Assembly (NCBI GenBank): GCA_013696965.1
Contig: JACCXN010000091.1
Span: 186,001 to 250,000, forward strand
Length of the DNA: 64,000 nucleotides
Reading direction: 5' to 3'
From: Bacteroidota bacterium
GTDB lineage: Bacteria > Bacteroidota > Bacteroidia > JACCXN01
Shown here: positions 1-64,000 of the stretch, one piece after another
How positions within the stretch are numbered: the stretch's first letter is position 1
Layout of the letters: the number at the start of each line of letters is the position of its first letter
Notes under the pieces: generated by a model
Told to the model about the DNA's origin: nothing
The model's database searches: none
The model's input: only the letters and a program-made list of their open reading frames with translations
Program-made: the position numbers and the translations under genes

Positions 1-891
1 CAAAGAAGAAATACTATCATAACCTTCACCAAACAAGGGAGGAAGAAGAAAAATAGCTAAGCCAAGAAATATTCCTCCAAAAACTGCTCTTATATAATCA
101 TTCTGGATTAGCTTTATTTTTTTCTCCACGAACATTTCAGTTCTGGTGAAATAAACTGAAATTAAGCCGCAAAGCAAACCAAGTAGTATAAAAAAAGGAA
201 CATCACTGGAAACAAAAGCATCCTGTATTTTAAAATTAAACAAAAGCTCCTCTGCGAAAAACAGTTTAGCAGTTACAGTACCTGTAATTGAAGCCATTAA
301 AAGTGGTATGAGCGATGCTAGTGTGAGATCAAGCATAAGGACTTCCAGGGCAAATACAAGGGCGGCAATTGGAGTGTTGAAAATGGCAGCAATAGCTCCT
401 GTTGCGCCACATCCAATCAACAATAAAATATGCTTGTACTCAAGTTTGAAAAGCCTGCCAATATTTGAACCAATGGCAGAACCTGCAGAAACAATAGATG
501 CTTCAAGACCAACAGAGCCACCAAAACCAACTGTAAAAGCACTTCCGATTACGGGAGAATACATTTTATGCCGTTTTAAAAATCCTTTTCGCCTTGAAAT
601 GGAAAATAAAATACTGCTTATTCCATGACCAGCTTTTTCTTTAATGAAAAATTTAAAGAAAAAAACTGTAAGTAAAATTCCTATAAAAGGAAGGGCAAAA
701 AACAAGTAATTCTCATTGGCATCTTCGTAATTTTTTACAATTTTTTCACGAATATAATGGGTAAGCGTCTTTAATATTACTGCAGCAATACCGGCACAAA
801 AGCCAATTAAAACACTTAGAATTAATACAAAGGCCTTATTGCTAACATGGAGGTTACGCCATTTGAGGAATCTTAAAAGAAGGGGTTTCAT
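1..891 (-). CDS. ClC-family chloride channel/transporter (partial)
   Basis: The reading frame opens at an ATG complementary to 889-891 and stays open for 297 codons to the window edge, so the C-terminus is missing. The visible protein is highly hydrophobic with repeated membrane segments. It carries the ClC filter region GFGGSVGLEAS, whose glutamate sits at the gating position, and the helix motif GAIAAIFNTPIAALVFALE. ClC proteins move chloride, or exchange chloride for protons, across the inner membrane. The gene lies about 200 bp downstream of dnaG on the same strand. The family call is firm; channel versus antiporter cannot be decided. Confidence 0.88.
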   Translation of the reverse strand, partial: MKPLLLRFLKWRNLHVSNKAFVLILSVLIGFCAGIAAVILKTLTHYIREKIVKNYEDANENYLFFALPFIGILLTVFFFKFFIKEKAGHGISSILFSISRRKGFLKRHKMYSPVIGSAFTVGFGGSVGLEASIVSAGSAIGSNIGRLFKLEYKHILLLIGCGATGAIAAIFNTPIAALVFALEVLMLDLTLASLIPLLMASITGTVTAKLFFAEELLFNFKIQDAFVSSDVPFFILLGLLCGLISVYFTRTEMFVEKKIKLIQNDYIRAVFGGIFLGLAIFLLPPLFGEGYDSISSL

Positions 892-1095
892 TTAATTTTT
901 ATCTTTAGCTATAATCCACAATAAATAGTTTTAACTTTTAATCTTTTAATATTATTCCTTAAAAAGGGTTTCATCTAAATTTAATTTTTATTCTTTAGAA
1001 AAACCAGTTTTTTAACTCTTTATGATTTGTAATAAACACAAAAAATAAATAACATTATACCTTTAGACCTGAAAGGTGTAGGTAAAAGCTCTTTT

Positions 1096-3078
1096 TCACT
1101 TAAGTATTATCCTTCCCAGCTGATCGGAAAGTATTTTTTTAATTTGAATTAAATCACTTTGCTGCTTCATTAGAATCATTGTTTCTTCAAAAGATTCTTC
1201 CAGTTGAATTGTCAGTTGATTCTTTTCAAGCATCTGGCTTATCTTTTTAATTTTCAAAGAGTATATTGCACCAAGAACAAGCCTTTGCAGCTTTTCCTGC
1301 TCATTAACAACATAAATCTGGTGCTTTTTCCATCCTTCACTAAGTTCGTATTCATGGCTCAATAAATTTATACTTGTTCCACTTACCAAAAGATCCGCAT
1401 TAAAAGTAAATACACTCTGCTCGGGAGCTATCTTTTCTTTTGTGTAAATTTCTGTATAAATGGCATAAATCTTTTGATATTGTTCAGTTTCAAAAACCAG
1501 GTTATCTTCCTCAAGAGCATCAATAACCATTTGAGCAACCGTAGAAACACTTACTGCAGGCTGACCATCCTGATCCTTCCCTTCTATTTCAATTGTAGAG
1601 GCTCCATAATTTAAAAGAATCCTTATGATGTCCTTTTCCTGTGGTTCACAAAATGGTTTAAAATTTTCCTCCTGTATTATTTTTTGCTCTGATATGGATT
1701 GCTTTACTGCTGTATTTTCATTTAAAACCGAATCACTACCGTCTTTATTTATTTTATTCTTTCGGATTTTATTCAGTTCATTAATTAATGTTTGTTCAGC
1801 TACTCCAAGAATAGTGCTGGATTCTTTAACATAAACAGAACGAATGATTGCATCAGGAATAAGGGCAATGGTTTGAACTATTTCGCGGATTAATTCTGCA
1901 CGTTTAATTGGGTCATCTTTGGCATCTTTTAATAGCAAGTTTGATTTAAATTTAATAAAATCCCTGGCACTGTTTTCAATGAATTCTTTTAACTGTTCGG
2001 GAGAGTGACTTTTAGCATAGGAATCAGGATCCTGTCCATCAGGGAACAAAACAACTTTTACATTCAGGCCCTCCTCCAGAATTAAATTTATTCCTCTTAA
2101 ACTGGCCTTAATTCCAGCCTCATCGCCATCAAATAAAATACTGACATTGTTGGTATATCGTTTTATCAATTTTATTTGTTCCACAGTAAGCGAAGTACCA
2201 GAAGAAGCAACAACATTTTCAATACCTGCTTGATGAAATGAGATAACATCTGTATATCCTTCAACCAGGTAGCAATTGTCCTGGTTTATTATCGCCTTTT
2301 TTGCTTGCCATGCACCATAAAGGACTTTGCTTTTGGAATAAATATCCGTTTCAGGGCTATTGATGTATTTTGCGGTTTTCTTACCTGTTTGTAGTATTCT
2401 TCCACCAAAGGCAATTACCCTTCCTGAAAGATTATGGATTGGAAACATTACTCTGCCTGCAAAGCGATCAAAAAAAATGTCCGTTTCAGAATTCGGATTT
2501 TCTTTTTCAATAAGTAAGCCCGCCTTTACTAGGTAATGGGGTTTATATCCTTTTTCAAGGGCATCCTTTACTAAAGAAGTGCGGTTTTCAGGACTATAGC
2601 CTAACTGGAATTTTTCAATTGTGTCTCCCCGGAATCCCCTTTCTTTGAAATAACTTAAGCCTATGGACTTTCCCTCCTCAGTTTCAGTGAGATTTTTAAT
2701 AAAATATTTATTTGCAAATTCACTAACAACAAAAAGGCTTTCTTTCTCATTAATTTGTTGTTGCTGTTCAAGACTATATGATTCAACTTGTTCGGCTAAC
2801 TCAATGTTGTATTTTGAAGCTAGATACCGCAAGGCCTCCGGATACGAATAATGCTCATGCTCCATTACAAAATTAACAGAGTTACCTGCCTTTCCGCAAC
2901 CAAAACATTTATATATTCCTTTGGCAGGAGAAACGGTGAAAGAAGGTGATTTTTCGTTATGGAATGGGCAATTTCCCAGAAAATTAACTCCCCGTTTTTT
3001 TAATGCTATAAAATCTCCAATCACCTCATCTATGCGAGCGGTTTCAAAAATTAATTCTATAGTTTCCTTTGGAATCAC
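1096..3078 (-). CDS. dnaG: DNA primase DnaG
   Basis: This 660-residue protein synthesises RNA primers for chromosome replication. The N-terminal CHC2 zinc-binding module is visible (C37, H40, then C58 and C61 in CFGC). A Toprim domain follows, with VEGYTD near residue 270 and the acidic FDGDEAG motif near residue 315. The C-terminal third is poorly conserved and would be the helicase-binding part. The length is typical for Bacteroidota DnaG. The gene is divergent from the secreted protein at 3461 and the intergenic stretch between them presumably holds both promoters. Confidence 0.97.
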   Translation of the reverse strand: MIPKETIELIFETARIDEVIGDFIALKKRGVNFLGNCPFHNEKSPSFTVSPAKGIYKCFGCGKAGNSVNFVMEHEHYSYPEALRYLASKYNIELAEQVESYSLEQQQQINEKESLFVVSEFANKYFIKNLTETEEGKSIGLSYFKERGFRGDTIEKFQLGYSPENRTSLVKDALEKGYKPHYLVKAGLLIEKENPNSETDIFFDRFAGRVMFPIHNLSGRVIAFGGRILQTGKKTAKYINSPETDIYSKSKVLYGAWQAKKAIINQDNCYLVEGYTDVISFHQAGIENVVASSGTSLTVEQIKLIKRYTNNVSILFDGDEAGIKASLRGINLILEEGLNVKVVLFPDGQDPDSYAKSHSPEQLKEFIENSARDFIKFKSNLLLKDAKDDPIKRAELIREIVQTIALIPDAIIRSVYVKESSTILGVAEQTLINELNKIRKNKINKDGSDSVLNENTAVKQSISEQKIIQEENFKPFCEPQEKDIIRILLNYGASTIEIEGKDQDGQPAVSVSTVAQMVIDALEEDNLVFETEQYQKIYAIYTEIYTKEKIAPEQSVFTFNADLLVSGTSINLLSHEYELSEGWKKHQIYVVNEQEKLQRLVLGAIYSLKIKKISQMLEKNQLTIQLEESFEETMILMKQQSDLIQIKKILSDQLGRIILK

Positions 3079-3460
3079 GGCTTAGAGTTAGAACAGGTAA
3101 AATTACGAAATCCATCCGTTTTATAGTCCTGTTGCTGATATTTTATTATTCTTTTAAAATATCTGGCTTTGTTTGCAGTGGCCATCTAATTTTGGTGAAA
3201 ATCTATATAGGCGATAAAAAATTATAGATTTTAATGCCAGAAATTTAATCTTTATTATACAAGGAGTCTGTAATCTTTATTACAAATGACAATTCATGTA
3301 AGGCATATTTGTCCCTTTCGAAAAGGTGTTTAAGTTTAACTTTTTTTATCTTCCCTAATAAAAAACAGATACTTTTAAAAAATTAAATCTGTTTTACTTT
3401 TAGATGGATTAGAGAATCAATTTTTCTACTTAAATAAAAACTAAATAAAATTAAAATTCT
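3079..3460. other. Divergent intergenic region, no gene seen
   Basis: This 382-base AT-rich stretch separates the divergent dnaG and the secreted protein at 3461. I see no RNA gene, no convincing ORF and no strong repeat. It should contain promoters for both directions, but I could not assign one with confidence. Confidence 0.6.
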
Positions 3461-4201
3461 ATGTTTCTAAAACACCTTTCCCTTTTTGTATGTTTCTGGC
3501 TTTTTTCTCTCTTTATCAATTCTATATCAGCACAAACGGGTGTAAATATTCATATAATTCCTGCCATTCACGGTTTGCATCAAAAAAACGTCAATTATAA
3601 TTATGATTCATTATACTCTGAAATAAAAAAGATAAACCCTGATTTCATTATCGTAGAAATACGACAAGAGGATATGGGGCAGGATACAAGCTATTTGAAA
3701 AAAAATTATCCCGGAGAAATGTGGATTATGCGGTACTGGTTTAGCAATAAAAAACATTTTGGGATGGATTGGTTAGGAAAGGATTTGCAGGACAAACCAA
3801 TTCCAGATAATTATTGGGCAGAGAAATCTGATTTAAAAAAATGGGAAAAGGAATTGGATAAAGATTCTAGTCTAACTACAAAATTACAGGCTTGCGAAGA
3901 AATTCAATTCATGCGAATTCCAACTTTAACAGAAGGAAGCTTCCTGGACATTACAAATGGGGAGGATGAAAAATTAACATTGCAGTATTATCAATGTCTT
4001 GATAGGGTTTTAACGAATACCAAACATAGCAGAATTACTGAATTTTACCAATTACGCAATTACACTATGGCAGAAAGAATAGCTGAAGTAGTTAAAAAAA
4101 ATGGAGAAGGAAATTATGTTGTTCTTACAGGAGTTGATCATATCCCATTTATAAAAATATATTTGTTTAAAATGGGATTAGGTTCAGCAATTAAAACTTG
4201 A
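3461..4201 (+). CDS. Secreted protein, possibly TraB/Tiki-like
   Basis: This 246-residue protein starts with a clear Sec signal peptide ending near SISAQ, so it is exported. The mature part begins with a strand containing HGLHQ, has FIIVEIRQED near residue 66, and ends with VVLTGVDHIPFI. An early glutamate after a hydrophobic strand together with a late G-x-x-H motif recalls the TraB/Tiki/EreA-like superfamily of putative metalloproteases, but this is inference from a few residues. The gene stands alone and ends just before a strong bidirectional hairpin. The function is not known. Confidence 0.6.
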   Translation: MFLKHLSLFVCFWLFSLFINSISAQTGVNIHIIPAIHGLHQKNVNYNYDSLYSEIKKINPDFIIVEIRQEDMGQDTSYLKKNYPGEMWIMRYWFSNKKHFGMDWLGKDLQDKPIPDNYWAEKSDLKKWEKELDKDSSLTTKLQACEEIQFMRIPTLTEGSFLDITNGEDEKLTLQYYQCLDRVLTNTKHSRITEFYQLRNYTMAERIAEVVKKNGEGNYVVLTGVDHIPFIKIYLFKMGLGSAIKT

Positions 4202-4247
4202 TTTTTCAGATCTGGTCAAATACTTTTTCAAATAGAGAATTAAAAAA

Positions 4248-4301
4248 AATACCTGATTAATTAAGTAAAAACAAGTGCTTTTAATTAATTAATCAGGTAT
4301 T
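4248..4301. terminator. Bidirectional terminator hairpin
   Basis: A perfect 17-bp inverted repeat (4248-4264 with 4285-4301) around a 20-base loop lies between the convergent genes ending at 4201 and 4335. The left arm follows a run of eight A, so the minus-strand transcript gains a U-tract. It probably terminates transcription from both sides. Confidence 0.75.
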
Positions 4302-4334
4302 ATTAAGAGAACATTTTCTCCTTAATTTACAATA

Positions 4335-4553
4335 TTATTTCCCGTCTTTGCAAGTGCATGTACCATCATTGTAGAAGGCAACACTATTGCAATTGTTTTT
4401 ATTTGATGCTTTTGATAATTTTCCTCCGCATTCGGTTTCATTAAAAACCTGGGTTCCTTTATCATTAACGGCAGTGCAGGTTTCACATTTCTTACAGGAT
4501 GTTGCAAACATCATTGCAAATAAAACAACTGGAATTAAGAGTGTCTTTTTCAT
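4335..4553 (-). CDS. Small cysteine-rich lipoprotein
   Basis: This 72-residue protein has a lipoprotein signal sequence with lipobox FATSC, so the mature protein starts at C20. About 50 residues follow, containing CxxC-type pairs (KKCETC, CTCKDGK). Small Cys-rich lipoproteins of this type are common in Bacteroidota; no enzymatic motif is seen. It is transcribed alone and ends at the hairpin at 4248-4301. It is likely real because of the intact signal and the terminator, but its function is unknown. Confidence 0.6.
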   Translation of the reverse strand: MKKTLLIPVVLFAMMFATSCKKCETCTAVNDKGTQVFNETECGGKLSKASNKNNCNSVAFYNDGTCTCKDGK

Positions 4554-4713
4554 AATTAAGGGATTAGGGTATTTTTATTAAAAGAAAATTAAACAATTGG
4601 GTCAAATTTAAAACAATTTTATAAATACTGCCTTTTTATGCTGGATAAAGTAGGAATTTATAGTAAAATATTACTTCTATTTTACTTCCCAATCTTTTTG
4701 CAAAATTTAGAAA

Positions 4714-6552
4714 TTACTCAACAGTAACGGACTTAGCAAGATTTCTTGGCTGATCTACATTACATCCTCTCATTACAGCGATATGGTATGCAAGCAATTG
4801 AAGAGGAACCACAGAAATAAGTGGAACTAGAATTTCATCGCTTTCAGGAATTTCAATGATAAAATCGGCAAGCTCTTTTACCTCGGTATCTCCTTCGGTA
4901 ACAACGGCAATGATTTTGCCTTTCCTGGCCTTAACTTCCTGAATATTGCTCAAAACCTTTTCATATGAAGTTCCTTTGGTAGCAATAACTACCACGGGCA
5001 TTTCTTCATCAATTAGTGCGATAGGTCCGTGCTTCATTTCTGCAGCAGGATACCCTTCGGCATGAATATAAGATATTTCCTTAAGTTTAAGTGCACCTTC
5101 CAAGGCAACTGGAAAAGTATAACCTCTACCTAAATATAGGAAATTACGCGAATCTTTAAAAATATCAGCAATGTATTTAATCTGGTTATCCGTTTCAAGC
5201 ACCTTTGCAACCTTATCAGGAATCGATTGAAGATCTACTAAAAGCCTGTTATAATTGGATTTAGAGATTGTGCCTTTTTTATAGCCTAATGAAAGTGCCA
5301 TTAAGGTAAGTACAGTAACCTGTGCAGTGAATGCTTTTGTGGAGGCAACTCCAATTTCAGGACCAGCATGAGTATAGGAACCTGCATGTGTAGTGCGGGG
5401 AATAGATGATCCTACAACATTACAAATTCCAATGATTGTTGCACCCTTTGATTTGGCCAGTTCAATGGCAGCAAGAGTATCAGCAGTTTCTCCAGATTGA
5501 GAAATTGCTATTATCACATCATCTTCATTTATTATTGGATTTCTATACCGAAACTCAGAGGCATATTCTACTTCAACAGGTATTCTTGCCAAATCCTCTA
5601 TTAAATATTCTGCTACTAAACCTGCATGCCAGGAAGTACCACAAGCAACAATGATAATACGCTTGGCATTTACCATTTTTTTCTCGTAATCTGCAATTCC
5701 TCCAAGTGCAACAATGCCTTTTTCCAAATTAAGGCGTCCTCTCATACTATCTAGAATAGAACGTGGTTGCTCATATATTTCCTTAAGCATGAAATGCTCA
5801 TAGCCTCCTTTTTCAATAGCCTCTAACTTCATTTCGAGCTCTTGAATATAAGGAGTCTTTACTTGATTCTTAATGTTTACTATTCTTAAATCCGCGCCTC
5901 TTTGAATTACTGCGATCTCCTCATCTTCAAGATAAACTACATTTTTGGTGTGTTCAATAATTGGAGTTGCATCAGAGGCAAGAAAATATTCATCTGCCCC
6001 TATTCCAATAACTAAAGGGCTACCTTTTTTAGCGGCAATCAATTGATTTGGATTATCCTTTGAAAGCAAAACAATGGCATAAGCACCAATAACCTCATTT
6101 AAGGCGATTCTCACTGCTTCAAACAAATCCACTTTTTCATTTACCTGGATATCTTCTATTAAATGAATAAGTACCTCTGTATCCGTATCACTTAAAAAAT
6201 GATGGCCACGTTTTATCATTTCCTTTTTCAGGGAAGAATAGTTTTCAATGATCCCGTTGTGGATCATTACCAGGTTCTTTGATTCTGAATGATGCGGATG
6301 CGCATTTACATCATTTGGAGCACCATGAGTTGCCCAACGTGTATGGCCAATTCCAATTGTTCCAGAAGTGTTTTTTCCATTAATGAAATCTTCAAGGTCA
6401 GAAACTTTTCCTTTGCATTTATAAACTAACAGTTCACTGTTAATCATTGCCACTCCTGCACTGTCATAACCACGGTACTCCAGGCGTTGTAATCCCTTTA
6501 TTAAAATAGGATAAGCTTGTTTTCCTCCAATATAAGCTACTATGCCACACAT
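4714..6552 (-). CDS. glmS: Glutamine-fructose-6-phosphate aminotransferase (isomerizing)
   Basis: This 612-residue enzyme makes glucosamine-6-phosphate from fructose-6-phosphate and glutamine, the first step towards UDP-GlcNAc for peptidoglycan and LPS. The N-terminus MCGIVAYIG supplies C2, the nucleophile of the class II glutaminase domain, with the GHTRWATHG motif following near residue 70. Two SIS sugar-isomerase domains follow (ACGTSWHAG, SQSGETADT, AEGYPAAEMKHGP). The C-terminus DQPRNLAKSVTVE is the conserved tail. It starts only 5 bases after the DUF4270 gene, so the two are probably co-transcribed. Confidence 0.98.
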   Translation of the reverse strand: MCGIVAYIGGKQAYPILIKGLQRLEYRGYDSAGVAMINSELLVYKCKGKVSDLEDFINGKNTSGTIGIGHTRWATHGAPNDVNAHPHHSESKNLVMIHNGIIENYSSLKKEMIKRGHHFLSDTDTEVLIHLIEDIQVNEKVDLFEAVRIALNEVIGAYAIVLLSKDNPNQLIAAKKGSPLVIGIGADEYFLASDATPIIEHTKNVVYLEDEEIAVIQRGADLRIVNIKNQVKTPYIQELEMKLEAIEKGGYEHFMLKEIYEQPRSILDSMRGRLNLEKGIVALGGIADYEKKMVNAKRIIIVACGTSWHAGLVAEYLIEDLARIPVEVEYASEFRYRNPIINEDDVIIAISQSGETADTLAAIELAKSKGATIIGICNVVGSSIPRTTHAGSYTHAGPEIGVASTKAFTAQVTVLTLMALSLGYKKGTISKSNYNRLLVDLQSIPDKVAKVLETDNQIKYIADIFKDSRNFLYLGRGYTFPVALEGALKLKEISYIHAEGYPAAEMKHGPIALIDEEMPVVVIATKGTSYEKVLSNIQEVKARKGKIIAVVTEGDTEVKELADFIIEIPESDEILVPLISVVPLQLLAYHIAVMRGCNVDQPRNLAKSVTVE

Positions 6553-6557
6553 AATCT

Positions 6558-7808
6558 TTATAGTTTTGTGTAAGTAATTTGCAATCTCATTCTCTTATCT
6601 TCCTCTGCTGCTCCTCCATAAAGAACAACACGGTTAGCATTTGCTGCAGAACCTGAGGGAAGCAAAAGCAAATCATAATTTGGCTTGCCTTTTAATGTAT
6701 ACAACAAATGTCTGCCAATATTAAATCTATACTCCTTTGTAGTGGCATTGTAAATTCCACCATAATGGTCACTTCCTTCAAAAAAATCAGGAATTTCCAA
6801 AAACCTTCCAAGGCTGTCGATAGCTACAATTCTTAATCTTGCCGGGGGAGGATAATTTAAATTATCATCCTGGGCCTTAATAATAAACTCAGCTTTATTA
6901 ATAACCAGGTTACCCTCTTCTAAAACAGTTGTAAGATCAGGCAATTTGATTTTTGTTCGTACCCCACCCATTGATTGGACATAAACTAATTTTTGGTTTT
7001 CATTAGGATCTGCAAGTGCTGTAGCTACTTCACTACCGGTATAATCTAAATTAAAATTATTGACCCTTACTGAATTCTCATTGATAACAAAATCAAATGT
7101 TTTTTGAACAGTATCTTTATAGTAAAGTGTCATTTTTGAATCTGCAGAAAGCAAGTCAAAAGATAAAATTGAACCATTTCCAGGAACTGCATCAACATCA
7201 GGCTTAACATAAAAACCTTTGAAGAAATTCAAAAAACTTTCATTATTAACAAAATGTGATGGATCGGCATTTAACAGACTTTGACCAAAATCATTGTTAA
7301 GCTTAATGTTAATTTGGGAAGAAAGTGCGGATGGGATAAAATTCTGAATACTTCCAATTTCCATAGCGGAAAATCCAATGGCAGAATTTGAATAGTATGA
7401 ATTGGTCCTTGCCAGTGCTTGAGTAATTTCGTATACCCTAAATGTTTGTGGGGTAGAACTATTTCCATAAACCGTATGGTATTTCAAAGTTAAAACAATT
7501 GAATCCACAACTGAAGCAGAACTAAAAACAACATTACTGGTAAGCAATCTTACCTGAGAATAAAAAGAGGCCTGTGCTTTTCCAAAAACAGGATCATAAC
7601 TGCTGCCAGCAAGATTGTAAACTGTTTGATCGGTCCTGATAGAATCAGGACCAAGAGTGGAGGATTCCGGGTTTCCAATTGAAAATGCAGCATCTATACG
7701 CTCTCCAGGAGGCTGAACTCCCAAGTCTATTAAATCTTCTGGTTTTCGGCAAGAGGCTTGAAACAAAAAAATTGCTGCAAAAAAGATAGCGGGCAAATAA
7801 GCCCGCAA
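6558..7808 (-). CDS. DUF4270-family lipoprotein
   Basis: This outer-surface lipoprotein of about 416 residues has a hydrophobic leader ending in the lipobox FQASC, followed by the DUF4270 pattern (DLIDLGVQPPGE, then SYDPVFGKAQASFYSQV). There is no ATG in the reading frame between the upstream stop and the lipobox. The most plausible start is a TTG at 7808, giving a leader MRAYLPAIFF; ATA at 7838 and ATT at 7826 are alternatives. The TTG lies inside a terminator-like hairpin. In-frame ATGs further upstream fall within the neighbouring synthase gene and would give a non-signal N-terminus. The molecular role of the family is not established. Confidence 0.75.
   Translation of the reverse strand: MRAYLPAIFFAAIFLFQASCRKPEDLIDLGVQPPGERIDAAFSIGNPESSTLGPDSIRTDQTVYNLAGSSYDPVFGKAQASFYSQVRLLTSNVVFSSASVVDSIVLTLKYHTVYGNSSTPQTFRVYEITQALARTNSYYSNSAIGFSAMEIGSIQNFIPSALSSQINIKLNNDFGQSLLNADPSHFVNNESFLNFFKGFYVKPDVDAVPGNGSILSFDLLSADSKMTLYYKDTVQKTFDFVINENSVRVNNFNLDYTGSEVATALADPNENQKLVYVQSMGGVRTKIKLPDLTTVLEEGNLVINKAEFIIKAQDDNLNYPPPARLRIVAIDSLGRFLEIPDFFEGSDHYGGIYNATTKEYRFNIGRHLLYTLKGKPNYDLLLLPSGSAANANRVVLYGGAAEEDKRMRLQITYTKL
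7783..7806 (-). terminator. Terminator-like hairpin after the synthase gene
   Basis: Read on the minus strand, a 6-bp GC-only stem (GCGGGC, 7806-7801; GCCCGC, 7794-7789) with a 6-base loop is followed by TATCTTTTTT. It sits 37 bases after the synthase stop codon and overlaps the presumed start of the DUF4270 gene. It could be an attenuator or could control translation. Confidence 0.6.
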
Positions 7809-7842
7809 ATCTTTTGAAAAACAAATGATAAAATTTATCTTA

Positions 7843-8673
7843 TTACTCTTCTGCAAGCGCAGGCTCCATTTCCAAAACTTCATCATAAAATGTTGAGTAA
7901 GCATCAATATAAGTTTCAGCTGGGTGAAAAGCCAGCATTGGTTTGTTGGTTTCTTTAATAAATTCCTCAATGTCGGTATTGATTTTTTCAGAACCAATAA
8001 TAACAGCATCAGCCATTGCAATGGCTGATTTATTAATATTTACAAAGTTAGGGGTTTTTAGCATATGAACATCCTGATCGCTAATTCCCTCAATTTTCAA
8101 CTTTTTGGCATAATCCATACTCAGGCAGCCATCAAATTCATTGTCATAAACAGAATAAACAATTTTAGAATTGGCAAATATTGGATCCTCTTTGAAAGCT
8201 TTTCTAAGGTAAAGTGGTACAAGTGATGTTAACCATCCGTGACAATGCACGATATCAGGAGCCCATCCTAATTTCTTAACGGTTTCCAAAACTCCCCTGC
8301 AAAAGAAAATTGCACGCTCGTCATTATCCGGACAAAAAACTTCTTTTTTATCGTGTAACATCGTTTTGCGGTTGAAGTATTCTTCATTGTCAATAAAATA
8401 AACCTGCATTCTGGCAGATTGTATTGAAGCAACTTTTATTATTAAGGGATGGTCTGATTCATCGATAATAAGATTCATTCCCGAAAGTCTGATTACTTCA
8501 TGAAGCTGATTTCTTCTTTCATTGATACAGCCATATTTTGGCATAAAAACCCTGATTTCTTTACCTCTTTCCTGGATTCCTTGTGGTAATTTTCGAGTGA
8601 GTAATGAGAGTGGTGTTTCTTCTAAGTAAGGAGTGATTTCTTGTGAGATAAAAAGAACTTTAGGTTTTTTCAT
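7843..8673 (-). CDS. Glycogen/starch synthase, short GT5-type protein
   Basis: The protein is 276 residues when started at the ATG at 8673, where the family sequence KPKVLFISQEITPYL begins. An in-frame ATG nine codons upstream adds a non-homologous leader. It matches the N-terminal half of GT5 glycogen synthases, including LPQGIQERGKEIRVFMPKYG and PDIVHCHGWLTSLVPLYL. The C-terminal GT-B domain that carries most of the ADP-glucose site is absent. Short versions like this are recurrent in Bacteroidota, so this is probably not a recent truncation. It heads an operon with the DUF4270 gene and glmS, divergent from panC. The actual substrate is uncertain. Confidence 0.8.
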   Translation of the reverse strand: MKKPKVLFISQEITPYLEETPLSLLTRKLPQGIQERGKEIRVFMPKYGCINERRNQLHEVIRLSGMNLIIDESDHPLIIKVASIQSARMQVYFIDNEEYFNRKTMLHDKKEVFCPDNDERAIFFCRGVLETVKKLGWAPDIVHCHGWLTSLVPLYLRKAFKEDPIFANSKIVYSVYDNEFDGCLSMDYAKKLKIEGISDQDVHMLKTPNFVNINKSAIAMADAVIIGSEKINTDIEEFIKETNKPMLAFHPAETYIDAYSTFYDEVLEMEPALAEE

Positions 8674-8713
8674 TTTTAGAAATTTTATTAAGCAATACAA
8701 AAGTACTACTTTT

Positions 8714-8746
8714 TTTGCTCATATTCAAGTTTTAATATTAGCTTTG
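8714..8746 (+). promoter_or_regulatory. Candidate panC promoter
   Basis: TTTG at 8714-8717 and TAGCTTTG at 8739-8746 are separated by 21 bases. This fits the Bacteroidota -33/-7 pattern (TTTG and TAnnTTTG). It lies about 85 bases upstream of the panC start. Confidence 0.45.
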
Positions 8747-8830
8747 CCGATTTTTCAACTTTCTTATCGGAGTTATTGCAATAAAATAAGTTATTTTCCT
8801 TTTAAATACTAGCTATTTAGCCAATTTAAA

Positions 8831-9682
8831 ATGAATGTTGTTAACAACATAACCGCCTTAAATCACATTCTTGAAGATTTTCGTTTGAAAAATCTAAAAA
8901 TTGGTTTTGTACCAACTATGGGAGCTCTTCATCAAGGACATGCCTCATTGATAACAAAAGCGCTTAAGGAAAACGAAGTGGTTGTTTGCAGTATTTTCGT
9001 AAACCCCAAACAATTCAATGATAAGGATGATTTAATTAATTATCCAAGAACGCCTGAAGCAGATATTATATTACTTGAGAATTTAGGTTGTCAAATCCTT
9101 TTTGCCCCTTCAGTGGAAGAAATGTATCCTTTTGAAATCACAGGGAAAGAAAAGCCGGCTTATGATTTGGGTGGGTTGGATAAAATAATGGAAGGATTTT
9201 ACCGTCCTGGCCATTTTCAGGGAGTGGCCTTGGTTGTTCACCGTTTATTTGAATTGGTAAGACCTCAAAGGGCATATTTTGGAACTAAAGATTACCAGCA
9301 AGTGGCAATAATCCGAAAATTAACTTCTGATTTACAGTTACCAATAGAAATAATTTCTTGCCCCACTTTAAGGGATTCCGATGGCGTAGCTATGAGTTCA
9401 AGGAATAAAAATTTAAGTCCGAAAGCCCGTAAAATGGCTGCCCATATTCCAAGAATACTTAATCTTGCAAGGGAGAAGGCCGGTTTACTTAGTGTTAATG
9501 AATTAAAGCATTGGGTTGAGAACGAAATTAATAAAACAAATTTCTTAACCCTTGATTATTTCGAGCTTGCAGATGCCCAATCTCTAACACCCTTGCAAAA
9601 ATTGAATCCCAAAGGCAATAATGTTGGCTGTATTGCCGTATTTGCTCAAAAGGTGAGATTAATTGATAATATTATCTTATAA
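8831..9682 (+). CDS. panC: Pantothenate synthetase (pantoate-beta-alanine ligase)
   Basis: This 283-residue cytoplasmic enzyme joins pantoate and beta-alanine with ATP to make pantothenate. The nucleotide-binding HIGH-type motif is in PTMGALHQGHASLI near residue 30, the substrate segment VNPKQFN near residue 60, and the KMSKS-like MSSRNKNLS near residue 185. The length is normal. panD, which makes the beta-alanine, follows 21 bases downstream, so the operon supplies both halves of this last step. Confidence 0.97.
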   Translation: MNVVNNITALNHILEDFRLKNLKIGFVPTMGALHQGHASLITKALKENEVVVCSIFVNPKQFNDKDDLINYPRTPEADIILLENLGCQILFAPSVEEMYPFEITGKEKPAYDLGGLDKIMEGFYRPGHFQGVALVVHRLFELVRPQRAYFGTKDYQQVAIIRKLTSDLQLPIEIISCPTLRDSDGVAMSSRNKNLSPKARKMAAHIPRILNLAREKAGLLSVNELKHWVENEINKTNFLTLDYFELADAQSLTPLQKLNPKGNNVGCIAVFAQKVRLIDNIIL

Positions 9683-9703
9683 ATTTCTAATTTTGCAACT
9701 ATT

Positions 9704-10057
9704 ATGCAAGTACAGGTTTTAAAATCAAAAATACATCACGTAAAAGTTGTGCAGGCAGATCTTAATTACATTGGTAGTATTACCATTGATGAGGATTTAA
9801 TGGATGCTGCCAATATTATTGAAGGCGAAAAAGTACATATTGTAAACCTAAACAATGGCGAGCGTTTGGAAACATATGTTATAAAAGCCCCACGTAATTC
9901 AGGAATGGTATGTTTAAACGGTCCTGCCGCAAGAAAGGTAGCTGTTGGGGATATTGTTATTGTAATTTCCTATGCATTAATGGATTTTGAAGAAGCAAAA
10001 AAATTCAAACCAACAATTATTTTTCCTGATAGCGAGAAAAACCGGTTAATTAAATAA
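9704..10057 (+). CDS. panD: Aspartate 1-decarboxylase
   Basis: This 117-residue pyruvoyl enzyme converts aspartate to beta-alanine for pantothenate. The autocleavage site is Gly24-Ser25 within YIGSITID; Ser25 becomes the pyruvoyl group. Lys9 and the NGERLETY segment near residue 50 agree with the family. It lies between panC and a membrane protein gene that begins 5 bases after its stop. Confidence 0.97.
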
Positions 10058-10062
10058 TCATT

Positions 10063-11103
10063 TTGAAAAACACGGTTTTAAACATCTTAAAATTCACTCT
10101 TCCGCTTCTTCTGGGCTTTTTACTCATATGGTATATTTACAAAGACCTCTCCATTGAAGATAAACAACATATTTTAGAATCCTTTAAAAGTGCTGATTAC
10201 TCCTGGATATTTTTATCTATGTTTCTTGGTATTATCAGCCATTTGAGTCGTGCAATCAGATGGGGGATTTTGCTTAAACCAATGGGTTACACTCCTCGTG
10301 TTTTAAATAGTTTTTTTGCCATTATGGTTGGATACCTTGCAAACATGGCTTTTCCCCGACTTGGAGAAGTGTCAAGATGTGCAGTTATGACTAAATATGA
10401 AAAAATTCCTTTGGAAAAGGCTTTTGGAACTGTAATGGCGGAAAGAGTCATAGACCTTGTTATTCTTTTATCGCTCACTGTTTTTACAATTACAAGTCAA
10501 ATAAATCTTTTAGGAGGATTTTTAAAAGACGAAATCCTAATCCCACTTACTACTAAATTTGCAGGAAACCAGACAGACAAAATAATATATCTTGGAATAA
10601 CGACACTGCTTGTAATGGGTATTATTTATTTTATTAAAAAGCGGATAAATAAAATATATGCCAAATTAAAAAGCTTATTGTCTGGCTTTGGCGAAGGCTT
10701 TAAAACAATATTTAAAATTAAAAACAAAGGTCTTTTTATTTTTCATTCCATACTTATTTGGGTATTGTATTTCTTTATGCTGTATGTTTGCTTTTTGACT
10801 TTGCCTCAAACAAGTTCAGTAAGTCTTGGAGGAGTACTTTCTTGTTTTATTTTTGGTAGTTTTGGCATAATTGCAGTTCAGGGAGGCATAGGCGCTTATC
10901 CTGCAATATTAACTAAAACCCTTTTGCTTTATAGTGTGGCAGCCCCTTTTGGTTTTGCCTTGGGCTGGATAGCATGGACTGCTCAAACCGTAATGATTCT
11001 AATTCTTGGTGTTGTTTCGATTATTTTATTACCTGTTTTAAATAAAAATTCATTAAAAAATGAAGAAAGAAGCGATTTTAAGGTCGAAAATATTTCAGCG
11101 TGA
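10063..11103 (+). CDS. Flippase-like membrane protein (LPG synthase TM / UPF0104 family)
   Basis: This 346-residue integral membrane protein has about eight hydrophobic helices. It carries the family hallmark region SHLSRAIRWGILLKPMG near residue 50, then GYLANMAFPRLGEVSRCAVM near residue 90 and GGIGAYPAIL near residue 275. Members include the lysylphosphatidylglycerol synthase membrane domain and related putative lipid flippases. The start is a TTG at 10063, five bases after panD; no ATG gives the full first helix. The gene overlaps rfaE2 by 44 bases, so the four-gene run panC-panD-this-rfaE2 is probably one transcript. The substrate is unknown. Confidence 0.85.
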   Translation: MKNTVLNILKFTLPLLLGFLLIWYIYKDLSIEDKQHILESFKSADYSWIFLSMFLGIISHLSRAIRWGILLKPMGYTPRVLNSFFAIMVGYLANMAFPRLGEVSRCAVMTKYEKIPLEKAFGTVMAERVIDLVILLSLTVFTITSQINLLGGFLKDEILIPLTTKFAGNQTDKIIYLGITTLLVMGIIYFIKKRINKIYAKLKSLLSGFGEGFKTIFKIKNKGLFIFHSILIWVLYFFMLYVCFLTLPQTSSVSLGGVLSCFIFGSFGIIAVQGGIGAYPAILTKTLLLYSVAAPFGFALGWIAWTAQTVMILILGVVSIILLPVLNKNSLKNEERSDFKVENISA

Positions 11104-11551
11104 ACAACTCTTAAAACAGATAAACGCCTGGAGATTTCTTAATAGGACAATAGTATTCACCAATGGATGCTTTGATATTCTTCATAAAGGTCACATTGAT
11201 TATTTAATGAAAGCAGCGGATTTGGGCACTAAGCTTGTAGTTGGAATAAACACTGATGATTCGGTAAAAAGGCTGCAAAAGGGGAAAAACCGTCCTATTC
11301 AGGATGAAGAATCAAGAGCTATGATTATGGCCTCCTTGTTTTTTGTTGATGCAGTTGTTCTTTTTGATGAAGACACGCCTTATGAACTAATTAAAACCTT
11401 ACAACCTGATGTTTTGGTAAAAGGCGGGGATTATACCATTGAAACGCTTGTTGGAAGTGATATTGTTAAAGCCCATGGAGGAGAAACAATAATTCTAGAT
11501 CTTTTAGAAGGTTTTTCAACTTCATTAATTGAAAAGAAAATTCTGGGATAA
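11060..11551 (+). CDS. rfaE2: D-glycero-beta-D-manno-heptose 1-phosphate adenylyltransferase
   Basis: This 163-residue cytidylyltransferase-fold enzyme activates heptose-1-phosphate with ATP on the route to ADP-heptose for LPS core. The nucleotide-binding signature is FTNGCFDILHKGHIDYL near residue 33, followed by VGINTDDSV and the KGGDYTIETLVG segment near residue 120. Only the adenylyltransferase half of the bifunctional HldE is present, as is usual in Bacteroidota. It overlaps the preceding membrane protein gene by 44 bases in another frame. Confidence 0.92.
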   Translation: MKKEAILRSKIFQREQLLKQINAWRFLNRTIVFTNGCFDILHKGHIDYLMKAADLGTKLVVGINTDDSVKRLQKGKNRPIQDEESRAMIMASLFFVDAVVLFDEDTPYELIKTLQPDVLVKGGDYTIETLVGSDIVKAHGGETIILDLLEGFSTSLIEKKILG

Positions 11552-11681
11552 TTTTTCCATAAACAATAGTTTGTAAATTAAAATTGATGGAAGCTGGAAG
11601 GTATACCATATGAAACATCAATAAATAAAGATAATTTTCTTCACCCTTTAAATTCCCGATTACTCTAATCTATCTATTTAA

Positions 11682-13040
11682 ATGAAAGTAAAAACAACCT
11701 TTTTTTGTCAGAATTGTGGAGTTTCCTCTCCCAAATGGCAGGGAAAATGTCCTTCATGCAATGAATGGAATACTTATGTGGAGGAAGTTGTAGTTAAAAA
11801 AGAACCGGGACAAATAAATGTGCTTGGGAATAAAAGAGTAGCCAAACCTATTCTTGTATCGGATGTTAAAATTTCTAAAGAACATCGTATTCCAGTATAT
11901 GATAAGGAATTAAGCAGGGTGCTGGGAGGAGGAATTGTTCCAGGATCACTTATATTGTTTGGTGGAGAGCCAGGAATTGGTAAATCAACCCTTATGCTGC
12001 AACTCGCACTTAACATGAAAGACCAAAAGGTTCTGTATGTATCGGGTGAGGAAAGTGAGCAACAAATCAGGATGAGGGCGGAAAGAATAGGAATTAAAAA
12101 TGAGAAATGTTATATACTTACTGAAACTTCCATTCAGCATATTTTTAAACAAATTGAAACTCTTGAACCCGATATAATCATCATTGATTCTATACAAACT
12201 ATCCATACCGCAGTTATTGAATCTTCTCCCGGAAGTGTATCTCAAATAAGGGAATCGACTTCCGAACTTCTCCGGTTTGCAAAGGAAACCAATACACCTG
12301 TTTTTTTAATCGGCCATATAACAAAAGATGGACAACTGGCAGGCCCAAAGGTATTAGAGCATATGGTTGATACTGTTTTGCAATTTGAAGGTGATCGGCA
12401 TCACATCTACCGTTTATTGCGAACTGTAAAAAATCGCTTTGGCTCCACCAATGAATTAGGAATTTATGAAATGCAAGGTACCGGTCTACAGGAAGTTAAT
12501 AATCCTTCTGAAATACTTATAACGAATAGGGAAGAACCCGTAAGTGGAGTAACTATTGCCGCAACAATTGAAGGAATGCGACCAATGTTAATTGAAACCC
12601 AGGCTCTTGTGAGTTCTGCCGCTTATGGAACACCTCAGCGTTCCTCTACCGGTTTTGACCTTAGAAGGCTAAGTATGCTTCTTGCTGTTTTGGAAAAAAG
12701 ATGTGGCTTTAGATTAGGAGCAAAGGATGTATTTATAAATATTGCGGGAGGATTAAGGGTTGAAGACCCAGGAATGGATCTAGCACTGGTTTGTGCAGTG
12801 CTTTCTTCCAATGAAGATATTCCAATTTCCCCGCGTTATTGTTTTTCAGGCGAAGTAGGCTTATCAGGTGAAATTAGGCCGGTAAACAGGGTTGATCAAA
12901 GAATATCAGAGGCTGAAAAACTGGGGCTGGAAAGAATTTTTATTTCAAAATACAATAAAAAAGGGATTGACAAAAAACATCAGATCGAAATTACTTATGT
13001 AGGTAAAATCGAAGAAGTTTTTACTCATTTGTTCGGCTAA
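11682..13040 (+). CDS. radA: DNA repair protein RadA
   Basis: This 452-residue RecA-like ATPase promotes branch migration in recombinational repair. The N-terminal zinc finger is C9-x2-C12 and C23-x2-C26. Walker A is GEPGIGKST (about 95-103), Walker B is DIIIIDSIQT, the RadA-specific motif KNRFG lies near residue 248, and a Lon-like C-terminal domain follows. It is convergent with the DoxX gene, with only 32 bases between. Confidence 0.97.
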   Translation: MKVKTTFFCQNCGVSSPKWQGKCPSCNEWNTYVEEVVVKKEPGQINVLGNKRVAKPILVSDVKISKEHRIPVYDKELSRVLGGGIVPGSLILFGGEPGIGKSTLMLQLALNMKDQKVLYVSGEESEQQIRMRAERIGIKNEKCYILTETSIQHIFKQIETLEPDIIIIDSIQTIHTAVIESSPGSVSQIRESTSELLRFAKETNTPVFLIGHITKDGQLAGPKVLEHMVDTVLQFEGDRHHIYRLLRTVKNRFGSTNELGIYEMQGTGLQEVNNPSEILITNREEPVSGVTIAATIEGMRPMLIETQALVSSAAYGTPQRSSTGFDLRRLSMLLAVLEKRCGFRLGAKDVFINIAGGLRVEDPGMDLALVCAVLSSNEDIPISPRYCFSGEVGLSGEIRPVNRVDQRISEAEKLGLERIFISKYNKKGIDKKHQIEITYVGKIEEVFTHLFG

Positions 13041-13072
13041 TCTGTATATTCTATTTTTCTAAACCATAAGAG

Positions 13073-13513
13073 TTAACTATTGGGATGTTTGCGCATGAAA
13101 TTGTCCAAAGAATAAGCTCCTGAACCATAAATCAGAAAAGCAATATTTGCTAATAAAAGAGCTATAGAAACCAGAACATGTGCATAGTGATAAAAAATTC
13201 CCATTTCAGGAACTCCCGCAAAAACAATTGCCAGAATAAGTATTGGAAACGTAAGCAGTAAGGGAATTCTTATTGACAGGCCAAGGGCAACCATTATTCC
13301 TCCTACCACATGGGTTAAAACTATATAGTGCAAAATGGCGATACTTAAAAAATTCTGGCTGATTCCTCCAGAAACAATGCTTATATTTTCTGGTGATATT
13401 AAAGGCTGTATTCCTTTTACAATTAACATTATTCCCAATGCTACTCTAAAAAGGTCAACCCAGGCAGGATGATGTTTATCACCCCAACCGACTATTTGTT
13501 CAAATGTGTTCAT
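13073..13513 (-). CDS. DoxX-family membrane protein
   Basis: This 146-residue protein has four hydrophobic helices with the DoxX-type spacing, including LFRVALGIMLIVKGIQPLI and the glycine-rich HVVGGIMVALGLSIRIP. DoxX-like proteins are inner-membrane proteins of uncertain role, some linked to redox or sulfur metabolism. It is a single gene on the minus strand. The family call is reasonable; the function is open. Confidence 0.8.
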   Translation of the reverse strand: MNTFEQIVGWGDKHHPAWVDLFRVALGIMLIVKGIQPLISPENISIVSGGISQNFLSIAILHYIVLTHVVGGIMVALGLSIRIPLLLTFPILILAIVFAGVPEMGIFYHYAHVLVSIALLLANIAFLIYGSGAYSLDNFMRKHPNS

Positions 13514-13734
13514 GAGTGTAAGTATTTGAATAAAAGAATATCAAAAAACATGCTAAACAAAACCAAGCTGCTATTTTAGGTGTGGGTTATTTGGATTATT
13601 AAAGGAACAATAGTGTTAGGGGTGGTTTTACTTATTTCAAATTCGCCATTTTTTATACTGAAAAAATAATTAGTGGAGGAACAAAGAGATTTAAAACAGG
13701 ATATAATGTTAAGTGTCCGTTGGGGATTTGAATA

Positions 13735-13775
13735 AAAAAAAACCGGCTAGAGTGATGCATCTAGCCGGGTTTTTT
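13735..13775. terminator. Bidirectional terminator
   Basis: The stem CCGGCTAG/CTAGCCGG (13743-13750 with 13761-13768) has a run of A on its left and TTTTTT on its right, so it makes a U-tract on either strand. It lies 18 bases past the stop of the FKBP-type gene and upstream of the DoxX gene. Confidence 0.85.
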
Positions 13776-13793
13776 GTAACTATTCAAAGATAT

Positions 13794-14315
13794 TTATTCC
13801 TCGTCATGGTGAACTCCACCTTCTCCATGAACGTGCCCATGAGTTATTTCCTCTTCCGTTGCAGTTCTTACTTCAAGAACTTCTCCAACAAAACGAAGGT
13901 CTTTTTCGGCAAGGGGATGGTTGAAATCCATTGTAATTTGTTTATCACTGATATCCTGTACCATTCCATTTAATTTGTTTCCTTCGCTGTCCACCATTGG
14001 AAGGTAATTTCCAACCCTTACCATTTCATTGTCCATTTCTCCTTCTGAATTTAAAAAAGCCTCAATAGGGATATGGGCTACATTATCCTTTTCACGCATG
14101 CCATAACCATGCTCAGCAGCAATTGTAAAGTCGAATTTTTCACCTGGTTTCAGTCCTTTTAAATTGCCTTCAAAAGCTTCAAGTAAACCTCCAGCACCAA
14201 ATAAGAATACAAAAGGATTATTTTCCTCGGTTTTCTCAATCAATGTTTCAGCATCATCTTCTTTTACTGATAATTCGTAAGAAACAGAAACTACTTTTTT
14301 ATCTTCTACTACCAT
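13794..14315 (-). CDS. FKBP-type peptidyl-prolyl isomerase, SlyD-like
   Basis: This 173-residue protein has the split FKBP domain with an inserted-flap (IF) domain found in SlyD. The first FKBP part includes GAGGLLEAFEGNLKGLKPGEKFDFTI, the IF segment follows around residues 75-130, and DFNHPLAEKDLRFVGEVLEVR closes the fold. The tail is rich in His, Asp and Glu (HGHVHGEGGVHHDEE) and could bind metal as SlyD does. It would act as a cytoplasmic folding helper. Confidence 0.9.
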   Translation of the reverse strand: MVVEDKKVVSVSYELSVKEDDAETLIEKTEENNPFVFLFGAGGLLEAFEGNLKGLKPGEKFDFTIAAEHGYGMREKDNVAHIPIEAFLNSEGEMDNEMVRVGNYLPMVDSEGNKLNGMVQDISDKQITMDFNHPLAEKDLRFVGEVLEVRTATEEEITHGHVHGEGGVHHDEE

Positions 14316-14454
14316 AATAGTCTTTTTTGAGTTAATAATAATTGTAAAGATAATGAATCTGATTTATTTAAAAAACTTTTCAAAGTCGACATCTTTTGAT
14401 TAATTTTATATATACTTAAAACAATAAAAACACCCTTAATAATAAACACCCAAA

Positions 14455-15612
14455 ATGCCAGAATATTCCGGAAACATCTCTTCAAAATTGCCTAAAGTTG
14501 GCGCTAGTATCTTTTCAGTAATGTCAAAACTTGCACAGGAACACAATGCAATTAATCTTTCACAAGGTTTTCCAGATTTTGATTGTTCTCCTGAATTGCT
14601 TTCCCTGGCAAATAAATATTTTAATAAGGGAATAAACCAATATGCCCCCATGGCCGGCATACTACCCTTGCGAGAGGCAATTGCCAAAAAAACAGAAGAT
14701 CTTTATGGAACCTTGTATGACCCGGAAACAGAAATTACTGTAACTTCGGGAGCAACACAAGCAATTTATACGGCCATCACCGCTACAATTAAGGAAAATG
14801 ATGAGGTGATAATTTTTGGGCCGGCTTATGATTGTTATCAGCCTGCAGTTGAGTTAAATGGAGGAAAACCTGTTTATGTTAAATTAAACTCCCTTGATTT
14901 CAGTATTAATTGGGAGGCAGTTAAAAAAGTGATCAATAACCGCACAAGGATGATCATTATTAATTCACCACACAACCCAACAGGAAATGTTCTTACTGAA
15001 AAGGATATGCTATCCTTAGAAAATATAGTAAAGAATACAAATATTATCATTTTAAGTGATGAAGTTTATGAGCACATTATTTTCGATGGAAAAAAACATT
15101 TAAGTGTTTGCAAATACCCTTCCTTAAATGAAAGGAGTTTTATAATATCCTCATTTGGTAAAACCTACCATACCACAGGATGGAAAATTGGTTATTGCCT
15201 TGCCCCTGAAAAGCTTATGAGCGAATTCAGAAAAGTACATCAATATATTGTTTTTAGCTGCAATACACCCCTTCAATATGCCTTTACTGATTACCTTGCA
15301 AATAAAGAAGCATATACAGGATTGGGGGCTTTTTATCAGCAAAAGAGAGATCATTTCAATTCCTTAATAAAAGATTCCCGCTTTTCATTAATCCCCTCAT
15401 CGGGCACCTATTTCCAGCTCCTTGATTATAAAAAAATAACCGATAAAAAAGATACTGATTTTGCAATTACATTAATAAAGGAACATGGAGTTGCTTCTGT
15501 TCCCGTTTCAGTTTTTTACGGAACCCCGGTTGATAATAAAGTGTTGAGATTTTGTTTTGCCAAAAACAATGAAACATTGGAAAAAGCAGCAAAAATATTA
15601 TGTACAATATAA
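14455..15612 (+). CDS. PLP-dependent aminotransferase (methionine/glutamine type, YbdL-like)
   Basis: This 385-residue fold-type I aminotransferase carries INLSQGFPDFD near residue 33, NQYAPMAGILPLREAI near residue 60, INSPHNPTGNV near residue 170, LSDEVYEHI, and the PLP-binding lysine in SSFGKTYHTTGWKIGY near residue 240. These match the class that includes E. coli YbdL and kynurenine/glutamine transaminases. The omega-amidase gene starts 6 bases downstream. I infer a transamination pathway in which the 2-oxo-acid amide product is removed by the amidase, possibly in methionine salvage. Confidence 0.88.
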   Translation: MPEYSGNISSKLPKVGASIFSVMSKLAQEHNAINLSQGFPDFDCSPELLSLANKYFNKGINQYAPMAGILPLREAIAKKTEDLYGTLYDPETEITVTSGATQAIYTAITATIKENDEVIIFGPAYDCYQPAVELNGGKPVYVKLNSLDFSINWEAVKKVINNRTRMIIINSPHNPTGNVLTEKDMLSLENIVKNTNIIILSDEVYEHIIFDGKKHLSVCKYPSLNERSFIISSFGKTYHTTGWKIGYCLAPEKLMSEFRKVHQYIVFSCNTPLQYAFTDYLANKEAYTGLGAFYQQKRDHFNSLIKDSRFSLIPSSGTYFQLLDYKKITDKKDTDFAITLIKEHGVASVPVSVFYGTPVDNKVLRFCFAKNNETLEKAAKILCTI

Positions 15613-15618
15613 ACTTTT

Positions 15619-16401
15619 ATGCCAGAAGAACTTAAAATATCGCTTGTTCAAACCGATTTACATTGGGAAAATCCAGAAAAAAATCTGCTCATGCTTTCTG
15701 AATTAATAGCAATGGATAAAGCAAATGTAGACTTGATTGTTTTACCTGAAATGTTTAACACTGGCTTTACAATGAAATCAGCTTTATTTGCAGAGGAGAT
15801 GAATGGAAACACTATGCAATGGATGAGAAATACCGCCAATGAAAAAAATTGTGTTATTACAGGGAGCTTAATCATAAAAGAAAATGAAAATTATTACAAT
15901 CGCCTTATTTGGATGCAGCCAAATGGGGATTTTCATAGCTATGATAAGAGGCATTTATTTAGAATGGCAGGAGAGAACGATAATTTTACAGCAGGAAGGG
16001 AAAGGCTTATAGTTCATTTAAAGGGTTGGAAAATTTGTCCTTTAATCTGTTATGACCTTAGGTTTCCTGTTTGGAGCCGTAATAAAAATGATTACGACCT
16101 GCTTATTTACATTGCCAATTGGCCGGAAAAGCGAAGTTATGCATGGAAAAATTTATTAATTGCAAGAGGCATTGAAAACATTGCTTATGTAGCAGCTGTA
16201 AACAGGGTAGGTGCTGATGATTCTGAAATGATGTATTCAGGAGATTCTTCCATTTTGGATTTTACTGGTAATTACATTGCCTCCTCCATTCCATACAAGA
16301 CGGAAGTTATAACAATTGAATTGTCATTTGAAGAATTAGAAGTATTTCGTCAAAATTTCCCTGCACACCTTGATGCAGATGAGTTTGAAATAAAACTTTA
16401 A
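15619..16401 (+). CDS. Omega-amidase of the nitrilase family (YafV/Nit2-like)
   Basis: This 260-residue carbon-nitrogen hydrolase has the Glu-Lys-Cys triad in LPEMFNTGF (near residue 45), YDKRHLF (near 113) and CYDLRFP (near 146). The motif set matches omega-amidases that hydrolyse alpha-ketoglutaramate and alpha-ketosuccinamate. It follows an amide-donor aminotransferase by 6 bases, which supports that role. It is convergent with the Ig-like lipoprotein gene, with five bases between the stops. Confidence 0.88.
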   Translation: MPEELKISLVQTDLHWENPEKNLLMLSELIAMDKANVDLIVLPEMFNTGFTMKSALFAEEMNGNTMQWMRNTANEKNCVITGSLIIKENENYYNRLIWMQPNGDFHSYDKRHLFRMAGENDNFTAGRERLIVHLKGWKICPLICYDLRFPVWSRNKNDYDLLIYIANWPEKRSYAWKNLLIARGIENIAYVAAVNRVGADDSEMMYSGDSSILDFTGNYIASSIPYKTEVITIELSFEELEVFRQNFPAHLDADEFEIKL

Positions 16402-16406
16402 TTATT

Positions 16407-18161
16407 TTATTTCAAATCTTTTTCAGAAGGCCCTTGATTTACCCCCCTTTCCAGCTCTCCTTCAACTATCCACTCCAGATCCATATCCCAGTTTGGCCTT
16501 ACAGTGATTGCGGAGGTATAATAAACAACCTTTTCTGGTTGCCTTTTATCCATATAATCTCCAGTGTCCCATTTCCCATTATTGTTCTCATCATAGGTTA
16601 TCTTAAGGTTATAGGCCCCAGGATTAAGGAAGAGGAATTCTACTGTTTCATTATGTTTAACAACCTGTGTTCGTAATGCACTTTGTTTATCTTTACTTAA
16701 CTCAATAATAAATTGATGTTGCTTTTTAGGAACGGTTAATGTTAGCATAATTGTTCCGTATGATTCAGCCGTACTGAATTTAAACTCATTGATAATGGTA
16801 TCATTACTCAAATTGAAAATATCAATGAAAGTCCCCGAAGGGATAAACAGTTTATAGAGGGAATCCTCCTGCCAGGAATGCATTATTTGGAATTCTCTTG
16901 AAATAGTATCAAGAACACGTGTTTTAAATGTTAGGGTATCATCCCCTCTTGACAATATTACTTTTGAAAAATCATAACTAGCGATAGGATGAGAAAAATT
17001 AATGGTTAAGTTATTATTTAAATCAAGGGGAACACCTCTTCCTGCATTAAATGTTGCATCCAACAATAAGGGTTTTGATTGGGAAGCCCGGCCTTTTTTT
17101 ATCCCTTTGCTATTCGTTTCCTTTTTGCCAATTGCAATTTCAAAAGTATCCTGTATGGTTTTATAATCATTTACAATAAGCGCAAGCGAATCCATGCCTT
17201 CAATATCTGTTAACCAATATGAAATAGTATCTCTGTTTAGCGATGTTTGTTCCAAAAACCAGGCTTTTTTGAAACTATGGTTTAGGGGTGTAATTGAGAC
17301 TCTATCTACTGGCAAATTAAATTCAAAAGTAAACTTGCCATATTGTTCGGCATAGGCTTTCTTAATAAATTGCTTTTTAGATTTTTCTTCGAATAAATTC
17401 ATATTAACTATTCTATTTGCAGTGTCTAAAATTAGAAGGCTGTCAGAAAAAGAAATTAACTCTCCGGGTTGATCGTATAAAAGATTGTTGTTTAAATCCT
17501 TTAATGCAAATTGCACATAACGCCCTGCTTTAATGTTATTAAGGGCATATGTGCCATCCTCTTTTGTTCTGCTAATATAAAGGGGTTGTTCTTTATATGG
17601 GATCGAATCTCTGTAATAAACAGTGGTATCCTTATAATAAATTGAATCCTCAATATAAGCATATAACATCACTGCTACATCTTTTTCAGGTTTTGCATCG
17701 CTTGCGTTTTTAACAATTCCCGAAACTGAAAGTGAGTCCAAAAAATATCCTGTTGAGAATACAAATAAATTTGAATCAAGTGGATTTCCTTCATTCAAAT
17801 CCACAATGGATTTTCCGAAATTAAAAGAATAGGTAGTACTATCAAGCAAATCTTCATTGAACTGTAAAATCAATGATTTCCCCTTGAGTTTAACACTGGG
17901 TTTTTTACTAAGGGGGGGAGAAATTATTAATTGGCTATTTAAATCTTTAAGCTGCACATATTCATCAAAGGTGAGGGTGAGGGAATTTCCTTTAAATCCG
18001 GTGGAGAAATTCTCTGGCGTGCTCTTACTAATTTTAGGGGATGCTGTATCTTTATCTCCTCCTGTGGGCGATACCACTTGTGCACAGGCAATCAACAGGA
18101 GCATAATAAATACAATAAAACTTTGACCTGCAGCAGGCTTGATATTTTTCCTGAAATTCAT
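16407..18161 (-). CDS. Ig-like (Big_5/SbsA-type) domain lipoprotein
   Basis: This 584-residue lipoprotein has lipobox LLIAC with the modified Cys at 26. An N-terminal Ig-like domain follows (SPTGGDKDTASPKI, then LTLTFDEYVQL and YSFNFGKSIVDLNEGNPL). The middle resembles a carboxypeptidase-like regulatory fold (SVSGIVKNAS, DGTYALNNIKAG), and the C-terminal part has TYDENNNGKWDTGDY. It is a widespread Bacteroidota surface protein of unknown function. The fRMsr gene ends 6 bases upstream, so the two are probably co-transcribed. Confidence 0.82.
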   Translation of the reverse strand: MNFRKNIKPAAGQSFIVFIMLLLIACAQVVSPTGGDKDTASPKISKSTPENFSTGFKGNSLTLTFDEYVQLKDLNSQLIISPPLSKKPSVKLKGKSLILQFNEDLLDSTTYSFNFGKSIVDLNEGNPLDSNLFVFSTGYFLDSLSVSGIVKNASDAKPEKDVAVMLYAYIEDSIYYKDTTVYYRDSIPYKEQPLYISRTKEDGTYALNNIKAGRYVQFALKDLNNNLLYDQPGELISFSDSLLILDTANRIVNMNLFEEKSKKQFIKKAYAEQYGKFTFEFNLPVDRVSITPLNHSFKKAWFLEQTSLNRDTISYWLTDIEGMDSLALIVNDYKTIQDTFEIAIGKKETNSKGIKKGRASQSKPLLLDATFNAGRGVPLDLNNNLTINFSHPIASYDFSKVILSRGDDTLTFKTRVLDTISREFQIMHSWQEDSLYKLFIPSGTFIDIFNLSNDTIINEFKFSTAESYGTIMLTLTVPKKQHQFIIELSKDKQSALRTQVVKHNETVEFLFLNPGAYNLKITYDENNNGKWDTGDYMDKRQPEKVVYYTSAITVRPNWDMDLEWIVEGELERGVNQGPSEKDLK

Positions 18162-18167
18162 TCCGCA

Positions 18168-18692
18168 TTAAAACGTATAAAGCATAGTGTTGTTGTTTGC
18201 TTTTCGCTGTATGTTTTTCTCTATTATTTTCACTATTTCTAAAAGATATCTTTCATCTGTTTTGTCAAAAGTGGCAATAAATTCACTATCAATATCCATT
18301 ACCATAACCACTTTGCCTTGTGAATCAAATAATGGCAGAACAATTTCAGATTTAGAAGCAGCATTACAAGCTATATGACCAGGAAACTTATCTACGTCTT
18401 CTACAATTATTGTTTTCTCATCTTCCCAGGACTTTCCACATACGCCCTTTCCCTTTTTAATTCTTGTACAAGCAACAGGCCCCTGAAAAGGCCCAAGCAC
18501 CAATTCATGGGCTTTTACAATATAAAATCCAACCCAGAAAAAGTTCATTCCATATTTAATCCCAGCTGCAAGGTTAGCCAAATTAGCAATAAGGTCATTT
18601 TCTCCTTCCACTAATGACTTAAGCTGTGGAATCAACAATTCATACTTTTCTTTTTTATTTGAATTACCAGGAATGGATATGTTTTCTGCCAT
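18168..18692 (-). CDS. msrC: Free methionine-(R)-sulfoxide reductase (GAF domain)
   Basis: This 174-residue single-GAF-domain enzyme reduces free methionine-R-sulfoxide. It has C75, C85 and C109, whose spacings of 10 and 24 equal those of the C84, C94 and C118 of E. coli fRMsr. The surrounding CTRIKKGKGVCGKSW and HIACNAASKSEIVLPL match the family. It would act in the cytoplasm in oxidative repair. Confidence 0.92.
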   Translation of the reverse strand: MAENISIPGNSNKKEKYELLIPQLKSLVEGENDLIANLANLAAGIKYGMNFFWVGFYIVKAHELVLGPFQGPVACTRIKKGKGVCGKSWEDEKTIIVEDVDKFPGHIACNAASKSEIVLPLFDSQGKVVMVMDIDSEFIATFDKTDERYLLEIVKIIEKNIQRKANNNTMLYTF

Positions 18693-18832
18693 GGCTGTTT
18701 TTTTGGCAAAGATGGTGAAATTTTTAAAGTGGCAGCATGGTATGTTTATTCGACTTCAAAAATAATTGCTTTTTTGAATAAATTAAACAACCAAGGAACC
18801 AGGAAAAGAAGCAAACCAGGTGCCTGTATAAC

Positions 18833-19273
18833 TTATGGCTTTTCCGACAATTCCTTCACTTTTTCCAAAGCTTTTGGAAAAGTTTCGTTAAAATAATCTT
18901 GAAAATCTGCGAATGCATCTAACTCAACTATTAACTTGGTAAATTCTCCTTCATTTTGAAGCAAGTAATTTTCCAATGAACCTGTCCATGTACTTGTTTT
19001 TTCATCAATTGGCTGCTCTTTGCTGTTTTTTACTTCTCCTATGTGTTTGAAGGCCATAAATTCATTAGGCCTGTTGGTAACTATTTCGCTATACATTCCA
19101 TCCCCTTTAGGGGTAAGGAATAAAACTTTACTGCCTTCTTTCCAATCAGTTTGGACATATGAGCCCTGGCTAAAAACACTTGTCCATACTCTATATGATT
19201 TATCGTCCCACAAAACACTCCAAATTTTTTCTTTGCTAGCTTTAATATTAATTGAAAACTTAAGTTTTTTCAT
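18833..19273 (-). CDS. SRPBCC/AHSA1-type domain protein
   Basis: Started at the ATG at 19273, this protein has 146 residues and begins with KLKFSINIKASKEKIWSVLWDDKSYRVWTSVF, a typical SRPBCC opening. It ends with an amphipathic helix (FPKALEKVKELSEKP). A start further upstream at 19357 would add a leader encoded by a dispersed repeat and is rejected. These proteins bind hydrophobic ligands in a helix-grip fold; the specific role is unknown. The 5' flank is one copy of a repeat also found near 57.4 kb. Confidence 0.82.
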   Translation of the reverse strand: MKKLKFSINIKASKEKIWSVLWDDKSYRVWTSVFSQGSYVQTDWKEGSKVLFLTPKGDGMYSEIVTNRPNEFMAFKHIGEVKNSKEQPIDEKTSTWTGSLENYLLQNEGEFTKLIVELDAFADFQDYFNETFPKALEKVKELSEKP

Positions 19274-19375
19274 ATGTATATATTTGTTTTTTAACTGTCG
19301 TCCCGATTTATCAGTACACCATGTATATTCATTCTGTTTTTTGTATAGTAAGTGCATGGCTATTTATAGTCTTTT
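19271..19375 (-). repeat. Dispersed repeat, copy A
   Basis: This AT-rich stretch contains ATGTATATATTTG with TTTTTTAACTGTC, then a CCCGATTTATC element, and ends with GTGCATGGCTATTT. The same three blocks occur in the same order at 57,401-57,562. Here it lies directly against the start codon of the SRPBCC gene, in its 5' leader. It looks like a small dispersed non-coding repeat. Confidence 0.65.
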
Positions 19376-19740
19376 ATAAAAATAACGAATCAATTTGATC
19401 CAATTATTTACACTACTACTAAGTAAAACAGCTTTTTGATTCTAGTTTTGAATATAAATTATTTTGCCGGTGTTCCCACGTTTGTTTTAAAAAAAACACT
19501 TAAAGGAATTCTTAAAAATCTATAGGCGGCAAGTTTTTCCTTGATTTCAGGAGAGGATTCGAACTCAATTAAATTATTTAATTCCATTTGTTCCAATTAA
19601 AAATGCTTGAATTCAATTCGGTTTTTTATTAAGGAGGAGATGCAGGTTAAACAAAGGTTTTTAAAAAACCATTTTATTTTTCCCTTTGGCGAGAGCAATG
19701 AGACAAGGAATATTTAATTTTTACGAGGCATATGAAACAC
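19376..19740. other. Intergenic region with one weak small ORF
   Basis: This AT-rich stretch lies between the SRPBCC gene and the end of the SpoIIE phosphatase gene. A 42-codon minus-strand ORF at 19459-19587 (starting MELNNLIEFESSPEIKEKL) is the only candidate gene. It has no recognisable domain and could be chance or a remnant. Confidence 0.35.
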
Positions 19741-21759
19741 TTATAATATTCTAACTCCAATAATACAAATATCATCTACCTGCTCTAGGTTTCCTTTCCA
19801 TTTTTCTATTTTTTCATTCAATATATTGCATTGTAAAGGCATTGATTCATTATTTATTTTAAGCAATAATTCTTTAAGTTGCGTGTATTTAAATTTCTTT
19901 CCTTTCGGTCCACCAAATTGATCAACATACCCATCGGTAAAAATATAAATACAATCTCCTTTAAAAATTGGGACTTCGTTGTTTTTAAATGGCCTTAAAT
20001 TATCACCAGTAAATGAACCTATAGGTTGCTTATCGCCTTTTATTTCAATAATATTTCCATTTCTAACAATTAATAAAGGATTATTAGCACCAGCAAACTC
20101 AAGTTTATGTTCCTTACAATTTATATTTACAAGGGCTATATCCATACCATCTTTTACACTGCTTTCTTCATATGATTGCCTTAGTGTTTCATGTACTGAA
20201 TGGTTTAAATAGTTAAGAATGTCAGAAGGCTTTATGAAGTGGTTTTCTTTTACCGCTCTAGTCAAACCATTATGCCCAACAATGCTCATTAGGGCGCCAG
20301 GTACTCCATGCCCTGTGCAATCCACCGCTGCCAGAAGAAAGGATTCCATTCCAATCCCTTTGTGGTTATTCAATGGGGAAATCCAATAAAAATCACCTGA
20401 AACAATGTCTTTTGGTTTATATAAAACAAAATGTTCGGGCAGTATTTTTTTTAAAAGATTAGATGGCGGAAGAATTGCTTCCTGGATTCTTTTAGCATAT
20501 TTGATGCTGTCCATAATATCTTTGTTCTTGCCTTCAATTGTGGCTTTTTGAGTAATGATTTCCTTGTTTTGAATAGCCAAAAGGTTATTTGCTTTTCTTT
20601 TGTTGCGGTAACTTCTAAAACTCACTCCTGCAAGGGCAAACATAAGTCCAAAACCTGCAATTAATGCATTTCTTTGAAGGGTTTGTTTTTGAAACTCGAG
20701 TTGATGCAAGGCCTCTTTTTTCTCCTGTTTGAGTTTGGCTTCCTGCTCTCGTTTGGAGTATTCGTATTTCATTTCTGATCGCACAATACTTTTTGTGTTT
20801 TCTTCATTAAATATACTGTCACGATACGATATGTATCGCTTATAATGGTCAAAAGCCTTTGCTACATCTCCCATTAAATCATACGAGTTACTTATTAGCA
20901 TTTCACTTTCCTTGGCAATTAAAGGAATACCCATTTCAAGGGCAAATTGCTTACTTTTATTAAAGTAAAGAAGGGCTTCATTGTATTTTTTCAAATCAAG
21001 ATAAACTCCTCCAATATTTACCAAAGACATTGCAACACCTTGCTTGTCATCATTTAATTCTCTCATTTCAAGCGCTTGAAACTGGTATCTCAATGCTGTT
21101 TCCAAACTATCCATATTCCAATAAATATTCCCAATATTATTTAACGTATTTGCTGCTTCTTTTTTAGATCCCAATTTTTCCTGAATTGCTAATGCCATAT
21201 TATAATATTCAAGAGCTTTGGGCTCCTCATCGTTTTCAGCAAAAACAACACCTATGTTATTGTAAGAATTAGAAACCCCTACTTTATCCTTTACATCCTC
21301 ATATATTTTTAACGATTTATAATAATATTCCAAGGCTGTTTTCATGTCTTTTTTATTCCAGTAAACAGATCCAATATTACTTAAGGTTTTGGCAATTATA
21401 TGCTGATTATTTAATTCTTCACTGATTTTTAATGAATGAAAAAAAAATTCCAGAGCTTCAGGATATTTACCCTGAATCATGTTTATAATTCCCAGATTGT
21501 TTAATGCACCAGCAATTCCTGATTTAAAATTAGAAGCACGAGCTATTTTTTGAGCATACTGTGCACATTTTTCAGCTTTAGAATAACTGCCCATTCTCCA
21601 CATTTCATCTGTAAGTTTATTTAATATAATTACTCTTACAGAATCTTCACTGGAAATTTTATAGGCAACTTTTAAAGAATCTAAACCAGAAGCCTGACAA
21701 AACTGATTGTTAGCAAACAAAGCAGTTAATAATAATAAAAGGGAAAATAGTTTTTTCAC
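19741..21759 (-). CDS. TPR-repeat SpoIIE/PP2C-type phosphatase sensor
   Basis: This 672-residue protein has a signal peptide (to about residue 23), at least six TPR repeats (about 40-310, for example ALNNLGIINMIQGKYPEALEFF), a transmembrane helix near 365-385, a short coiled coil, then SIKYAKRIQEAILPP. The C-terminal SpoIIE phosphatase domain has DIVSGDFYW and AAVDCTGHGVPGALMS, whose aspartates bind the metal pair. The layout suggests a periplasmic sensor with a cytoplasmic Ser/Thr phosphatase, common in Bacteroidota. Its partner is not encoded next to it. Confidence 0.9.
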   Translation of the reverse strand: MKKLFSLLLLLTALFANNQFCQASGLDSLKVAYKISSEDSVRVIILNKLTDEMWRMGSYSKAEKCAQYAQKIARASNFKSGIAGALNNLGIINMIQGKYPEALEFFFHSLKISEELNNQHIIAKTLSNIGSVYWNKKDMKTALEYYYKSLKIYEDVKDKVGVSNSYNNIGVVFAENDEEPKALEYYNMALAIQEKLGSKKEAANTLNNIGNIYWNMDSLETALRYQFQALEMRELNDDKQGVAMSLVNIGGVYLDLKKYNEALLYFNKSKQFALEMGIPLIAKESEMLISNSYDLMGDVAKAFDHYKRYISYRDSIFNEENTKSIVRSEMKYEYSKREQEAKLKQEKKEALHQLEFQKQTLQRNALIAGFGLMFALAGVSFRSYRNKRKANNLLAIQNKEIITQKATIEGKNKDIMDSIKYAKRIQEAILPPSNLLKKILPEHFVLYKPKDIVSGDFYWISPLNNHKGIGMESFLLAAVDCTGHGVPGALMSIVGHNGLTRAVKENHFIKPSDILNYLNHSVHETLRQSYEESSVKDGMDIALVNINCKEHKLEFAGANNPLLIVRNGNIIEIKGDKQPIGSFTGDNLRPFKNNEVPIFKGDCIYIFTDGYVDQFGGPKGKKFKYTQLKELLLKINNESMPLQCNILNEKIEKWKGNLEQVDDICIIGVRIL

Positions 21760-22414
21760 AGTTTATTTATATGGGATAGATTCATTACTTTTTACCTTTT
21801 TAATCGTAAATTTTTTCTTTATATTAAAATGCGTTTATTCTTAAAAATGCTTGCAAGTTTACACATTTTTAATCATGAATTCTTTTGTAGAAGATATAAA
21901 AACTCCTTTGGTTTTATTAGTCTCATCAGGTTACCTGTTTCTTAATTGTTTTTTAAGATAAAAAACGTGAATTTGATTCATTGGAGCAAAAGAATAAATT
22001 TATTCATTAATATTTGTATTTTCTTCCTGTATATTAACTGATTTTTTTCTTTTCAATATCCTTTCTCCCTGTTTTAATTCTCCTTACCAATGGATAAACC
22101 ATATTTCATAATCATACTGTAATTATAATTATTTGATTCAAAAAACAATCTTTAATTATTATCAAAAAATGGATAAAATTAAAAAGCATGGAAATTGTTC
22201 CATGCTTTTTAATACGATTATTTCATGTATACTTACGATTCTTTCCCATCGCAAGATATAACACAACTTATACCTGAAAATAAAAATTCATTTGCATGTC
22301 TGAAATTCTAAAGCAAAAGTAACACAAAAGCAAACTTTAAATTTTTGGAATGCTATTCTAATGCCGTAAACTATATTATTTTGTGTAATTTCGCGTTCCA
22401 TTTTTATTTGTTTC
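21760..22414. other. Long intergenic region between divergent genes, with one hairpin
   Basis: This 655-base stretch separates the phosphatase and lepA, which are divergent. No ORF above about 30 codons looks real. The one clear structure is a perfect 16-bp hairpin at 22179-22214, so an unannotated small RNA is possible. Confidence 0.45.
22179..22214. terminator. Isolated perfect hairpin, terminator-like
   Basis: Arms 22179-22194 and 22199-22214 pair over 16 bp with a 4-base loop; the stem centre is GCATGGAA/TTCCATGC. It ends no visible gene. It could terminate a small RNA or be a structured RNA itself. The only U-rich sequence on either side lies within the outer stem. Confidence 0.5.
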
Positions 22415-24202
22415 ATGAAGAATATCAGGAATTTCTGTATTATCGCTCATATTGACCACGGGAAAAGCACGCTAGCTGACCGCCTATTAGAATACACCAA
22501 AACTATTTCATCAAGGGATATGCAGGCGCAGGTGCTTGATGATATGGATCTTGAAAAGGAGAGAGGAATTACAATTAAGAGTCATGCAATTCAAATGGAA
22601 TATGTTCACAAGGGTGAAAAGTACATTTTGAATCTTATTGATACTCCCGGCCACGTTGATTTTTCCTATGAGGTTTCTCGTTCTATTGCGGCTTGCGAAG
22701 GAGCATTGCTAATTGTAGATGCCGCTCAGGGTATTCAAGCCCAAACAATTTCAAATCTTTATCTTGCTTTAGAAAACGATCTTGAAATAATCCCTGTACT
22801 TAATAAAATTGATCTTCCCAGTGCTAATCCCGAGGAAGTAAAGGACCAAATCATTGATCTTATAGGTTGCAGTCGAGATTCTATTCTTTCCGCCAGTGGT
22901 AAAACCGGAGAAGGAGTAATGGATATCATTGCTGCTATTATTGAAAGAGTTCCTTGCCCAGTAGGTGATCCTGAAGCTCCTTTACAAGCACTTATTTTTG
23001 ACTCTGTATTTAATTCCTTTCGCGGAATAATTGCCTATTATAAAGTAAAAAATGGTGTAATAAAAAAAGGTGAAAAAGTTAAATTTGTAAATACCGGACA
23101 AGTGTATTTTGCAGAGGAAGTAGGTGTTTTAAAATTAAAGCCTGAATCCAGACAAGAAGTTAGAACCGGTGATGTTGGTTATATAATTTCGGGTATTAAG
23201 GAGGCGGGCGATGTAAAAGTTGGAGATACCATAACTTCCATTGACAGACCTTGTAAGGAAGCAATCAATGGTTTTGAAGATGTTAAACCAATGGTTTTTG
23301 CAGGTATATATCCTGTAGACACTGATGATTATGAAGAACTTAGATACTCAATGGATAAGTTAAGGTTGAATGATGCCTCACTTACTTATGAACCTGAATC
23401 CTCTGCTGCGCTTGGTTTTGGTTTTCGTTGTGGCTTTCTTGGAATGCTTCATATGGAAATAATCCAGGAAAGACTTGAGCGGGAATTTAACATGACCGTT
23501 ATAACTACTGTTCCTAACGTATCTTATATAGCTTATACAACAAAGGGAGAAGAACTAATAGTTAACAATCCTTCTGATTTACCCGATCCGGGGAAATTAG
23601 ATTATGTAAAAGAACCCTATATCCATGCAAGCATTATTACAAAATCTGATTATGTTGGGCCTATTATGTCCTTGTGTATTGATAAAAGAGGCATTGTAAA
23701 AAATCAGGTTTATTTAACCACTGATAGGGTAGAACTTACCTTTGATATGCCTCTTGCTGAAATTGTTTTTGATTTTTATGATCGTCTAAAAAGTATCTCC
23801 AGAGGTTATGCCTCTTTTGATTATTCTCCTTTGGAATACAGGCAGTCGAGTCTTGTAAAACTTGACATTTTACTTAATGGGGAACAAGTGGATGCCCTTT
23901 CTGCACTTATTCACAAGAGTAAAGCTTTTGATTTTGGAAAAAAAATCTGTGAAAAATTAAAAGAACTTATACCCCGTCAACAGTTTGAAATAATTATTCA
24001 AGCCGGGATTGGGGCAAAAATAATTGCCAGAGAAACTGTAAAAGCCATGCGTAAGGATGTTACTGCTAAATGTTACGGTGGTGATATTTCCAGGAAAAGA
24101 AAACTTCTTGAAAAGCAAAAAGCAGGTAAAAAGCGTATGAGACTAGTGGGAAGTGTTGAAATTCCCCAATCTGCATTTATGGCTGTTTTAAAATTAGATT
24201 GA
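22415..24202 (+). CDS. lepA: Elongation factor 4 (LepA)
   Basis: This 595-residue translational GTPase acts on the ribosome, probably in back-translocation or initiation. The G1 motif is [15 protein letters not shown]3 is DTPGHVDF and G4 is NKID. The LepA-specific C-terminus has [17 protein letters not shown] near residue 570. The length is normal. It is a single gene followed by a bidirectional terminator. Confidence 0.98.
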
Positions 24203-24300
24203 AAAAAGAATTTATAGTGAAAACGGCTTCTCCTTTTTCACTAATTCCATGTTTTGCCTAATTCATTCTTTTGACAACGAAAATTAAGAAAGATAAAAAA

Positions 24301-24351
24301 AAACAAGTATAAAAAATCCCATATTCATAAAGGAATTTTTTATACTTGTTT
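24301..24351. terminator. Bidirectional terminator
   Basis: A 17-bp inverted repeat (24301-24317 with 24335-24351), flanked by runs of A on the left and T on the right, lies between the convergent lepA and transglycosylase genes. Confidence 0.85.
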
Positions 24352-24364
24352 TTTTCGCGGTATT

Positions 24365-25876
24365 TTAACCTTCTATTGCAACCTTTATCTTATCCCCTGC
24401 TTTAATGTTTTTAGCATTGGAGATATTGTTTATTCTAAGAATATCTTCAACAGAAACTCCATTGTATTTGCTTGCTATCTCCCATAAAGTATCTCCAGGT
24501 TGAACAACATAATAAATATATTTTATGGAACCAGTTCCCGAATCCGCTTTCTCACTTGTTTTAACAGGTGATTTAACTGGGGTTTTGCTTGTAGTTGCCG
24601 CGGGTGTAGGTTTCGCTCCATAAATAATGAGTTTTTGCCCGGCTCTTAATGAATTGCTTTTTAAATTATTCCAGTCCCTGATATTTGCAACATTGCATTT
24701 GTATTTATTTGCAATTGTTGATAAATTCTCACCACTTCTTACAGTATGCGTTTTCCTTGTTTCCTGAGGAATAATAAGATCGGGCATTATATCCTGGTTT
24801 TCAATTAGAGGAATATATAATGCATCTTCATTCATAATAAAGGAGGAAATCATTGGTTTTGAAAGGCAAAGTGTACTAAATTCCCCTTCAATACATGGAA
24901 TGATATTCTTTTTATAGGTGGGATTAAGAAATTGAATTTCTTCCACTGGAATATCAAGCAACCTTGAAATTTGTTCAAAGCTTAAAGGTCTTTTTATTTT
25001 TACTGTATCCACTTGCTGGTGATGGATAACTGAACCTGAGGGATAAAGGTTATGTTCCTGGGTATAATGCATAACATAATTAACAGCAATAAATGCAGGA
25101 ACATAACTTCTTGTTTCAAGTGGGAGAAAAGGCCTTAAATCCCAATAATTTTTTTTGCCCCCTGAGCGTCTTATTGCTTTATTCACTGTCCCAGGGCCTG
25201 AATTGTATGCAGCCAAAACCAATTGCCAATCACCATACATTTTATACAGATAAGCAAAATATTGGCATGCTGCTTCAGTTGCTTTTAATGGATCACTTCT
25301 TTCATCAACATAAGAATTAACTTGAAGATTGAACATTTTTCCGGTCCCGTACATAAATTGCCATAAACCCATTGCTCCTGCTCTTGATTTTGCATTGGCA
25401 TTAAGTGCTGATTCAATAACTGCAACATACTTTAATTCTAGTGGAAGATTATACTTATTCAACTTTTCTTCAAACATTGGAAAATAAAGTTCGGTTAAAG
25501 TAAGCATCTTTGCTACTTGTTGTCTTTTCCTTTTGCTGTAAAGATCAATATAGGCCTTAACAGCATCATTGTAATCAAGCTGAAAAGGGGATATGGAATT
25601 TAATTTCGCAATGCGTGCTGCATAAATTTCTGCTGAGTAAAAAGGAACAGAATCTTCTGAAAAATTGAATTTATTTACAGCTTTCTTTTTATTTTCTTTT
25701 TGAACATAATTAAATATCCTTAAGTGATCCAAGCTATCCAGCCTGGCTGCGAAAGGGTCATCGGGTGCAAGTTTGTATGCCGAATCACTCGGGAGTGATT
25801 GCACCTGCGCATTGGATAAAACAGAGACCAAAAACAGCATTAAAAAAACAGAGAGGCAGCTTAGTAAATTTTTCAT
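24365..25876 (-). CDS. Membrane-bound lytic transglycosylase with LysM domains (MltD-like)
   Basis: This 503-residue exported protein has a signal peptide to about residue 23. The SLT catalytic domain (about 140-290) has the ES-containing VAVIESALNANAKSRAGAMGLWQFM, with the catalytic Glu in IES, and AAYNSGPGTVNKAI. Two clear LysM peptidoglycan-binding modules follow (HTVRSGENLSTIANKY and YVVQPGDTLWEIASKY), joined by a Pro/Thr/Lys-rich linker. It cleaves peptidoglycan to 1,6-anhydro-muropeptides. It is the last gene of the minus-strand run that starts with the Wzx-like flippase. Confidence 0.95.
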   Translation of the reverse strand: MKNLLSCLSVFLMLFLVSVLSNAQVQSLPSDSAYKLAPDDPFAARLDSLDHLRIFNYVQKENKKKAVNKFNFSEDSVPFYSAEIYAARIAKLNSISPFQLDYNDAVKAYIDLYSKRKRQQVAKMLTLTELYFPMFEEKLNKYNLPLELKYVAVIESALNANAKSRAGAMGLWQFMYGTGKMFNLQVNSYVDERSDPLKATEAACQYFAYLYKMYGDWQLVLAAYNSGPGTVNKAIRRSGGKKNYWDLRPFLPLETRSYVPAFIAVNYVMHYTQEHNLYPSGSVIHHQQVDTVKIKRPLSFEQISRLLDIPVEEIQFLNPTYKKNIIPCIEGEFSTLCLSKPMISSFIMNEDALYIPLIENQDIMPDLIIPQETRKTHTVRSGENLSTIANKYKCNVANIRDWNNLKSNSLRAGQKLIIYGAKPTPAATTSKTPVKSPVKTSEKADSGTGSIKYIYYVVQPGDTLWEIASKYNGVSVEDILRINNISNAKNIKAGDKIKVAIEG

Positions 25877-26003
25877 ATTTCGGGTTTTGTTTCTTTCCTA
25901 TTTTCAGAATACTCTTATTGAAAAATCAACAACAGCAATACTTACAAGAGCACTTACAATATACGGATTTTTTATTATTTGGTTTTCTTTTTTTTGAAAA
26001 AGG

Positions 26004-27437
26004 TTACTTTTCCAAGAAATTTTGCATGAGGTTTTTTGAAAAGGAAAGTAATTTTTCCTCTTGAAAACTATCTCCCATAAGTTGGATTCCAAAAGGCAAA
26101 CCAGATGTATGTTGGCCAAGAGGCAATGAAATTGCAGGAAGTCCCGCCAAATTCGCCTGAACTGTAAAAACATCCTCTAGGTACATGGTTATTGGATCTT
26201 TTGATTTTTTACCAAATTCAAAGGCGGTTCCAGGCGTGGAAGGCATTAAAATAAAATCATATTGTGCTAAAATTTCCTTTGTTTTGTTCTTTATAATCAT
26301 TCTTGCTTTCTGGGCTTTTGAATAATATGCATCATAATATCCTGCACTTAATACAAAAGTACCAAGCATGATCCTTCTTTTAACCTCTTTTCCAAAACCT
26401 TCTGATCTGGTTTTTTTATAGTTTGATTCTAAATCAGTTGCATTGGGACTACGATACCCATAGTGAACTCCGTCAAATCGAGACAAATTGGATGATGCTT
26501 CGGCAGTAGTAAGTATATAATAAACAGGAACAAGATAATCCAGATAGGGAAAATTTACTGCTTCAACTTGATGTCCTTGTGCCTTTAATTGTTCAATCAA
26601 ATGAATCATCCTGTCCTTGATTTCTGGATCAAGGCCTGAACTTTCAATACATTCAGCTAAATAGGCTATTTTAAACTTTTCTCCGGCAGGGGTTATTCCG
26701 CAAAAATCAGGAACGGGATGGCTTGAAAGGGTTGAATCATATTCATCCTGACCTGCAATTATTTTCAAAATCAAAGCTGCATCGTCAACATTTTTTGTAA
26801 GTGGGCCTATCTGATCAAATGATGAAGCATATGCAATTAAACCATATCTCGATACCCGCCCATAAGTTGGTTTAAGTCCTACCACACCACAAAAAGAAGC
26901 TGGTTGCCTGATAGAACCTCCAGTATCTGAGCCAAGGGCTACAAGACACAAATCAGCTGCTACGGCTGCCGCTGAACCACCTGATGAACCGCCGGGCACT
27001 GTATTAATGTTCAAGGGATTTTTAACCGGGCCGAATGCAGAATTTTCGTTTGAACTACCCATTGCAAATTCATCGCAATTCAGCCTTCCGATAATTATCA
27101 CATCTTCCTTTAAAAGCCGTTCTATAACAGTTGCATTATAAAGTGATTCAAATCCTTCTAAAATCTTTGAACCTGCTGACACTTTATGTCCCTTATAACA
27201 AATATTGTCTTTTATACCCAAAACCATACCGGCAAGCTTTCCTGCTTTACCCAGTGCTATTTTTTCATCAACTAGAGTTGCTTGAGCCAGCGCGCTTTCC
27301 TGAAAAACTTCAAGAAAAGCATTTAGATGGGTGTTATTTTGAATACGATTCAAATAACCTTTAGTAATATTTACACAGGTGGTTTTTCCCTGCTTTATTT
27401 CCTGCTGTATTTGGGAGAGCGAGTGATAAGTTTCCAG
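26004..27437 (-). CDS. gatA: Aspartyl/glutamyl-tRNA(Asn/Gln) amidotransferase subunit A, start unclear
   Basis: This amidase makes Gln-tRNA or Asn-tRNA from mischarged precursors. The Lys-Ser-Ser catalytic triad is visible in GIKDNICYKG, GGSSGGSAAAVAA and GSDTGGSIRQPASFCG. A TTG at 27353 gives 449 residues, but the family N-terminus continues upstream in frame through SLSQIQQEIKQGK to a CTG at 27437, four codons after a TAA stop. No ATG, GTG or TTG is available in that extension, so the start is either an unusual CTG or the TTG, which would lose about 28 conserved residues. I give the CTG as the most inclusive boundary. Confidence 0.85.
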   Translation of the reverse strand: METYHSLSQIQQEIKQGKTTCVNITKGYLNRIQNNTHLNAFLEVFQESALAQATLVDEKIALGKAGKLAGMVLGIKDNICYKGHKVSAGSKILEGFESLYNATVIERLLKEDVIIIGRLNCDEFAMGSSNENSAFGPVKNPLNINTVPGGSSGGSAAAVAADLCLVALGSDTGGSIRQPASFCGVVGLKPTYGRVSRYGLIAYASSFDQIGPLTKNVDDAALILKIIAGQDEYDSTLSSHPVPDFCGITPAGEKFKIAYLAECIESSGLDPEIKDRMIHLIEQLKAQGHQVEAVNFPYLDYLVPVYYILTTAEASSNLSRFDGVHYGYRSPNATDLESNYKKTRSEGFGKEVKRRIMLGTFVLSAGYYDAYYSKAQKARMIIKNKTKEILAQYDFILMPSTPGTAFEFGKKSKDPITMYLEDVFTVQANLAGLPAISLPLGQHTSGLPFGIQLMGDSFQEEKLLSFSKNLMQNFLEK

Positions 27438-27456
27438 AACTTTAACTTTTTAAAAA

Positions 27457-27645
27457 TTACTTGTCTTTTTCTTCAGGTTTTTTGTCATCATCACCTTTTT
27501 GACCCTCTTTAAATTCTCTTAGTCCTTTCCCCATACCACGCATTAATTCAGGGATTTTTTTTCCACCAAAAAGTAAAACAACTACAACCAGAATAACAAT
27601 TAGTTCTGGGCCGCCAAGAGCAAATAAAAGAATATTGGAAATCAT
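27457..27645 (-). CDS. tatA: Sec-independent protein translocase TatA
   Basis: This 62-residue protein has a short N-terminal membrane helix, the hinge [16 protein letters not shown] that is characteristic of TatA, and a charged amphipathic tail ending in Lys/Glu/Asp repeats. It forms the pore of the twin-arginine translocase in the inner membrane. No tatC is nearby. It lies 29 bases after the EnvC-like gene and just before gatA in the same operon. Confidence 0.95.
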
Positions 27646-27674
27646 ATATATAATTTTTGTAAAGTTACAATAAA

Positions 27675-28904
27675 TTAATTGTTTTTAAATAGCCAAAGCT
27701 CAGGATTAAGCGCAATTGAACCTTTATAAATTTCAAGATGCACCTCTGATTTTGAATTAGAATCATCGGTAAAAACCTTACCAATGTTTTGTTTGGTAAT
27801 AATCTTATCTCCTTTGTTCACGAATACTTCTTTAAGGTTTGAATATACGCTCAAATATTCTCCATGTCTTACAATTACAAACTTTGTTCCGGTAGGTAAG
27901 GTTGCTATACCGGTAACCTCTCCATCAAACACCGCCCTTACGGACGATCCTGTAGCAGTTGTTATATCCACTCCGTTATTTCGGATCATAATTCCTTTTA
28001 AAACAGGGTGAGCATGTTCTCCGAATTTACTTGTTATAATTCCCTCAATAACTGGCCATGGTAATTTTGCTTTATTATTGGCAAAAGTAGCAGATAGTTC
28101 CAAAGCTTCGGGGGTTAAAACCAAACCCTTGGGCGTTACTTTACCAGCTTTTGCAGCTGTTTCTTTAGCCTTGCGAATTTCTTCTTCAATAATACGTTGA
28201 ATTGCCAATTGAAGCTGATTTTGTTCCTTTTCCTTTTCCTTTAAAGCCTGTAATAATTCCTTTTCTTTCTCCTGAAGTTTAGAAAGCGTGCCTTCCTGCT
28301 CCTTTTTTTCATCAGCAAGCATTCTTTTTTCTTGTTCCTCCGATCCTAACAATTGCTGCTTTGAATTTTTTATGGCTTCAAGGTCTGCAATCTTCTTATC
28401 CAAAAGCGTTTGGGTTTTAACAATCATTTCGGCCTGTTTTTTCCTGTATTCAGAATATTGTTGCAGGTATTTGAGTCTTTTATAGGCTTGATTAAAATCC
28501 TTGGAAGAAAAAATAAACATTAACCTATCGTAGGAGTTTTTATTTTTGTTGGCATAGTAAATCATGTTAGCATACTCTTGTTTGAGTGCTTTAATATCAG
28601 ATTCTAATGCTTCAATTATCCCTTTATTTTCATTAATTTGTTTCTGCAACAAACGCATTTCAGCATTAATGGTTTGAATAAGTTCTTCCCGAATACTGAT
28701 TTTTTTGTTCAGGGTAACAAGTTGGTTAAGGGATATTTTTTTATTTTGTTTTGTTTCATTTAAAAGCCCCTCGGTAACTTGAATCTCTTTTTGTAAGGAT
28801 TTTTTCTTGTTTTCAAGATCGTTTTTTTTCTGGCCAAAAGAAAATTCGGCATCGAAAAACAACAAAAAAAGGACAAATAAAACAGGCTTAATGCATGAGC
28901 TCAT
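27675..28904 (-). CDS. EnvC-like murein hydrolase activator (degenerate M23 domain)
   Basis: The protein is 409 residues when started at the ATG at 28904, which places a signal peptide ([16 protein letters not shown]) at the N-terminus; the longer frame upstream lacks one. A long coiled coil covers about residues 30-270, followed by a LytM/M23 fold. The metal ligands are partly lost: NNGVDI replaces the usual HxGxD, SNL replaces the HL of YAHL, and EVHLEI replaces HLH. This is the pattern of non-catalytic EnvC activators of amidases at division. It overlaps the DUF4292 gene by 17 bases. Confidence 0.88.
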
Positions 28905-29715
28905 ACTTCTCAGGTATTGTAAAGGGCAGGCTTTGTGGAATGTCGTTTGCCACTTTGGAATACTGAATGCTGATTTTTGCGGGTTTTTCACCTGTTAATT
29001 GAAAGAATATATTAAATGGAAATAGCTGCGATTCAACGGGTGTAAAGTTACTATAAAAAACCTCAAGATTATTATTTGTCTTAAAATCATATATACCAAA
29101 TTTTGAAATTTTAAATGAGCGTGGTTCTAACCAGATACTTTGAACCATTAAATCCAATGAATCATTCTTCTGAAGACTCTTTCTAAGCTTTCTTTTTCGC
29201 ATGGTGCTTAAAAGATAATGATCCTTATCAATAAAAGATTTGAACTCCTCTTCTTTATAGGAAGAAAATGCATTTCCGGTTAAAATTGATTGTAACATGT
29301 CAAAATCAACATCAACACCAAAAGTATTGCTAATATAATTGAAATCCCCCTCAAAATAAGTGGAATTAATCCTGTTCATAAATTTAACTGAGTCTTTGGT
29401 GATTTTTACTCTTGCCACTTCAATACCAAGAGCCGGAGAAATGGAAACCCACATAACACTGTCGTTTTTGGCTCTGTAATGGGCATTAAAAGATGTCTTT
29501 TTCCCTCCTTCCTCTATTACTACAGAAAATTTGGAGGTAATCCAATTGTAGCTGAATTCGTTGCTTCTCATTTTTTCAAAAAGAAAATCGGTACTTCTGT
29601 CAAACAAAGGCCCACGGTGAGTTTTTTCCTTTGTTTTGCACGAATTAAATGTCGCAAGTAAAATTAATACTAGAATTAACAGACTTGAGAATCGGTTTTT
29701 ATTTGAGTTTTTCAA
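28888..29715 (-). CDS. DUF4292-family lipoprotein
   Basis: This 275-residue lipoprotein has lipobox FNSC after a hydrophobic leader. The mature part has the DUF4292 pattern (WITSKFSVVIEEGGKKTSF, SISPALGIEVARVKITKDSVKFMNR), a LolA/LolB-like set of beta strands. It may therefore relate to lipoprotein or lipid handling at the outer membrane, but that is inference. It overlaps both neighbours by 17 bases, indicating translational coupling with the TPR lipoprotein and the EnvC-like gene. Confidence 0.85.
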   Translation of the reverse strand: MKNSNKNRFSSLLILVLILLATFNSCKTKEKTHRGPLFDRSTDFLFEKMRSNEFSYNWITSKFSVVIEEGGKKTSFNAHYRAKNDSVMWVSISPALGIEVARVKITKDSVKFMNRINSTYFEGDFNYISNTFGVDVDFDMLQSILTGNAFSSYKEEEFKSFIDKDHYLLSTMRKRKLRKSLQKNDSLDLMVQSIWLEPRSFKISKFGIYDFKTNNNLEVFYSNFTPVESQLFPFNIFFQLTGEKPAKISIQYSKVANDIPQSLPFTIPEKYELMH

Positions 29716-31468
29716 CTATTCTTTTCTCTTTTATTTTTTTATCAAGTTGTTCAGAATTACCACCTGCTTTTTTTGCTTTTTCCCAGAACTGAACAGCTTC
29801 TTGCTTTTCATTTAATTTAAATAGTGTATCACCATAATGCTCAAGAATCACACTACTTTGAGCGCCTCCATTTTCCAAAGCCTTTTCCAACCATATTTTA
29901 GCCTCAGGATAATTTCCCTGAACATACAGTATCCACCCATAAGTATCCAGAAAAGAGGCATTATTAGGCTTTAATTCATTTGACCTTTTTGACATTTCTG
30001 CTGCCCTGTCCAGTTTTTCTTCCCTTAATGATAAATAATAGCTGTAATTATTCAAAACATAATAATTATTCGGCTCTATTGCCAGGGCTAATTCATAGGA
30101 CCCATCTGATTCAGGATGCTTTTTTTGCATATTGTAAACATCCCCTAAACTAGAATACAATTGAGCTTTAAGTGGTTTATTATCTATCACCAAAATCACT
30201 CCGGTTTCAAGCATTTCTACGGCTTTTGTATAGTTTTTTAATTGAATGTTTGCAATTCCATTAAAAAGGTAAAGTGAGGGCTGTGTTGGAAACAATTCAA
30301 TTGCCTGTTCACTTTCTTTTTCCATTGCTTCAAAATCATTCAACTCCGAATCTAAAAGAAGAAGCTGGTTCCAAATTACAAACTTATCCTTATCATACAA
30401 AATTGCTTTTCTGAATTGCTCTCTTGCCTCAACATACTTTTTTTCCCTAAGTAAAAAATCACCATAAATGGCAAAGGATTTAGCTTCTTTGGGGTGAGTT
30501 TTAATTAAATTTATTGCAAGTTCAAATGCTTCATCTTTTAAATCATTTTTACTTTCTGTTATTACATAGTATGACAACAATATCTTAACTTTTGTATCAA
30601 TATCTAACTCAACATTTAAAAAGGCTTTCTCAAGATGTACAAAGGCTTTTTCATTTTCATCTTTTCTATTGTAGAAATCTGCCAGGGAAAGGTGCACATA
30701 AGGGTTGTTAGGATCAAACTCAAGGATCAGATTAAATGTTTCCAATGCCTTTTCATCCATTCCCTTTGATTGATAAAGATCTGCAAGCATGCCATAATAC
30801 CTTGGTTCATTAGGAAAAGCAACAATTAATTTTTTTGTTTCCTCCACGGCTTTCTCATGATTCCCTTTGGAAATATAGATTCTTTGTTTTTGAATGGAAA
30901 TCTCCTCACTTATTCCTGTTAATGCTTCCACACGATCATAAACTTTCATTGCCTCTGATGTTTTGCCTGAAAGCAAAAAAGCATTTGCCAATTCTAAATT
31001 ATAATCGATATTTCCTGGCCACATTTTCACCATTTTTTCATAAATACTCACGGCTTTATTATGTTGTCCGTTCTTTTGCAACAAATTTGCGTATTGAAGA
31101 CTGAACCACTGAATGGAAGGATCTATTTCTGCAGCTTGCTTTGCAAATTCCAATGCAAACTCATTTTTGCCCATAAGGGTATAAATGCCTGCTAATTCAT
31201 AAAAAGGTGTAGCCTTGGTATTATCAATCTTAATGCACTGTGCATACAAGTTTGCAGCAAGGTCATAGTTTCCAAGAATTTTCTCTTTATTGGCAGTATG
31301 AAAGCTGTATTGATATTTAAGATTGTCTCTTTCTGTTAATTCCCCCTTCTTTAAATTATTTTTTGGGGGCTTCTCCTCACTGTTTTTTTCCACAAGGGAT
31401 TTATTGCTTTTACAAGAAATAAATCCTGTAAAAGAAAACAATATTAAAAAGAGAAATATTAACCTCAT
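29699..31468 (-). CDS. TPR-repeat lipoprotein
   Basis: This 589-residue lipoprotein has a signal peptide and lipobox GFISC. About twelve TPR units follow, for example ATPFYELAGIYTLMGKNEFALEFAKQAAEIDPS and PYVHLSLADFYNRKDENEKAFVHLEKA. TPR arrays are protein-protein scaffolds. Its fixed place upstream of the DUF4292 and EnvC-like genes suggests an envelope assembly role, but no specific partner can be named. Confidence 0.88.
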   Translation of the reverse strand: MRLIFLFLILFSFTGFISCKSNKSLVEKNSEEKPPKNNLKKGELTERDNLKYQYSFHTANKEKILGNYDLAANLYAQCIKIDNTKATPFYELAGIYTLMGKNEFALEFAKQAAEIDPSIQWFSLQYANLLQKNGQHNKAVSIYEKMVKMWPGNIDYNLELANAFLLSGKTSEAMKVYDRVEALTGISEEISIQKQRIYISKGNHEKAVEETKKLIVAFPNEPRYYGMLADLYQSKGMDEKALETFNLILEFDPNNPYVHLSLADFYNRKDENEKAFVHLEKAFLNVELDIDTKVKILLSYYVITESKNDLKDEAFELAINLIKTHPKEAKSFAIYGDFLLREKKYVEAREQFRKAILYDKDKFVIWNQLLLLDSELNDFEAMEKESEQAIELFPTQPSLYLFNGIANIQLKNYTKAVEMLETGVILVIDNKPLKAQLYSSLGDVYNMQKKHPESDGSYELALAIEPNNYYVLNNYSYYLSLREEKLDRAAEMSKRSNELKPNNASFLDTYGWILYVQGNYPEAKIWLEKALENGGAQSSVILEHYGDTLFKLNEKQEAVQFWEKAKKAGGNSEQLDKKIKEKRIVEKLK

Positions 31469-31489
31469 TTATTCTAGTTGAATAATAGT

Positions 31490-32494
31490 TTATTTGGAAA
31501 TTACCGTATAATCTCCAATACTTAAATCATCACTTGTACCCCTATACTCAATGAAATTACCAAGCATTGAGTTTTTAATATTGGCGTTGCTTATTAATGT
31601 ATTGGTTTGAATAATGCTGTTTTTAACAATGCTGTTTTCTACTCTTACATTGTCTCCCAGGGAAACATGTGGTCCAATTATAGAATTCATCAATTGCACA
31701 TTTTCTCCAATAAAACAAGGTTCAATAATCAACGAATTATTTTTTTGAGCACTTTCAGCTGTCATTTTGCTGCCTTTATTAAACTCAAGTACCCGTTGAT
31801 TAGTATAAACAGTTGCATTTTTGTTTCCACAATCCAACCATTCATCCACTTTTCCAGGAACAAATTTAACCCCTTTGTTTTTCATATTCTCAAGGGCATT
31901 AGTAAGTTGGAATTCTCCCTTATCCTTTATATCATTATCTAACAAGTACTGCAATTCGCTTTTAAGATTGGAACCATCCTTAAAATAATAAATTCCAATG
32001 ATAGCAAGATCGGAGACAAAAGTTTCTGGCTTTTCCACAAAATCAGTAATGTTGTTATCACTGTCTAATTTAATTACTCCAAAGGCTCTTGGATCCTCTA
32101 TTTTTTGAACCCATATAATACCCTCTTGTGAGTCATCAAGTTTGAAGTCTGCTTTAAATAAGGTGTCTGCAAATGCAACTACTACTTTACCATTTAATGC
32201 ATCAGATGCACATAAAATGGCATGGGCAGTTCCCAAAGCTTCTTTTTGATAAAAAATGGATCCTTTGGCTCCAAGGCTTTCAGCTATTTTAATTAGTCTA
32301 TCCTCTGTCTCTTTTCCAAAGTCTCCAATAATAAAAGCGATTTCGGTAACTTTTTCATTGCATACTTTAGCAATATCTTCCACTAACCTTTGAACAATAG
32401 GTTTTCCTGCAATGGGTATTAATGGTTTAGGGACTGTTAATGTATGAGGACGCATTCTTTTCCCCATTCCAGCCATCGGCACTATAATTTTCAT
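31490..32494 (-). CDS. Sugar-phosphate nucleotidylyltransferase with left-handed beta-helix tail
   Basis: This 334-residue protein has the nucleotidyltransferase signature IVPMAGMGKRMRPHTLTVPKPLIPIAGKPIV at its N-terminus and a metal-binding VVAFADTLF near residue 105. The C-terminal third shows hexapeptide repeats (NSIIGPHVSLGDNVRVENSIVKNSII). It would make an NDP-sugar for cell-surface polysaccharide. The base and sugar cannot be decided from sequence alone. It lies between dut and the TPR lipoprotein gene on the same strand. Confidence 0.88.
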   Translation of the reverse strand: MKIIVPMAGMGKRMRPHTLTVPKPLIPIAGKPIVQRLVEDIAKVCNEKVTEIAFIIGDFGKETEDRLIKIAESLGAKGSIFYQKEALGTAHAILCASDALNGKVVVAFADTLFKADFKLDDSQEGIIWVQKIEDPRAFGVIKLDSDNNITDFVEKPETFVSDLAIIGIYYFKDGSNLKSELQYLLDNDIKDKGEFQLTNALENMKNKGVKFVPGKVDEWLDCGNKNATVYTNQRVLEFNKGSKMTAESAQKNNSLIIEPCFIGENVQLMNSIIGPHVSLGDNVRVENSIVKNSIIQTNTLISNANIKNSMLGNFIEYRGTSDDLSIGDYTVISK

Positions 32495-32557
32495 AATTTA
32501 AATGTTTTTGGTTTTATATAAAAATACTGAAAATACGAATCATTTAAAAGGAAATTA

Positions 32558-32992
32558 TTATTTTATCCCTGTATGGCCGAAGCCCCCAGCCCCTCTTTCT
32601 GTATCAAGCAATGAATCAGCTAACTCCCATTCAATTCTTGAATGAAGAGCAACTACCATTTGAGCAACTCTTTCGCCATTTTCAACTTTAAATTCTTCAT
32701 TTGAAAGATTTACCAATATTACTTTTATCTCTCCTCTATAATCCGCATCAATTGTGCCTGGTGTATTTAAAACTGTAATCCCATTTTTAAAAGCAAGACC
32801 GCTTCGAGGGCGTATCTGTGCTTCGTAACCAATTGGAAGTTCAATAAATAAACCGGTTGGAATAAGTTTTCTTTCAAGAGATTTCAGCACTATTGGTTCC
32901 TCCAAATTTGCCCTCAAATCCATTCCTGCTGAAGCCAAAGTACTGTATTGAGGCAGTTCGTGTGATGACTTGTTTATTACTCTTACTTTCAT
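32558..32992 (-). CDS. dut: dUTP diphosphatase
   Basis: The protein is 144 residues when started at the ATG at 32992 (KVRVINKSS), the normal dUTPase start; an upstream ATG at 33037 adds 15 residues of non-family sequence. The five dUTPase motifs are visible: [36 protein letters not shown] and [10 protein letters not shown]. The trimeric enzyme hydrolyses dUTP to dUMP and keeps uracil out of DNA. Confidence 0.97.
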
Positions 32993-33078
32993 TTTATTTT
33001 GCTTTTTAATTCTATTATTTATAAAACTGTTGCTCAAGCCTTAATTAACAGTATAACCTTATGGATTTATTTAGGCAG

Positions 33079-34548
33079 CTAAATTACTACTTTTTTAACT
33101 TTTTCAATCAGAAATGCAGTGATAAGAAATGCTATTAGCAATATGGTATTAAAAAAAGTTCGGGCAAATTGTTCATCCGGTGCAAATTGTATACTTACCA
33201 GATAAATAATAACAGCTAAAAAAATGTAAACTCCTGCGTTTTTTAATTTGTAAACAACAGGAAAATGTTTTTGTCCAATAATATAAGATAAAACCATCAT
33301 TACACTATAACAAATCAAGGTAGTCCATGCTGCTCCCAAATAACCCATTTTAGGAATGAGTAAAAAATTGAAAAAAACCGTTATTGCCGCACCAATAATT
33401 GTTAAATAAGCCCCGAACATTGTTTTTCCTGAGAGCTTATACCATATTGATAAATTAAAAAAGATTCCCATAAACAGGTTTGCCAGTAATAATATAGGAA
33501 CAATTTTTATTCCCTCTCTGTATTTTTCCCCAACAAACAATTGCACATAATCAATATAAAGCACAACACATAAAAAAATAAGGGAGCCGGCAAGAATGAA
33601 ATAATTCATTACCTGGGCATATATCTCAGTCCTGTTTTTTTCTTTGTATTGAGCAAAGAAAAATGGTTCTGCTGCAAAACGGAAAGATTGGATGAATAAA
33701 GTCATTAAAATAGCTATTTTATAACAGGCCCCATAAATCCCTAATTGATATAAAGAAACATCAGAGGGAAGTAAATATTTAATCATTATCCTATCGGCCG
33801 TTTCATTTGTCATGCCTGCCAGGCCTGCCAGTAAAAGCGGCAGTGAGTACTTCATCATACGCTTCCACAAGTTTAGATCAAAGGAGTAAAACCTGGGAAT
33901 TAAATAGGGAATAAGCAACAAAACAGTAATAATACTTGCCAATAAATTTGAAATAAAAATATAGCCAATGCTAATTTGAGGGCTATAAACAAGGCTAATT
34001 ATTTCAAATAGAATTCCTTCGCCTTTTTCATAAACCAAAGGGCAAAAAACAAGGAAAAACAAAATAAAGAGTATATTAGAGAGGATACTTGTAAACTTAA
34101 CAAGAGCAAATTTCAGAGGCTTATTTTGTTCCCTGAGTTTGGCAAAGGGAATTGCTGTAATACCATCAAAGGCAATGATAAAAACAAACCAAATAATGTA
34201 CTCCTGATTTTGGGAGTATCCTAAACCCTGTGCAATAAATGGAGAAAGGGCCAGAAATAAAAGAATAAAAACAGTGCTGGATGATAAAATGGAAATAAGA
34301 ATGGTACTATAAACAGACTCCTTATTGTTTTCGGTTTGAGTGAAACGAAAAAGAGCAGTTTCCATTCCATAAGTAAGAATTATGATTAGGAATGAAACAT
34401 AAGCATAAAGTTCGGTAACAACCCCAAACTCTTCAGGAATAAAGATTCTAGTGTAAAGTGGGACTAACAAGTAATTTAATAATCTGCCAAGAATACTTGG
34501 AATCCCATAAATTGCAGTTTGCCCGGCAAGCTTTCTAATCAGGTTCAA
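33079..34548 (-). CDS. Polysaccharide flippase (Wzx/MOP family)
   Basis: This 489-residue integral membrane protein has 12-14 predicted helices and the family opening LAGQTAIYGIPSILGRLLNYLLVPLYTRIFIPEEFGV. Conserved segments include FRFAAEPFFFAQ near residue 295 and YKLSGKTMFGAYLTIIGA near residue 365. MOP flippases move lipid-linked sugars across the inner membrane. It leads the minus-strand run with dut and the nucleotidyltransferase. Confidence 0.92.
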   Translation of the reverse strand: MNLIRKLAGQTAIYGIPSILGRLLNYLLVPLYTRIFIPEEFGVVTELYAYVSFLIIILTYGMETALFRFTQTENNKESVYSTILISILSSSTVFILLFLALSPFIAQGLGYSQNQEYIIWFVFIIAFDGITAIPFAKLREQNKPLKFALVKFTSILSNILFILFFLVFCPLVYEKGEGILFEIISLVYSPQISIGYIFISNLLASIITVLLLIPYLIPRFYSFDLNLWKRMMKYSLPLLLAGLAGMTNETADRIMIKYLLPSDVSLYQLGIYGACYKIAILMTLFIQSFRFAAEPFFFAQYKEKNRTEIYAQVMNYFILAGSLIFLCVVLYIDYVQLFVGEKYREGIKIVPILLLANLFMGIFFNLSIWYKLSGKTMFGAYLTIIGAAITVFFNFLLIPKMGYLGAAWTTLICYSVMMVLSYIIGQKHFPVVYKLKNAGVYIFLAVIIYLVSIQFAPDEQFARTFFNTILLIAFLITAFLIEKVKKVVI

Positions 34549-34634
34549 AGTTACAAGTTACAAAGGAGACAATTGAATTTGAATTGTTTCACAACAGAAT
34601 AAATTATGTAAATATATTATTGCCTTTAATAAAA

Positions 34635-35417
34635 TCATTTCCCAGGGAAAATAGCATTTCTTTTTTCAAGGAAAGCAGTTGTACCTTCATGAAAATCATC
34701 GGTTCCAAAGCATTTTCCAAATTCATCGATTTCCACTTCATATCCATTGAGGGAATAATTGTAACCGGCATTAATGGCTCTTATTGCTCCAGCAATTGCA
34801 ACCGGGGACTTACTGATTATTTTTCCAGCAATTTCCTCACATTTTGCAATTAATTCATTTTGTTCTACCACATGATTTACCAAATTGTACCTAAATGCAT
34901 CCTGGGCCGTCATCATTTCTGCTGTCATAATCATTTCAAATGCTTTTCCCTTTCCAACAAGTTGAGGCAGCCTTTGGGTTCCACCATATCCGGGTATTAC
35001 TCCCAAAGAGACTTCAGGGAGCCCCATTTTAGCATTACTTGAAGCAACTCGCAAATGACATGACATCGCCAGTTCCAAGCCTCCCCCAAGGGCAAAGCCA
35101 TTTACAGCTGCAATTACCGGCTTTGGCAAATTTTCTATTACATCAAAAAGGGTATGCTGGCCAGCGGCACTAAGTGTTCTTCCCTGTTCAATTTCAAAAT
35201 CAGCAAATTCTGCAATGTCTGCTCCTGCTACAAAAGCCTTAGTTCCAGCACCTGTAAGGATAATAACTTTTACCTCATCATTAATGGCTGCATTTTTAAA
35301 AGCAACACTTAATTCAGCAATAGTTTTTTTATTCAGTGCATTAAGTTTATCCTCACGGTTAATTGTGAGTGTAAGGATACCATTGGCATTAACGGAAAGT
35401 ATATTTTCAAAAATCAT
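34635..35417 (-). CDS. Enoyl-CoA hydratase/isomerase family protein
   Basis: This 260-residue crotonase-fold enzyme has the oxyanion-hole regions FVAGADIAEF and AAVNGFALGGGLELAMSCHLRVAS. The catalytic glutamates fall in GGGLELA and GLPEVSLGVIPGYGGTQRL. Both glutamates fit a true hydratase acting in fatty acid or butanoate-type metabolism. It is a separate gene from the flippase run and precedes it by 86 bases. Confidence 0.93.
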   Translation of the reverse strand: MIFENILSVNANGILTLTINREDKLNALNKKTIAELSVAFKNAAINDEVKVIILTGAGTKAFVAGADIAEFADFEIEQGRTLSAAGQHTLFDVIENLPKPVIAAVNGFALGGGLELAMSCHLRVASSNAKMGLPEVSLGVIPGYGGTQRLPQLVGKGKAFEMIMTAEMMTAQDAFRYNLVNHVVEQNELIAKCEEIAGKIISKSPVAIAGAIRAINAGYNYSLNGYEVEIDEFGKCFGTDDFHEGTTAFLEKRNAIFPGK

Positions 35418-35495
35418 TGTGGTATATTATATTCATTAAAAAGTTTGATTGAAAAATAGTGTAAAATAGTCTTTGATAACTGTTTTTTTTATTGC

Positions 35496-36419
35496 TTAAA
35501 CCAAAGCAATATCAAATTGTACCAGGTCAATAAAATCTTGTATACGTTCATCTACTTCAGCGGGAGATAAATTGACAATTCTTTGAGTTCCGAATTTTTC
35601 AACACAAAAAGAGGCCATGGCTGAACCAAAAATAATAGCCCTTTTCATGTTTTCAAAAGAAATGTCTTTGGTTTCAGCAAGGTATCCGATAAAACCTCCT
35701 GCAAAAGTATCACCAGCGCCTGTGGGATCAAAAACCTCTTCAAGAGGAAGGGCTGGTGCAAAGAAAACCTGTTCTTTATGAAAGAGCAAAGCTCCATGTT
35801 CTCCCTTTTTAATAATCAAATATTTTGGCCCAAGTGCCATAATCTTTTGAGCAGCCTTTACCAATGAATATTCCTTTGACATTTGTCGTGCTTCTTCATC
35901 ATTAATTGCCAGCACATCAACCATTTTTATTGTTTCCATTAATTCATCCCAGCTGCTGTCCATCCAAAAGTTCATAGTATCCATTACTATTAATTTAGGA
36001 CGCTTTTTTAATTGTTTAATAACATTCATTTGAACCACTGGCATAAGATTACCAAGCATTAAAAAATCACAGTCCTGGTATTTTTCAGGAACAATAGGAT
36101 TAAAACCGGCAAGAACGTTTAACTGTGTATCAAGAGTGTCACGGGTATTCATATCTATGTGATACTTGCCTTTCCAAAAAAAAGTTTTTTCTCCTGCTTT
36201 AATTTGAAGTCCATCCAAATTTATATTTCTGCTTTTAAGAGTTTCAATATGCTCCTGAGGAAAATCATCCCCTACAACAGAAATAAGATTAATTTTTTTT
36301 GTGAAATAAGATGCCGAAAGGCTTGCATATGTAGCTGCTCCTCCTAAAATTTTTTCTGTTTTATCAAAAGGTGTTTCAATAGCATCAAATGCAACTGTAC
36401 CAATAATTAATAGGCTCAT
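35496..36419 (-). CDS. PfkB-family sugar kinase
   Basis: This 307-residue ribokinase-fold kinase has the N-terminal GGAATYASLSASYFTKKINLISVVGDDF and the catalytic signature DPTGAGDTFAGGFIGYLA near residue 245, where the aspartate of GAGD is the base. The exact substrate (ribose, adenosine or another sugar) is not evident. It is a single gene followed downstream by the hydratase. Confidence 0.9.
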   Translation of the reverse strand: MSLLIIGTVAFDAIETPFDKTEKILGGAATYASLSASYFTKKINLISVVGDDFPQEHIETLKSRNINLDGLQIKAGEKTFFWKGKYHIDMNTRDTLDTQLNVLAGFNPIVPEKYQDCDFLMLGNLMPVVQMNVIKQLKKRPKLIVMDTMNFWMDSSWDELMETIKMVDVLAINDEEARQMSKEYSLVKAAQKIMALGPKYLIIKKGEHGALLFHKEQVFFAPALPLEEVFDPTGAGDTFAGGFIGYLAETKDISFENMKRAIIFGSAMASFCVEKFGTQRIVNLSPAEVDERIQDFIDLVQFDIALV

Positions 36420-36634
36420 TAATAGAATTTTTAAAAATTAATAATTTTGACAAATATATCGGATATTTATCTGATTGGAGTTGTTTTTATCCCTTTTTAA
36501 TAAACAATTCCTTGCTCAAAGCACATTCATTTTAATTAAATGATCCACAATAAAGGAAAAGCTCAAGTGCATGTTAAAAATAACATGCTCATTTATAATT
36601 GTTTGCAATCATATTAAATATTTATGCTAAAATA

Positions 36635-36666
36635 ATTGCATATTTATATGATTACTTCTATTTTTG
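36635..36666 (+). promoter_or_regulatory. tRNA-Asn promoter
   Basis: ATTG at 36635-36638 and TATTTTTG at 36659-36666 are separated by 20 bases, matching the Bacteroidota -33/-7 pattern. The expected start lies about 15 bases before the tRNA. Confidence 0.6.
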
Positions 36667-36687
36667 CATTCCTTTTTAGGAAAAGAT

Positions 36688-36761
36688 TCCTTCTTAGCTC
36701 AGCTGGTTAGAGCATCTGACTGTTAATCAGAGGGTCCTTGGTTCGAGCCCAAGAGAGGGAG
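36688..36761 (+). tRNA. tRNA-Asn (GTT)
   Basis: The full cloverleaf folds: acceptor stem TCCTTCT/AGAGGGA (36688-36694 with 36754-36760), anticodon stem TCTGA/TCAGA with loop CTGTTAA giving anticodon GTT at 36722-36724, and T-arm CTTGG-TTCGAGC-CCAAG. CCA is not encoded. Its 3' end is the integration site of the island that follows, and the element supplies the last bases, so the gene stays intact. Confidence 0.96.
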
Positions 36762-36762
36762 C
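36740..36762 (+). repeat. attL, in the tRNA 3' end
   Basis: This 23-base copy (GGTTCGAGCCCAAGAGAGGG then AGC) overlaps the T-arm and acceptor stem of the tRNA. It matches attR at 56,137-56,159 at 21 of 23 positions. Confidence 0.85.
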
Positions 36763-36788
36763 ATCCCTTGAGTTTATAGGGGTTTGAA

Positions 36789-36821
36789 AGGGGTTTAATG
36801 AAAATTAAGCCCCTTTTTTTT
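36789..36821 (+). terminator. Terminator after tRNA-Asn
   Basis: An 11-bp stem (36789-36799 with 36804-36814, one G-U pair), a GAAA loop and eight T follow. It lies just inside the island, so it is probably supplied by the element; the presumed original tRNA terminator is now beyond attR. Confidence 0.85.
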
Positions 36822-36875
36822 ATGCTGTAATTTCTGGAGTTAATGCCTCATTCAGCTTCATTTGGATTCAAATGC

Positions 36876-36896
36876 GTTTCCCCTATTCTTTCCCCT
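36876..36896 (+). repeat. Paired TTTCCCCT motifs near attL
   Basis: TTTCCCCT occurs at 36877-36884 and 36889-36896. The same pair appears at 56,065-56,083, and a third pair at 44,428-44,448. They could be recombinase arm-type sites. Confidence 0.4.
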
Positions 36897-36956
36897 GTGG
36901 ATGTATTTAGAAAAATGCTATGTTTGTGCTGATATATACAAGTTGTGTGATGTTTT

Positions 36957-37574
36957 ATGAAACCAATATTCTCTAGGAACGAGGACATTGACAAAATTGC
37001 ATTTTTGAATTGGCGAATCTCTCCACATTCTGAAATACTTAATATACTTAATCTAGCTGATGGTTTCCTTTTGGCTGCTATTGAACTCGCTACACAATGT
37101 TTAGAAAATAATGAAGGCAAAAGAGCAGATATAATAATATTTCCAATATTAACAAATGCAAATCACGGGATAGAACTTTATCTTAAGGCTTTAACTTGGA
37201 TGCTTAACAAGCTATTAAACACTGAGTATAAGATAGAAGGAAGTCATAATATCAAACAGATTTACCAAACTGTTAAATGTAAAATAAAAGCATATAATGG
37301 ACAGCTAACTTTAAAAGACTTTGAAGAAGAAACCAAAAGTTTATCAGAATATATTACTGAATTAACTGAAAAAATCAAATCCACAGAAAAAAAAGATAGA
37401 ATGGATTTTTCCCGGTATCCTTTTAGTAACAAATATGAAAATCATTTTTATGTGGACGAAATCGGTAATGTTGAGATAGATTTAGAAAATTTTATTCTTC
37501 GTTTTAACATAATCAGAGAAAAGCTTGAATACATAACTGAACATTTTTATTATGATGAGCTAAATCAAGAATAA
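36957..37574 (+). CDS. Hypothetical protein, HEPN-like features
   Basis: This 205-residue mostly helical protein is the first gene of the island. Segments ANHGIELYLKALTWML (around residues 72-87) and EGSHNIKQIYQTV (around 98-110) resemble the helix pair and the GH(D/N) turn of HEPN-type proteins, which occur in RNase toxins and abortive infection systems. No full Rx4-6H motif is confirmed, so I infer only a loose similarity. It stands alone on the plus strand, next to the tRNA. Confidence 0.5.
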   Translation: MKPIFSRNEDIDKIAFLNWRISPHSEILNILNLADGFLLAAIELATQCLENNEGKRADIIIFPILTNANHGIELYLKALTWMLNKLLNTEYKIEGSHNIKQIYQTVKCKIKAYNGQLTLKDFEEETKSLSEYITELTEKIKSTEKKDRMDFSRYPFSNKYENHFYVDEIGNVEIDLENFILRFNIIREKLEYITEHFYYDELNQE

Positions 37575-37632
37575 AAAAACATCGTACAATCGAGTAGCCC
37601 GCCCCGTCTGAACATCAGACAGGGTGAGGCTC

Positions 37633-38214
37633 TCACCACCTCTTTTTATCAATCCATTTAATCAGCTCATTCCGCTTAAAATACAGCTTTTTTCCATCCT
37701 TATGCCACGGCAAACCTTCTTCCCTGCGCCTGTCTAATGTGGATTTGCTGATTTTTAATAAATCCATTGTCTCTTTCAATGTTAGGAATTCTTTTGTTTC
37801 AGGATAAAGCTTTTCAGACAATTTGGTTTCTTTAACAGGCTCTTCTGTTTCCGGAAACTCTTGCTGAATTTTAGAATAAGATGATATAAATTCAATTTCT
37901 GCTTCAATCCATTTCACAGGGTCGTAAATTGTTTGTTCTTCTGCAATTGTCTCTCTTTCCAAATCATACTGTTCAGGAAAACTTTCTGCAAGTTCTTTTG
38001 GTATAGTTCTTTGATATTGCTTTAAAATTTTTAAACAATATAGCAACATGCCCATTTTGTTTGAAATTGAATCTATTCCTGCAAGAAGATTGTCTAAAAA
38101 TTCAACAACCTCTCTGTTCCTGTGCAGTGATAATAAATAATTTTGCAAGAATGATAATTTCGCTTTATGTAATTGTAGAGAATTCCATTTTGATAAAAAG
38201 TAACTGTCTGTCAT
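37633..38214 (-). CDS. HTH-domain protein, excisionase-like C-terminus
   Basis: This 193-residue protein has a helical N-terminal region of unknown function and a C-terminal HTH_17/excisionase-type DNA-binding domain. That domain reads LTLKETMDLLKISKSTLDRRREEGLPWHKDGKKLYFKRNEL, with the winged-helix recognition in the STLDRRREEG segment. It begins 15 bases after the integrase gene on the same strand, so it may control excision or integrase expression. The N-terminal part is longer than in plain excisionases. Confidence 0.75.
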   Translation of the reverse strand: MTDSYFLSKWNSLQLHKAKLSFLQNYLLSLHRNREVVEFLDNLLAGIDSISNKMGMLLYCLKILKQYQRTIPKELAESFPEQYDLERETIAEEQTIYDPVKWIEAEIEFISSYSKIQQEFPETEEPVKETKLSEKLYPETKEFLTLKETMDLLKISKSTLDRRREEGLPWHKDGKKLYFKRNELIKWIDKKRW

Positions 38215-38229
38215 TATTTAGTAAAATTT

Positions 38230-39396
38230 TTAGTTATATATTTTTGAAAGTTTATTCATTGATTCATATAATCCCTTTGTTAGAGACTTGGCGTATATTT
38301 GAGTAGTGCCAATATCTGAATGCCCTAATAAATCCTTTAAATAAAGTATATGGGTATCTGCTTCAATATGATTGCATGCAAATGAATTACGGGCAGAGTG
38401 AAAAGTTAATTTCTTTTTAATTCCGGTATATATCATTAATTCTTTCAGGTTTCGGTTCACAACCTGATTTGAAATTGCTTTAAACACGTTAATTTGCCCT
38501 GAGATTGCCTCTTTTTTAAGGTGCATCAGGATTGTTTTTGCCAACGGGATAATTGGTATGGTAATCTCCTTTCCCGTCTTCTCCATCACAATTTCAAGCC
38601 TGTCCGGGTTTTCTTTGATATTACTCCATTTAAGATTGACGATGTCAGAGAATCGCAATCCTGTATAACAGGCGAAAAGAAAAGTTTCTCTTGTCGTTTG
38701 AACTCTTAGTAAATCCTCTGGAAGGCTGGCTGTTTTCAATTTTTTGATCTCCTCCACCGATAAGAATGCCCTGTTTGCATCTGCCAACTTTATTTTAAAA
38801 TGATCATATGGGTTTTTATCCAGTAGATCCTTCCGAATTGCAATTTTTATAATTGTTTTTAAACATTTATGTCTTCCAAAAGTACCGCCTGTTTTATTTT
38901 TTCTTACAAGGCGCAAATACTTGTCCAATCGTTCTATCATCTCCACATCTATATCCCCAAAGTTGAGGTCGGGATTGAATTCTTTTAGTATTTGTAGGGT
39001 ATATTTATAGGACATAATAGTTGATTCTTTTTTTACCCCAATCCACAGTTGAATCTGATCTTCAAAAAACTGGTAAAAAGTCATAGCTCCTTCCCGTTTG
39101 AAGAAGTTTTTAACTACTGTTTTTGTTACTGGTTTTCCCATTGTATCCATACGTAATACATACTGGTCAAATGCCGCAATCTTCTTCCCCAGATAGGAGT
39201 TTAAAAGTTGAAAATTCGCTCCTGAAACAGCCTTTACTGAGCCTTTATCCCAGTTCACTTTCTGAATCTCCTTTCCTGTTGGAAGTTTTATTAAATGTTT
39301 ATTCAGCCTTACTAAAAAATAGAGAGGGTGCTTGCCATTTTGCTTTACGGGTTTATCGTCCCTGATGATTAACTTGATGCTGTAATTTGTTGCCAT
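38230..39396 (-). CDS. Tyrosine recombinase (island integrase)
   Basis: This 388-residue integrase has an arm-binding N-terminus (about 1-100), a SAM-like core-binding domain (about 105-195) and a catalytic domain. The catalytic set is visible: R248 in ACYTGLRFSD, H333 and R336 in FHSARNSF, H359 in LGHSDIG and the nucleophile Y368 in TTQIYAK. It is very likely responsible for insertion at the tRNA-Asn gene 1.5 kb away. It belongs to the type common in Bacteroidota integrative elements. Confidence 0.93.
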   Translation of the reverse strand: MATNYSIKLIIRDDKPVKQNGKHPLYFLVRLNKHLIKLPTGKEIQKVNWDKGSVKAVSGANFQLLNSYLGKKIAAFDQYVLRMDTMGKPVTKTVVKNFFKREGAMTFYQFFEDQIQLWIGVKKESTIMSYKYTLQILKEFNPDLNFGDIDVEMIERLDKYLRLVRKNKTGGTFGRHKCLKTIIKIAIRKDLLDKNPYDHFKIKLADANRAFLSVEEIKKLKTASLPEDLLRVQTTRETFLFACYTGLRFSDIVNLKWSNIKENPDRLEIVMEKTGKEITIPIIPLAKTILMHLKKEAISGQINVFKAISNQVVNRNLKELMIYTGIKKKLTFHSARNSFACNHIEADTHILYLKDLLGHSDIGTTQIYAKSLTKGLYESMNKLSKIYN

Positions 39397-39646
39397 TTTG
39401 TTTTTATTTTTGTTTCAAGCGAAAAGTTCTAAATTTATTTTTGTTTTATAAAGGGAAATTATATTACTTACAGAGGCTGTGGAGAATAAAATATGTATAA
39501 CACTTTCATGATTTTTTGAGTGCGATTATAGATATAGCAGTATGTGATTGTTTGACTTACTTTAATCGCCTCATATGATCCCTTTGGTTTACTTTATTCC
39601 CTGAGTTCCCCCAATTCCCTGAGCTCCCTTAATTCCTGTTGGACTC

Positions 39647-41893
39647 TTATGCCGGTTTGTTTTTGGAATAATGCCCGTGCTTTAGTCTATACATAATTCC
39701 AGATTTAACAAATTTGGACAGATAACTTTCCGCTGTCTTGTACTTAATTTTAAAGTTTGTCGCTATTTTAAAGGCTTCTGAGGCAGAAAATTCTATAGGG
39801 AGATTATAAAAGAATTTTGCTTGTTCGTTATTGTTAAATTTTATCTGTTTATCATTAAATCTGGAGTATATTTCCATTGTGTGGATTCTTAAATATTCAA
39901 CTATTTTGATTGATTTTTCAAAATCAGAATCATTACAGAGTATCTCAGTTCTATTTTCACCCCACTCATCCATTAACCTTAAAGTTGTTAATATCATCGC
40001 TATTCTGAATGCCATAAGCCCTAATCTGCGAATACTGGCAATTAAATCTTCTCCAACAATTTCTTTAAACTCATTTTGCCACTTACCAAATAATTTATTA
40101 AATTGGGCTTGCTGCTCACCAGTTAATTTAAAAGTAAGTCCCACTTCCAGTTCATTTAGTTTATTATAGTGAAACAATAATTTCTCACTTAAACTTTTCA
40201 TGTACTCCGCCAGATCTACATTTCCATTATCGGCAAAAACATCCTGCCATTCTGTATCCGTGCTAAAGGCGTAAAAGGCAAATCTGCTAAATAATCCATT
40301 TTCAGCAGAGGGGATTAAAGACGATACTTGATTGGGCGTTCCACTTAAAACAACAGCAACATTAGGATTGAGTACATCAATGTATTCATCATCTGCCACT
40401 CTTAATAAAGAGACGGACTCATGGTGAAAAACCTTTCTTAAGAAATCGCTGTAATTTCCCCACTCATTATTCATTGTAAGACTTAAAGTGTCTGCCTCTG
40501 TTTCATAAATAATACCCCAGCCATCATTTTTATTTATTGTTTTAAGTACTGCCGAAGCACTACAATTTGCCGGAATGAATAAGCGTTTGCCATCCTCCAG
40601 TAATTTCTGATGTATAGCATGACCGAGGTATTTGGGATATTTTAGCACACCCTTTCCAGCAGAAGCGGGAGCAACTACAAATAAAAACAGAGGCATGCCT
40701 ACTTTGTCTTTATTATAAGTGCCATTAATATTTGGCATTAAAATACTTAATGTTGTTAATGACCCCAATAAAGCTATATCCCGTTCTTTTTGTTTGGTAA
40801 AAAGATTGCATACCTGCTCCAACAAGTTGGGTAAATTATTATAAACCTCCTCGGGAAATGTAGAAACATTAAAACTCTTAGGTGTGTTTAAAGGGGTAAT
40901 GTCGGGGATGAAGGGTTTGAGGGGAATTGGGGCATCAGTATTATTTTGAATTTCTGATGCCCTTGTTAAATCATACCCTGCTTCCTTAGCATAATACAAT
41001 AGCGTTTTAAAAGTTATTTTGTTCTGATAATTATTCAGGCAGTAATTCCATTTTGCGATAGAAGCGTTTTCATCATGTTTAGACCCGTCCAGACGGCAAA
41101 GCTGTAAATAAAGGTCTTTCCCCTTGTTGTTAGGGATGGCTGAAACAATAGCTAATGTCACCTTATACCACCGCTCATGATTATAGGTGATGGATATATT
41201 TCTACCAGTTAAAAATTTGGCTATATCTTCAGTAATTTTACTTGCAGAGACAGTATCCTTCCAATGCTTTTCGGCAATGCCATCCTGATTTATTTCACTT
41301 ACTTCCACACAAAACCTTTTTGCATCCCAGTTTATAAATATATTTGGATCGTATGACATAAAACACAACCGCTGAACATCTGAACCGCTTTTATCGATCT
41401 GTAATTTAAACTTTTGCTTGTAATATCCCTCTAAGGATTGAAACGCTATTTTATGGTCTTCCATTGAAGAGTCAACCATTACTAGGACTTTTAGTCCAGT
41501 TCCTGATGGAGATTTCCATACTGCTAAAGTATAAGGATCTTTGCTTATAAGTGTTTTGTTCTCTAGTAACCGATCAGAGATTTTATCTATATCTAATACA
41601 AGCAAATTGTTATATTCTAGGATATTCTCCTGCCTACGTCCTCCATTATAGGTAGCGCTAAAGGTAACTCCGGGGAGATTTGCTTTTAGTTCCCCGGCCT
41701 TCTTGACCTCACTCTCTGCAAAATATTGTTTTATATGACCGATAATCTTTTTAAATTTTCCGTTTTTTATGCGAAAAAGAATAACAATTAATGAAGCAAC
41801 CTTTGGCTGCCCTTGCTTAATATTTTCAAAAAAAGAAACGGTTATTTTTTTTCGGTTGATTTTCTTTGCCTTGCATTTTATTTCTGTTTTCAT
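39647..41893 (-). CDS. BT4734/DUF3987-type replication protein
   Basis: This 748-residue protein has a BT4734/VirE-type N-terminal region with LLVLDIDKI (D101 and D103), a primase C-terminal-like segment around 230-310 (NHERWYKVTLAIVSAIPNNKGKD), and a DUF3987 P-loop region with VVAPASAGKGVLKYP around residue 410. Proteins of this build accompany Bacteroidota mobile elements and probably help replicate the excised form. The family recognition is good; the biochemical step is inferred. Confidence 0.82.
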   Translation of the reverse strand: MKTEIKCKAKKINRKKITVSFFENIKQGQPKVASLIVILFRIKNGKFKKIIGHIKQYFAESEVKKAGELKANLPGVTFSATYNGGRRQENILEYNNLLVLDIDKISDRLLENKTLISKDPYTLAVWKSPSGTGLKVLVMVDSSMEDHKIAFQSLEGYYKQKFKLQIDKSGSDVQRLCFMSYDPNIFINWDAKRFCVEVSEINQDGIAEKHWKDTVSASKITEDIAKFLTGRNISITYNHERWYKVTLAIVSAIPNNKGKDLYLQLCRLDGSKHDENASIAKWNYCLNNYQNKITFKTLLYYAKEAGYDLTRASEIQNNTDAPIPLKPFIPDITPLNTPKSFNVSTFPEEVYNNLPNLLEQVCNLFTKQKERDIALLGSLTTLSILMPNINGTYNKDKVGMPLFLFVVAPASAGKGVLKYPKYLGHAIHQKLLEDGKRLFIPANCSASAVLKTINKNDGWGIIYETEADTLSLTMNNEWGNYSDFLRKVFHHESVSLLRVADDEYIDVLNPNVAVVLSGTPNQVSSLIPSAENGLFSRFAFYAFSTDTEWQDVFADNGNVDLAEYMKSLSEKLLFHYNKLNELEVGLTFKLTGEQQAQFNKLFGKWQNEFKEIVGEDLIASIRRLGLMAFRIAMILTTLRLMDEWGENRTEILCNDSDFEKSIKIVEYLRIHTMEIYSRFNDKQIKFNNNEQAKFFYNLPIEFSASEAFKIATNFKIKYKTAESYLSKFVKSGIMYRLKHGHYSKNKPA

Positions 41894-41905
41894 AGTTTTA
41901 AAGTT

Positions 41906-42103
41906 TTAGATTATTTTTTTACCCACCCACCCTTTATTTATAATTTTAGGGTGTGTATTTAAGAAGTTGCTTTTTCGTAACTCCGTGCCTTTGAATGCTG
42001 TTTTTGCCCCTCTATTAATAAGGGGTTCATAGAAGATACTCTCATTGACATTTTGTGTTTTCATAAGATAAGATTTATAGGCAGGCTTCATTGGTGTGCC
42101 CAT
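41906..42103 (-). CDS. Small hypothetical protein
   Basis: This ORF of up to 65 residues lies 12 bases upstream of the replication protein gene on the same strand. It may start at an internal ATG at 42064 (KTQNVNESIFYEPLINRGAK). It has no recognisable domain. Its position in the operon makes it plausible, but it could be a chance frame. Confidence 0.35.
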   Translation of the reverse strand: MGTPMKPAYKSYLMKTQNVNESIFYEPLINRGAKTAFKGTELRKSNFLNTHPKIINKGWVGKKII

Positions 42104-42322
42104 ATATCTTACATAACTTCCGAGTGGAAAAAGTTTTTGGCTGTTTTGACCAAAAAAGAAAGAAAACCTCTTGAAACGCTTGCCTACAAAGGCAGAAAAA
42201 AGTTATTAACAATTTTTCTATCAGCAGATCAGCAATTAAACGTGGATTAGTAAAAATTTTAACGCAATTACTTGAATGTCAATGAAATTATGGAGATAAT
42301 TGTCCAGTGTAATTTTAAAATT

Positions 42323-42649
42323 ATGGACAAAAGAAAAATTATCATTCAGCTCATCCAGCAGGACTTGAAGCACAATCAGCTTTTAAGCGGACTTGAAAAA
42401 TTGCACCTGACCACGGAAGCACATCCTTTGGAAATAATGGATGTAGTAGCCGAAATGATGGGAATTCCAACGGGTAGTGCAAGTGAAGAATGGATGAAAA
42501 TTTACATCAGCTTTTTGGAAGAAGCAGGGCAATATGCAATTACTTCAAGAGGGGAGCGATTATTGCCACTTGCGGAAAAGTGCTATAATCTGTTACTGGC
42601 TTGTGCAGAGATTGAAAGAAGGGTGGAATCAATGGGAGAGGGTAAATAA
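42323..42649 (+). CDS. Small hypothetical element protein
   Basis: The protein is 108 residues when started at the ATG at 42323 (MDKRKIIIQLIQQDLKHNQLL); upstream ATGs would add a weakly conserved leader. The sequence is mostly helical and resembles small proteins of unknown function found next to integrases in Bacteroidota elements, but I know no function. It is divergent from the replication operon and convergent with the hypothetical gene at 42672. Confidence 0.6.
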   Translation: MDKRKIIIQLIQQDLKHNQLLSGLEKLHLTTEAHPLEIMDVVAEMMGIPTGSASEEWMKIYISFLEEAGQYAITSRGERLLPLAEKCYNLLLACAEIERRVESMGEGK

Positions 42650-42671
42650 ACTTTTTTTCGAAGTTTGTGAG

Positions 42672-43250
42672 TTACAGTATAGCGTACCTTTCTTTTACCA
42701 AAGCATCTGACTTGGTTATAAATAATTCCGTGTCATCATATTCTATTTTTGATAAAATTACAAAGCTCATTTCTCTGACATTTAATATACTTATTGAAAA
42801 CAATAGTTTTTCGAGCGAAAATTGATTGGATTCAAATTCATAAGCCGCAACAGTCCCAATTTCCTTTTCTACCAGAGTTAAGTGATTTTCATTTAAATCA
42901 GAAAAATCTAATTGGAAGGATTGTGTTTGATACAATGGAAACAGAACATTTTCATTAAAAAAGTCCTTAAAAAGAATTGTTCTCTTCTTTCTATTGTTTA
43001 CCCGAATTTCAATAATACTTTGGTAACTGTCTGTTAAGCCAGAAATTTGAGTGAGATTACCCAGATCACGCCACTCATTATATTCAGGGATTTGCAGAAC
43101 CTCAAAAAATGATGTATCAAAAAAAGCTTCTTCTAAAGAACATCTTGCCATTTTCGCTGCTTCTCGAAAATTTTTCCAACAAGTTTCATCAAACTGTCCA
43201 ATAACTATAAAGCAACCGATACAAAAAAAATTGATTTTTATTTTATCCAA
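42672..43250 (-). CDS. Hypothetical protein
   Basis: This 192-residue protein starts with a short hydrophobic region (INFFCIGCFIVIG) and continues as a soluble mixed alpha/beta sequence. I recognise no domain and no catalytic motif. It shares its strand with the two following small genes, which may form a cargo cluster of the left element half. An intact frame of this length in AT-rich DNA supports it being a real gene. Confidence 0.5.
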   Translation of the reverse strand: MDKIKINFFCIGCFIVIGQFDETCWKNFREAAKMARCSLEEAFFDTSFFEVLQIPEYNEWRDLGNLTQISGLTDSYQSIIEIRVNNRKKRTILFKDFFNENVLFPLYQTQSFQLDFSDLNENHLTLVEKEIGTVAAYEFESNQFSLEKLLFSISILNVREMSFVILSKIEYDDTELFITKSDALVKERYAIL

Positions 43251-43291
43251 TGGAGTTATGTAGAAACGAAGTGATTTTTTGTCCGGTGTAT

Positions 43292-43513
43292 TTACTTGCT
43301 TTTTGTGATTAATATAATTCCGTATTCTTTGGAAACTACAATCATTGCCTTTGCCTCATCGAGGTTCTCCTGAATTGTTGGTTCCTTGTAATATCCTAGC
43401 CAAATTTCTTCAAAGTCACTTTCGGAAACTGCAATTTTGCTGTGCTTTGGAGCCATAAGAATAAAATCAGCACCTATTTTTCCGGATTTTAGGGACTTCA
43501 GTAATTTGCTCAT
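43292..43513 (-). CDS. Small hypothetical protein
   Basis: The protein is 73 residues from the ATG at 43513 (MSKLLKSLKSGKIGADFIL); a longer start at 43579 adds 22 residues rich in polar and basic residues. The later part has DEAKAMIVVSKEYGIILITKSK. No domain is recognised. It lies between two other unknown genes on the same strand. Confidence 0.4.
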   Translation of the reverse strand: MSKLLKSLKSGKIGADFILMAPKHSKIAVSESDFEEIWLGYYKEPTIQENLDEAKAMIVVSKEYGIILITKSK

Positions 43514-43594
43514 TTTAGTTATGGTTTTATTTCGCTGGTTCTGCCATTCCTTTTGGTGGCGGTTGTAAGGCTCTTGCAATAAACAGCTCTAATG

Positions 43595-44230
43595 TTATCT
43601 TCTAGATGGTTCATACTCAAGTTTATCAAATTTTTCTAAAATTTCGGTGGTACCATCAGAATTTTCCATGTCTGTTCTCCAAAGCCCAATCCCTTCTACA
43701 TAATATTCAATTATTTTAGAATTTAATCCTATTATTTCCTTTACTACCTTAATTGCAATTCTTTGATCATCACCAACAGTTACAGTAGTCCAACTTGAAG
43801 TGCACCTCATCTCATCCCCTTTAATATCCGTATATAGCCATACTGAGATTGCATTGGCAGATGGCATTTTAAACGTGGTTCTAGGAACATTGTACCATCG
43901 TCTCTTATTGGTTTCAATCTCATTGGTTGAAACTGATTCCACCATATTAGCCTCATTCTCAGAAAATTTAACGGTCATTGTTAAAATTGACATTGGCTCG
44001 TTTTTATACATTTGAGCATCCATTATGTTATGCTGATCAGCTTTTTCATCATAATAAATTATTCTTGAGAAATTAGTTCTGCCACCAGTTTTACTAGGTT
44101 TGTAAAAAATTGCTTTATTGTAGTGAGGATTTGGTAATACAAAATCTTTAATTGATTGTCCACTTGATGACATTGTACTTGCCATAAGCATTAACATTAG
44201 CGCAAAAAACATTTGAGTGATTGTTTTCAT
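43595..44230 (-). CDS. Hypothetical secreted protein
   Basis: This 211-residue protein has an N-terminal signal peptide (TQMFFALMLMLMASTMSSSG), so it is exported, and a soluble remainder rich in beta-type segments. No known family is recognised. It is the first of a minus-strand set of three unknown small genes in the left half of the island, and its upstream flank holds the degraded internal att-like site. Confidence 0.55.
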   Translation of the reverse strand: MKTITQMFFALMLMLMASTMSSSGQSIKDFVLPNPHYNKAIFYKPSKTGGRTNFSRIIYYDEKADQHNIMDAQMYKNEPMSILTMTVKFSENEANMVESVSTNEIETNKRRWYNVPRTTFKMPSANAISVWLYTDIKGDEMRCTSSWTTVTVGDDQRIAIKVVKEIIGLNSKIIEYYVEGIGLWRTDMENSDGTTEILEKFDKLEYEPSRR

Positions 44231-44427
44231 TTAGTGTGTTTTTAAAAAATTTAAGCTAATCTCCAAAATAAAATTGTACGCTTTGAAAAAAGTTTTATGA
44301 AAAATCTATTTTGCAAAATCAACAAAAAAGCCTGTTATTAAAGCGTTACAAGTTATTATCTGAGTTATTTTCCAAAACCAGAATTGTAATTCCTTAAAAG
44401 CAAAAAAAATCATTCATAATCCGGTCT

Positions 44428-44525
44428 TTTCCCCTTCTGTTTCCCCCTTTTGAAAATCATTAAGGCAAAAATTCCACCGCCTTCAACCCGACTGATAAAA
44501 TGGTTCGACCCTAAACAGGGGTGGG
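44428..44525. repeat. Degraded internal att-like site with TTTCCCCT pair
   Basis: GGTTCGA starts at 44502 and the following bases match attL at 15 of 23 positions. A TTTCCCC pair starts 74 bases to its left (44428 and 44440); at attR the pair starts 72 bases to the left of the core. The same arrangement suggests a fossil att site joining two elements. Confidence 0.4.
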
Positions 44526-45086
44526 ACTTTTTGAAATGACTTTTAAATCATTAGAATTGACTGATAATTCCATAAGTTCAATTAAATCTGTTGCAGAACC
44601 TGTTGTATAATCAAATTTATTTGATCCAAATGATTTAAGGATCTCCTGAATATTTATTGTTTCTACATTGTGGCTTTTGATGAAAGTTAGCTCCTGTGGG
44701 TTTTTTACATTTCCATAAACAAACAGAAATTTCCAGTCCTCAGAACCTGTCAAACGGTGTCTGATTTGTTTTTTCTTTTCACTAAGAAACTTCTTCTGAA
44801 TCCAATCCTGAACAGCGAGTTCAAGTTGTTCATTTGTTCTCTTTGTAGCGTTACCTGAACCTTTGATAGAAAACTCCTCTTGTCTTTCTTTGGTTAAACC
44901 GGATATATAGTTTACAGGCCTTATGCTTACCTGAACCTCAACATGGATTTTTTCCCATTCTCCATTCCCTTTATTTTTTATTGCTAAGAGATCAATTTCA
45001 TCAATACCCATCTTTAATCCACGGATAGTAAAATACCCCTTTCTGGTCAGCCATTCTTCCACTACCTGTTCAGCTAATAGTGCCAT
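44511..45086 (-). CDS. Putative PD-(D/E)xK nuclease-like protein
   Basis: The protein is about 191 residues from the ATG at 45086 (ALLAEQVVEEWLTRKGY); the start at 45218 adds a hydrophobic leader of doubtful reality. An N-terminal helix with E10 and E11, then IDEIDLLAI and HVEVQVS, gives the E...D...ExQ order of restriction-endonuclease-like folds. The rest contains a helical linker and a short strand set. It is divergent from the XRE regulator, 141 bases apart. It could be an orphan nuclease or a toxin-like effector; this is inference from motif order. Confidence 0.5.
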   Translation of the reverse strand: MALLAEQVVEEWLTRKGYFTIRGLKMGIDEIDLLAIKNKGNGEWEKIHVEVQVSIRPVNYISGLTKERQEEFSIKGSGNATKRTNEQLELAVQDWIQKKFLSEKKKQIRHRLTGSEDWKFLFVYGNVKNPQELTFIKSHNVETINIQEILKSFGSNKFDYTTGSATDLIELMELSVNSNDLKVISKSPTPV

Positions 45087-45227
45087 TTTTTTGGTTCTGA
45101 ATTTATAATTTGATATTAATTTTGGTAACAACAAAATCTCTTTGGTAATAGCAAATATAAACATAAAAAACCTATCGGTGGCATTAAAAACACCGAAATT
45201 TTGAATCAAAAGTCCCAATATTGAATT

Positions 45228-45455
45228 ATGTTGGAACAGGAGGATTTTTTAACAGCTTTGGGGCAGAATATTAACCGGATACGGAAGGAAAAGGGCTTGT
45301 CTTTTCAGGAGCTGGCATTGGAAGCTGATATTGAAAAATCAAATTTGGTAAAACTAACATCACATGGTACAAATATTACTGTTTTAACGCTTAATAAAAT
45401 TGCCTGTGCTCTGGGGGTGGAACCTGCCGAATTGTTGAGATTTAAAACAAACTAA
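45228..45455 (+). CDS. XRE-family transcriptional regulator
   Basis: This 75-residue protein is a single HTH_3/XRE domain: LGQNINRIRKEKGLSFQELALEADIEKSNLVKLT, then TVLTLNKIACALGVEPAELL. It is divergent from the nuclease-like gene. A TTTTGA-A-TCAAAA inverted repeat at 45199-45211 lies just upstream. It may repress itself and the neighbouring operon. Confidence 0.85.
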   Translation: MLEQEDFLTALGQNINRIRKEKGLSFQELALEADIEKSNLVKLTSHGTNITVLTLNKIACALGVEPAELLRFKTN

Positions 45456-45492
45456 AATAAGATGAAATATATTGATCTTGATTTTTCTTTCA

Positions 45493-47508
45493 TTATTTCA
45501 ATTGTTTCTGTTTTTTCTTTTGTTTAATTTTTGGCTGTTCTTCTTCAAAGTCATAAGTCAGTGTCAAGTCAATAAAACGATCTGATTTGATTAGTTTATC
45601 AAATTGTTTTTTAAGTGATTTATATTCTTCGTCCTCATTTATTAAAGTATTTCGTAGAATTTGATAATGCCTTAAAAATTCTCTGATGGCAGGATTTGTC
45701 GTCCTTTCATTAATGTCTGTAAAGTTGCTTGTCTCAATGATTGCTTTAGCTTCTTCCCACTCGTTACTCTTTCTGATAGCTTGATACTCTTTTTTCCAGA
45801 TGTCAGTATAACCAAGTTGTCTTTCAAAGACACTTCTGTAAACAATATATGTCTCAGGCATATAAAGAATTTCAAAAAATTCTTCAATATTGTTGCCGAA
45901 TGCTTTATGAAAGAATGATGTTTTATCATTTCTTGTTGCAGGGGCAACAATGCCTTTTGTTACATTCAAAACAGATTGAATGGCTCGAATAAATTTTTTA
46001 TTCCAGAATTTACCTGTGTAATCTCGATTTTTTGCTTCTTCACCAAAAAGCGGGATGTACTTCATAGGAAATGAAAAGATAGCAATATTATATTCTTTGC
46101 AGAGCTGAATATTTATTTCTAAACGATTATATAAGTCTTCTGGTTTGTCCTTAAAGTTATAAAGAATGTAATTTGAAAGTTCACGAATACCATACTTTGC
46201 TGCTAATTTTACTGCATTTTCATATTGTTTCCTCATGCCAATATAATCAAATGCTATCCTTAATGGTCTGATTGGAATTTCACTCATCAACTTCATTAAC
46301 TCGTCTGTTACATACCTTGCGTCAGTTCCTTGGTTAAAATCTACATAACGTAACTTAGGTGATTTATTCCTGTATTTTTCATTTAGGTTTTTAAGCTCTT
46401 TGTATGCATTTAATAGATTTTCTTTTGATGTAGTTTCAAGTTTCAGAAGCTGATAGTTATCAAGTACATTATAAGCAAATTGTTTGTTTTCTCCTTTTAA
46501 TTTATTGATTAAATCTTGAAACAGTCTATATGTTCTCCTGATGTATGCCTTTTGATTTGGATGATTTATTAAATTTTTAATTGATATATCTAATTGATTA
46601 GGTTCTATAAATGTTGCTCCTTTTACAAAACCCATTTCTTTTATTTCTTGTATTATTTCAGGAAAGTTTGGCGAAGCCAAAACATTGTTGTCCATCAACA
46701 AAAGATTTTGCTGTTCACCATAAAGTTCTTTGATTTCAAAAAACTTATCATAGGTTTCAATTTTTGGTTTGTATGTTGGTTCTAAAATTGGGACAGAGCA
46801 AAAGGCACATTTTCTTGTGCAACCTTTTGTCATGAAGGTAAAGTATGCACTTTGTGTTGGATACTGATATTCTATTTCATCAAGAATGGAGTAATCAAGT
46901 GCTAAATTATCAATAATAGTTTTGTCGCCTTTGTCAAGAATACCTGGTTTGTCTAATAATCCTTGATGTGGTTTTATCCCGGTTTCTGCCTCTAATTCAT
47001 CGTGTAGCAATGAAGCTAAAACACCACCAACAAATATTTGTTTTGGGTCTTTAACTAACTTTTTCACGAAGTGTATCGTTTCAACAGTTATCTTCCAATA
47101 AAATGTAAAAAGTGTTGTTACATAAATTTTATCCCAATATGGCTCATTTTCATATTCCTTCTTTCTGAATTTAATTGAAAATTCCTCTAATGCCTTTGAT
47201 ATTAGATGCCCGTATTTCAAGTTTTCGATTTCAAAAACATCTAAGTTTTGCCTTTTGCCTGTCTTAATAAACTGTTTTATAAAAAAAGCCTTTTGTATCC
47301 ATTTGATTGAATTGTCAATTAAATTTAATTTCTTTAAACATTCATCGAATAGCTGCTCAACAACTAGATCTTTCAAATCACCTTTAAAGAACTTTACGTC
47401 ATCGCCTAAACTACGATGATACGTAGCTATTTTCATCAACCCAATTGGAGGATATTTGTTTTTATAGTTTGGTTCTACTAATAATATTTTTCGTTTTGCC
47501 GTGCTCAT
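45493..47508 (-). CDS. Radical SAM enzyme with N-terminal B12-binding-like region
   Basis: The protein is 671 residues from the ATG at 47508 (MSTAKRKILLVEPNY). The N-terminus ILLVEPNYKNKYPPIGLMKIATYHRSLGD resembles the cobalamin-binding-type domain seen before many radical SAM domains. The radical SAM cluster motif is C230-x3-C234-x2-C237 in MTKGCTRKCAFCSVP. The C-terminal third has no assigned domain and ends in a Lys/Gln-rich tail. It is the last gene of the operon and starts only one base after the stop of the HSP90-like gene. The substrate is unknown. Confidence 0.8.
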   Translation of the reverse strand: MSTAKRKILLVEPNYKNKYPPIGLMKIATYHRSLGDDVKFFKGDLKDLVVEQLFDECLKKLNLIDNSIKWIQKAFFIKQFIKTGKRQNLDVFEIENLKYGHLISKALEEFSIKFRKKEYENEPYWDKIYVTTLFTFYWKITVETIHFVKKLVKDPKQIFVGGVLASLLHDELEAETGIKPHQGLLDKPGILDKGDKTIIDNLALDYSILDEIEYQYPTQSAYFTFMTKGCTRKCAFCSVPILEPTYKPKIETYDKFFEIKELYGEQQNLLLMDNNVLASPNFPEIIQEIKEMGFVKGATFIEPNQLDISIKNLINHPNQKAYIRRTYRLFQDLINKLKGENKQFAYNVLDNYQLLKLETTSKENLLNAYKELKNLNEKYRNKSPKLRYVDFNQGTDARYVTDELMKLMSEIPIRPLRIAFDYIGMRKQYENAVKLAAKYGIRELSNYILYNFKDKPEDLYNRLEINIQLCKEYNIAIFSFPMKYIPLFGEEAKNRDYTGKFWNKKFIRAIQSVLNVTKGIVAPATRNDKTSFFHKAFGNNIEEFFEILYMPETYIVYRSVFERQLGYTDIWKKEYQAIRKSNEWEEAKAIIETSNFTDINERTTNPAIREFLRHYQILRNTLINEDEEYKSLKKQFDKLIKSDRFIDLTLTYDFEEEQPKIKQKKKQKQLK

Positions 47509-47509
47509 T

Positions 47510-49048
47510 CTAATTATATTTATCAACTATTCTTTTTTTGATTTGCTCGGAAAGATAAAAGTCTAGTTCTTCCTCTAAAATTTCAAATATTCCCAAAACT
47601 ACTGCTTTTTGCTCTTCGTTTAATTTATCGAAAACTGGAGGCGTATATTTACTAACCTCTAGTTCACTATCAGACAGACCCTTTAAAGAAATTGTCTTAT
47701 CTGCCAATATATTGTCCACTAGATTTCCTACATTGCTTGACAATGAGCCTTTCCGGATTATTCTATCAATTTCATTTTTTGCTTTAAGTGCTTTAACCTT
47801 CAATTCCGTCAACCTGCTAAGATGAAATGATTCTGTAGCTTCATTCTCGAATGCACCTCTGTTTTCTACAAAATTCTCATAAACTTTGTTATATTTTTCA
47901 ATTGTATCTAATCCATTATGAAGCTTTGATGCTGCTTGAGCCAATCTATTTTCCAAATTTTCTAATTTAAAAATCTCTGCTGCCTTTTCCTGAAATTGTA
48001 GACAAGTAGAATTCTCTACAAAATAATCTCGTCTGGCATTTGGTCTAAAACCATCACTTACAGTATGTATTTCTCCAATGAATCTTAAATTAGTCCTTTC
48101 TTGGCCAAAAAATCTATTACAGGTCATTTCGTTGCCAATTGCAATATTTTTTGTACGTAATCGAATACCCTTTTCGTAATCGAGATCAGATAACTTTACA
48201 TTAGATAACGCTCTATATCCGTACCAACATACTGCCAATAAATTTTGATCATCATCTAGAATATCAACAAAATCAACGCCAATCAGTTTAGACTCTTCTT
48301 CATTTCTTCCTAAAAATGTATTTTTATATCTTTTAAATAAAGTTTCCCCATTTATTTCAACATTATATTCGTCTAGAACTGCATTTTTATTTTTTAAATA
48401 TGATTTTATTTCTTCGATAAAAGAAAAGTTGGCGGCAAATGGAACTGGAGCCACCATAGATAAATACTCAGTTACTTTATTGGTATCTAACACAGTGTTA
48501 AAAGCATTATTAAGTGTAACGCGGAAATAATGTTTATCTACTTCTTCCTCAGTTTTCTCAATTTTTGTAATAATACTTATCGCTGCAGCTGCATCACTAT
48601 TGTCATTTCGGTTCTCTATAATCTTTTTTAAAAGCTTTGCATCAAGGGTCATTTTGCTTTTCACTGATTCACCAAAATAACTTGTTTCAAAAATTAGCTT
48701 ATCACAATAACCTAAACCTCCTAAACGACCTATCCCCCTAAATCCTTTTTGCCTTACACTATCTTTTTGAGAGTTGGCAACGTCTCCTAAGAAACGTAAT
48801 ACTTCCTTTTCTGAAACTCCTGTCGCATTATCATTTACTATAATGAGTTTACTGACGGAGTCTATAGTAATGTCAATTTTGCCTTCGCTTTTTTCTTTTA
48901 ATATTCCTAACTCAACTGCCACATCAATTTGGTCTGCTGCATTTTGGATATATTCACGGAAAATAAATCTTGCATCGTCATACATACCCGATGTTAAGGT
49001 TTCCAAAACCGTTTTACCTATCGTTGGGTTAAATTGTTTTTCCATCAT
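47510..49048 (-). CDS. HSP90-like GHKL ATPase B
   Basis: This 512-residue protein has the GHKL ATPase motifs: N-box REYIQNAADQI (E32, N36), the DNATG motif (D73) and the lid KGFRGIGRLGGLGYC (about 101-115). The N-terminal half is therefore an HSP90-like ATPase; the C-terminal half has no recognised domain. It is clearly paralogous to the gene at 51284-52828. Its start overlaps the preceding stop by an ATGA, so it is translationally coupled. Confidence 0.85.
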   Translation of the reverse strand: MMEKQFNPTIGKTVLETLTSGMYDDARFIFREYIQNAADQIDVAVELGILKEKSEGKIDITIDSVSKLIIVNDNATGVSEKEVLRFLGDVANSQKDSVRQKGFRGIGRLGGLGYCDKLIFETSYFGESVKSKMTLDAKLLKKIIENRNDNSDAAAAISIITKIEKTEEEVDKHYFRVTLNNAFNTVLDTNKVTEYLSMVAPVPFAANFSFIEEIKSYLKNKNAVLDEYNVEINGETLFKRYKNTFLGRNEEESKLIGVDFVDILDDDQNLLAVCWYGYRALSNVKLSDLDYEKGIRLRTKNIAIGNEMTCNRFFGQERTNLRFIGEIHTVSDGFRPNARRDYFVENSTCLQFQEKAAEIFKLENLENRLAQAASKLHNGLDTIEKYNKVYENFVENRGAFENEATESFHLSRLTELKVKALKAKNEIDRIIRKGSLSSNVGNLVDNILADKTISLKGLSDSELEVSKYTPPVFDKLNEEQKAVVLGIFEILEEELDFYLSEQIKKRIVDKYN

Positions 49049-49857
49049 TTACTATATTTCTTTTTTACACTATTTGGAATATTATTTCCCTCGTCTGACA
49101 AATCATGTCCGTGATATATAAGTTCACTTGTTTTGATAAAACGAACAAAGACATTGTTTTCCATATCAAAATTATAGTAATGCCCTTCGTGAAAAAATGC
49201 TTTATCTAAAAGTTCTTGAGCTTTTGAAGTATTTCCTTCTCGTTCATTATAACAACTCAAAAACGAAATTTCTCCTCCTGATTTATACATATCGTGTTTG
49301 GGATTGTGTTGAAACTTTATTTGATATTTTTCAAAAAAGTTTATTACCTCTTTGTCTGAGTTATAGTAAAGAGTATCTATTTCTGACTTTTCATTTAGTT
49401 TATTTTCTATTGACAAATTGGTTTGGGTATTATAAAAATGCTTATAAGCTATAAACTTATGTTCAAGTGCATGGTTAAACAAATGAACAACGAGATGGTT
49501 ACTTTCTTCTTTAATTTTTTGATTAAAATGATTCTTAATAATATCGGGAATAGTTGTCAAATCATTTTCTTTTGATTCTTCATATATACTCCATTTATTG
49601 TCAATCAAAAATCGTAATGTTTGTGCACTATAATAGGAAAACCCCATATCATCTATATCAGCAAATGGAAATTCTGTTGCTATTGTTTCAAAAAGTTCAT
49701 TACGTAATAATATGGGCAGTTTTAGTTTTTTTATTTGCTCGAAAACAGTAGGCACAATAATTAATAATTCAAAAAAATAATTTTTGTTACTATTGTAATC
49801 TTCTTTGCTCCAAATAAATGTAGATATATCTATTACTGCAGTAAAACTCATACTCAT
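49045..49857 (-). CDS. Hypothetical protein of the operon
   Basis: This 270-residue protein begins with a hydrophobic strand FTAVIDISTFIW that might open a PIN-like fold, but the rest does not confirm it. The C-terminal region (about residues 185-262: NPKHDMYKSGGEISFLSCYNE, NFDMENNVFVRFIKTSELIYHGHDL) looks like a conserved small domain. I do not recognise the family. ATGA overlaps at both ends couple it to the AAA ATPase and HSP90-like B genes, so it is part of the system. Confidence 0.6.
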   Translation of the reverse strand: MSMSFTAVIDISTFIWSKEDYNSNKNYFFELLIIVPTVFEQIKKLKLPILLRNELFETIATEFPFADIDDMGFSYYSAQTLRFLIDNKWSIYEESKENDLTTIPDIIKNHFNQKIKEESNHLVVHLFNHALEHKFIAYKHFYNTQTNLSIENKLNEKSEIDTLYYNSDKEVINFFEKYQIKFQHNPKHDMYKSGGEISFLSCYNEREGNTSKAQELLDKAFFHEGHYYNFDMENNVFVRFIKTSELIYHGHDLSDEGNNIPNSVKKKYSK

Positions 49858-51287
49858 TTTTTATTTAATCTTTTTTTCATTTGTGCTCTTAAAATTGCCT
49901 TTAATTCACCATCTTGATTTTCAATAAAATCTTCTGGATAAGGAAGTTCAACAATGCCAAAATCATCAATTGTGATATTATTAAACAACACGTCATTTTT
50001 TCCTACTTCAACAAATGTCAATAAAACTTTATCATCCAATTGGTTGCTTGTGTCTTCTGCAATTCGTCTTCTCAACCTCGTTATTAAGTGGTCGCTGTGT
50101 GTTTCTATTACTACTTTTTTGCCTTGTTCTACCAATGAGATTAAAAAATCTGTTAGATTGCTTTGAACTTTTGGGTGTAAGTGTATTTCGGGTTGTTCCA
50201 AAATTAACGTTTCATTTTCTTCAATTCGTAAACCTTCAACTATGATTGGTAAAACTTGGCTAATACCAAAACCAACGTGTTTAATTGTGGATTCTATTCC
50301 GGATAAACTTTTAACATAGATGATGTAAGAGTCAGCTTCTTTCTTCGAATAAATATCAGCACACAATTTAAATCTTTCACAAAGCCAATATTTCACTGCA
50401 TTTAAAAAACTATCTTCAACTTTAACAAAACATACGCTTTCACTTATATCTTCAATTTTAAAAAAAGTTATTGTTTGTTTGGACAACTCGTAGAATGCTT
50501 CAGCCACATTGCCTCCGTCAATTCCAACAGAATTACTTTTACCATACAAAGAATACTCATCTTTTGGAGCCAGGCGAAGTGGCCCAACATAGTTTAGATT
50601 AGCAAAAAAATCCTTGATAACTGTTTTAATTCCATCAAATTTTAAAACCGCTTTACTGGTACTTTCTACATCTTTTTTATTACCCTTTAAATCAATAATT
50701 TCTGTTTTGAATTCCAATTCAACATCAGATGGGAAAAAAGATGAAAAATTTATCTTCCTAACCTTATACTTTCCCTGTTCTTTATATAACTCGTCATTAA
50801 AAACTGCAACATTTGTATTAATTGATAAATCATCATTAATTTCAAATTTAATATTGTGTTCTTGTATTTCAGTGTCATTCGTAATAAACTTTACTTCAAA
50901 AAGCGAAACAGTTATTTTATTATCTCTTAAATCAAATTCTAAAGTAATGTTTAAGTCATAATTATCAAACGCATTATGAATGCTTATCTCAGGAAAATGA
51001 TTGTATTTGGTTAATTCTGATTTATTGAATGTAAAACCAACTTTTAATTTATTACTTTGTTTTTTATCCTTAATGATGTCAAGATAATCACGTACTTTAA
51101 ATAATTTGCCATCAATATTTAAAGCATTGTCTTTATTAATCGTTTCTAATGACTGTTTTAAAAATAGTAATAATTGAATAAAAGACGACTTTCCTGAACT
51201 ATTTGTACCAGACAAAATAGTCAATGGCCGCATCTCATAATTTACTAGTGAACCGATTGACTTAAAATTAAATATTGATAGTTTCAT
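49854..51287 (-). CDS. AAA/ABC-type ATPase with DUF3696-like C-terminus
   Basis: This 477-residue ATPase of the SMC/OLD-like type has Walker A GTNSSGKSS (27-35), signature FGISQVLPI near 340, Walker B TLILEQPEIHLHP (360-372) and the switch region VVIETHSDHLITR (392-404). The C-terminus (DDFGIVELPYPEDF) resembles the DUF3696 motif. Proteins of this type occur in defence islands with nucleases. It is coupled to both neighbours by ATGA overlaps. Confidence 0.85.
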   Translation of the reverse strand: MKLSIFNFKSIGSLVNYEMRPLTILSGTNSSGKSSFIQLLLFLKQSLETINKDNALNIDGKLFKVRDYLDIIKDKKQSNKLKVGFTFNKSELTKYNHFPEISIHNAFDNYDLNITLEFDLRDNKITVSLFEVKFITNDTEIQEHNIKFEINDDLSINTNVAVFNDELYKEQGKYKVRKINFSSFFPSDVELEFKTEIIDLKGNKKDVESTSKAVLKFDGIKTVIKDFFANLNYVGPLRLAPKDEYSLYGKSNSVGIDGGNVAEAFYELSKQTITFFKIEDISESVCFVKVEDSFLNAVKYWLCERFKLCADIYSKKEADSYIIYVKSLSGIESTIKHVGFGISQVLPIIVEGLRIEENETLILEQPEIHLHPKVQSNLTDFLISLVEQGKKVVIETHSDHLITRLRRRIAEDTSNQLDDKVLLTFVEVGKNDVLFNNITIDDFGIVELPYPEDFIENQDGELKAILRAQMKKRLNKK

Positions 51288-52828
51288 TTATATTCTTCTT
51301 CTAATTTTTGAATTAATAATTCTGCGGTTTCTTTGGGCAAAACATTTTTTATTACTCCAAAGATATTACTTAAAAATTTCTTTTGTTCCTTTTTCAACTT
51401 AGAAAGTTTATCAACTCTAAAGACTGGCTTCGTTTCAACATTGGGAACAAAATCAGTCGCAATATCAAATGAAGTATTTGAAGATGCTCGTTCTAATATT
51501 TTATTGATTGGTGTATGTGTGACTCCGTTTTTATTTTTAATGGTTTCAAGTTTTGAACTTGCTTTAATTGCTTCTCCTTTCTTCTTTTCAAGAGTTTCCA
51601 AGAATGCTTTTTTCTCTTTAATGTCAACAAAACCTTCTTTCTCCTTTTGCTTATATTGAGTTATCGTTTCGTTGTAGCTATTAATGGTTTTTACAGCACT
51701 ATTTACTTCTGATGCTGTGTAGCAAAGTTTATGAATTGTTGTGTGAAAGAAAGTTTTTAACTTGTTTTCAAATTCATAATAAGTGTTTGTCTCAGAAAAG
51801 TTATCTCGCCTTGCATTAGGAATTAAATCTTTGTGCAAACCATATACTTCACCAAAAAAGTAAAATTGAAATCTCCTGTCTCTTTGCAATTTGGTTAAAG
51901 TGTCTTCATTACCAATTTGAATATTGGATTTGCGTAATCTAAAACCTCTTGAATAATTTATTTGATTAAGTGATTGATTCTTCTCAGTTATTCCATACCA
52001 ACCCAAAAACAATTTGATATTTTCGCTGTCGTATTCTTTGAAAAATAAAACATCTATAACTTCTCCAATTTTTTTGCGGTTGCTTTGGTCAGTTCCTTCA
52101 TAAATGTATGAGTTGTAGCCTTTGAAAAGCTGGTCAGTATTTATGAATGTCTTGTATTCGTCAATAGTTATTTCTTCCTTTTCGAGTTCATCATAAATCT
52201 TACGAGCATACACAAAAGAATTACTGAACGGTACTGGTGCAACCATTGACAGATAATTTCTGATTTCCTTTACATCCAACAAATCTTTATTAGTTACGCC
52301 AATAAGAGAGACTTTAAAATAGTGTAATTCAGCTTTTTCTTTTACTTTAATAAGTGTTGTTACTTCATCAATTACTGCTGAGGCTTCTTCTTTTTGACTT
52401 CTGTTGTTGATTATGCTTTTCAATTTTGTTGCATCCCAAGTCATTATTGATTTAACCGCTTCTCCTTTAAATGAAGTTTCAAAAACCAGCTTATTACAGT
52501 AGCCTAAACCGCCTAATCTTCCAATGCCTCTGAAGCCTTTATCTACACCTCTTTGTTTAGTTGATTGAGCAATATTTTTTAAGATTTCTACAACCTTGTT
52601 TTCTTCAATACCTGTTGCATCATCTTCTACGGAAATTATTTTTTTGTCTGCATCAATTGAAATGTGAATTTCTCCTTCATTAACTAATCCTTGTTGTCTT
52701 GCCTTATCTATTTGATCGGCAGCATTTTGAATATACTCTCGATAAATAAACCTTGAATCATCATACATTCCAATTGTAAGTGATTCAATAACATCTTTAC
52801 CAATAATTGTTTTATTGAATTTATCCAT
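51284..52828 (-). CDS. HSP90-like GHKL ATPase A
   Basis: This 514-residue protein has the N-box REYIQNAADQI (E31, N35), a D70-A-T-G motif and the GFRGIGRLGGLGYC lid (98-111). It shares most of its first 110 residues with gene B of the operon, so the two arose by duplication. The C-terminal half is unassigned. It overlaps the HerA-like gene by 8 bases and the AAA gene by an ATGA. Confidence 0.85.
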   Translation of the reverse strand: MDKFNKTIIGKDVIESLTIGMYDDSRFIYREYIQNAADQIDKARQQGLVNEGEIHISIDADKKIISVEDDATGIEENKVVEILKNIAQSTKQRGVDKGFRGIGRLGGLGYCNKLVFETSFKGEAVKSIMTWDATKLKSIINNRSQKEEASAVIDEVTTLIKVKEKAELHYFKVSLIGVTNKDLLDVKEIRNYLSMVAPVPFSNSFVYARKIYDELEKEEITIDEYKTFINTDQLFKGYNSYIYEGTDQSNRKKIGEVIDVLFFKEYDSENIKLFLGWYGITEKNQSLNQINYSRGFRLRKSNIQIGNEDTLTKLQRDRRFQFYFFGEVYGLHKDLIPNARRDNFSETNTYYEFENKLKTFFHTTIHKLCYTASEVNSAVKTINSYNETITQYKQKEKEGFVDIKEKKAFLETLEKKKGEAIKASSKLETIKNKNGVTHTPINKILERASSNTSFDIATDFVPNVETKPVFRVDKLSKLKKEQKKFLSNIFGVIKNVLPKETAELLIQKLEEEYK

Positions 52829-54479
52829 TTTTATACTGTTTGTAAAGTGGTCTTGGAAACTTAATATTCAATAATGACCTGAATATAGGATTTTGTAAAA
52901 TATATTCACCTTGCTTCAATCTTGTTAACATTGATTTGTAAACTGGGGGTACGAATTTATAATCCGGTTTTGAAATTTCTATTGCATTCGTTCTTCCATA
53001 TGCGTGAGTTGCACAATTCCCTTTAACACGGTCGTGTATATCACTTTTGAATTGCTCTGCTGCAAACAAAATAATTCCCAAAGAGCGTCCTCTTTCTGTT
53101 ATGTCCAACAATTGTCTTAAAATCGGTGAATTTTTTGGCACATCCTTACTTCCGTATTTGTTCAGCTCGTCAATAAATATTACAATTTTAGAAGGAATTT
53201 CAGCTTCTTCTCTGTCTGTAATTTGTCCAAGTTTTAAATCGTATATTGCTCTCATAACATCACCAAACACAAAGCCTTGTGCTTCTTCATCAAGTTTGGC
53301 AATGTCAATAACGTGAATATCGTTTTTCTTAATTTGCTTTATAGATTCATGTAAACGAACTTCTGTTCCATCGTTTTTAAGCGAGTTTGAGAAGAATAAA
53401 TTTCGCTCTAAAGCTTTTCTAAAAAGGCGATAAAATTTTCTCCAACTCAAGACCGAAATAGTTTTGTCTTTTCCTGTATCTCCTTTTTCTTGGTGCTTTT
53501 TTATTTCTTCTTTTAGATCTTCCCAATTCGTAATTCCATTGAAATGCCCCTCACCTGAGGTTATGTAATTTACAATTGATTCCATTGATTGTGTTGGGTC
53601 ATCAATGTTTGAAAAAAGCAAATCTAAACTCTCTTTATCTTCTTCAAATAGATATTTGTATTGAAATGCCTTTTTGAGTTTCTTCTGACTTTCAACATCC
53701 TTTACATCAGCGTATGTGGTGGATTTAGTATCTTTAGAAAATGGATAGAAATATTTTACATTTTTAAAAGGGGTGGTTTCAATTTCTAAATCTTTATAAA
53801 TTTTTTTGTCCTCTTTTGTTAGTTCATCATTACTTTCATCAATAGCTAATAAATCCCTGCCTTTTACATTAAGCAAAACGAAAGCAACGCTTTCATTCGG
53901 GTCATTTTTAATGTATTGTTCTTGTATAGCTTTTAATAAGAACATAGCATACGAAGTTTTTGAAGCTAATCCTGAAATTCCTGAAATATTTAGATGTGCT
54001 CCTTCGGGGCCAATTAAAAAATGTGAATTGAAATGAACAGGAACTGTTATTTTATCTTCGTCCTCATACATTTCGATTACACCACAAGGCAAAGGATTTT
54101 TAATTCCTTTTAAGCCTAAAGCCATTTTTACATCTTCTTCATTAGCGAGCGAAACTGTATATCCGTCTAATACTGGGGTATAAATATTTTCAGAATTGGC
54201 TACAACTTTAGCTTTTACATAGTTCATTCCTATTCTCTGTGTGTAGCTTTTTGATTCAACTTCTCCAAAATCGCTAGAAATGTATCCTGCTAAAAAACTT
54301 GCTGCATCAGTTAAATGGGATATTTCTTCCACAACACCAAAGGTTACAGAGTTTTTTATATGTTCTACTTTTACAACATCAAATGGTTTTATAATTAGGT
54401 GTTTGTCTGTCCAAAAGAAAAATTCATCTACTGTTGTAGGAACTTTTTCAGTGGCAATAATTTTTCCTATTTTTTTCAT
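52821..54479 (-). CDS. HerA-like ATPase
   Basis: The protein is 552 residues from the ATG at 54479 (MKKIGKIIATEKVPTTVDEFFFW), which matches the HAS-barrel-type opening of HerA. The TAATG overlap with the NurA-like stop supports this start over the upstream frame at 54569. Walker A is a degenerate ISGISGLASKTS (165-176), where Ser replaces the second Gly of the canonical GSGKS. Walker B is IVIFIDEL (432-439), followed by the arginine-containing ITERGRSLGI. HerA proteins pump or translocate DNA and pair with NurA nuclease, which precedes it here. Confidence 0.8.
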   Translation of the reverse strand: MKKIGKIIATEKVPTTVDEFFFWTDKHLIIKPFDVVKVEHIKNSVTFGVVEEISHLTDAASFLAGYISSDFGEVESKSYTQRIGMNYVKAKVVANSENIYTPVLDGYTVSLANEEDVKMALGLKGIKNPLPCGVIEMYEDEDKITVPVHFNSHFLIGPEGAHLNISGISGLASKTSYAMFLLKAIQEQYIKNDPNESVAFVLLNVKGRDLLAIDESNDELTKEDKKIYKDLEIETTPFKNVKYFYPFSKDTKSTTYADVKDVESQKKLKKAFQYKYLFEEDKESLDLLFSNIDDPTQSMESIVNYITSGEGHFNGITNWEDLKEEIKKHQEKGDTGKDKTISVLSWRKFYRLFRKALERNLFFSNSLKNDGTEVRLHESIKQIKKNDIHVIDIAKLDEEAQGFVFGDVMRAIYDLKLGQITDREEAEIPSKIVIFIDELNKYGSKDVPKNSPILRQLLDITERGRSLGIILFAAEQFKSDIHDRVKGNCATHAYGRTNAIEISKPDYKFVPPVYKSMLTRLKQGEYILQNPIFRSLLNIKFPRPLYKQYKNG

Positions 54480-55645
54480 TAAAATAAATTTAAAAAATTG
54501 ATGTCGCTTAAATACTTGCTTTTTATGAAACTCTCTGTTAAGTGTATGGGATAAAGGTGGTTCGCCCATCTTGCATCTTTACCGTAACATACTGGATTTC
54601 TTTCGTTGATGATGTTTGCTGTTATCAAATCAATTTCTTGACTGTCTAATCCGTTTTCAATTTCTTCGTCAGTGATTAATATTTTTTCAATTTTAACCAC
54701 ACCTGAAAATGGGCTAAATGTGTGTTCGGATTTTCGAATTCTAACATACCAAACTGCAAAAAACACATTCCCAACTCTTTCGCTTTTGTATTTATATGCA
54801 GGCGTTCTGTGATAAATTGGCAAAATAGCAATTTTATCAGCGTTGCTCTTGTTATTTTTATCCCTACATAATTCTGGGTCAAACATTTTTGATACACCAA
54901 TAACACATTTGTAATGACTTTTAAACTTAGAAAGTTCTTTAAAGTTTGAACTTCTTGCTGGTGCATACTGTAATGAACCGTCTTTTATTAAATATCGGTC
55001 TGGGTTTATTAAATTCTTTGTACTTAGATGTGCAACAATTTTCTTTTCAGTATCTATCATTTCATCTTGAATTGTTGCAATTCCTAATTGTTCGTATTTG
55101 AGACCACCTTCTTGCTTTTTTGAATCGTAGGAAAGAATTTTTGAAAAACTTACCTGTGTTTTTTCAATTCGTTTTGTTTTGTTGATTTTGCCAGCCAAAG
55201 CATTAAAAAACAAGGTGGCATCGCCACCATTTGGGTTTGCTCCTTTTGGCAAAGACAAAACAAGGCTGTGTTGAAATTCAGCACATTTGAATTGGCTTGG
55301 GTTATTCCTTTCACAGCATGCAACACCAATCTGCCCTGCAATAATTGGATAAACATTTCTGTTTATTTCAATGTCGTCAACTTTGTAAGTTCTTCTTGAA
55401 CCATCTAAGAAAAAATGAAATAGTGGGTCATGGTTTATTATTTTGTCAGCAAGTGTTTTTAAACTTTTAGAGGTGTTGAGGTTCGTGTCGGTTTCGCCAA
55501 ATTCTTTTAATACTACCGATATTTCCTTTTCTTTCGAGTCAAAGTCAAGCGTCGGAACTCTGATTTCATCGTCAGCACAGTAGCGAAAAGATGTATAACA
55601 CTTTCCATTTGTCTCATTTGCAACTATGTCTAATACCTTATCCAC
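54479..55645 (-). CDS. NurA-like nuclease
   Basis: This 388-residue protein has the two acidic motifs expected of NurA: FLDGSRRTY (D81) and LIKDGSLQY (D222). The C-terminal WANHLYPIHLTESFIKS resembles the NurA tail. It is placed directly before a HerA-like ATPase with which it overlaps by one base, the usual partnership. It is the first gene of the operon. The NurA call is inferred from motif order and partner; an isolated search could place it in a related nuclease family. Confidence 0.7.
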   Translation of the reverse strand: MDKVLDIVANETNGKCYTSFRYCADDEIRVPTLDFDSKEKEISVVLKEFGETDTNLNTSKSLKTLADKIINHDPLFHFFLDGSRRTYKVDDIEINRNVYPIIAGQIGVACCERNNPSQFKCAEFQHSLVLSLPKGANPNGGDATLFFNALAGKINKTKRIEKTQVSFSKILSYDSKKQEGGLKYEQLGIATIQDEMIDTEKKIVAHLSTKNLINPDRYLIKDGSLQYAPARSSNFKELSKFKSHYKCVIGVSKMFDPELCRDKNNKSNADKIAILPIYHRTPAYKYKSERVGNVFFAVWYVRIRKSEHTFSPFSGVVKIEKILITDEEIENGLDSQEIDLITANIINERNPVCYGKDARWANHLYPIHLTESFIKSKYLSDINFLNLF

Positions 55646-55652
55646 TTAAATG

Positions 55653-55675
55653 TTTGAAATTAAGTTTCAAATATA
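55653..55675 (-). promoter_or_regulatory. Operon promoter/operator candidate
   Basis: The inverted repeat TTTGAAA-TTAAG-TTTCAAA covers 55653-55671 and starts 8 bases upstream of the NurA-like start codon. On the minus strand TATATTTG (55675-55668) fits a -7 box and overlaps the palindrome. I see no matching -33 TTTG. A bound repressor would block the promoter. Confidence 0.45.
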
Positions 55676-56063
55676 TGAATTAGAACCCGAAGTACCCTAT
55701 TTGTATTATTAATAAAGCATATTTCAGTAGATTAAAAGGCTTCCGAAGGATGAGCAAAATAAATTATGCCAGACAAGGGCTGCACAGTAGAGCCAGAGTT
55801 AGGGACAATGATAAACTTTCTGAATTTAAAATGAGTGAATGTCTGAGGAATAAAAATAGGTAAATATGCACGGGCTAATCCAGTTGAATAAGTTCGCAAC
55901 TTTTGGTTTCATTAGAACAATTTCAAGCTCATTTAATTTGTAAAACCCCAAATTCAATAAAAATCCCGGCATAATTAAAATGAACTTTTGAGGCGGATGG
56001 TTTTATTTTTACCTATTTAAGCAGTTATGCAACGGTAACCCCTGTTAGTTGCTGAAAAATCAA

Positions 56064-56083
56064 GTTTCCCCTTTTTTTCCCCT
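56064..56083 (+). repeat. Paired TTTCCCCT motifs near attR
   Basis: TTTCCCCT occurs at 56065-56072 and 56076-56083, 72 bases before the attR core. The pair has the same orientation as those near attL and near the internal site. Confidence 0.4.
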
Positions 56084-56136
56084 ATCATGATTTTTTTACC
56101 GCAAGAATTCAACAGTAACAAGGGCTAAAGCGGTTC

Positions 56137-56159
56137 GGTTCGAGTCCAAGAGAAGGAGC
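56137..56159 (+). repeat. attR, remnant of the tRNA-Asn 3' end
   Basis: This 23-base copy reads GGTTCGAGTCCAAGAGAAGG then AGC and differs from attL only at positions 9 and 18. It marks the right junction of the island. No complete tRNA is present here. Confidence 0.85.
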
Positions 56160-56164
56160 TTACA

Positions 56165-56199
56165 AAAAAAAGGGTTGCAGAAATGCAGCCCTTTTTTTT
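56165..56199 (+). terminator. Original tRNA-Asn terminator
   Basis: The stem AGGGTTGCA/TGCAGCCCT (56171-56179 with 56184-56192) with a GAAA loop is followed by TTTTTTT. It comes directly after the attR remnant, so before integration it probably ended the tRNA transcript. The A-run on its left also suits the minus strand. Confidence 0.8.
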
Positions 56200-56217
56200 A
56201 TGTTTTATCTCTGCATT

Positions 56218-56448
56218 TTATATTCTTCGACTTCCAATATTTATTTTTATTCCACTTCTCCATAATATTCCATACTGATAAGACATATTAACATCGACTA
56301 CAACATCAAAGAAAAAAGGAGTTGAATAAAAACATTGTGGATTGGCAACTACATTAATATGACGTTCTGAATATTTTACATCATTAAGTGTTTGACCAGA
56401 TAGTTGTATTGATAAAAATAAAAAAATGGCAATCAATATATGCTTCAT
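56218..56448 (-). CDS. Small secreted hypothetical protein
   Basis: The protein is 76 residues from the ATG at 56448 (MKHILIAIFLFLSIQLSGQ), which is a clean signal peptide; a start at 56466 adds six residues before it. The mature part of about 57 residues has no known domain. The gene starts 24 bases after the stop of the next secreted protein gene on the same strand, so the two are probably co-transcribed. Confidence 0.5.
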   Translation of the reverse strand: MKHILIAIFLFLSIQLSGQTLNDVKYSERHINVVANPQCFYSTPFFFDVVVDVNMSYQYGILWRSGIKINIGSRRI

Positions 56449-56472
56449 AATTTCTGGTTTTTTCAATATTTA

Positions 56473-57309
56473 CTATTTAAATTCCTCATTAAAAAACAGT
56501 TTTAAATCTTCTATTTTATCTTCCACATATTTATGATATTCATAATTACTCATATCCATCTTAAATGCTTGAGAACAATACTTATCGTCCCTTAAATGCT
56601 TATTTTTATAGGCAAAAATTCCCCTGTAAATGTTTTTATCCAGGAGAAATAAACTTTCTTCCCCTATTCCATATTCTTTTATATGGTAAGATTTGGAAAT
56701 AATGCCACAATCTTCACAGCAGCCTGCAGCATAGCCATCAAGATCATAAATCAATATTTTATCCCCTATATTAATATCAAAATAGGCATGAACTACATCC
56801 ATCACTTCAATTACATATTCTGTTTTAAAAAAAAGGCAACGTTCATCATTAGGCTTACGTTTATTTATCACCCTTCCAAGTATCACCCCATCTGATGTAA
56901 TTGCATTGGTTAAAACAGAATAGTCCAGGGAAAGATATTTGAAATTAACGTCTCGGGCTAATTTTTCCATCCAAACTGAGTCAACATAGCCCTGAATAAA
57001 CGGCATAAAGTTGTAATCCCAGGATTTATAAGTTGATGATCCGGTTTGATGCCTTATTTTATGAAATTTATCAGAATAACGTTTCATTTCCATGCTGTCT
57101 TCCTTAGTTATTACAGGAAAAGCCGTATCTGAAAAATAATTGTAATAATTGCAGTCAAAATAATTGTTGTTATTTGTGGTATCCATCTTCCATTCAGCAG
57201 CAGGATAATCACTCGCAGAAACAAAACCTTTACCATTTGGTATCCAGTTTTGTCCAATTCCATGTGTAATAAATAGAAAAAAAAGTAAAAAAGTAAATCT
57301 ATTTTTCAT
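56473..57309 (-). CDS. Secreted hypothetical protein
   Basis: This 278-residue protein has a signal peptide ending near HGIGQ. The mature part contains a cysteine motif CCEDCG near residue 195 and is rich in Tyr, Asp and Lys. I recognise no family. The 5' side is formed by tandem copies of a dispersed repeat that begin two bases before its start codon. The strong signal peptide supports expression. Confidence 0.6.
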   Translation of the reverse strand: MKNRFTFLLFFLFITHGIGQNWIPNGKGFVSASDYPAAEWKMDTTNNNNYFDCNYYNYFSDTAFPVITKEDSMEMKRYSDKFHKIRHQTGSSTYKSWDYNFMPFIQGYVDSVWMEKLARDVNFKYLSLDYSVLTNAITSDGVILGRVINKRKPNDERCLFFKTEYVIEVMDVVHAYFDINIGDKILIYDLDGYAAGCCEDCGIISKSYHIKEYGIGEESLFLLDKNIYRGIFAYKNKHLRDDKYCSQAFKMDMSNYEYHKYVEDKIEDLKLFFNEEFK

Positions 57310-57311
57310 CC

Positions 57312-57562
57312 GTATATAATTTATTTTTTAATGGTAAAATGGAATTTGACTCACACAATATTTATGCTTGGTATGGTATGATTGTTTATGGCTATTTCAT
57401 ATGTATATAATTTGTTTTTTAACTGTCATTTGGTGTTATATTCATTAGTGTTTGCGCACGTTTGGTGCAATGTATATAATTCGTTTTTAAAGGTCATCCC
57501 GATTTATCGGGACGCCATATCTTCATGCGTGTTTGCGCACGTTCTGTGCATGGCTATTTCAT
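57312..57562 (-). repeat. Tandem copies of dispersed repeat (three units)
   Basis: Three units each begin with GTATATAATT and a T-run (57312, 57403 and 57472). Blocks shared between units include GTGTTTGCGCAC (57448 and 57529) and GGCTATTTCAT (57390 and 57552), and the third unit carries the perfect palindrome CCCGATTTATCGGG (57498-57511). Copy A lies at 19,271-19,375, also directly upstream of a minus-strand start codon. Confidence 0.65.
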
Positions 57563-58240
57563 AAAATTATTCTATGGCTTTTAACTTGTTTTTATTTTAA
57601 CTTTTCTTCTGGTTTTTTTATTTTTTCATCTAGTTCAATTAAATATAAAGTTAGCTTTTCAATTTAATAAGAGTTTGGGCACCATTTCACCGAGCTCTAT
57701 ACCATTTTCAGAAACTTCATTTGCGGAAGGAATGCCAGGTAAATGTTTTTTCTTTTCAATATGTTCCTTAACTTCCTCTAATTTCACCAGATTATAATCC
57801 TTTTCAAAAACATAATCACACCAACCTACTTTTGAATCCTTATTTTACTGCAAACTGAAATGTTCTTTTCAAACTCAATTGCCAGAATATTGATTGGTGT
57901 AAAATTAGAAAAAGCAGTCAGAAAGGTAAAAAATATTACACATAATTCGAACTTTTTAAACTCAAAGGGCCACAAAAAGCCTTTGTCTGCTATGTTTTTA
58001 GAATAAATAAAAAAACTATTACGCTAAAGTATTTGTGCAAAACAAATTTTAAGTATTGGTAATCAAGGTTTAATACTTGCAGTGAAAAATAAAAGAATAA
58101 ATTATTTTAAATAATCTACCAAAACAGTAACATTTATTGGACTTTTGCAGTAAAAACATTGATTAAATAATGAATTGAAATATTTAAATAAAAATATAAG
58201 GTAATAATATACTTTTTTCCATTTGAGAAATTTAGTTTCA
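57563..58240. other. AT-rich region with a pseudogene, otherwise empty
   Basis: Apart from the remnant at 57592-57845, no gene is evident here. It forms the upstream region of the large surface protein gene. A short hairpin around 57967-57982 is weak and not reported as a terminator. Confidence 0.5.
57592..57845 (-). pseudogene. Remnant of a surface-protein C-terminal domain
   Basis: One frame reads CDYVFEKDYNLVKLEEVKEH, then KKHLPGIPSANEVSENGIELGEMVPKLL, then a TGA at 57661-57659. A one-base shift restores EKLTLYLIELDEKIKKPEEKLK and a stop at 57594-57592. This is the C-terminal module seen at the end of many Bacteroidota surface and tail-fibre-like proteins. An upstream stop and the lack of a start show that the gene is broken. 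Confidence 0.65.
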
Positions 58241-58248
58241 TATATTTG
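58241..58248 (+). promoter_or_regulatory. Candidate -7 box of the large surface protein gene
   Basis: TATATTTG matches TAnnTTTG. TTTG at 58222-58225 is only 15 bases away, so the -33 part is unconvincing. Transcription from here would give a leader of about 65 bases before the ATG at 58320, which supports that start over the ATG at 58251. Confidence 0.45.
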
Positions 58249-58319
58249 TCTTGAATCTGAAAAAAGGATTATTCGATTGTTATCCACATGCTATTTTTAC
58301 ACCCCCAAAATATACCTTT

Positions 58320-61300
58320 ATGAAGAAAATTTTTACTTTTTTTTCGGCACTACTTCTTTCAAATTTCTTAATTGCACAAAATGACGCTGCTTTAGCAGCA
58401 CCAAACGGTACTTTTTTGGCTCCCGTAAGCGGATGTTCTTTAACTTCAACTGAAAATGTTACGGTTAGGATTTTTAATTTCGGCCCTGGTGCAATTACTA
58501 CTGGATTTGATGTTTCCTATTCCATAAATGGAGGACCTTCAGTAATAGAAACCGTTTCAGCCCCAATAAACATCCCTGCAAACACTTCATTTACCTATAC
58601 TTTTTTATCGCAGGCGAATTTATCTATACAGGGAACCTACACCCTGGATGCATCCGTTATTTTGGCTGGTGACCCAACTCCTGGAAACAACACTTATTCA
58701 GGATATGTTGTTAATTCATTAGAACCATCTAATGGAGGTACGGTTTCAGGCCCTGCATCGGTGTGTATTAGTGGAAATAGCGGCTTTCTAACCCTTGGTG
58801 GAAACAACGGAAACATTCTTCGTTGGGAGTATTCAACAGATGGGGGCGGAACCTGGGTGAATATTTCAAATACTTCCACAATTCAAAATTATAACAATTT
58901 AACTGTTCCAACTATGTATAGAGCTGTGGTTCAAAATGGTTCTTGTGCTTCAGCCAATTCTTTGCCATTAAGCATTGGAATTGATCCCGTTACTATTCCG
59001 GGAAACACCGCGGGTGCAACAACTGTTTGTAGTGGAACAAATTCAGGAAATGTTACTTTGAGTGGCAATACAGGAACGATAACCAATTGGGAGTTTTCAA
59101 TAGACGGAGGAATAAGCTGGAGTATTATTGCCAATACAACTGCTACTTTGTCCTATTTAAATATTACTCAAACTACAAGATATAGAGCAGTTGTAAAAAG
59201 CGGGGCTTGTTCTGCTTCAAATTCGTCAATTACTATAATTACTGTAAACCCTCCAACAATAGGTGGAAATCTATCACCTTTGTCAACAACCGTATGTAGC
59301 GGTGCAAATAGCGGAACACTTACCTTAAGTGGACAATCCGGAAGCATTATACGCTGGGAAGTTTCAACAAACTCTGGAAGTACCTGGACTAACATTACCA
59401 ATACCACAACAACCCTAAACTACTTAAATTTAACTCAGACTAGCTTATATCGCGTTAGAATTCAAAGCACAGGTTGTCCTGCATTATATTCCGATACTGC
59501 CACTGTAACAGTAAATCCTCCAACCGTTGCAGGCACCCTTTCAGCTGCAGCCACTGTTTGCAGTGGAACCAATAGCGGAACTTTAACCCTTGCTGGCTCT
59601 AGTGGAAGCATAATAAGATGGGAATTTTCTATTAATGGAGGTGGATCCTGGACAAATATTGCAAATACCACAAATACTCAAAACTACACAAATCTAATCA
59701 CAACAACACGGTACAGAGTAAGAGTTCAGAATGGCATTTGTACTGCCCTGAATTCAAATGCAATTGACATTACTGTTAATCCTCTTAGTGTTGGTGGAAC
59801 AATTTCTGGAACAACAACAGTATGCGGCAATACAAACAGCGGCACTTTAACACTTAGCGGAAATACCGGCAGTGTTCAACGCTGGGAATCTTCTATAAAT
59901 AATGGTACAACCTGGGATATTATAGTCAATACCACTACTACTCAAAATTATTCAAATCTTCCAACAACAACTTGGTATAGAGCTAATTTGATGAATGGAG
60001 TATGTGCTGCAGCATATTCTGACACTGCAATAATTACTTTTGCTCCGGCAACTGACCCAGGAATTCTTTCAGCAGATGCGACAGTTTGCAGCGGAACTAA
60101 TACAGGAACTTTAACTTTATCAGGCTATTCCGGCACTATTATCAGATGGGAATTTTCTATTAATGGAGGTGGATCCTGGTCAAATATTGCCAACACTACC
60201 GACAGCCATGTATATAACAATCTTACAACCACAACAAGTTTTAGGGCTCTGGTACAAAATGGAAGTTGTCCTGTTTTATACTCAAACTTTATTGTAATTT
60301 CTGTTAATCCCGTAACCATTGGGGGTACAGTTTCAGGTGCCACCACTGTTTGTAGCGGAAACAATAGCGGAACACTTTCTTTAAGCGGGCATACAGGAAC
60401 AATTATAGAATGGGAATTTTCTATAGATGCTGGAACAATTTGGTCTTCAATTGCAAATACCAGCAATTCACAAGCCTTTGTAAATTTAACAACTACTACT
60501 ATTTACAGAGCAGTTATTCAAAGTGGAGTTTGCCTTGCTGAGCGCTCAACTGAAGAAACAATTACTGTTGATCCTATTACTGATGGAGGAAGTGTTTCTG
60601 GTGCAACTACTGTATGTTCTGGCGCAAACAGTGGAAATGTTAGCCTTGTTGGCAATATTGGCAATGTATTGAATTGGGAATTTTCAACTGATAATGGAAA
60701 TTCCTGGATTAATATTTCAAATAATACTACTACACAGAATTACAATAATATTACAACGCCAACTATGTATAGAGTCCTTGTTCAAAGTGGTCTTTGTAGT
60801 TCTGCCTACTCAAGCACGGCACTTGTTAATGTTAACCAACCCTCTGCAGGTGGTACTATTTATGGAGCAACAACAGTATGTAGTGGCTCAAACAATGGAA
60901 CATTATCCTTAATTGGAATTTCAGGAAATATTATTGGCTGGGAAGAATCTACGGATAATGGAGTATCCTGGGTAGCAATAGCCAATACAACATCCACTCA
61001 CAATTATAACAATCTTTTAATTCCAACTCATTTTAGGGCAATTGTACAAAGTGGAATTTGTTCTCCGGAATTTTCATCAATTGCAATAATTAACGTTGAT
61101 GTAAACTCTGTTGGAGGTTTAGTATCTGGAAATGCAACTGTTTGCGCAGGTTCTAATAACGGCACTGTTACTTTAAGTGGTGAAACAGGCAATGTAATTG
61201 GATGGGAATTTTCAACGGATGGAGGCATTAGTTGGATTCTCCTTTCTAATACTACTTCTTCTCAAGATTATTTCAACATATCAGTTACAACCATGTACAG

Positions 61301-63650
61301 AGCTTTGGTTAAAAATGGAGTTTGTAACGCTGTAAACTCTATGGAAGCAACCATTACTGTTGACCCTGCTACAAACGCAGGTATTTTAACAGGGAATACT
61401 TTTGCATGTAGCAATAATAACAATGGAACAATTATCCTTTCAAATTATGTTGGAGATATATTAGATTGGGAAGAGTCAAACAATGGTTTAACTTGGTTTC
61501 CTACAGGAAACACGGCTGATTCCTATACTTATAATAATCTTTTTATTACAACCTACTTTAGAGTACTTGTACAAAGTGGAAGTTGCGCTGTTAATTATTC
61601 ATCAACAGTTATTGTTACTGTTGATGCAGCCTCTGTAGGGGGAACTGTTTCAGGAAGTACAGTAGTTTGTGCAGGTACAAATAATGGTACGGTAACTTTG
61701 AGTGGAGAAACGGGAAACATTGTTTCATGGGAATTTTCTAATGATGGAGGAAATAGTTGGATAAGTCTTTCAAATACCTCTTCTTCCCAAAATTACTCCA
61801 ATTTAACTATAACAACCAGTTACAGGGCCTTGGTTAAAAATGGAGTTTGTGGCTCGGTAACTTCATCAGAGGCAACAATAACCGTAGATCAGTTATCAAA
61901 TGCAGGTGTTTTAAGCTCAAATGCTGTTGTATGCAGTAACAGCAATAGCGGTACAATAACCCTTAGTGGATATGTTGGAGAAATTATTGATTGGTTAGAG
62001 TCCAATAGCGGAATTTCCTGGTTTCCTTCTGGGAATACATCAAATACTCAGAATTACAACAATTTATTAATTACAACATATTACAAGGCAATTGTTATGA
62101 ATGGTTTATGTGAAGCAGATACTTCTAATGCTGTTATTATAACTGTTAATCCTGTTTCTGTTGGGGGAAATTTAACAGGATCAAACACTGTGTGCCCTGG
62201 AGACAATAATGGAACATTATACCTGGCAGGTCAAACAGGCAATATAGTGGGATGGGAGATTTCCAATGATAATGGAAACAACTGGATGCCTATTAGTAAC
62301 CAAACAGACTCTTTAGTATATAATAACATCATTCAAACTACTTTATACAGGGTTATGGTTAAAAGTGGAATATGTAATGCTGTTTATTCAAATACAGTAG
62401 TGATTTCTGTAAGCCCTAAAAGTATTGCAGGAAATATTTCTGGAATTACTGCTATTTGTGCTCAGGAAGAGGGGAGTTTAACACTAAATGGCTATACAGG
62501 ATCAATAATAGATTGGGAATCATCAATTGATGGAGGATTAACATGGTCATCCCTTGGAAACACCCTGCCTTCATATACTTATTCTTTACAAAGCTCTGCC
62601 CGCTTTAGGGTAATTGTAATTAGCGGGTCCTGTCCTGCTGACACTTCACTTGTTGCACAGGTAAATGTTTTTGCCAAGCCAGAGGCTTCATTTATAGCTG
62701 AGGATGTTTGTTTTGGAAATTCTGTTTCATTTCAAAATACTTCAACAATAACCAGTGGATCAATACAATTAAATATGTGGGATTTTGGAAATGGGCTTGC
62801 CACTATTACAAGAAACCCTTCACATGATTATTTGGCTTATGGAGAATATGTGGTATTATTAAAAACAATTTCCAATAACAATTGTATCGATACTGTTTCT
62901 GCAACTGTTAGAGTATTCGAGCTTCCTTCTGCAAAAATCACAAATTCTGCAACAAATGAATTTTGCATGGGCAGCAATGTAGAGTTATCAGTTGATAATG
63001 TTATAGGCCTAACATACCAGTGGAGCAATGGAAGCATGCTTTCATCCACTACAATTGATTCCTCTGGAACCTATTCCGTAACAGTAACAAATGTTAACAA
63101 CTCATGTAGTTCTAAAGATTCCATAAAGATAACAGCACATACATTACCTATTGCTTTTGCTGGTAATGATACTTCTGTGGCTCCTGGTAGAAGCATAAAG
63201 TTACAGGCAACAGGAGGATTAACATATTTATGGACACCATCTTCCAGTTTAGATTTTCCAGGAAGTGCCGATCCCATTGCATCACCAATTTCTACAACAA
63301 TTTATACAGTTAAGGTAACGGATATTAGGGGCTGTAGCAGTGTTGATTCCCTTATGATAGAAGTAAAGGGTAAAGCAGATTTTATGGTTTTTAATTTAAT
63401 AACCCCAAATGGTGATGGTTTTAACGATACCTGGTTTATTGAAAAAATAGAATTGTTTCCGGAAAATGAAGTCGTTGTTTTTAATAGAAACGGTCAAACT
63501 GTTTTCTCAGCCAATTCTTATGACAATTCCTGGAATGGGACATACAATGGAACTGCACTTCCGGATGGAACATACTACTACATTTTGAAATTCACAAATA
63601 CAAGAGATATTCAAAAAGGATCGGTGAACATTTTAAGAAATCAGAAATAA
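58320..63650 (+). CDS. Giant repeat-rich T9SS cargo protein (CHU_C sorting domain)
   Basis: The protein is 1,776 residues from the ATG at 58320, which gives a clean signal peptide (FTFFSALLLSNFLIAQ). It has an N-terminal CARDB-like region (about 35-135) and fifteen Ig-like repeats of about 88 residues. Each repeat follows the pattern TVCSGxNSGTLTLSGxTGxIxxWE, then a W near position 35 and a YRAxVQxGxC strand. A PKD-like domain follows (VSFQNTSTITSG, WDFGNGLA), then a linker and a C-terminal CHU_C/type B sorting signal (LITPNGDGFNDTWFIEKIELFPENEVVVFNRNGQ). It would be secreted by the type IX system and attached to the surface. A PorP/SprF gene follows 24 bases downstream. Confidence 0.9.
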   Translation: MKKIFTFFSALLLSNFLIAQNDAALAAPNGTFLAPVSGCSLTSTENVTVRIFNFGPGAITTGFDVSYSINGGPSVIETVSAPINIPANTSFTYTFLSQANLSIQGTYTLDASVILAGDPTPGNNTYSGYVVNSLEPSNGGTVSGPASVCISGNSGFLTLGGNNGNILRWEYSTDGGGTWVNISNTSTIQNYNNLTVPTMYRAVVQNGSCASANSLPLSIGIDPVTIPGNTAGATTVCSGTNSGNVTLSGNTGTITNWEFSIDGGISWSIIANTTATLSYLNITQTTRYRAVVKSGACSASNSSITIITVNPPTIGGNLSPLSTTVCSGANSGTLTLSGQSGSIIRWEVSTNSGSTWTNITNTTTTLNYLNLTQTSLYRVRIQSTGCPALYSDTATVTVNPPTVAGTLSAAATVCSGTNSGTLTLAGSSGSIIRWEFSINGGGSWTNIANTTNTQNYTNLITTTRYRVRVQNGICTALNSNAIDITVNPLSVGGTISGTTTVCGNTNSGTLTLSGNTGSVQRWESSINNGTTWDIIVNTTTTQNYSNLPTTTWYRANLMNGVCAAAYSDTAIITFAPATDPGILSADATVCSGTNTGTLTLSGYSGTIIRWEFSINGGGSWSNIANTTDSHVYNNLTTTTSFRALVQNGSCPVLYSNFIVISVNPVTIGGTVSGATTVCSGNNSGTLSLSGHTGTIIEWEFSIDAGTIWSSIANTSNSQAFVNLTTTTIYRAVIQSGVCLAERSTEETITVDPITDGGSVSGATTVCSGANSGNVSLVGNIGNVLNWEFSTDNGNSWINISNNTTTQNYNNITTPTMYRVLVQSGLCSSAYSSTALVNVNQPSAGGTIYGATTVCSGSNNGTLSLIGISGNIIGWEESTDNGVSWVAIANTTSTHNYNNLLIPTHFRAIVQSGICSPEFSSIAIINVDVNSVGGLVSGNATVCAGSNNGTVTLSGETGNVIGWEFSTDGGISWILLSNTTSSQDYFNISVTTMYRALVKNGVCNAVNSMEATITVDPATNAGILTGNTFACSNNNNGTIILSNYVGDILDWEESNNGLTWFPTGNTADSYTYNNLFITTYFRVLVQSGSCAVNYSSTVIVTVDAASVGGTVSGSTVVCAGTNNGTVTLSGETGNIVSWEFSNDGGNSWISLSNTSSSQNYSNLTITTSYRALVKNGVCGSVTSSEATITVDQLSNAGVLSSNAVVCSNSNSGTITLSGYVGEIIDWLESNSGISWFPSGNTSNTQNYNNLLITTYYKAIVMNGLCEADTSNAVIITVNPVSVGGNLTGSNTVCPGDNNGTLYLAGQTGNIVGWEISNDNGNNWMPISNQTDSLVYNNIIQTTLYRVMVKSGICNAVYSNTVVISVSPKSIAGNISGITAICAQEEGSLTLNGYTGSIIDWESSIDGGLTWSSLGNTLPSYTYSLQSSARFRVIVISGSCPADTSLVAQVNVFAKPEASFIAEDVCFGNSVSFQNTSTITSGSIQLNMWDFGNGLATITRNPSHDYLAYGEYVVLLKTISNNNCIDTVSATVRVFELPSAKITNSATNEFCMGSNVELSVDNVIGLTYQWSNGSMLSSTTIDSSGTYSVTVTNVNNSCSSKDSIKITAHTLPIAFAGNDTSVAPGRSIKLQATGGLTYLWTPSSSLDFPGSADPIASPISTTIYTVKVTDIRGCSSVDSLMIEVKGKADFMVFNLITPNGDGFNDTWFIEKIELFPENEVVVFNRNGQTVFSANSYDNSWNGTYNGTALPDGTYYYILKFTNTRDIQKGSVNILRNQK
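58735..62690 (+). repeat. Fifteen 264-base coding repeats
   Basis: The 88-residue units are tandem and diverged at DNA level. Units 10 and 12 resemble each other more than they resemble their neighbours, as do units 11 and 13, so a two-unit block was duplicated. Confidence 0.8.
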
Positions 63651-63674
63651 GTCAACCGAAAAAAACTTAAAGAG

Positions 63675-64000
63675 ATGAAAATGAAAAAACACATACTAAC
63701 ATTAGTTCTGGGCCTGATCATTGCAAATGCTTTATTGGCTCAACAGTTGCCCCTATACAATCAGTATTATATCAATCCTTTTTTATATAATCCATCCATG
63801 GCTGGTGCAACAGAGGGAATAAATGCAAACCTTTTGCATAAGTCTCAATGGAGAAGCATACCAGGTGCCCCAGAAACCAGTGTATTAACATTAGATGGAC
63901 CTGTAAATGGAACAAACACTGGATTAGGTGCAACATTCATTAATGATGCAAGCGGAATCTTTCAACGCCAGGGAGCATATGGGGCATATTCTTACAGAAT
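63675..64000 (+). CDS. PorP/SprF-family type IX secretion membrane protein (partial)
   Basis: The gene runs off the right edge; about 108 residues are visible. A signal peptide (MKKHILTLVLGLIIANALLAQ) is followed by QLPLYNQYYINPFLYNPSMAG and WRSIPGAPETSVLTLDGP, the diagnostic opening of the PorP/SprF family. These outer-membrane beta-barrel proteins help type IX secretion and often pair with a large CHU_C cargo gene, as here. The start could also be the ATG at 63681, two codons later. Confidence 0.93.
   Translation, partial: MKMKKHILTLVLGLIIANALLAQQLPLYNQYYINPFLYNPSMAGATEGINANLLHKSQWRSIPGAPETSVLTLDGPVNGTNTGLGATFINDASGIFQRQGAYGAYSYR

Follow-up and report, generated by a model that had tools for sequence, protein, structure and literature searches.

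What common task could join a NurA-like nuclease, a HerA translocase, two Hsp90-like ATPases, a DUF3696 ATPase, an NsnC-like protein and a radical SAM enzyme in one tightly packed operon of a Bacteroidota bacterium? The operon lies on the minus strand at 45493-55645 of the window (the whole stretch of 64,000 nucleotides analysed) and, as the preliminary description had claimed, consists of seven coupled genes, all of whose reading frames are present. They encode the NurA-like nuclease (54479..55645; 388 aa), the HerA translocase (52821..54479; about 552 aa), the Hsp90-like ATPase GHKL1 (51284..52828; 514 aa), a DUF3696/OLD-like ABC ATPase (49854..51287; 477 aa), the NsnC-like protein (49045..49857; 270 aa), a second Hsp90-like ATPase, GHKL2 (47510..49048; 512 aa), and the radical SAM enzyme (45493..47508; 671 aa), respectively. 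The first three and the last are referred to below as core genes 1 to 4, and the three in between as cassette genes 1 to 3. The junctions, read directly from the sequence, are of the types originally described: TAATG at NurA/HerA, an 8-base overlap at HerA/GHKL1, three ATGA overlaps (GHKL1/DUF3696, DUF3696/NsnC-like and NsnC-like/GHKL2) and a gap of one base at GHKL2/radical SAM. The last of these assumes the conserved ATG at 47508 as radical SAM start instead of the TTG at 47526; likewise, conservation places the HerA start at ATG 54479, not at the upstream 54569. A promoter scan gave a result no better than shuffles. Just downstream of the operon and still within the mobile element described below, a 235-aa reading frame (44511-45218) without any Pfam match carries a 'GIDEIDLLA...VEVQ' stretch that resembles PD-(D/E)XK nucleases.

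The NurA and HerA assignments were upheld by profile comparison with both chains of one solved complex, 7F6D. The HerA profile matched the HerA chain over its full length (7f6d_B; E=8e-100), with the Walker B motif DELNKY and the P-loop Lys/Thr conserved, and the NurA profile matched the C-terminal part of the NurA chain (7f6d_H; E=1.8e-4). The identity of NurA is strengthened by a match to the profile of Mre11/Rad50-linked NurAs (hhalign 96%, E=4.5e-9) and by the invariance of D81, E200, D222, K253 and H363 in 23 homologues; the three acidic residues among them are presumably catalytic, a role that we take from family knowledge. Neither Mre11 nor Rad50 was found by Pfam among the seven genes, and they are neighbours only at distant HerA loci, which are without GHKL or radical SAM. 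The Deinococcus radiodurans NurA-HerA (7F6D; PMC9960219) is thus similar in its adjacent genes, in HerA throughout and in the C-terminal part of NurA, yet it was described as a pair and studied in DNA repair, and neither a GHKL nor a radical SAM enzyme is reported as its partner.

The two Hsp90-like GHKL ATPases were likewise confirmed. Both match HATPase_c_3 above the Pfam cut-off and the HtpG/Hsp90 N-domain at E=5e-16, and both carry the Hsp90-type ATP-binding (Bergerat-fold) motifs, with the N-box E..QN..D, DxxxG and GFRGIGR motifs conserved in GHKL1; identity between GHKL1 and GHKL2 is 37%. For the radical SAM enzyme, the Pfam Radical_SAM match (E=6.9e-6) falls below Pfam's own cut-off, and the assignment is borne out by a CxxxCxxC motif invariant in 20 homologues together with a predicted structure (pLDDT 81.5) that confirms the fold and matches MgmA, TsrM, AprD4 and OxsB (E from 7e-7 to 2e-4). 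As modelled, the enzyme has a cobalamin-type fold with an N-terminal Rossmann-like domain; cobalamin binding is putative, and AprD4, which shares this fold, is counted as a caveat on cobalamin use.

To see how far this gene set recurs, relatives were gathered from genomes, viral contigs, plasmids and phages; for HerA in viral contigs, a single-sequence query found none, whereas an alignment query did. The order NurA-HerA-GHKL...radical SAM is kept in all 35 loci that span it, the window included; these are mostly from Bacteroidota, also from Clostridium, Thioploca and viral contigs, and five of them are near-identical rumen genomes. In the phylum, a close HerA orthologue is present in five of 396 sampled genomes, the same five that hold a full-length radical SAM orthologue, with a radical SAM fragment in one further genome. 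The exception is L039, a Planctomycetota metagenome-assembled genome with a fragmentary HerA apart from the rest of the core, possibly on a chimaeric contig. A chance assembly, the outcome that the preliminary description had set against its proposal, is therefore not borne out by this constant core order. The claim of a single coupled machine was sustained in part: the seven genes are not invariant, but a four-gene core recurs, with the three-gene cassette absent or replaced in most relatives. The operon is thus a four-gene core (NurA-HerA-GHKL-radical SAM) plus an exchangeable three-gene cassette. One further pattern was considered as the sign of a protective enzyme, namely six broken NurA, HerA or GHKL1 genes versus zero broken radical SAM genes at complete loci. 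It was dropped because its length-adjusted significance is about 0.1 by our own estimate, assembly errors may contribute, and L184 holds an isolated radical SAM gene fragment without the rest of the core.

The cassette occupies a slot between GHKL1 and the radical SAM gene. This slot is empty in 24 of the 35 loci and holds DUF3696, NsnC-like and GHKL2 genes in four (the window, L012 of Chryseobacterium, L041 and L180), GHKL3 plus an unknown protein in six, and in one (L017) a gene for a 485-aa protein, without Pfam match and by eye membrane-anchored with a HAD-like part. Moreover, two truncated loci (L018 and L043) bear DUF3696 and NsnC-like genes ahead of a single GHKL. The boundaries of the slot are sharp, as DNA homology ends at the end of GHKL1 and restarts no more than about 12 bases from where the radical SAM gene begins. 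For example, to either side of a 2.6-kb insert between the GHKL1 stop and the radical SAM start, the DNA of L010 and L034 is 90-93% identical. Furthermore, the HerA-tree sisters L012 and L013 (85%) bear different cassettes, and ten cassette changes are needed on the HerA tree where the least possible is four, so cassette type does not track core descent.

Of the cassette proteins, the DUF3696 ATPase matches Pfam AAA_15 (3.5e-21) and, among the best 25 of its 64 PADLOC families, NsnB (5.4e-58) and HEC-03B (1.4e-49), with a match to MAD3 over its N-terminus. The next protein has a weak and partial PADLOC match to NsnC (4.9e-4); among the 396 sampled genomes of the phylum it occurs in three, each of which also has the core, and none was found in viral contigs. 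A PIN nuclease identity for it, considered because the protein opens with 'LDIS' at its N-terminus and because PIN-like plus GHKL pairs exist elsewhere, gained no support: the AlphaFold model is unreliable (pLDDT 59), and its comparison with known folds gave nothing significant.

The operon sits at one end of a 19.4-kb element inserted at tRNA-Asn (36688..36762; plus strand), whose 3′ end (36740-36762) forms the left repeat. The right, attR-like repeat (56137..56159; plus strand) is identical to it at 21 of 23 positions, a pairing that none of 100 shuffles equalled. Within the element are a tyrosine integrase (38230..39396; minus strand; Phage_integrase, 2.4e-21), an HTH gene and a BT4734-like/DUF3987 protein gene (39647..41893; minus strand). 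The repeat pair, with an integrase inside, supports the integrated island of the preliminary description. Five relatives keep the PfkB-tRNA-Asn neighbourhood, and the stretches read there, some of which are short, showed no gene of the island. In a relative (L177; G403), a gene that by eye resembles type I restriction methyltransferases lies beside the same tRNA-Asn, so this site may be a defence hotspot. Just outside the element, at 58251-63650, is a gene for a repeat protein of 1799 aa that bears a type IX secretion domain (CHU_C).

The surroundings of the related loci point towards defence. At E<=1e-20, the 128 proteins of the flanks gave matches to 162 PADLOC families, foremost among them the methyltransferase and specificity subunits of type I systems and type IV restriction enzymes, versus ten families for 128 proteins in control regions, which are without those restriction genes; the numbers of families include redundancy, and only four genomes supplied the controls. 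L012, for example, lies by eye amid type I restriction genes. Upstream of the core in L024 (3655-4434) is a PP-loop gene, QueC-like by eye, with kinase-like neighbours, which may be another defence cluster. The gene set of the preliminary description is thus real and recurring; it includes DNA-degrading machinery, resides in a mobile island and has defence genes as neighbours; from this context we infer a defence role.

The radical SAM-GHKL pair is not confined to NurA-HerA, as alphaproteobacterial plasmids (of Rhizobium, Bradyrhizobium and Roseomonas) and several viral contigs carry it without them. Its partners there are ParB-like proteins, a short protein with the nuclease-like motif EAKT, an SNF2 helicase and, in many cases, a DGQHR protein. 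At L072, L073, L075, L078, L079, L081, L082, L084, L150 and L152-L154 these make up an apparently unnamed second system, in the order ParB-like, short EAKT protein, SNF2, usually a second ParB-like, (DGQHR), radical SAM and GHKL. The L082 DGQHR protein matches DndB (5.6e-8) and DpdB (7.5e-20), and the L073 SNF2 helicase matches ZorD (3e-44) and DpdE (2.5e-36). Novosphingobium pNL1 lacks the helicase but has the DGQHR and PIN-like genes, and four plasmids of the second architecture additionally encode a PIN-like protein accompanied by a GHKL of its own, which parallels the cassette of the window. The window locus has no DGQHR (DndB/DpdB) gene, and this gene is almost always absent from the NurA-HerA form (exception, L019). 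An Hsp90-like GHKL accompanies nearly every full-length radical SAM enzyme. A short radical SAM relative, phrog_9298 (L085-L149; L155-L158), is common in viral contigs; in annotated phages it has DNA methyltransferase, PAPS reductase or ParB genes nearby, without GHKL. In Marinitoga camini virus 1 (L044), genes for NurA, HerA and a short radical SAM protein are side by side.

Is this system already known? The proposal of an undescribed system holds for the core, whose combination has apparently not been described; part of the cassette has known kin, the DUF3696/NsnC-like pair being related to the Menshen B gene and, more weakly, to the C gene. In PADLOC, NurA and the radical SAM enzyme have zero matches, the GHKL and HerA matches are weak and no model covers the core; no description of its gene combination was found in an open library of 5.39 million papers. 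The core combination is thus provisionally rated as new, and the DUF3696/NsnC-like cassette represents a variant of something already known. The reading of the operon as Menshen, MADS, Dpd or HerA-SIR2/DUF4297 with extra genes would draw on the similarity of cassette genes 1 and 2 to NsnB and NsnC and on the mad8 and mad3 matches. However, in Menshen (NsnABC) terms the pair is here a cassette within a NurA-HerA operon without NsnA, for which none of the seven proteins gave a match at E<=0.1 (for the DUF3696 ATPase, among its best 25 of 64 families). As to MADS, HerA weakly matches mad8 (1e-7) and the DUF3696 ATPase matches MAD3 at its N-terminus, but no methyltransferase or other mad gene is among the seven (same limit for the DUF3696 ATPase). 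HerA-DUF4297 and SIR2-HerA (PMC11291478) also couple a HerA ring to an effector, yet a different one, in two genes and without GHKL or radical SAM; neither DUF4297 nor SIR2 was matched among the seven proteins in PADLOC, Pfam and NCBIfam (for the DUF3696 ATPase in PADLOC, again the best 25 of 64 families). Dpd/Dnd (PMC10853773) is approached where the radical SAM-GHKL pair adjoins DndB/DpdB-like DGQHR and DpdE/ZorD-like SNF2 proteins, but no DpdA or DndC/D/E was seen at those loci, and the window lacks DGQHR. HerA-FtsK and BREX-related capture (PMC10853773, PMC12839542) similarly places HerA and nucleases in mobile anti-invader operons, although with ORC/Cdc6 ATPases, wHTH proteins or PglZ; the texts of both papers contain no GHKL and no NurA, and they mention radical SAM solely when commenting on DndC. 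With these partners unmatched and NurA and radical SAM outside PADLOC, identity with any of these named systems is very improbable.

Our preferred reading, to which we give roughly even prospects, is that the operon may be a mobile, modular anti-invader system for DNA degradation, in which the radical SAM-GHKL pair would control or mark DNA. HerA and NurA, as ring translocase and nuclease, would thread DNA and destroy it, and the Hsp90-like GHKL, as an ATP-driven conformational switch, might load or license them. A DNA-destroying engine gated by the GHKL is suggested by the archaeal HerA-NurA, which digests DNA exonucleolytically whatever the end structure and for which an antiviral role was proposed (PMC12977600), and by HerA-DUF4297, whose mode of defence is DNA degradation (PMC11291478). 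The slot would carry exchangeable accessory sensor-effectors, here the DUF3696 ABC ATPase, its NsnC-like partner and their own GHKL. The radical SAM enzyme would most likely modify nucleic acid or a nucleotide, for self/non-self discrimination or priming, since the pair serves two unrelated engines, adjoins DndB/DpdB-like proteins and has phage relatives amid DNA-modifying genes. The link to DNA modification is indirect, because the NurA-HerA form nearly always lacks a DGQHR gene. Moreover, duplex DNA is a rare substrate for radical SAM enzymes, and methylases of amino acids and proteins are among the fold matches; both points count against a DNA mark. The order of these events and the nucleic-acid target of the radical SAM enzyme are likewise what we infer. 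A more far-reaching version, which is conceivable but well short of probable, would make radical SAM-GHKL a self/non-self module independent of the engine: the enzyme would install or sense a new DNA or nucleotide modification, the GHKL would gate whichever engine is attached (NurA-HerA or SNF2 plus ParB/DndB-like), and the short copy in phages would be a counter-measure.

The alternatives differ mainly in what the radical SAM enzyme acts on. It might modify one of its partners in the complex (HerA, NurA or GHKL) or a phage protein, with the GHKL as chaperone of maturation and the DNA unmarked. This would suit top fold matches such as MgmA, a protein glutamine methylase, and TsrM, as well as the GHKL beside nearly every full-length enzyme; yet the engines differ wholly (NurA-HerA versus SNF2/ParB), which leaves the GHKL as sole shared protein target, and the short phage versions lie among DNA-modifying genes without a GHKL. 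We regard it as rather unlikely. That the product of the enzyme is a small antiviral nucleotide or signal, made in the manner of viperin and parallel to DNA degradation, has a precedent in viperins as a known antiviral radical SAM family (PMC10732462) and in the suggestion that DndB/ParB-type proteins may act on nucleotides (PMC10853773). However, no viperin match was obtained in NCBIfam or PADLOC, which makes this unlikely. The fold also argues against it, being here of the cobalamin type, to which viperin does not belong.

A role outside defence, as a module for DNA repair or element maintenance on mobile elements, is decidedly unlikely. It would accord with NurA-HerA as a repair complex in Deinococcus (PMC9960219) and with Mre11-Rad50 beside distant HerA loci, but the latter are the loci devoid of GHKL and radical SAM, and the very sparse distribution (5/396 genomes), the swapping of cassettes and the restriction-gene neighbours speak against it.

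If the defence role is true, the operon would represent a family that keeps a cobalamin-type radical SAM enzyme and an Hsp90-like ATPase as its constant parts, while the DNA-destroying engine and the accessory effectors are exchanged. It would become testable what, viperins aside, radical SAM enzymes contribute to immunity, and for what reason defence systems that target DNA repeatedly include GHKL ATPases. The exact exchange of cassettes provides natural chimaeras for experiments.

Follow-up and report, generated by a model that had tools for sequence, protein, structure and literature searches.

A radical SAM enzyme paired with HSP90-like ATPases in a modular, mobile, defence-type gene set

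Among radical SAM (rSAM) enzymes, those with a known part in phage defence are chiefly viperins, makers of nucleotide drugs. The rSAM protein considered here resembles the prokaryotic viperins in the concept of an antiviral rSAM enzyme only: in contrast to them, it is, judged by its gene neighbourhoods, the constant part of a mobile set with exchangeable nucleases, in which it is paired with an HSP90-like ATPase. It is encoded by the last gene of a seven-gene operon in a stretch of 64,000 nucleotides from a Bacteroidota bacterium (contig JACCXN010000091.1, positions 186,001 to 250,000), hereafter called the window.

Parts of this operon and of its relatives recall several described systems. 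On the one hand, HerA-NurA, SIR2-HerA and HerA-DUF4297 share with the window operon the pairing, in a defence context, of a HerA-type pump with a candidate nuclease; the window system differs from them by its constant HSP90-like ATPases and its rSAM enzyme, and its NurA-like protein is too divergent for Pfam. On the other hand, two genes of an internal cassette, D and E, recall NsnB and, weakly, NsnC of Menshen (NsnA, NsnB, NsnC), but the window lacks NsnA/DUF262, has a second HSP90-like ATPase instead, and carries the cassette inside a NurA-HerA-HSP90-rSAM core. Membership of Menshen was rejected, no DUF262 or NsnA match being present among the nine window proteins scanned. The Dpd (7-deazaguanine) and Dnd (phosphorothioate) systems resemble a second lineage of relatives, in which a DGQHR protein is DpdB/DndB-like and an SNF2 helicase DpdE/ZorD-like. 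Unlike Dpd and Dnd, however, this lineage showed no recognisable DpdA, DndC or DndD in the scanned proteins, its likely writer would be the rSAM enzyme, and the profile scans gave no DndB/DGQHR match for the window proteins. Lastly, MiaB/RimO and the cobalamin or cobalamin-like rSAM enzymes (TsrM, MgmA, AprD4) share with the window enzyme a two-domain fold (Z 12-14), whereas the window enzyme has neither the cysteines of an auxiliary cluster nor a DxHxxG motif. No account of an rSAM-HSP90-HerA/NurA system was found in the literature, which is weak evidence of novelty as most subscription papers were out of reach; the system hints at a kind of restriction system not yet described.

The seven-gene operon and its setting

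The genes of the operon and two features of its surroundings are as follows (window coordinates):

54479..55645, minus strand: gene A, NurA-like putative nuclease (tentative), 388 aa, DGSR motif, first gene of the operon
52821..54479, minus strand: gene B, HerA-type ATPase (PDB HerA 7f6d, E = 4.7e-34)
51284..52828, minus strand: gene C, core HSP90-like (GHKL) ATPase, 514 aa
49854..51287, minus strand: gene D, AAA15/OLD-type ATPase, NsnB-like (E = 5.4e-58), Walker A GTNSSGKS and LEQPEIHLHP; cassette
49045..49857, minus strand: gene E, 270 aa, weak likeness to Menshen NsnC (E = 4.9e-4); cassette
47510..49048, minus strand: gene F, second HSP90-like (GHKL) ATPase, 512 aa, EYIQNAAD, DNATG, GRLGGLG and PNARRD; cassette
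45493..47508, minus strand: gene G, rSAM enzyme, 671 aa, CxxxCxxC at C230/C234/C237
38230..39396, minus strand: tyrosine integrase
36688..36762, plus strand: tRNA-Asn, possible integration site of the operon-bearing element

The operon thus reads NurA-like, HerA, HSP90-like ATPase, AAA15 (NsnB-like), NsnC-like, second HSP90-like ATPase and rSAM, with overlaps of 1-8 nt at B/A, C/B, D/C, E/D and F/E and a gap of 1 nt between F and G. Orthologues of gene B align from Met31 of a longer frame (52821-54569). Genes C and F both encode the N-box, G1 and G2 ATP-lid motifs (EYIQNAAD, DDATG/DNATG and GRLGGLG) and lie above the Pfam cut-off for HATPase_c_3. Annotation of the operon relied on Pfam, PADLOC and NCBIfam profiles, which returned only general rSAM similarity for G and by which no nucleotide kinase, signal-binding domain or RNase was recognised in the operon proteins. 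When MADS was considered, gene D scored 28.2 bits against MAD3, for which the curated score is 420. Gene A had no Pfam or PDB match, and its structure model reached a pLDDT of only 50.6; it is tentatively named a NurA-like nuclease because of its DGSR motif and its homology to a Marinitoga camini virus 1 protein that adjoins HerA and is annotated as a Rad50/Mre11-associated exonuclease.

The earlier note had placed the rSAM gene at the end of this operon, and it does close it: 3′ of G come a plus-strand HTH gene (45228-45455) and then, about 275 nt off, a minus-strand gene. The latter (44511-45218), which the HTH gene separates from the rSAM gene, encodes a 235-aa protein with no Pfam match and a weak YraN-like one at E = 0.17. 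Farther beyond the 3′ end of the operon (36688-41893) lie the tRNA-Asn gene and genes for an HTH_17 protein, the tyrosine integrase and a DUF3987 protein, which makes it probable that an integrative element carries the operon. The window was found to contain no attachment repeat of at least 15 nt; its matches to the tRNA-Asn region were of 14 nt and chance-like.

The radical SAM protein and its predicted fold

Gene G is an uninterrupted frame of 671 codons plus a stop, read from an ATG; an alternative TTG start at 47526 is possible and falls inside the tail of the preceding gene. Since orthologues at 60-85% identity preserve both the frame and the operon, the frame is more than a product of chance. 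The intact cluster motif noted earlier bore up well: C230-T-R-K-C234-A-F-C237 is the sole CxxxCxxC of the protein, and its three cysteines are retained in 20/20 aligned sequences. Further conserved motifs are EPxYKNKYPPxGLMK, DNNVLAS, DFNQGxDAR and SFPMKYxP. The Pfam Radical_SAM profile matched G with E = 6.7e-6 and 26.8 bits, below its cut-off of 29.5, which marks a divergent member of the superfamily. The cluster motif, a TIM-barrel core and fold matches with Z up to 14.2 nevertheless make the protein a radical SAM superfamily member.

An AlphaFold2 model built from 19 sequences (mean pLDDT 84.8, pTM 0.83) was compared with known folds by VIA-align. The best match was AprD4 (Z 14.2 over 359 residues, 3.7 A), followed by MgmA (13.7), MiaB (13.7), MTAB (13.0), TsrM (12.7), RimO (12.5), CysS (11.7) and OxsB (11.3); both domains of the model align with AprD4, MgmA, MiaB, TsrM, CysS and OxsB. 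A Rossmann-like domain ahead of the barrel is well predicted at the N-terminus in this model, and residues 504-641 at the C-terminus are modelled as helical, with no TRAM-like strands. A search of solved structures gave nothing convincing, and a search of viral folds returned general rSAM folds only.

Three family comparisons follow from the earlier note, which had compared the N-terminus with a B12-binding region and had pointed to methylthiotransferases and viperins. The B12-binding likeness stands at the level of the modelled fold, in both domains, and fails at the level of sequence: Pfam gave no B12-binding match at E up to 1, and none of the 20 aligned sequences has the DxHxxG cobalamin motif, which is typical of class B cobalamin-dependent rSAM enzymes and absent from some of their members. 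The methylthiotransferases have three further conserved cysteines for an auxiliary cluster and a C-terminal TRAM beta-barrel. With them the kinship extends to the fold and not to family membership: the score against TIGR00089 (MiaB/RimO) was 17.1 bits for a cut-off of 251, every curated family cut-off was likewise missed, and no conserved cysteine beyond the three of the cluster was present across the 20 sequences. An assignment to MiaB/RimO was thus rejected on family score, auxiliary-cluster cysteines and C-terminus. The viperin comparison is not supported. A viperin-like enzyme matched over the barrel only (194 residues, Z 10.3) and ranked behind the two-domain rSAM proteins, and none of the families of PADLOC-DB 2.0.0, which includes viperin models, matched at E up to 1; an assignment to viperins was rejected.

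Gene sets around the enzyme and their distribution

The enzyme is rare and patchily distributed, being present in 6/395 genomes of the phylum and 4/395 of the class, and among 198 relatives the only full-length match was that of the window itself. The NurA-like profile matched 5 of the 395 phylum genomes, all of them among the six that are rSAM-positive, and the rSAM of the sixth is a fragment. Four orthologues (60-85% identity) in contigs of named genomes all retain A-B-C together with G.

The wider set of relatives was counted over long forms (at least 500 aa), which are found at 30 loci besides the window. This count leaves out L055, L057 and L060, which share contigs with L037, L040 and L036, as well as L068, where no rSAM frame was found; it retains near-copies among the type 2 plasmid loci, several of which are near-copies of each other. 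An HSP90-like ATPase gene lies in the operon of 29/30 of these loci and is the immediate same-strand neighbour of the rSAM gene in 26/30. By contrast, HerA occurs in 13/30 and in one lineage only, and it also adjoins the short homologue found in Marinitoga camini virus 1. The idea, raised in the earlier note, that homologues always travel with HSP90-like and HerA genes is thus nearly true of the former and confined to one lineage for the latter. In the viral case (L045:9860-13686), the rSAM gene adjoins HerA and a NurA-like gene, and no HSP90-like ATPase was seen in the 21 kb examined.

Two lineages were distinguished. Lineage 1 has the plan NurA-HerA-HSP90-rSAM with an exchangeable cassette between C and G. 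This slot is occupied by D-E-F in L024, L050 and L051 as in the window; L021, L022 and L052 have in it a third HSP90-like protein and a 330-370-aa protein (H-I), and in L023, L031, L032, L046, L053, L079 and L080 it is empty. It varies even among close relatives, with D-E-F in the window, H-I in L021 (rSAM 84% identical) and an empty slot in L023, which implies that the cassette is exchanged while the rSAM gene stays. Lineage 2, found on alphaproteobacterial plasmids and viral contigs, has the plan (DGQHR/ParB, SNF2, PIN)-rSAM-HSP90: the HSP90-like ATPase gene lies directly 3′ of the rSAM gene, a DGQHR protein is often encoded 5′ of it, and the extras are an SNF2 helicase, a pair of ParB-like proteins and/or a PIN nuclease that brings an HSP90-like ATPase of its own. 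Plasmids of Rhizobium, Mesorhizobium, Novosphingobium and other hosts (L041-L044, L047-L049) carry DGQHR-rSAM-HSP90-like sets along with SNF2/ParB and PIN_8 plus HSP90-like modules in varying order. At another locus (L033:6573-11659), an rSAM and HSP90-like pair lies by an integrase gene, with an HNH+WYL protein and an unclassified 253-aa protein encoded upstream.

In the rSAM tree, from which a 220-aa fragment (L054) was left out, the NurA-HerA lineage forms one clade (14 rows, support 83/94) and 15/16 ParB-type rows fall into another (100/100); several divergent rows are long-branched and of unsure placement. Over 14 loci, pairwise identities of the rSAM protein correlate with those of HerA (rho 0.85), the NurA-like protein (0.81) and the HSP90-like protein C (0.65), and host descent may contribute to these values. 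Comparison of gene sets shows that rSAM and the HSP90-like ATPase form a near-constant pair around which nuclease modules are exchanged. Judged by this gene content, the enzyme belongs constantly to a modular and mobile system of defence type and is not a stray metabolic gene.

A scan of ten neighbouring proteins from other rSAM loci identified Lamassu LmuB (1e-232) and PDC-S06 (3e-195) at L032 and type I methyltransferases at L053 and L079; two proteins of L024 gave weak matches and four proteins none. TmtA is encoded at L061. At L038 (7134-12600), type IV CRISPR effector genes (Csf1, Cas11, Csf2, Csf3) come directly before an rSAM relative, and a second rSAM gene with a weak B12-binding match comes after it.

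Possible substrates of the enzyme

A defence role for the system is inferred from composition, mobility and neighbours, and a substrate for its enzyme from the threads given below. The earlier note had proposed that the enzyme either modifies DNA, RNA or a nucleotide or is a metabolic passenger; the passenger fails, as set out below, and among the former a nucleic acid is favoured. We rank first, with a probability of a little under one half, that the rSAM enzyme forms the core of a modular, restriction-type system and there modifies a nucleic acid, probably DNA. It would be the obligate catalytic part of a horizontally moving anti-invader system, using SAM-derived radical chemistry on nucleic acid as the writing half of restriction. 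The HSP90-like ATPase would serve as an ATP-driven clamp or switch in the fashion of MutL/MORC, and HerA would pump unmodified DNA into the NurA-like nuclease. The modules exchanged around the rSAM-HSP90 pair are NurA-HerA, NsnB/NsnC with a second HSP90-like ATPase, a PIN nuclease with a second HSP90-like ATPase, or an SNF2 helicase with ParB/DGQHR proteins. The distant stand-alone cousins of phages would, in the company of DNA methyltransferases, put a related mark on phage DNA.

DNA is suggested as the substrate by the DGQHR and SNF2 partners of lineage 2, by a PD-Lambda-5_A partner at one locus and by phage cousins that lie beside methyltransferases (MTases). In lineage 2, the DGQHR protein matched DpdB (1.5e-17) and Pfam DndB (1.8e-11), and the SNF2 helicase is nearest to ZorD/DpdE. 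The one locus is L034 (8361-11614), the sole long form without an HSP90-like partner, where the rSAM protein is paired instead with a PD-Lambda-5_A protein (8.4e-72) that has a ParB-like start, as read by eye, and DGNRR; no usual partner was found for the homologues of this protein in phages and plasmids. PD-Lambda-5 has been described elsewhere (PMC9519451) as a compacted RM+Abi system. The RNA-modifying MiaB among the fold kin was also counted in favour of a nucleic-acid substrate, but the substrates of these kin range over sugars, proteins, RNA and small molecules, and the fold therefore does not choose among them. Counting against DNA, no DNA-recognition domain is evident.

The phage cousins fall into phrog_9298, "radical SAM domain protein" (P0001, E = 9.2e-38; Marinitoga virus protein, 4.1e-116). 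They belong to the same rSAM branch as the window enzyme and differ from it in their length of about 300-370 aa and in having neither a helical C-terminus nor an HSP90 partner; members of one subfamily often lie beside DNA MTases. In this NatCom-like subfamily, a DNA MTase gene is directly adjacent in 32/52 viral loci and flanks the rSAM gene on both sides in 15. MTases account for 47/102 adjacent genes as against 11/579 at gene distances 2-10, a control taken from other positions in the same loci, with queries that came mostly from phage neighbourhoods themselves. The adjacency recurs in 8/14 sequence clusters and involves several MTase types. The LoVE-like subfamily had an adjacent MTase in 0/25 loci (2 of its 27 loci being without an rSAM frame), no MTase was seen within the stretch viewed in vir215 and vir335, and a viral scan with the Marinitoga rSAM protein found nothing. 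These counts supersede an earlier four-phage test of gene distance (p = 0.018), which was biased as 4/7 of the phages viewed had been picked for their MTase. In the Oscillospiraceae phage NatCom_21982, the rSAM gene overlaps a type II MTase gene upstream and has a C5 MTase gene downstream. A conserved MTase-rSAM-C5 MTase gene set is seen on viral contigs L115-L166 and in record PV036431.1 (27726-31855), and the set suggests a step of phage DNA modification not yet described. The phage pairing of rSAM with DNA MTases offers an independent handle on the substrate, but the cousins are remote from the window enzyme (about 30% identity over 100 residues) and have no HSP90 partner, so any transfer of substrate from them to the window enzyme is weak.

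A fuller version of the DNA reading is tentative and, taken whole, rather doubtful: the enzyme would write a new DNA mark by C-H activation, the HSP90-like ATPase and interchangeable nucleases would read the absence of the mark, and phages would have captured or evolved the stand-alone relatives, which together with DNA MTases would mark the phages' own genomes. If the enzyme marks DNA, radical chemistry would join restriction-modification, and the system would provide a clear test of the role of HSP90-like ATPases in bacterial conflict.

Ranked second, and unlikely in our estimate, is a modification of protein, be it the HSP90-like partner, a nuclease or a small peptide, by which an effector would be armed or gated. 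The closest neighbour nearly everywhere is indeed an HSP90-like protein and not a nucleic-acid reader, one of the fold kin, MgmA (Z 13.7), is a protein methylase, and an rSAM enzyme in other conflict systems has been proposed to modify a peptide effector (PMC7159879). However, many HSP90-like variants and swapped effectors go with one rSAM enzyme, which argues against any single conserved protein substrate except HSP90 itself, and the links to DGQHR/ParB and to phage DNA MTases would go unexplained.

An improbable alternative is that the enzyme makes a nucleotide product, which would either terminate chains in the manner of viperin products or act as a signal to switch on the nuclease modules. 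Exchangeable effectors fed by a signal would also account for the modular cassettes, and viperins are a precedent for antiviral rSAM enzymes (PMC12926258). Set against this are the better match of the model with AprD4, MgmA and MiaB (Z about 14) than with any viperin-like fold (Z 10.3), the empty PADLOC search and the want of a recognised nucleotide kinase or signal-binding domain in the operon.

Still less probable is a MiaB-like modification of RNA (e.g., tRNA), with the enzyme as a repair or immunity factor against an RNA-cleaving effector: comparisons of fold and of profiles both place MiaB and RimO among its best relatives and the type 2 lineage has a PIN nuclease domain, but the extra cysteines of methylthiotransferases and the TRAM-like strands are missing, and in the window operon HerA is a pump for DNA, while no RNase was recognised there.

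That the enzyme is a metabolic passenger unrelated to the job of the operon is very improbable, for although rSAM enzymes are common in metabolism and 24/197 relative genomes (the window's own excluded) have other frames of rSAM size that match weakly and in part, this reading is contradicted by the near one-to-one co-occurrence with the NurA-like gene and the near-constant HSP90 pairing, along with the tight gene packing and the location of full-length relatives in defence-type gene sets rather than cofactor pathways.

Signs of decay are visible in some genomes, where the HSP90-like gene is split over two frames (L080:8544-10133) or a 220-aa rSAM fragment stands alone (L054:2294-2956).
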